Virus record (IMG/VR): IMGVR_UViG_3300044620_000288
Coordinates: 64,001-86,241 of that record
DNA length: 22,241 nt
Origin: a virus
Reading direction: 5' to 3' (one strand)
Both the position numbers and the translations under genes were made by a program. The stretch's first letter is position 1, and each line of letters opens with the position of its first letter. Below the pieces are notes generated by a model that was not told where the DNA came from, made no database searches, and saw only the letters and a list, made by a program, of their open reading frames with translations. Shown here in pieces: positions 1-22,241 of the stretch.

Positions 1-3000
1 CAAGGAGGCTTTGCTACTAAACAAGAAGCAGAAGATTATTTAAAAGAAGTAGAAGAAAAGTTAGGGGTAGAAGATAAAATCAACGCTAAGTATGATGCAG
101 AACTAGCTGCTTTAGAAGGACAACCTGCTCCTACACCAGAAGCTCCTGTAAACTTGAATGCAGAGTTGGTAAAGACGTTAACAGAAGAAAGAGATCAAAA
201 GCTTTCAGATCTGATGCCTCTCTACGGTACGGCTAGAAAGACTATGATGCAACTAGGGGATGAGGCTTTAGATCTAGGAGACCGTAATATTTTAGCAGAT
301 CCTGTTAAGTATTTAGAAGGTCGCATTGCACAAGGGGAATATAGTTTACAGCAAAGTATAGATAGGTTAAAAGCACTTGATACTAATAATCCTGATAATG
401 CTAAGGAAGCTAAAAACTTACAACGTTATATTGATACAGAAAAAATTGTTTTAGGAAAGACATATCCTAAACTTGAACAGATAAAAGCTGTAGTAGCTGA
501 GTATAATGATAAGATGAGTAGAATAGGAGAAACTCCTACACCTGCTGCACAATCTTATGACAACAAAGGAACCACTGGGCCTAGCACAGACTTCCGTGTA
601 GTTGCTAAAGGTGAGCAGAAGGAAGACAAGATGGATGACCTAGACTTAGCTGAGTTTAAGAAATGGCATGCCGCTAATGTTCCTGGTATTCCTTACGAGA
701 TATTAGAAAACATTGTTCGTAGAAACCCAGACATTACAGCTTGGGGTGTATTTGAGAATGGTGTTGCTAAGTTCTACAGAAGTGCTACACGTGGTACAGA
801 ATATCATGAGGTGTTCGAGGGTATATGGAAAGGTTTTCTTTCTCCTGGTGAAAGACAAGACTTATTAAATGAGTTTAGAAGTCAAGCTGGTACCTTCAAA
901 GATAGAGCTAGTGGGCGTGATGTTGAATATGCTGCTGCTACAGATACAGAGGCTAAGGAAAGAATTGCTGATGACTTTGCTGATTTCAGAGTGGGTAAAC
1001 TTCCTGTTAGAAGCTTGGGTGACTTGATTATCAGATTCTTCAGATCTATCATGAACTTCTTTAAGAATTTCAATGCTAAACCTACACTTAAAAAACAATT
1101 GTTTGAAGCAATTGATTTAGGTAAGTTTAAGGAGAGTGTTCTTCCTGATACAGTGAAGAATGAGGCTGCTGCATATAGAGAGATTGAAGGACTGTCTGAA
1201 CAACAAGCTCAGAAGTTTGTAGAAGATATGACAGCAAGGGTTGCTGGTCTAGTCTTCCTCAAGGCAAAGAAGTATTTGTACACTCCTCAAAAGCTTACAA
1301 GTAAGCAAATCTTTGGAGAGATAGAAGAGATGTATCTAAGGGAAGGTCAAACTCCAGGATGGAATGGTGTAAACAAACGCACTAAGCTTGGAGATGGTCG
1401 CTGGGAAGCTCTTGTACAAAGAACAAAAGAAAAGCTACGCATACTAGGTGTTACATTTAACGAGGATGGTATAATCAAACTTAATGGAGAAGACACCAAT
1501 AAGAATGACTATGCTCCTGAGGCGTTCACTGTAGACATTAAGAAAGGTGCGTCGTTTGATGTTAAGTTTACACTTGCTACTCTGTTCAAGGCTAAGGCTA
1601 TGGACCAGAGCAATACACTGAACCTAGAAATGCCTGATGCTCAGATTGATGCAGAGGTATTAGGATATAAACTTCTCAACTTCAGTACAGCATTTGCTAC
1701 ACTGCTTGAGAGACTATCTAACACTAGTGGAGTGAACAACATGACAGACAAGCTATTAGAGCTTGCAGCAAATGATGCTGATTATGTTCGTATGTTTACA
1801 CGCCTAGGTGGTAAGAAAGACAAATCTATTCCATACAAAGACTTCAAGGCTGAGGACTGGAAGTTCTTCATTAGCTTCACACAAACCTTTACAAGACAGA
1901 GACCTGATGCAATGGTACAGCGTGTTGCTGGTGGTGAGACATTTACCACTCCTGCAAATGTACAAACTGCTGCTAGACAACAAGTTGACACATGGGTGAC
2001 CAACATGAAGGTGTTGTCTAGAACAAATAAAGGAGCTATTGTATACAATAGTGCTACACAAACTTATAAGGCTAATACAAAGAAGCTTAAGGATATGCCT
2101 ATTGGCACTTCTAAGCAGATGATAGAATTCCTAAATGAGATTGGTGTTACATTTGATTCAGACACATACAAGAAGCTAAAGAGCTATGGTGGAGATAAGA
2201 GTCAAAAGAATCAGTTTGCTGCTGCTGTAAAAGATATCCGTGCCTTCTTACAAGACACTGATGACCTTCTTACAGTGACTGGTCAAACTCTAGGCATCAC
2301 TACACAACTAAACACACTTGGTCGTCTATACATAAATGCAAACAATCCTAACCAAGACATCACATATTTTGGTATCGAGAGGAAGAGGATGCAAGCATAC
2401 ATTGATAACAACACTGCATCAGTGTTTGAGAATGAGTTTAATGAGGCTACCACTCTGGATGAGCTATTAGAAAAGCGTCCTGAGCTACAGGATATATTCT
2501 CCACTGGCGCTCAAATACTTAAGAAGGGTGGACTTTATTTTGACAAGGATGGTAACAGAATTAGAGAGATTAAAGTGATGACCATTCAGGGTGTAGAGAA
2601 TAGTGATGAGTCTAAGAGTAAAGGTATTTCTAGACTTGGTCTAGGAGAGCGTTTCTCTCTTGAAATAAATGAGAACCTAAACGGTAACTTCTATATTCTT
2701 ATTCCTGCAGATAGTTCTACAGAATGGATGATGAATGTTGGTAACCAAATCAGCTACCAAGAGTTTGCTGATGGTAAAGCCTGGAACAAAATCTATTCCA
2801 TCTACAAGGGTTATCTGATGGATGACATTGCTCTAGCACGTGATTTCAAGAATCGTGGTAAGCTGAACAATGTTAATGCAAGAGCTAAAGAGTTACGTTT
2901 CTTTAATGATATCCTTCGTCCTAAGACACTAGAGAAACTAAACAGCATGATAGCTGATAAGTCAGTTTCTATGGAGGAGATTGAGAAATATGTAAACGAG

Positions 3001-6000
3001 AACCAAGAATCAATCAACCAAGATGTTGCTGGTTTCTTAGAAGGTATTACAGACACTACATTTAACACTCTTAAAGACAATGATCAAATTGTTCCTATTC
3101 AGGAAGGTTGGACATGGGATAGTCTGGACAATACATTTGCTCGTAAGAACAATATTAATAAAACCAAACCTATCATAGAAGACGTTCTGAAGCAAGTGTT
3201 GCTATTCAGAACTGTTAACTATACAATCAATAACATTGAATATCACAAGATAATATTCGGTGACCCACTTCAGTTCTCTACAGAGAAGGGTAAGTTTGAT
3301 GAGACCAAGCGTATCAAGAGCTTCCTATCTCCACGTAGAACAACATTTGATGTTGCTGAATTTGATAACTTCTTAAATGACAATCTGAATGAGGTGGCTG
3401 GTATTGCACTTCAACCTCCTAAAGATGACAGACCTGCTGACCCTGGTTACCATAACCACAAAGCTTACACAAGAACTGTAACATTTGCAGATCCTAAAAT
3501 AGCTGGTGCATTAGCAAACATCATTCCTGCGTATGCAGACATTAAAGAAGCTGATGCTGCCTCTTGGTTAATGGATACAACATTCAGAGAGATTAAGAAT
3601 AAGAACGGTCAATGGACTGATGAGGCTGAAGATTTCCACCAATGGCAAATGGCTAACACAAGAAAGAAGCTGGCTGCTAAAGGTGAATACACATATGCTA
3701 GCTCTGAGCTAAAAGCGTATGATGAAAAGCTCACATCTACACCTTCTCCTAAATACACATTAGAGATATTGAAACCTATTGTGTCTGGTGTTAAATACAA
3801 CTCAAACAACATCAACCTGGTGCTAGACAAGTTCTCTCAGATGCCTATCTACTACAGTATGGTGGAAGGAACTACTCTAGAGAAGTTATATATACAGATG
3901 TGGAAACAAGGATATGGTTATGCAATTGTAGAATCAGGAAGAAAGGTGGGAGCTGAAGGCTTACATTCTATCTACAATCCTAATGGTACATTTAATGAGG
4001 AAGCATTTAACAACTTTGTTGATGTTCCTTGGAAAGCATACGGTATCCAGGTGGAGAATATATATGATGAGGGTAAAGAACAAACTCGTGGTTCTCAGTC
4101 TACCAAGTTGATTAGCATTGACTTATTTGCTAACGGTGAGGTGTTTGGAGCTACAGGTGCACGTGCTGAATACATTAAGAATCTATACAAGAAGAATGTT
4201 AAAGACCTAGACAGAATGCATGCCAATGCTTATAATAACCTACTTAAAAAGCTTGGTGTTGTAGACAATGGTCAAGGATTTACTCTTGAAGATAAACAAG
4301 CGTTGTCTGAAGTGTTAGTGTATGAGATGTTCCGTAGAGAGCTCTCTGAGAATGCTAAAGACACTGTTAGACTTAATGAGGAAGATGAGTTCAGAATTCC
4401 TTTTGAGGCATCTCCATCTTATGTACAAATCAGAAACATCATCTACTCAATGGTTGAGAAAGCTATTCTCTCTCCTAAGATGGGTGGTAAGCCATTAGTT
4501 CAGGCTCCTGTAACCATGTGGGAGAATGCTGAGAAAGGCAGAAGTCTGGTTCAAAAGACTAAAGATGGATGGAAGAAGATATCTAGAGAAGAGTATGAGG
4601 CACTAGAGGATAGTGAGAAGAAGAAGGTGCGCATGACTAGTGACACACTCAAGTTCTATACAAAAGATAAGCCATATATGGAAGTGATGCTTCCACATTG
4701 GTTTAAAGATAAGCTTGCTGCTAAGAAGTTTAAAACTGACCAGGAAATACTTGATTACATCAATAAAAGTCCTGACGGTGCTAAGATTCTTAGAGGTATT
4801 GGTTTCCGTATTCCTACACAGTCTTTGTCTTCAATAGACTCATTTAAGGTGGTAGGGTTCCTACCTCAATATATGGGAGATACTGTTATAGTTCCTACAG
4901 AACTAGTTACCAAGTCAGGATCTGACTTTGACATAGATAAACTCAATACCTATTTAAGAAACGTATATGTAGATGCTACAGGCAACCTTAGACTTGTTAA
5001 ATACAATGGTTCTGAAGAAGCTACAAAACAATTCTTTACAAAGGTGTATGAAGACACCATCCAAACTGAGATTGACAGAATAGATAAGTTTGAAGACTTC
5101 AGAGACAGAATGTTCTCTGTGTTGATAGATGTTGAGGACTTAACAGACTTCTCTTCAGAATCTGTAAACGCAGCAATAGATGAGCAAGATGTTGACTTCT
5201 TCTATGATAACTTAAACCTATTCAAAGAAATTATAAAGCAAGCTGCTGATGCAAATCTTCCTGCTAGTGAATACATTGCACAACAGGTTGAGAAGCTGGC
5301 AGATAAGAAAACCAAACTCACTAAGAAGATCTTTAACGAGAAGCTTAAGAATGAGTTTGTAGAAGATATGTATAAGCGCTCCCTCGAGAATGAATACTAT
5401 GATTCTTTTGAAGAGTTGCTTACACTTCCTGAGAACTTCAATCGTCTCATCAGCCCTGTGGGTGATGGTGGCTTGAAAGAAATTGCTACAGAGATTGAAG
5501 ACCTATTAGGTGAGAAAGAGGTTGATGTTAAGAACAAGATCATCAACCCTAACTACATGACCACTTTGAGACACGCCTTCATAACTGCTAAGGCATGGGT
5601 GGGTATTGGTGCTGTAAACATTACCAACCACTCTCTATCTCAGAAGGTTACAGTGATTATGGATCCTGAGAAGATAAAGAACTCTCCTGCATTTGACCAG
5701 AAGTTCTTAGGTGACGGTGGTATTCTACTACCTCACAACAAGGTGACTGTTAACGGTAAGGAGTACATATCTATGTCTGGTGTACTAGATGCAGATGGTA
5801 AACTTTACATCTCTGATGGTTTGTCTGGATATATTACATCATTTGTGGATGTGGCTAAAGATCCATACATCATGAAGGTGATTAGAAGTACAAAGGCTGT
5901 TGGTACATTTATGGTGATGCAAAGAATGGGTGTTCCTATTCGTACAGCAGCTCTGTTCATGAACCAACCTATCATCAGAAAATACTTAGAACTTGTAGAA

Positions 6001-8289
6001 GGAACAGGAGCTCGTGGATTATTTGGTCGCAAGAACATGTCTACTATCATGGACAGATTCCCTGTTAAAGAAGGAGATGTTGCAGAAGTGGCTGATACTA
6101 TTGATGTTGAAAATCTTGCAGAAAACATCCGTGAGTTTGCAGAAAAAGGAAAGCTGAGCACCCTCAAGAAGAATGCTGAGCAACAACTTATATTCCAACA
6201 GTTCTTGAGACTGGCTAAGATGGCTGATTACAACTTTAAGTTTACACAGGCTATCAACTATGACACTAGTAAGTTCAAGAGTGCAGATGCTTTAAGCAAG
6301 AAGGTTATGAAAACTGACCTGGCTGCAGAGAATAACATCTTCACATCTCCTACAGAGGTGCTTGATAACTCACACATTGGAAACCAGAAGAAAATCTTAG
6401 GATTGTCTGTGGATGCTACGGGTGCCATCTTTGTATTAGACCAAGACAGATTTAGAGCTATCACAGATAAGATACTTGATCAATACAAGCAAAGAGAGTT
6501 TATAGCTGAAGATGATTATGATCGTATCTCTAATAAGGTGAGAGCATCGTTCCTAGACTATGTTATACAAACTAGAACAGGACTGAACGCTTCTATCAAA
6601 CCTTTGTTGATTGATGCTAACACATCTGTAGCTACACGTCTAGCTGAAGCTAAGACATTGTATGCCAATGAGTTACCTATCCTTAGACAACTTGAGGTGA
6701 GATTTAATAGAGAGAACGGTATACACACAGTGATGCTAATGGCTAACGTAAAGGATGCTGCTAGTGAGAATATGTACATCGGTATGATGAGAGAGCTTAG
6801 AAACAATCCTAAGACTAACCAACTGTACAAAGATTTAGTTACACTTTCCATCCTTCAGGGTACATACCAAACAGGTGTGTCTATCAAGAACATTATTCCT
6901 ATTGAAGACTACAGTGCTGTTGTAGCTCCTGTAATTTCAGGCTTGAGAGTGACAGAAGATATGGATGCATTCGCTGAAGGAATGTTCCAGCGTAATAACT
7001 GGGATGATAACATGGTGTTCTATCCTTTGAATGAGGTGTTCTTTAGAACTCTTACAGTAGATCCTAGGTATCAAGACATTGCTGGTGAGGCTGTGTATGA
7101 ATACTTCTCTCCTGTTTTCCCAAATAATGATGCTTTAAAAATCAAATCTAGTCAAAGAATAATCTTATATTTGGACGAGAATTATGATAGTGAAGCAATT
7201 GGTAGCGGGGACTATGTAAAGATAAAGAGAGTGGTGGCTAATAAAAACGGTGGTGAACTTGTAGATGTTCTGAAGGGTGTGGGTCTTTCCAAAAAAGCAT
7301 ACGCGATAATGAAGAAAGCTGGTAATCCAATGATTACACAAGTACTTGGTTATCAGAAAGTTAAATACCCTGGAACAGATGTTCCTGTAACTGTAGGTGT
7401 AAAGAACTACAAAGGAGATATTGAAAACAAGTATGTATATAAACTCATCAACCTTTATGGTGAGGGTTCATTTGGCTCAGAGTATTACACAGACTTCAAA
7501 CCTTCTGTAGTGGATAACAACACTGTTACAATTAAGAATGAGATTCCTGATAGCGATATTGTAGCTGCTTTATCTCAGGATATTAAGGTGGATGATATTA
7601 TGCAACAGTCTGCTACACCTACAAATGATGTGAAAGTGGACATGGGAAGACAAGCTGAAATAGAACCTGGACTTGGGCTCACTAAAGAAAACTTTGAATT
7701 CCCTGAGGGTTATGATGAAGCCATGGCTGCAGCTGCTGTAACAGGTCTATCTTCTGAAACAAAGATTAACATCTATGCTGGTACAGGGGAGAATGCTGAG
7801 TTAAGTAACTTTGCTAAGAGACCTTTTATATTAGGAGATGATATAACATATCCTACAGTAGAACATGCTTTTCAATTAGAAAAATTACAATATAGCAATG
7901 CTTATACAGATGAGCAAAGGGAAGCCATAATAAGAGATATGATTACTAAATCTGCTGCACAAGTAAAAGCATTTGGTAAAACTATCAAAGGATTGAATGT
8001 AAAAATGTGGAATGAAGATGCTTCTGAAATAATGAAAGATTTAATAAAACAATCTTTTCAAGCAAACCCAGCAGCTCTTCAAAAATTATTGGCTACAGGA
8101 AATGCTGAACTTACCCATACACAAGATAATACTAAATGGGGTAAAGAGTTCCCTAAACTACTTATGGAGGTTAGAAAGGAGCTAAGACCTCAAGCACCTG
8201 CTAAACCTGAAGCAACTCAAATAGACTTGTTTGATACCAATGATGAAAACCTTGATGGGGCAGATGAATCTAACCCATGTAAACGATAA
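1..8289 (+). CDS. Giant crAss-like virion RNA polymerase fused to C-terminal NADAR domain (5' partial)
   Basis: Likely a virion-packaged single-chain DNA-dependent RNA polymerase that transcribes early phage genes after injection. The frame is open from base 1, so the apparent TTG start at 154 is not credible. The gene begins left of the window; 2762 residues are visible, numbered here from base 1. Domains in order: a charged N-terminal region with Pro-rich linkers; a zincin-like segment with HEVFE at 269-273, where the second metal His of HExxH is Glu; helical regions; then the polymerase core. There RIPTQ at 1603-1607 recalls the RxPT motif of beta' subunits, followed by the catalytic DFDID with D1642, D1644 and D1646. 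A NADAR/YbiA-like domain spans about 2590-2729, with SNF, YPTVEHAFQ (E2621, H2622, Q2625), TGNAEL and W2713. The acidic tail carries QIDLF. phi14:2 gp66 is about 2180 residues, so this one is long. It lies five bases before the second giant gene. The polymerase call rests on the DFDID context; the NADAR call is strong. Confidence 0.82.
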   Translation, partial: QGGFATKQEAEDYLKEVEEKLGVEDKINAKYDAELAALEGQPAPTPEAPVNLNAELVKTLTEERDQKLSDLMPLYGTARKTMMQLGDEALDLGDRNILADPVKYLEGRIAQGEYSLQQSIDRLKALDTNNPDNAKEAKNLQRYIDTEKIVLGKTYPKLEQIKAVVAEYNDKMSRIGETPTPAAQSYDNKGTTGPSTDFRVVAKGEQKEDKMDDLDLAEFKKWHAANVPGIPYEILENIVRRNPDITAWGVFENGVAKFYRSATRGTEYHEVFEGIWKGFLSPGERQDLLNEFRSQAGTFKDRASGRDVEYAAATDTEAKERIADDFADFRVGKLPVRSLGDLIIRFFRSIMNFFKNFNAKPTLKKQLFEAIDLGKFKESVLPDTVKNEAAAYREIEGLSEQQAQKFVEDMTARVAGLVFLKAKKYLYTPQKLTSKQIFGEIEEMYLREGQTPGWNGVNKRTKLGDGRWEALVQRTKEKLRILGVTFNEDGIIKLNGEDTNKNDYAPEAFTVDIKKGASFDVKFTLATLFKAKAMDQSNTLNLEMPDAQIDAEVLGYKLLNFSTAFATLLERLSNTSGVNNMTDKLLELAANDADYVRMFTRLGGKKDKSIPYKDFKAEDWKFFISFTQTFTRQRPDAMVQRVAGGETFTTPANVQTAARQQVDTWVTNMKVLSRTNKGAIVYNSATQTYKANTKKLKDMPIGTSKQMIEFLNEIGVTFDSDTYKKLKSYGGDKSQKNQFAAAVKDIRAFLQDTDDLLTVTGQTLGITTQLNTLGRLYINANNPNQDITYFGIERKRMQAYIDNNTASVFENEFNEATTLDELLEKRPELQDIFSTGAQILKKGGLYFDKDGNRIREIKVMTIQGVENSDESKSKGISRLGLGERFSLEINENLNGNFYILIPADSSTEWMMNVGNQISYQEFADGKAWNKIYSIYKGYLMDDIALARDFKNRGKLNNVNARAKELRFFNDILRPKTLEKLNSMIADKSVSMEEIEKYVNENQESINQDVAGFLEGITDTTFNTLKDNDQIVPIQEGWTWDSLDNTFARKNNINKTKPIIEDVLKQVLLFRTVNYTINNIEYHKIIFGDPLQFSTEKGKFDETKRIKSFLSPRRTTFDVAEFDNFLNDNLNEVAGIALQPPKDDRPADPGYHNHKAYTRTVTFADPKIAGALANIIPAYADIKEADAASWLMDTTFREIKNKNGQWTDEAEDFHQWQMANTRKKLAAKGEYTYASSELKAYDEKLTSTPSPKYTLEILKPIVSGVKYNSNNINLVLDKFSQMPIYYSMVEGTTLEKLYIQMWKQGYGYAIVESGRKVGAEGLHSIYNPNGTFNEEAFNNFVDVPWKAYGIQVENIYDEGKEQTRGSQSTKLISIDLFANGEVFGATGARAEYIKNLYKKNVKDLDRMHANAYNNLLKKLGVVDNGQGFTLEDKQALSEVLVYEMFRRELSENAKDTVRLNEEDEFRIPFEASPSYVQIRNIIYSMVEKAILSPKMGGKPLVQAPVTMWENAEKGRSLVQKTKDGWKKISREEYEALEDSEKKKVRMTSDTLKFYTKDKPYMEVMLPHWFKDKLAAKKFKTDQEILDYINKSPDGAKILRGIGFRIPTQSLSSIDSFKVVGFLPQYMGDTVIVPTELVTKSGSDFDIDKLNTYLRNVYVDATGNLRLVKYNGSEEATKQFFTKVYEDTIQTEIDRIDKFEDFRDRMFSVLIDVEDLTDFSSESVNAAIDEQDVDFFYDNLNLFKEIIKQAADANLPASEYIAQQVEKLADKKTKLTKKIFNEKLKNEFVEDMYKRSLENEYYDSFEELLTLPENFNRLISPVGDGGLKEIATEIEDLLGEKEVDVKNKIINPNYMTTLRHAFITAKAWVGIGAVNITNHSLSQKVTVIMDPEKIKNSPAFDQKFLGDGGILLPHNKVTVNGKEYISMSGVLDADGKLYISDGLSGYITSFVDVAKDPYIMKVIRSTKAVGTFMVMQRMGVPIRTAALFMNQPIIRKYLELVEGTGARGLFGRKNMSTIMDRFPVKEGDVAEVADTIDVENLAENIREFAEKGKLSTLKKNAEQQLIFQQFLRLAKMADYNFKFTQAINYDTSKFKSADALSKKVMKTDLAAENNIFTSPTEVLDNSHIGNQKKILGLSVDATGAIFVLDQDRFRAITDKILDQYKQREFIAEDDYDRISNKVRASFLDYVIQTRTGLNASIKPLLIDANTSVATRLAEAKTLYANELPILRQLEVRFNRENGIHTVMLMANVKDAASENMYIGMMRELRNNPKTNQLYKDLVTLSILQGTYQTGVSIKNIIPIEDYSAVVAPVISGLRVTEDMDAFAEGMFQRNNWDDNMVFYPLNEVFFRTLTVDPRYQDIAGEAVYEYFSPVFPNNDALKIKSSQRIILYLDENYDSEAIGSGDYVKIKRVVANKNGGELVDVLKGVGLSKKAYAIMKKAGNPMITQVLGYQKVKYPGTDVPVTVGVKNYKGDIENKYVYKLINLYGEGSFGSEYYTDFKPSVVDNNTVTIKNEIPDSDIVAALSQDIKVDDIMQQSATPTNDVKVDMGRQAEIEPGLGLTKENFEFPEGYDEAMAAAAVTGLSSETKINIYAGTGENAELSNFAKRPFILGDDITYPTVEHAFQLEKLQYSNAYTDEQREAIIRDMITKSAAQVKAFGKTIKGLNVKMWNEDASEIMKDLIKQSFQANPAALQKLLATGNAELTHTQDNTKWGKEFPKLLMEVRKELRPQAPAKPEATQIDLFDTNDENLDGADESNPCKR
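7768..8187 (+). other. NADAR (YbiA-like) domain within the giant RNA polymerase gene
   Basis: This domain lies in the C-terminal part of the giant polymerase. It shows the family landmarks in order: a beta strand with NIYAG, then SNF, YPTVEH followed by FQ, a Lys two residues on, a W before an IM helix, an F..N helix, TG...L.H.Q, W at 8137-8139, and a closing LLMEVR. NADAR domains were predicted to act in NAD/ADP-ribose metabolism, and members paired with DarT-like toxins remove ADP-ribose from guanine in DNA. YbiA itself is linked to N-glycosidase activity on riboflavin intermediates. Which reaction applies here is unknown. Lys codons in this domain are AAA in 12 of 14 cases, unlike the polymerase core. 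Confidence 0.85.
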
Positions 8290-8294
8290 TTAAT

Positions 8295-11200
8295 ATGGCG
8301 TGTAAAGTTAAATATGTAGAACAAGAGTATAGGAAGAACTATCCTGAACTGGCTGATAAACTTAATCAGAAGTATACAGACATTTGGAAGGATATTACCG
8401 ACTCTAATCTATTTAGAAAGTATGGTGATGGTCCAACGGCTACTTATTTGCTTTCCAAAGCTGGCACTGAACAGCAACAGAAGCAGGTTAACTTTATTGC
8501 CAAACTGAATGAGAAGTATGAAACTCCTCAGGGCAAGTCAATTATACAAGGTGCTCCTACAAAGGCTGGGAACAATACAAAGATATTAGTGAATGTCCAT
8601 CCTCTGGCACAAGGAGAGTGGAGCAAGCTACAAAAACCTGAACAGGGAACATTGTTCCAATTGCGTGGTGGTACCATGGGATCTAATGCATCTCCTAAGA
8701 CCATTGCAATGATTAAGGACTTCCTTACACGCATTGGTGTTAGCACTAAGAATGTTAATGGTATTGTAGTGAATGGTGTTCAGATGAATGCAAACGCTGC
8801 AGCCATTGTAACACAGAAGCTTATTCAGGTGGTGAATGGCATGGAAGCTAGAGCTCTTCCTGAGGAAGCTATGCACTTTGCTGTAGAAATCATCAAGCAA
8901 ACTAATCCCAAGCTTTACCAAAAACTACTTAACGAAATCAATAGCTACCAAATACTAAGAGATACATTTGCTGAGTATAGCAACAATCCTCTTTATCAAA
9001 CAGAAGATGGTAGACCTGATGTATTGAAAATCAAAGATGAGGCTATTGCCAAGGTGCTTTCTGAAACAATCATCTATCAAGGTGAGAACAATAAAGAAAG
9101 TATGGAGAAACTTGCTAAGGTGCAGACCTGGTGGGGACAAATGTTGGAATGGCTCAAAGGTCTGTTCTCTAGAAGTGGATTTGATCAAGCAGCTATGGAC
9201 ATCATCTCTGGAAAAGAAATTGGTACAGCTGATGACATCCGTGCTAATGAGAATGAGATATTCTTACAGCAGTCTAAACAAGAACAGATATTTAATACCA
9301 TTAAGTCTGGCTCTATGGCTGTTGAAAAGCGTGGAGATGGTTACTATGTAAATGGTAAGAAAGTTCCTAAACGTGTAACAGATCTTGTTAATGACTGGTA
9401 TGAGCGTAGGTTTAGAGAGAAGAAACTAACAGACAGTGAGTTCCAGAAGGCTATTGACTCAATGAAAGCTGACAAGGGTACAGCTGGACATATTGATTTG
9501 GAGGAAGCATTTAAAGTGTATGTAGATCCTCAGACAGGACTAATGAGACCTGAGCCTTTAAATGATGATGCTTACGTATCTCAGCTTAACAAAGATGACC
9601 GTAAATATTACATCACTCTAAGAGATAATCTTAAGAAGCGTTTGGACTCATTTGGTCCTAATGCAAGATTCCTTGCTGAAGCTATAGTGTATGATGCTAA
9701 GAGACCGGGGGGTGGTATTGCTGGTACAATTGACTTCATAGCTATTACAGAAGATGGTAAAGTGAACATGCTTGACTGGAAGTTTACCAACCTCAATACA
9801 AATAAGTATGATGATATTCCTTGGTATAAAGTGAACGCATGGCGTACACAGATGAACCAGTACAAGTTAATCCTCAAGACAGCATATGGTATTAAGGAAG
9901 ATCAGTTTGATCAAACCAGAATGATTCCTATACAGGCTATCTACACAGAGGCTGATTATAAAAAAGAAATCTTACCACGCCTATCTGGTATTAAAATAGG
10001 AGATGTAGATATAAAGAACATCGAGGAAGACTATTTACTTCCTGTTGGTCTAGAGGAAGAAGTTACAGGAGAAGAAGAACTAGATGACTTGTTGGCTAAG
10101 CTCAACCGCATCTACAAAAGAATGTCTGAGAAAAAGGCAACACCTGGTGAAAAACTTACTAAGGCTGAACAACTTAACTCTTTGTACACAGCTATTCGTC
10201 ACCTTCAGATGAGAAGAGATGCTAAGTCTCTTGTATACCAAGCTCGTCTTATCAACAAACAAATTGAGGACATATTCACAAAGTTTGAAGATAAGTTTAA
10301 AGGTAAAGATCCATTAAGCTTTACAGAGAAAGAGCGTAGTGATTTTACAAAAGAAATGGCAGATGGACTAGAAGCACTAGAAACATATGCTGATTTGGCT
10401 ACAGATCTTGACTTCTTGTTCAGAGGTGAGCTTGATAAAGCTACAGAAGATGTTAAGAGTGAAATATACAAAGCTAGTTCTGCAGCTAAACTATTGAGAT
10501 CTAGATTGTTGAAACTGGACAAGTCTTTCACTAATGACTTCATTGCCCTATCTGAAAAAGTGAAAGGAGCTAAAGAAGGAGAGAAAACTGTTACAGGTGC
10601 AACTAAGTGGTTTAGTAGTACAGCCACCTTGCAGATTAAAGCTGCACAGGTGTTATTCAGAAAAGCTAACCGTGCCTTCACTTATGCAGGTATGGACACA
10701 GCTGCAGAAAGTAGAAGACTTGCTGAGATAAAAACCAAATATGATGCTTGGGCTAAAGGAAAAGGTCTAACATCCAATAACTACTTTGACATCATTAGAA
10801 AGAAAGCTGATTCATATCAGAAGGAAGCAGATGCTCGTAAGAAAGCTGAGATGGAAGAGCTAAACAAAATGAAGCCTGAAATCTCTGAGGAATCATACAA
10901 GCAAGAAGTTGAGAAGATTAATCAGCGTTATGAGAATGCTATCAAGGATAAGAACCAATTGATTGATGAGTTTGATCCTCAGTTCTATTCAAAACTCAAC
11001 TCTGCTATAGCCCAGAAGGACTATGCATGGATTAGAGATAATATAGATAAAGCTGAATATGCTGAGCACTTACGTAAGAAACTAGATGAAGAAGAGCAAC
11101 GCATATTTGATAAACCTCGTATTGGTACAGAGGAAGACATTGCTAATCAGATCAAGACAGAACTGAGAAAAGCAAAAGAACTATACAACATTACTACAGA

Positions 11201-13409
11201 CCAATCTATAGGATGGTTACTGTATGATGAGATAAAGCAGTTTCCAAATAAGGAAACTTGGGAGTCTAAGGAATGGAAAGAACTTACAAAGAAGGATGCT
11301 TCTGGTAAATTCATTAACCAACCAGCTATTGACTTCTATAATTATATCCGTGAGAGAAACGAACTATACAGAGACCTTGGCTACATTAATGCTAAGCAGT
11401 CTAGGGTGTTCCTACCTTGGGTGAGAAAAGGACTTACAGAAAAGCTTGTGCTTGGTGGTAATGTCACTGTTGGTGAACAGTTCCTCAGGACAATATCTAT
11501 TGATGAGGGAGATGTGGGATATGGACAACGTGATGCTATTAGTGGTAAACTAATAGACAAGGTGCCTATCTATTTCACTAGAGAGTTAGAAGGAGATGTT
11601 AGTACAGACCTTTTTAGAACAATGTCTTTATACAATGAGTTTGCTCTCAGGTATAAATACCTAAGTGATATTGAGGACCAGGTGCTAGCATTAAATAGAC
11701 TTGAGAGAAACAAGAGATCTATTGCTACATCATTCTGGGGAAAGACAGAATATAAAGATGGAGAACTCCAATACAACCCTGACAATAGTGAGAATGCTAA
11801 GATTATAGAAGACATGACCAAGGCTATTGTGTATCAGCAGAAGTTTATTCAGAGCGATACATTTGATATGGTGCTTGGAAAGATTGGTACCGTAGGAGAA
11901 AGTATAAATAAAAAGCTTGGATTCAAGCTTATACCTGAAGGACTTGCTGGAAGACAAATCAGTATAAATAAGAGTATTGATGCTCTGAATACCACCTTCC
12001 AATTACAGGCTTTAGGACTGAATGTATTATCATCCATGTCCAACTTGTTTGGTGGTACAACACAATCCTTGATTAATTCAGGTAGATATTTCACTAAGGG
12101 AGACTTTGTGAAAGCTGAGGGTAAGCTCCTATGGAATAAACTTGGAGGAGAAGATGCTAAGAAATTTATAGCAGCTAAGAACTTCTTCATGCCTTTCACA
12201 GAAAACTACAACAGAGATTTGGCTAAGAACCTGTCTATGAGTAGAGTGAGTCAGGAGAGCATTCAAGACTTCCTCATGGTACTCATGAGAAACTCTGACC
12301 GTGCTGTACAAGCTGTTAACTTTTATGCCTTCCTTGAGAATAGTATAGTGGTTGATGGTCAAGTTGTTAATGTTAGAGAATACCTCAGACAACAACCTGA
12401 GTACATTGGTAAGATGTATGATGGAACCAGAGAGGAAAGAAAATCTAGATCTGACAAGTTTGAACAAGATGTACAGAAGCTTATTGAGGAAAAGGGTGTA
12501 ATGAAACTTGGTAAGATTGAGGGAGATGAATTTGTAATCCCTGGCGTAGACCAGAAGTCTGAAAGTGTTGTTGAGTTCAGAAGGAAGGTGCAACAAGTTA
12601 CAGCTGATGCTCTTGGTAACATGTCAGAAGCTAACAAACGTCTCATCAACCTAAATGTGTATAGCAATTCATTCATGGTGTTCAAAAACTGGATCCCTCG
12701 TCTGATTGATGTACGTTTTGGTAATCTTAAATACAACTCTGCCTCAGACGCTTATGAATGGGGTAGAATGAGAATGCTGTTTAGATTTGTAGCTACAGAT
12801 ACCATTAAGTCTTTAAACAGTTTAAAGAGTTCTCTCCTAGGAAATGATGACCAGTTTATTCAACAGGTGCGTAATCTGTATGAAAAAAAGAAAGCTGACT
12901 ATGAGAAGGACACTGGTAAAGAGCTAGAAATGACTGAGGATGAATTCATTGACTTGGTTAGAAGGAACATAAAGAACCAGCTTTTAGACGTTCTCATTTT
13001 CATTGCTCTATTGGGTATCTACTTTGGACTCAAGGCAAACATGCCTGATGATGACGAAGACCCAGCTGTAAGAAACAGATGGAAGTTCATGCTCAAGGCT
13101 ACAGACAAGTTCTCAGATGAGATTGCCTACTTCTACAACCCTACCAACATATCTAAGTTGGTGTCTACAGGTATATTCCCATCCTTAGGACTGATAGAAA
13201 ACTATAAGAAAACCCTGACTAACTTTGGAAAGGAGATGTTTGGATTGGCAATAGGAGATGAGGAATTGGTAGAAGAGAACCAGGTTATCAAGTATTTGAT
13301 GAAGTCTTTTCCTATCACTAGCCAAGGAGCAGCCCTTCTTCCTATGTTCTCTCCTGAGACAGCTAAAGACCTAGGAATCAAGATGCCTTCTCAGTCAGGA
13401 ATTAGATAA
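8295..13409 (+). CDS. Giant phage virion/cargo protein with RecB/Cas4-type PD-(D/E)XK nuclease domain
   Basis: A 1704-residue protein, probably packaged and ejected with the polymerase encoded just upstream (5-base gap, same strand). Domains: an N-terminal Cys-containing segment; a zincin-like segment with EEAMH at 190-194, where the first His of HExxH is Glu; then a PD-(D/E)XK nuclease at about 350-570. The nuclease shows KGTAGH with H399, E462, D480 in GTID, D494-W-K496, and Q519-x3-Y523, the full motif order of the RecB/AddB/Cas4 branch. Nothing in this set is missing, so it looks catalytically competent. Charged helical and coiled-coil regions follow, clearest at about 820-970. One hydrophobic segment (about 1563-1579) lies near the C-terminus, followed by an acidic stretch. 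ATG 8295 fits the tandem spacing. The nuclease call is firm. Packaging and ejection are inferred from crAss-like gene order and size; no polymerase motif was seen in this protein. Confidence 0.75.
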   Translation: MACKVKYVEQEYRKNYPELADKLNQKYTDIWKDITDSNLFRKYGDGPTATYLLSKAGTEQQQKQVNFIAKLNEKYETPQGKSIIQGAPTKAGNNTKILVNVHPLAQGEWSKLQKPEQGTLFQLRGGTMGSNASPKTIAMIKDFLTRIGVSTKNVNGIVVNGVQMNANAAAIVTQKLIQVVNGMEARALPEEAMHFAVEIIKQTNPKLYQKLLNEINSYQILRDTFAEYSNNPLYQTEDGRPDVLKIKDEAIAKVLSETIIYQGENNKESMEKLAKVQTWWGQMLEWLKGLFSRSGFDQAAMDIISGKEIGTADDIRANENEIFLQQSKQEQIFNTIKSGSMAVEKRGDGYYVNGKKVPKRVTDLVNDWYERRFREKKLTDSEFQKAIDSMKADKGTAGHIDLEEAFKVYVDPQTGLMRPEPLNDDAYVSQLNKDDRKYYITLRDNLKKRLDSFGPNARFLAEAIVYDAKRPGGGIAGTIDFIAITEDGKVNMLDWKFTNLNTNKYDDIPWYKVNAWRTQMNQYKLILKTAYGIKEDQFDQTRMIPIQAIYTEADYKKEILPRLSGIKIGDVDIKNIEEDYLLPVGLEEEVTGEEELDDLLAKLNRIYKRMSEKKATPGEKLTKAEQLNSLYTAIRHLQMRRDAKSLVYQARLINKQIEDIFTKFEDKFKGKDPLSFTEKERSDFTKEMADGLEALETYADLATDLDFLFRGELDKATEDVKSEIYKASSAAKLLRSRLLKLDKSFTNDFIALSEKVKGAKEGEKTVTGATKWFSSTATLQIKAAQVLFRKANRAFTYAGMDTAAESRRLAEIKTKYDAWAKGKGLTSNNYFDIIRKKADSYQKEADARKKAEMEELNKMKPEISEESYKQEVEKINQRYENAIKDKNQLIDEFDPQFYSKLNSAIAQKDYAWIRDNIDKAEYAEHLRKKLDEEEQRIFDKPRIGTEEDIANQIKTELRKAKELYNITTDQSIGWLLYDEIKQFPNKETWESKEWKELTKKDASGKFINQPAIDFYNYIRERNELYRDLGYINAKQSRVFLPWVRKGLTEKLVLGGNVTVGEQFLRTISIDEGDVGYGQRDAISGKLIDKVPIYFTRELEGDVSTDLFRTMSLYNEFALRYKYLSDIEDQVLALNRLERNKRSIATSFWGKTEYKDGELQYNPDNSENAKIIEDMTKAIVYQQKFIQSDTFDMVLGKIGTVGESINKKLGFKLIPEGLAGRQISINKSIDALNTTFQLQALGLNVLSSMSNLFGGTTQSLINSGRYFTKGDFVKAEGKLLWNKLGGEDAKKFIAAKNFFMPFTENYNRDLAKNLSMSRVSQESIQDFLMVLMRNSDRAVQAVNFYAFLENSIVVDGQVVNVREYLRQQPEYIGKMYDGTREERKSRSDKFEQDVQKLIEEKGVMKLGKIEGDEFVIPGVDQKSESVVEFRRKVQQVTADALGNMSEANKRLINLNVYSNSFMVFKNWIPRLIDVRFGNLKYNSASDAYEWGRMRMLFRFVATDTIKSLNSLKSSLLGNDDQFIQQVRNLYEKKKADYEKDTGKELEMTEDEFIDLVRRNIKNQLLDVLIFIALLGIYFGLKANMPDDDEDPAVRNRWKFMLKATDKFSDEIAYFYNPTNISKLVSTGIFPSLGLIENYKKTLTNFGKEMFGLAIGDEELVEENQVIKYLMKSFPITSQGAALLPMFSPETAKDLGIKMPSQSGIR
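9330..10000 (+). other. PD-(D/E)XK nuclease domain within the second giant gene
   Basis: Motifs in order: KGTAGH (9474-9491), an acidic E in LAEAIVYD, GTID with D at 9732-9734, then after a beta strand DWK (9774-9782), and QMNQY as the QxxxY motif. This is the arrangement of the RecB-like single-strand/double-strand DNA nucleases, including Cas4. The boundaries are approximate. Confidence 0.78.
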
Positions 13410-13450
13410 TACATAACGCTATATTATATCGTTTATTTCTTCATAACTCA

Positions 13451-13480
13451 TTGAAAATACATTACTAACAACTAATTTTG
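13451..13480 (+). promoter_or_regulatory. Bacteroidota-type promoter before the tail/fibre block
   Basis: TTG at 13451-13453 and TAATTTTG at 13473-13480 match the Flavobacterium/Bacteroides primary-sigma consensus (TTG, then TAnnTTTG) with a 19-base spacer, inside the usual 17-23 range. It lies in the 76-base gap between the second giant gene and the small structural gene. Transcription would start near 13484-13487, at or within two bases of the ATG at 13486, so the message would be almost leaderless. Confidence 0.55.
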
Positions 13481-13485
13481 CTAAT

Positions 13486-13881
13486 ATGCGTACCGCTGCA
13501 ATTTGCCCCACATGTGCTGTTTTTGAGAATGCTTTATGCATCCTCTATAATGGTAGTTATTTGACTAACATTGACGTAGACCCCCTAGATTCTGTAGAGG
13601 TGGCGTTGAAAAAGATTAATGACAATCTAGTTCCTGTAACAGGAACTGGTGCTCCTACAGCTGGAGCCATCTATCTTGGCCAACTCTATCTAAGAACTGC
13701 TGGGGCTAAGAACTTATATTATGCCCAAACCACAGGCACAGGTGCCTTGGATTGGAGGATTGTTCTTTCTGTTCCTTATACAGGAGCTCCTCAATATGCT
13801 GACAATGCTGCTGCCATAGCTGGTGGTTTGCTTGCTGGTCAAGTTTACCGTACAGCTGATGTGTTGAAAATCGTACATTAA
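13486..13881 (+). CDS. Small phage tail/fibre-associated structural protein
   Basis: A 131-residue protein and the first gene after the promoter. It has an N-terminal half with CPTC and a helix-forming stretch (DSVEVALKKINDNL), then a Gly/Ala/Thr-rich beta half ending in a YADNAAAIAGGLLAGQVYRT-type segment common in phage fibre and adhesion proteins. The N-terminal module resembles residues about 125-160 of the fibre encoded next, which suggests a shared anchoring or trimerisation element. No signal peptide or membrane segment is seen. The fibre gene starts 8 bases downstream, so the two are surely cotranscribed. A structural role is inferred from sequence style and context; no enzymatic motif is visible. 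Confidence 0.65.
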   Translation: MRTAAICPTCAVFENALCILYNGSYLTNIDVDPLDSVEVALKKINDNLVPVTGTGAPTAGAIYLGQLYLRTAGAKNLYYAQTTGTGALDWRIVLSVPYTGAPQYADNAAAIAGGLLAGQVYRTADVLKIVH

Positions 13882-13889
13882 TTTAAGAC

Positions 13890-16800
13890 ATGAACGTACT
13901 TCCTAACATACTACAGTATGGAAGTAGTGGCACATCTGGTACTTCAGGTGTGTCACAGGCTTCTGACTGCGTAGATAATTTACCAGTTTATATAAATCCA
14001 GTAGTGGCTTCCGTAGAGCCACCACCTAGTGAATTATCATCTAGTCAGCCCTCCTTTTTGTCTAGACTATATGGTAGGGCTCCTGTTCAGGAGACTCCTC
14101 CTATTATTATTAGTGAGCCACTCATCTATGTGGCTCCTGCTCCAATCGATCCAAACAATAATCAAAGCTTTTTATCTAAGCTCCTTGGTGGAGACTGTAG
14201 AAATACGTCTTTCACAAACAGCCCTGTCATATGTTCTGCTGATGCCTGTCCTATTATATTAGACGCCACTTGTGTGTTCTATGAAGGATACAATCTCATC
14301 TATACAGGGATTAGTGCTAATGACAACCTTCAGACAGCTCTTGAGAAGATAGAGGAAACCTTTGCCAATAGTTTGGCAGGAAGCTCTGGTACGTCTGGCA
14401 CCTCAGGTAGTTCAGGTACATCTGGCAGTTCTGGGACTGCTGGAACAACAGGTACTTCAGGTACAACTGGTACAAGCGGAACCTCAGGAACCACAGGTAC
14501 AAGTGGAAGTTCTGGGACTAGTGGCACTACTGGGACCAGTGGTACAACGGGTACATCAGGTACAACTGGCACTAGCGGTACGTCAGGTACTAGCGCTACA
14601 TCTGGTACATCAGGCACTGCAGGAACTAGTGGCACCTCAGGTACTACGGGTACAAGTGGTACATCAGCTACTGATGGTACAGGAGGTACGAGTGGTACGT
14701 CTGGTACAGATGGAACTTCTGGCTCAAGTGGAAGTTCTGGTACATCGGGCACTTCAGGAACCACTGGAACAAGTGGTACAACTGGCACCTCAGGAACGAG
14801 TGGTACTGCTGGCTCTTCAGGTACTAGCGGTACAACAGGAACGAGTGGTAGTTCAGGTAGTACAGGAACATCAGGGACATCTGGCACTACAGGTACTAGT
14901 GGTACGTCTGGCTCTAGTGCTACAGACGGAACAGGGGGTACATCAGGTACTTCAGGTACGTCAGCAACTAGCGGATCAAGTGGGACAACAGGAACCTCAG
15001 GAAGCTCAGGTACTGCAGGTACTTCTGCAACTAGTGGAAGTTCAGGCACTTCTGGAACATCAGGTACTGACGGAACAGGAGGATCAAGTGGTACTTCTGG
15101 CACTTCTTCTACCTCAGGAACATCAGGAAGTTCTGGAACTGATGGATCAGAAGGAACATCTGGTACAAGTGGTACGAGTGCCACAAGTGGTACTTCTGGA
15201 TCTACAGGGACCTCTGGAACGAGCGGTAGCACAGGAACATCAGGTAGTAGCGGTACAAGTGGCACCTCTGCAACAGATGGCACTGGTGGTACATCAGGAA
15301 CAAGTGCAACGAGCGGAACCAGTGGAACCAGTGCTACATCAGGTACGTCTGGTACAGCAGGGACAACAGGTACATCTGGATCTTCAGGTTTGAGTGGTGA
15401 TAGATTTGCCACAACATCAACATCAACATATACATTAGGAGCTGTAGGTTCTTCAGGAACTATTACAGTGGGAACAGGACTAGCATACACTGTGGCCCAA
15501 TCTATCATTATTGCCTACGATGCTAATAATCACGTAGAAGCTGAGGTGACTTCATACAACCCATCGACTGGCTCATTGAGCTTTACTGTATTTAGACTTA
15601 CAGGGTCTGGTACATACAGTCTTTTCCAAGTGAATCTAGATGGTGCAACAGGTGGTGATGGTTCTAGTGGATCATCAGGCACTAGTGGTACGTCCGCAAC
15701 AGCTGGTACCTCTGGTACAACAGGTACATCGGGTTCAAGTGGCACGTCTGCCACATCAGGAAGTTCAGGTACCACTGGCACAAGTGGAACAGGTGGAACT
15801 TCTGGAACCAGCGGCACTACAGGCACATCTGGCTCAAGCGGAAGTAGTGGATCTTCAGGAAGTAGTGGCTCTAGTGGAACCTCTGCCACCTCTGGTACAA
15901 GTGGAACATCTGGAACAAACGGTAGTGGAGGCACTAGTGGAACAAGTGGGTCATCTGGTAGCTCAGGATCGTCTGGTACAGCTGGTACAGCAGGTAGTCC
16001 TGGTACGTCTGGAACTAGTGGTAGTTCTGGAACAGGAGGATCGTCTGGTACATCAGCAACCTCTGGAACATCAGGTTCAAGCGGAACCTCAGGTAGTAGT
16101 GGTACTACGGGAACTTCTGGTACCACGGGAACGTCTGGTACTAGTGGTACCTCAGGAGCAACTCAAGCTTTCTCTAATGTTCTAACTATGAACAGTGGTG
16201 GAGCTGGAGATGCTTCAGGAACAACATATAATGGTTCTGCTTCTAGAACTCTTTCTTATAATACAATAGGTGCTGCAGCTTCTGCTAATTTTAAAGTATT
16301 AGGAGCAAATGTTAATTATGATGTAAATAGATCAATAAAAACATCAGGTGGGGGTCTTGCTATATATTCAGGATATTCTACAGGTACTAACAGACCAACT
16401 ACATATGATATTTCTGCTCAATTTGCTGCAACAAATGATATAGCTTTTGAGATAGCTGCCGATTGGTTAAGCGGTTCAGGACCTACACTTTATGCTAGAT
16501 CTCTTCGTGACTGTTGTCAGGATTGGTCGTCTTGGGTAACTATTCTTACTTCTTTAAATTACAATTCCTATTCACCAACGTTAACAGGTGGTGGAGCTTC
16601 AGGAACATGGGGCATCAATATTACAGGTAACGCTGAAACTGTAGATGGATTTAGTGCATCTCAGTCTACTATTGCAAATGGAATTGTAGTAAGAGACCCT
16701 AGCGGATATATCTTTGGTAGCTATATCAACATGACTGATGACGGTAATCCGGGAGGAGGTACATCAATCACTTCATTTATTACTAAGCAAGGAGATAATT

Positions 16801-19553
16801 ACTACCGTTCAGTATCTCCAACTAACGCAATGGTCTCTATAAGAGGAGTTGCTAGTGGAACTTGGGGAATTAATATTTCTGGTAATGCTGCTACTTCAGA
16901 TAGAGTAAATGAGGTAAGTGAAACTAATTTGAACACTGCATTTACTAACACACCAGCAGGTCAATTATCGTGGACTGAGAATTACAACCAGACAAATGCA
17001 CCAACACCAAATACATATTACAATACTATCTCTATGAGGCATAGTAATCCTAGTAATGTATATGGGAATCAGTTAGCAATTCGTTGGGTAGATTCTGAGC
17101 CAAATACCTATGTTAGAGTTGTAAATAATGGGTCTTTTGGTCCGTGGAGAACAATTTTAGCTGATTTTAATTATAATTCTTATGCTCCAACATTAACAGG
17201 CGGTGGAGCATCAGGTACTTGGGGAATTAATATTACAGGAACAGCAGGATCCGAAACTTTAAATACCGTAACAAGTAGAGGAGCTACTACATCAAATGCT
17301 GTTACAGTAGGATTATTAATAGCTCAAGGTCCCGGAGGGAACTACAATGAAAATGTTAGACTTCCGGGTTCAACTGCTGTAATATCATTTAATACAAGTG
17401 GAGCTACCGGTGCAGGTAGCTATAATATAGTTTCTCAAACTAACTTTCAAATAAGAAATGCTGTTGGTACTCAAGTGTTTGTAATGGACCAATCAGGTAA
17501 TCTTACTATGACAGGGAACATTAGTGGTAATTATATTTTGGGAACATATTTTAATGCTTCTTTAGGTAACTCTGAGAATCCTACTATTGGTCAAATATGG
17601 ACACAAAATACGACTGATAACTATTTAAGAAAATCAACGCCTGCTCATTTTAGAAGTCAAATAACAGATGGAGTGTATGTGTACACGAGAGGTCAATCAA
17701 ACTGGAATGATAGCACTGTTATTAATAATGTTGTAGGTTTATTAGCATGGAAAAACTATGGCAATGCACACGTTATATTTGATGCTTCTCAAGGAACTTC
17801 TCCAAGTGGTGGTGGTGTAAGTCAAACTAATGCTACAAATGCTTGGAGTGCTTCTTACCCAACATTAATGGGATGGAATGGTAGTCAAACATATGGAGTA
17901 AGAGTAGATAGTGCTAGAGTAGCTGATAGTGCTACACTTGCACCTGCATATTTACCATTAGCAGGTGGTACATTAACAGGACCTCTCACGATAGGTACTA
18001 CTGTGAATTCAGTGATTTGGAATGACGGTACTGGCACCTACATGGAAAATACGGGTAATAGTGCAGCAACCAGAGTTATTAGATTACAGGCTCATAATGG
18101 AAGCTTTAGTTACACTCAACTATTTGTTAATGGTGGTGGTGGATATGTAGAAGTTAATAACCAAATGCGTGCTCCAATCTACTATGACTCTCAAGATACA
18201 ACATATTATCTAGACCCTAATAGTACAGGACTTTCTCTTTCAAGTAATGGTATAGTTTCTTCAGGGGTAGGAACTTCTGGAGGATTTCAAAACAGGGTAT
18301 ATACATCAGGAAGAAATAGAATTTGGAGTTTTGGTAATGCTGATGGCTACGGTATAAGCTATTTTCAAGGTGGTCCAGATTATATTGGTTTGCACGTTTC
18401 TGGCAGTCCTACGCAAGCTGGTTCAGATTTTTGGGTAAGTTCTACTGGTATTGCTCAAGCATCAGGAAGTATGAGGGCTCCTATATTCTATGATTCTAAT
18501 GATACCTCTTACTATGTAGATCCTAATAGTGAATCTAATCTATATAGATTTACAGCAGCGTCTATGACAAGAAATGCTATTAACTATCTTAGTATTAATT
18601 CACCTTTCACTACAAGAGCAGCTCAAACAAGACCATATCAAAACGGAACAATGGGCTGGGGAACTGTTGATTTTAATGCTGTGTTTTCTAACTGGGGCTC
18701 AGGTTTTATTGATACTTGGAGTAATCCAGCAAATGCTCCCGGAGGTTCAAGTCACTATGTTGGATTTAATGCAATGCATTATAATTTTGAAAATAATTCT
18801 CAAGGATATGGATTCCAAATGGCTTGTGCTGGAGAAGCAGCAAATAGATATTTTTGGAGAAATGGATGGCCTAATTTAAATGGTTGGGTGGAAATGTACC
18901 ATACTGGTAACTTTAATCCGGGAAGCTATTTACCACTATCTGGGGGTACTATGACTGGTGCTATCACAACACCTACGGGAACTTCAATGTATATTGGCGG
19001 ACAAAATGTTACCACAAGTGCTAGACTTATTATTAACTGGCATACAGACTCAGATTATAATTATCTAATAGGTAAAAGAGCAGGATCATGGACTCAACCT
19101 ATGGATATTTCTTTCTATACAGGTTTAAGATATCATGCACACCAAGCATATAATGGTCATATATTTTACGTTACTGGTTATGATGGTACAGAAGCTTTTT
19201 CTATAGGAAAAGGTGATGCTAATGTAAGAGTTGTTAACAATATTTATGCTTCTTCTTTTTTTGAAACTTCAGACAAAAGACTTAAAGAACTTGTTCAAGA
19301 CAATTACTCTGTAGAGGGTATTCATCTTGTTAAGCCAAAACTTTATATTAAAAATGGTAAAGAAGAAGTAGGATATTATGCTCAAGATTTTCAAGAGATT
19401 CTTCCTGTTGCTATTGCTACAGAGTTGAATGGATATTTAAACCTTTCATACACTCAGGTTCACACAGTTAAGATTGCGCATCTTGAAGATTCTGTTGAAG
19501 AAATAAAAGCAAAAATTTTATATTTAGAAAATCAATTAAAACAAAAACAATGA
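13890..19553 (+). CDS. Collagen-like tail fibre with C-terminal S74 intramolecular chaperone
   Basis: An 1887-residue phage fibre, probably trimeric and receptor-binding. Order: a Pro/Ser-rich N-terminus with paired SFLSRL and SFLSKL motifs; an anchor-like module (about 125-160) shared with the preceding gene; a 113-triplet Gly-X-Y tract (164-503); an 82-residue beta domain (503-584); a 58-triplet Gly-X-Y tract (585-758); a long beta-rich shaft/tip with repeated ASGTWGIN, YLPL(A/S)GGT(L/M)TG and YYxDPNS modules; and a Peptidase_S74 chaperone from S1794. The S74 dyad is visible as S1794-D-K-R-L-K1799, the same Ser-to-Lys spacing as in endosialidases, so self-cleavage should release about 93 C-terminal residues ending in a coiled coil. 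From about 16180 the DNA is more AT-rich than before, as if the tip was exchanged. Its stop overlaps the next start (ATGA). Fibre identity is firm; the receptor is unknown. Confidence 0.9.
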   Translation: MNVLPNILQYGSSGTSGTSGVSQASDCVDNLPVYINPVVASVEPPPSELSSSQPSFLSRLYGRAPVQETPPIIISEPLIYVAPAPIDPNNNQSFLSKLLGGDCRNTSFTNSPVICSADACPIILDATCVFYEGYNLIYTGISANDNLQTALEKIEETFANSLAGSSGTSGTSGSSGTSGSSGTAGTTGTSGTTGTSGTSGTTGTSGSSGTSGTTGTSGTTGTSGTTGTSGTSGTSATSGTSGTAGTSGTSGTTGTSGTSATDGTGGTSGTSGTDGTSGSSGSSGTSGTSGTTGTSGTTGTSGTSGTAGSSGTSGTTGTSGSSGSTGTSGTSGTTGTSGTSGSSATDGTGGTSGTSGTSATSGSSGTTGTSGSSGTAGTSATSGSSGTSGTSGTDGTGGSSGTSGTSSTSGTSGSSGTDGSEGTSGTSGTSATSGTSGSTGTSGTSGSTGTSGSSGTSGTSATDGTGGTSGTSATSGTSGTSATSGTSGTAGTTGTSGSSGLSGDRFATTSTSTYTLGAVGSSGTITVGTGLAYTVAQSIIIAYDANNHVEAEVTSYNPSTGSLSFTVFRLTGSGTYSLFQVNLDGATGGDGSSGSSGTSGTSATAGTSGTTGTSGSSGTSATSGSSGTTGTSGTGGTSGTSGTTGTSGSSGSSGSSGSSGSSGTSATSGTSGTSGTNGSGGTSGTSGSSGSSGSSGTAGTAGSPGTSGTSGSSGTGGSSGTSATSGTSGSSGTSGSSGTTGTSGTTGTSGTSGTSGATQAFSNVLTMNSGGAGDASGTTYNGSASRTLSYNTIGAAASANFKVLGANVNYDVNRSIKTSGGGLAIYSGYSTGTNRPTTYDISAQFAATNDIAFEIAADWLSGSGPTLYARSLRDCCQDWSSWVTILTSLNYNSYSPTLTGGGASGTWGINITGNAETVDGFSASQSTIANGIVVRDPSGYIFGSYINMTDDGNPGGGTSITSFITKQGDNYYRSVSPTNAMVSIRGVASGTWGINISGNAATSDRVNEVSETNLNTAFTNTPAGQLSWTENYNQTNAPTPNTYYNTISMRHSNPSNVYGNQLAIRWVDSEPNTYVRVVNNGSFGPWRTILADFNYNSYAPTLTGGGASGTWGINITGTAGSETLNTVTSRGATTSNAVTVGLLIAQGPGGNYNENVRLPGSTAVISFNTSGATGAGSYNIVSQTNFQIRNAVGTQVFVMDQSGNLTMTGNISGNYILGTYFNASLGNSENPTIGQIWTQNTTDNYLRKSTPAHFRSQITDGVYVYTRGQSNWNDSTVINNVVGLLAWKNYGNAHVIFDASQGTSPSGGGVSQTNATNAWSASYPTLMGWNGSQTYGVRVDSARVADSATLAPAYLPLAGGTLTGPLTIGTTVNSVIWNDGTGTYMENTGNSAATRVIRLQAHNGSFSYTQLFVNGGGGYVEVNNQMRAPIYYDSQDTTYYLDPNSTGLSLSSNGIVSSGVGTSGGFQNRVYTSGRNRIWSFGNADGYGISYFQGGPDYIGLHVSGSPTQAGSDFWVSSTGIAQASGSMRAPIFYDSNDTSYYVDPNSESNLYRFTAASMTRNAINYLSINSPFTTRAAQTRPYQNGTMGWGTVDFNAVFSNWGSGFIDTWSNPANAPGGSSHYVGFNAMHYNFENNSQGYGFQMACAGEAANRYFWRNGWPNLNGWVEMYHTGNFNPGSYLPLSGGTMTGAITTPTGTSMYIGGQNVTTSARLIINWHTDSDYNYLIGKRAGSWTQPMDISFYTGLRYHAHQAYNGHIFYVTGYDGTEAFSIGKGDANVRVVNNIYASSFFETSDKRLKELVQDNYSVEGIHLVKPKLYIKNGKEEVGYYAQDFQEILPVAIATELNGYLNLSYTQVHTVKIAHLEDSVEEIKAKILYLENQLKQKQ
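14379..15398 (+). repeat. Collagen-like Gly-Thr-Ser tract 1 (113 triplets)
   Basis: 113 consecutive Gly-X-Y triplets, mostly GTS, GSS and GTT, with no proline and no break in register. Ten triplets replace Gly: nine with Ala (ATS or ATD) and one with Ser (STS). The submotif TD-GTG recurs four times. Synonymous codons for Gly, Thr and Ser are heavily mixed, so the repeat is much more exact in protein than in DNA. The low complexity opens long shadow frames on both strands that are not genes. Confidence 0.92.
15399..15641 (+). other. Beta-rich domain interrupting the two collagen-like tracts
   Basis: About 82 residues with alternating hydrophobic strands (GTITVGTGLAYTV, IIIAYDANN, VTSYNPSTGSLSF) and no triplet repeat. 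Similar knobs between Gly-rich stalks are common in phage collagen-like fibres. It ends in VNLDG just as the triplets resume. Confidence 0.6.
15642..16163 (+). repeat. Collagen-like Gly-Thr/Ser-Ser tract 2 (58 triplets)
   Basis: 58 uninterrupted Gly-X-Y triplets, richer in GSS than tract 1. There is a single proline (one GSP), and Ala replaces Gly in four triplets (ATA and ATS). The tract ends where the fibre shaft begins and where base composition changes. Confidence 0.9.
16558..17240 (+). repeat. Fibre repeats around ASGTWGINI
   Basis: A module reading NYNSY, then PTLTGGGASGTWGINITG, occurs at about 16558-16629 and again at about 17170-17240. A shorter version (ASGTWGINISGNA) lies at about 16850-16889. 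Between copies are 'W..ILT/ILAD' segments, as in phage fibres built from repeated beta modules. Copies differ in synonymous codons. Confidence 0.7.
18162..18536 (+). repeat. Paired fibre modules MRAPI-YDS-DT-YY-DPNS
   Basis: Two copies, at 18162-18230 and 18468-18536, about 306 bases apart, each read MRAPI(Y/F)YDS.DT.YY.DPNS. The motif is common in phage fibre tips upstream of S74 chaperones and probably marks structurally repeated beta segments. Confidence 0.7.
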
Positions 19554-19933
19554 AAACAATTCAACCAGTAACAGTATGGTATGGTGGACAAGAAGTTCAA
19601 GCAACCATTCTTGGTGCAATAGCACAAAATGACAACCTTGTAAACTCTGCTACTTTTCAGTATCAATTACTGCAAGAGGTTTCTCAACCGGGCAGCATAT
19701 ATGCGTACACTCAGCCTGTGGTTACAAACTATTTAACTATGACAGGAGAGGCATACGATAATTGGGGAGATAACGACTATGCGTATGATTGGATTGCTGA
19801 GCAACTTAATCTTACCATTACAGGACCTTATGTTCCTCCTACTCCTATTCCTCCTGTACCAAGTACTACTAGTACAACAACAGAAGCTCCTTCAACAACC
19901 ACCACATCTACAACCACTGTGTCTAGTAAGTAA
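19550..19933 (+). CDS. Small phage structural protein with Thr-rich C-terminal tail
   Basis: A 127-residue protein whose ATG overlaps the fibre stop (ATGA), so it is translationally coupled. The first 95 residues look like a compact alpha/beta domain (VTVWYGGQEVQATILGAI, then LTMTGEAYDNWG and DYAYDWIAEQLNLTI). A Pro linker follows, then a tail of about 24 residues made almost only of Thr and Ser with one EAP. Such mucin-like tails appear on small virion proteins of Bacteroidota phages. Function is unknown. The position suggests an accessory of the fibre or baseplate, and the tail is an obvious candidate for O-glycosylation given the glycosyltransferase gene nearby (inference). Confidence 0.65.
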   Translation: MKTIQPVTVWYGGQEVQATILGAIAQNDNLVNSATFQYQLLQEVSQPGSIYAYTQPVVTNYLTMTGEAYDNWGDNDYAYDWIAEQLNLTITGPYVPPTPIPPVPSTTSTTTEAPSTTTTSTTTVSSK

Positions 19934-19935
19934 CT

Positions 19936-20691
19936 ATGTCTTGGGCAAGCTTAGCAAGTAATCAGACTGTATCGTTTAACAACCTACAGAACGCTGTAAC
20001 AAATGGTTATTTTGTTGCCCTTACAGGTATTCCTGCAACTCAAGAACAAATTACTAAGTCAGATGCTTCCACATATGTTAATGTTGATACAGGGTATGCT
20101 CCCTTTGCAGGTAAGGCAAGTAACCAGCTTGTTGTAAAAAGCAATCTGAGGCCTGTAAGTTATGCCTACACCATCTATTACGAGGAAGCTTGTTACTATG
20201 ATGGATTTTATATTGAGGGAGGTGCTGCAACTGCTGACATAGCGTGTGGTAACACTCTCACCATAACACTATACAGCCCTGTTTCATCATTTGCAAATGG
20301 AATGAAGCTGTTTTATGATTCAGCTTGTTCTAATTTTTGGTATGGAGATACAGGTGGCTGTGGTCAGTATTACAAGGTGATAGTTGCAGGAACATCATAT
20401 TCATTCACTTATGCAAACTCAAGCTCTACAGTGGGTAGTTTGACTGCTTGTCCAACTCCAACATGTCAACAGATCTATCTATATCCTTTTAACGAGTATC
20501 CATGTGACCACTACTACAGCTATACATTATTTGATACTGATAATGCTCTAGCTCCTACGAGATTATGGCTTGCTTATGAATGTAATGTAACTCCTGTAGT
20601 AGGGCAACTTAAATGGTATTCTCAGGGACCGGGTGGATTTAGTTATCAGGTGAATAATGCTGGATTTATTGTAGATACAGTGTCATGTTAA
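19936..20691 (+). CDS. Cys-rich phage structural/adhesion protein
   Basis: A 251-residue protein that starts two bases after the previous stop. The N-terminal 70 residues (WASLASNQTVSFNNLQNAV, then F.GKASNQLV) form a module that appears to recur in Bacteroidota phage tail proteins. The rest is aromatic- and Cys-rich beta sequence with a repeated 'YY...C...FY' pattern, including DSACSNFWYGDTGGCGQYY. About ten Cys suggest disulfides or metal sites. No signal peptide is seen. It is the last gene before a new promoter. A tail-tip or adhesion role is inferred from context only. Confidence 0.6.
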   Translation: MSWASLASNQTVSFNNLQNAVTNGYFVALTGIPATQEQITKSDASTYVNVDTGYAPFAGKASNQLVVKSNLRPVSYAYTIYYEEACYYDGFYIEGGAATADIACGNTLTITLYSPVSSFANGMKLFYDSACSNFWYGDTGGCGQYYKVIVAGTSYSFTYANSSSTVGSLTACPTPTCQQIYLYPFNEYPCDHYYSYTLFDTDNALAPTRLWLAYECNVTPVVGQLKWYSQGPGGFSYQVNNAGFIVDTVSC

Positions 20692-20697
20692 AAAATA

Positions 20698-20729
20698 TTT
20701 TTTTAATTGAATAAACTTAACTATATTTG
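20698..20729 (+). promoter_or_regulatory. Putative Bacteroidota-type promoter before the 135-residue gene
   Basis: TATATTTG at 20722-20729 fits the TAnnTTTG -7 box exactly. At the expected -33 distance there is only a T-run (20698-20704) rather than TTG. A TTG at 20707-20709 is too close, with 12 bases between. The start site would be near 20733, giving an 18-base leader to ATG 20751 with no Shine-Dalgarno sequence. Confidence 0.45.
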
Positions 20730-20750
20730 TAATTCTTAAACCCACAAAGT

Positions 20751-21158
20751 ATGAACTTAAAGCTACATGAGGTGATTAACCTCTTTTATGAACTAAACGG
20801 TGTTACCAAACAAGATGGAGAAATGGTAAGCCAAGGTCTTTTGAAACAGAAAATGTCCCTCAAAGTGAAGGTGTACCTACAGCGTTTGAACAATGCTATA
20901 GGTGAAGACATTAAAATCTATGAGGAAGCTAGAAAGGAGCTGTTTAAAAAATATGGTGAAGAGGGAGAGGGTGGAAACATCAGCATTTCTAATGACAACA
21001 TTGCTGCTTTTAACAAAGATCATGTTGATCTTCTAGAAGCAGACAAAGCTATCGATGTTGCTACATTATGGGGAGCTGATTTAACATTAGATAGCTTCTC
21101 TAACATTGAGACTGAAGAGTTCTATCCATTGGTGTTCAAACTTGTAGACGGAAAGTAA
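20751..21158 (+). CDS. Conserved-looking phage protein of unknown function
   Basis: A 135-residue acidic protein with its own promoter. The N-terminal half is helical and charged (LHEVINLFYELNGV, LLKQKMSLKVKVYLQRLNNAI, EEARKELFKKYGEE) and probably forms a helical hairpin. A Gly-rich turn is followed by ISISNDNIAAF and a shorter C-terminal part. This layout resembles small helical proteins found near tail genes of many siphophages (DUF1617-like), but I cannot confirm membership. No catalytic motif, signal peptide or membrane segment is seen. It ends just before the shared terminator. Confidence 0.55.
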   Translation: MNLKLHEVINLFYELNGVTKQDGEMVSQGLLKQKMSLKVKVYLQRLNNAIGEDIKIYEEARKELFKKYGEEGEGGNISISNDNIAAFNKDHVDLLEADKAIDVATLWGADLTLDSFSNIETEEFYPLVFKLVDGK

Positions 21159-21171
21159 TATATACACGTTC

Positions 21172-22241
21172 TTATAAAAGGGCTAGCAGTGGTACCACCA
21201 CGTCGCTAGCCTTTATTTTTTTGTGGCATTCCCATTGTCTGTCTGTGCCCTTATGCTCAGGACACCAGTCCCAATCTCCTGCATCAAATCTGTATTCAGC
21301 TTTGTTCCAGCATCCATGACATACATTTGTATTAGTGATTCTGATACAGCTAAACTCATGATCTGCATCTGTGAAGTTGGATATCATTACCACCTTCTTA
21401 TCCATAGCCCACGCTAACCAGCTGAGTCCACTGGACAATCCAATGAATAGGTGACTGTGATGGATTACATTCATAGTGTTCTCCATGGATGTGTCTTCTA
21501 TCTGTATACAGTTGTCAAAAGGATTCTTCTCCTTAGACACATTGATCACCTGATATCCTTTCTCATGTATATAGTTTATCACAAGTTGCCATTCTTCCTT
21601 CTGCCAGAACTTACAGCCAGCTGTAGAGTTGGTGGCTATCGTAACATATTTACCATATAAATTGTTACCAGGAGTGAATGCAATTCTAGGTTTAAGTTCT
21701 TGATAATCAAGACCTAAGATGTTGGTAGCTGCCTCTTGAAGCTTTACAGTGTTACACAAAGCTGGTTCCTTGTCTGGATTGTAAAACCAACCAATGCTGT
21801 ACATCCCAAGGATGCCCTCAGCCTTCTGACCAGGATTGATAAACTCAAGCTCTGGATAGACATCCTCAAAGAGGAAGTTCTTAAACGTGCTCACTATTAC
21901 ATGGCAATTGTGCTTCTTCTTAAACTCTAGCACATAAGGCATCCATGCTATTGTATCTCCTAATGACTTACTGTCAAACGCTATGTATACACGCTTACCT
22001 GCGTAGTCTAGAGTGTATTCATAATAGGGCTCATCATCTTTCCATATCTTAATGGTCCACTTAGTGTACCACCTCCTATTTAGCTTAATCCAATTCTGCG
22101 CACCTATTGTATTTCTGTAATGACACACACCTTCCTCATCGATGTATTCCACTCTAAACTTACTCTTAGACCTTCCCTTGATTTCAAGGAACGGTTCTAA
22201 CACAAAGTTGTGATCAATTGTCACATGTTCGTTAGATTGTA
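21172..22241 (-). CDS. TibC/AAH-like iron-finger O-heptosyltransferase family glycosyltransferase (5' partial)
   Basis: A glycosyltransferase of the bacterial autotransporter strand-loop-strand O-heptosyltransferase (BAHT) family, whose members move heptose from ADP-heptose to Ser/Thr of adhesins. The frame stays open to the right edge. GTG at 22224 is the only candidate start seen and is probably internal, because TibC is about 406 residues. Numbered from that GTG: a beta-rich N-terminal domain (1-75); GDTIAW with D90 (TibC's key Asp is about 20 residues later, matching a lost N-terminus); a second Rossmann half with YVTIATNST and K205; GLSSGLSWLAWA; and a C-terminal iron-finger with C302, C305, C321 and C333 set in CHGCWN, WCPEHKGT and WEC. 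All hallmarks are present. It is the only minus-strand gene and converges on the tail block. The donor and target are unproven; phage fibre Ser/Thr is a guess. Confidence 0.85.
   Translation of the reverse strand, partial: QSNEHVTIDHNFVLEPFLEIKGRSKSKFRVEYIDEEGVCHYRNTIGAQNWIKLNRRWYTKWTIKIWKDDEPYYEYTLDYAGKRVYIAFDSKSLGDTIAWMPYVLEFKKKHNCHVIVSTFKNFLFEDVYPELEFINPGQKAEGILGMYSIGWFYNPDKEPALCNTVKLQEAATNILGLDYQELKPRIAFTPGNNLYGKYVTIATNSTAGCKFWQKEEWQLVINYIHEKGYQVINVSKEKNPFDNCIQIEDTSMENTMNVIHHSHLFIGLSSGLSWLAWAMDKKVVMISNFTDADHEFSCIRITNTNVCHGCWNKAEYRFDAGDWDWCPEHKGTDRQWECHKKIKASDVVVPLLALL
21177..21222. terminator. Bidirectional hairpin terminator between convergent genes
   Basis: Stem GGCTAGC (21181-21187) pairs with GCTAGCC (21205-21211), extended by AAA/TTT pairing around a bulged G. 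The loop contains a second small palindrome, GTGGTACCAC. On the plus strand it is followed by TTT-A-TTTTTTT to 21222. Read on the minus strand it is followed by TTTTA. It terminates the plus-strand gene ending at 21158 and lies inside the last codons of the minus-strand gene. Confidence 0.7.

Follow-up and report, generated by a model that had tools for sequence, protein, structure and literature searches.

A NADAR domain fused to a crassvirus virion RNA polymerase: a candidate mobile payload on ejected proteins

What is a NADAR domain doing at the end of an RNA polymerase that a phage may carry into its host? The question is raised by the right-hand end (64001–86241) of an 86,241-bp viral contig, a stretch of 22,241 nucleotides referred to here as the window. 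The contig is crassviral: it encodes a Crass_capsid major capsid protein (E=1.6e-26), a P22-like portal, and a phage terminase, along with a DNA polymerase, a primase, and a DnaB-like helicase. Crassviruses are among the commonest gut virus groups. Most counter-defence proteins of phages are made only once the genome is inside the cell. A hydrolase attached to an injected polymerase would be active ahead of all phage transcription, and such time-zero action is important against defences that signal or alter DNA within minutes. The fusion also provides a direct way to test which NAD-based defences of the hosts operate that early. We lean, with moderate confidence, towards the view that the NADAR domain on the crassvirus virion RNA polymerase is catalytically intact and serves as an interchangeable payload, which is ejected and acts at time zero against an ADP-ribosylation defence.

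The fused protein and its active site

The window begins inside a giant ORF of 4475 codons (contig 58862–72289), which starts 5.1 kb upstream. The C-terminal 2762 residues of its product are encoded at window positions 1–8289 on the plus strand, with the stop codon at 8287–8289. A sequence-only reading of this DNA had joined a DFDID-type core and a complete-looking NADAR domain in one frame. The frame is open throughout and the fusion is confirmed; the left edge placed at 4900 coincides with no natural boundary, a minor correction. Residues 1154–2000 match the virion RNA polymerase of phi14:2 (PDB 6vr4; phmmer E=4.1e-26), and the homologous region (3460–6000, plus strand) contains the DFDID catalytic motif at 4924–4938, within GSDFDIDK, which is kept in relatives. 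A DFDxD core homologous to phi14:2 gp66 identifies the protein as a Crassvirales virion RNA polymerase. It shares the DFDID core and giant size with phi14:2 gp66 and crAss001 gp50, as well as a terminal cysteine and a gene position immediately before the next large cargo protein. It differs from them in two ways. NADAR is absent from crAss001 gp50 and from the phi14:2 gp66 match, and the upstream g067-like part is fused to the polymerase in the window, unlike in phi14:2.

The NADAR domain occupies 7756–8187 (plus strand), as delimited by Pfam, by an AlphaFold2 (AF2) model with its structural matches, and by the exact range of a DNA match to a related locus described below. The Pfam match (E=1.5e-13) is above the gathering score, and the domain also matches PHROG 1017 (E=8e-20) and YbiA (2b3w, E=7.5e-9). 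The AF2 model has a mean pLDDT of 94.6 and recovers a YbiA-type NADAR fold, the strong structural matches being three solved NADARs: the ADP-ribose-bound 8bau (Z 17.8), YbiA (Z 14.8), and the G. lovleyi (Geobacter) protein (Z 9.6). The next best match reaches only Z 3.3. The domain is complete, as it had first appeared. A chance or spurious match is rejected on the Pfam, structural, and comparative evidence, and an assembly chimera is rejected because many independent contigs share the fusion.

NADAR catalysis uses a Glu, a Lys at a distance of seven residues from it, and a third residue that is Glu in YbiA, Asp in DarT1 antitoxins, and His in phage proteins (Schuller and colleagues, PMC11543638). 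The catalytic residues sought on the alignment are all present in the window: Glu (E37 of the modelled domain, 7861–7863), Lys (K44, 7882–7884), and His (H122, 8116–8118), all on the plus strand and all invariant among 56 aligned domains. The Glu and Lys, with their seven-residue spacing, are also found in 78 of 78 cellular NADARs. At the third position, in the last strand, His is found in 51 of 51 fused domains, and T4 gp30.3 has His in the same column, whereas 72 of the 78 cellular domains have Glu; the window domain therefore belongs to the phage class. T4 gp30.3 shares the Glu/Lys/His pattern, although it is the product of a standalone gene and is only ~21% identical to the window domain. 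The DarT1-associated antitoxins of the BC4488 type share the fold and the Glu/Lys pair, but they combine Asp at the third position (PMC11543638) with an adjacent DarT gene. The window domain has His, and a search of its contig for DarT found none, so a role as antitoxin to a phage-encoded DarT is rejected. The loop that leads from the WG motif to the last helix is longer in cellular NADARs and shortened in the window domain, a difference that counts against the payload reading. The ends of these domains are near-constant and the middle is variable; the variable middle may tune the substrate.

Movement of the NADAR cassette between virion proteins

The fusion was surveyed by scanning IMG/VR with the NADAR domain and by adding named phages, a sample that is NADAR-enriched by design. 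The same fusion, a NADAR and a DFDxD core in one frame, was found in 66 ORFs of public contigs (some of them near-duplicates), or 52 after dereplication. NADAR lies on the C-terminal side of the core in 43 of these and on the N-terminal side in nine, and its position ranges from 2015 residues before to 1511 residues after the catalytic motif. In locus L078 the DFDID motif is at residue 1427 and NADAR at 1468–1619, only 41 residues past the motif and inside the polymerase body. The fusion is also present in the named gut phages cr126_1, cr130_1, and cr272_1. In cr126_1 gp003 (NC_055884) the NADAR is ~47% identical to that of the window and shares one ORF with the core; it is at the N-terminus, unlike the C-terminal domain of the window. 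In cr131_1, NADAR is found in a large ORF whose annotated start falls at the polymerase motif itself. TAG is read as sense in cr130_1, cr272_1, and cr131_1. The trait is patchy and most polymerases are without NADAR: when the scans were centred on the polymerase of the window, only five of ~90 relatives carried one. On a quick polymerase tree of the NADAR-enriched sample, at least 12 changes of NADAR presence are seen, all forced by well-supported branches.

NADAR has moved among polymerases as a unit with precise boundaries. Pairs drawn from 51 fused proteins are on average 50% identical in NADAR and 23.5% identical in the polymerase core, with no correlation between these identities (Spearman 0.04, Mantel p 0.30). 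For example, loci L034 and L089 have NADARs that are 90% identical on polymerases that are 28% identical; for the window and locus L030 the values are 73% and 24%. Compared by blastn, the 22-kb window and the 20-kb locus of L030 match only from 7756 to 8187 (77%, E=2e-93), which is exactly the NADAR domain. In protein, mean residue identity rises from 0.11 to 0.64 at ETKINIYAG and drops after EVRKELR. Inheritance of NADAR together with the polymerase is rejected, since the nearest polymerases are without NADAR and the identities are uncorrelated. The cassette is under purifying selection: dN/dS is 0.19 for the window and L030 and 0.13–0.46 over 11 pairs. Recombination anchors at the cassette ends are a weak explanation, as the ends are strongly conserved in protein and little at 4-fold sites, where identity at the N end (0.63–0.70) is only mildly above that over most of the middle (0.43–0.56). 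A Sak4-like annealing protein is encoded on the contig of the window and could contribute to cassette exchange. Elsewhere, a 3970-bp block (L087 15292–19261, L117 16478–20447) is 99.3% identical between loci with polymerases that share only 29% identity, which points to an exchange in the very recent past.

The three closest polymerases (L007–L009) are 83–86% identical to that of the window in their best segment, and no Pfam NADAR match was found anywhere on their contigs. They share with the window a slot between a linker (KVDD..QQS.TPT) and the C-terminus. In the window the linker preceding the cassette is at 7576–7755 (plus strand); its identity is ~0.10–0.18 among fused relatives, and its start is the same in the three neighbours. 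The slot contains an unrelated domain of ~110 residues in L007, nothing in L008, and a short unrelated stretch in L009. For the domain in L007, no family was found, nor a clear relative among the collected loci. If domains are exchanged exactly among highly divergent polymerases, the C-terminal slot in crassviruses would be worth searching for undiscovered anti-defence enzymes. A search for anti-CRISPR genes in this virus group is reported to have given no confident prediction (PMC7886860).

NADAR is carried by other virion proteins as well. The giant NADAR-bearing ORFs of L088 and L097 encode N4-type virion RNA polymerases (PHROG 2206, E=4e-274 and 0). The first of these also matches solved N4-type virion polymerases (E=7e-15), and the ORF of L113 resembles it. 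N4-type polymerases are single-subunit enzymes of the T7-like kind and are not related to those of crassviruses. In addition, the giant NADAR-bearing ORFs of L086 and L118 have matches to families of virion structural proteins. The common factor of the carriers is that they are ejected or virion proteins, and NADAR behaves as a mobile payload on ejected proteins.

Other domains accompany it. In the window, Pfam finds one effector domain beside the polymerase, and some relatives have several: L034 has NADAR, SLOG, and DUF7831, and L042 has NADAR and a 2OG-Fe oxygenase. An AlkB-like 2OG-Fe(II) oxygenase is the commonest companion, found in 10 of 48 NADAR-bearing C-terminal regions versus two of 63 polymerase-sampled regions. 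The corresponding counts are 6/48 and 0/63 for cpYpsA SLOG, 4/48 and 0/63 for a polyvalent-type ART, and 6/48 and 5/63 for an SF1 helicase. The apparent association of NADAR with AlkB-like, SLOG, and ART domains is only a lead, the counts being confounded by differences in region length and lineage between the two sets. The oxygenase module is present in L042, L045, L059, L070, L110, L114, L126, L139, and L147. In a comparison of modules, the oxygenase is common to polymerases less than 35% identical and is rarer than NADAR, and zincin peptidase- and ASCH-looking domains (recognized by eye) are likewise common to polymerases at that distance.

Several described systems resemble this arrangement in part. 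Iyer and colleagues (PMC9503650) described NADAR, Macro, and Nudix proteins that are packaged, as well as polyvalent virion proteins; according to them, the NADAR and SLOG domains of viruses typically stand alone unless they belong to RNA-virus polyproteins. In nidovirus polyproteins (PMC9503650; BFVD matches) NADAR shares one chain with an RNA-dependent RNA polymerase, as it does with a polymerase in the window, but these are RNA viruses in which the protein is expressed after entry and the polymerase is unrelated to that of the window. Polyvalent virion proteins (PMC5512222) are giant, ejected, and multidomain, and relatives of the window protein resemble them in carrying ART-PolyVal, SLOG, 2OG-Fe oxygenase, and helicase domains; that paper mentions neither NADAR nor crAss phages, and its available part does not describe domain-exact cassette exchange. 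Yutin and colleagues described large multidomain crAss transcription proteins, some with PDDEXK, and the available part of their text (PMC7886860) does not mention NADAR. The sequence-only reading had known of no described phage polymerase with a NADAR fusion. No description of a NADAR-crAss polymerase fusion was found in the open-access literature, but the GenBank record of cr126_1 (NC_055884) already labels its polymerase ORF 'DUF1768 domain-containing protein'.

Cysteines of the cargo proteins

The large cargo proteins have an unusual cysteine pattern, which covers phi14:2 (L199), crAss001 (L200), loci L007–L198, and the window. Complete polymerase ORFs are almost free of cysteine except that 104 of 108 have one within the last eight residues (expected, 0.2%), and 100 of 104 ORFs that follow the polymerase have one within the first ten. 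The single cysteine of the 4475-residue protein is residue 4473 (codon 8278–8280), in a C-terminal tail (8188–8286, plus strand) that ends in SNPCKR and is also found in L007 and L008. The next protein, of 1704 residues (8295–13409, plus strand), has a single cysteine at residue 3 (8301–8303) and by gene order holds the position of phi14:2 g065 and crAss001 gp49. The phi14:2 proteins contain one cysteine in g067 (its last residue), two in g066 (residues 3 and 2179 of 2180), and one in g065 (residue 3). Where parts are fused, as the g067-like and g066-like parts are into one chain in the window, the cysteine pair at the internal junction is missing. Correspondingly, an N-terminal cysteine is found in 13 of 14 polymerase ORFs that are separate genes versus five of 69 that are fused upstream (p=2e-10).

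From this pattern, proteins ejected one after another may be linked head to tail, either covalently or by docking. The links are perhaps disulfides, which the host cytoplasm would reduce. The fused NADAR domains, which are related to each other, are without cysteine in 49 of 49 cases, whereas 48 of 78 cellular NADARs contain it; the cysteine-free cassettes would fit passage as ejected cargo. In gut Oafivirinae the terminal cysteine is kept and the proteins are otherwise not cysteine-poor. The N4-type proteins of L088 (5915–19435, 4507 residues) and L097 (6353–18178, 3942 residues) have no cysteine at all. Tail types of the polymerase and head types of the next protein occur as matched pairs, for example PKEIGKLLKSIC with MATCPNINLDSWK, and the tail ADESNPCKR pairs with the head MACKVKYIEQEY. 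In L009 (12374–13270 and the following ORF) both tail and head are swapped relative to its close relatives L007, L008, and the window. The matched types are rejected as independent proof of docking, because both are adjacent on the DNA.

Delivery, substrate, and competing explanations

Under the preferred reading, the polymerase-NADAR chain would be packaged in the virion, threaded through the tail into the cell with the DNA, and refolded in the host. Delivery of the fusion at infection is plausible because homologues have been detected in virions: phi14:2 g065–g068 are annotated in the record as virion proteins detected by mass spectrometry, and crAss001 gp47, gp49, and gp50 are virion proteins (PMC10172136). 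Neither a NADAR-bearing crassvirus isolate nor virion proteomics of one was found, and NADAR could be cleaved off before packaging. Once inside, NADAR would work as an ADP-ribosyl N-glycohydrolase before phage genes are expressed and so counter an ADP-ribosylation defence of the host; the polymerase would mainly be its vehicle.

The most likely substrate would be ADP-ribose attached to guanine in phage nucleic acid; a soluble or other derivative of ADP-ribose would be nearly as likely. T4 gp30.3 strips ADP-ribose from guanosine in vitro and does not rescue E. coli from DarT1 (PMC11125620). From the shared residues and the analogy with T4 gp30.3, it is a fair inference that the window domain would hydrolyse guanine-ADP-ribose. 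DarT1 itself is a poor guess as the target, given this lack of rescue by a phage NADAR.

The strongest competitor, which we regard as fairly unlikely, is that NADAR, once injected, acts not on nucleic-acid adducts but on soluble immune signals or toxins made from NAD (cyclic ADPR variants, ADPr-1''P), which it would destroy. SLOG domains, which are linked to NAD-derived signals, accompany NADAR in six of the 48 regions counted above, and the failure of a His-class domain to rescue cells from DarT1 points the same way. Soluble NAD-derived targets are also predicted for most phage NADARs (Iyer et al., PMC9503650). On the other hand, the sole biochemical activity tested for the His class is on guanosine-ADP-ribose. 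The commonest companion is the AlkB-like oxygenase, and known enzymes of this type reverse base damage.

It is very unlikely that NADAR works with the polymerase, clearing ADP-ribosylated template bases ahead of transcription, as the sequence-only reading proposed. Repeated fusion to two unrelated types of virion RNA polymerase could be taken in its favour. However, NADAR may be N- or C-terminal of the core and varies widely in its distance from the catalytic motif, it is found on virion proteins of structural families, and most polymerases are without it. Such variable placement argues against a fixed mechanical partnership, and the variety of carriers looks like payload delivery. The first reading is supported for the NADAR call, the catalytic residues, and the fusion, and is not supported for template clearing; its other suggestion, neutralization of NAD-derived defence products, corresponds to the competitor discussed above. 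It is likewise very unlikely that NADAR, as a mere passenger, plays no part in infection or is cut off ahead of packaging, and spreads by recombination only: its patchy presence and the empty or different slot in close relatives would fit, but its catalytic residues are invariant, its dN/dS is well below 1, it was acquired repeatedly, and its cysteine depletion matches that of the rest of the cargo protein.

A broader generalization is possible, although we hold it as distinctly more doubtful than the payload reading for the window. Tailed-phage virion RNA polymerases may be delivery chassis for shared recombining cassettes, with NADAR a frequent one that jumps with domain-exact DNA ends between polymerases less than 30% identical and onto the N4 type, and the ejected proteins of crassviruses may be joined by their cysteines head to tail into one covalent train.

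Beyond the cargo genes, the window encodes at 13890–19553 (plus strand) a protein of 1887 residues with a long, collagen-like-looking Gly-Thr-Ser repeat region and repeated receptor-binding-type segments; judged by eye only, it is probably a tail fibre. A glycosyltransferase family 9 (heptosyltransferase-like) gene lies at the contig end (21172–22239, minus strand; Pfam E=4.5e-9).
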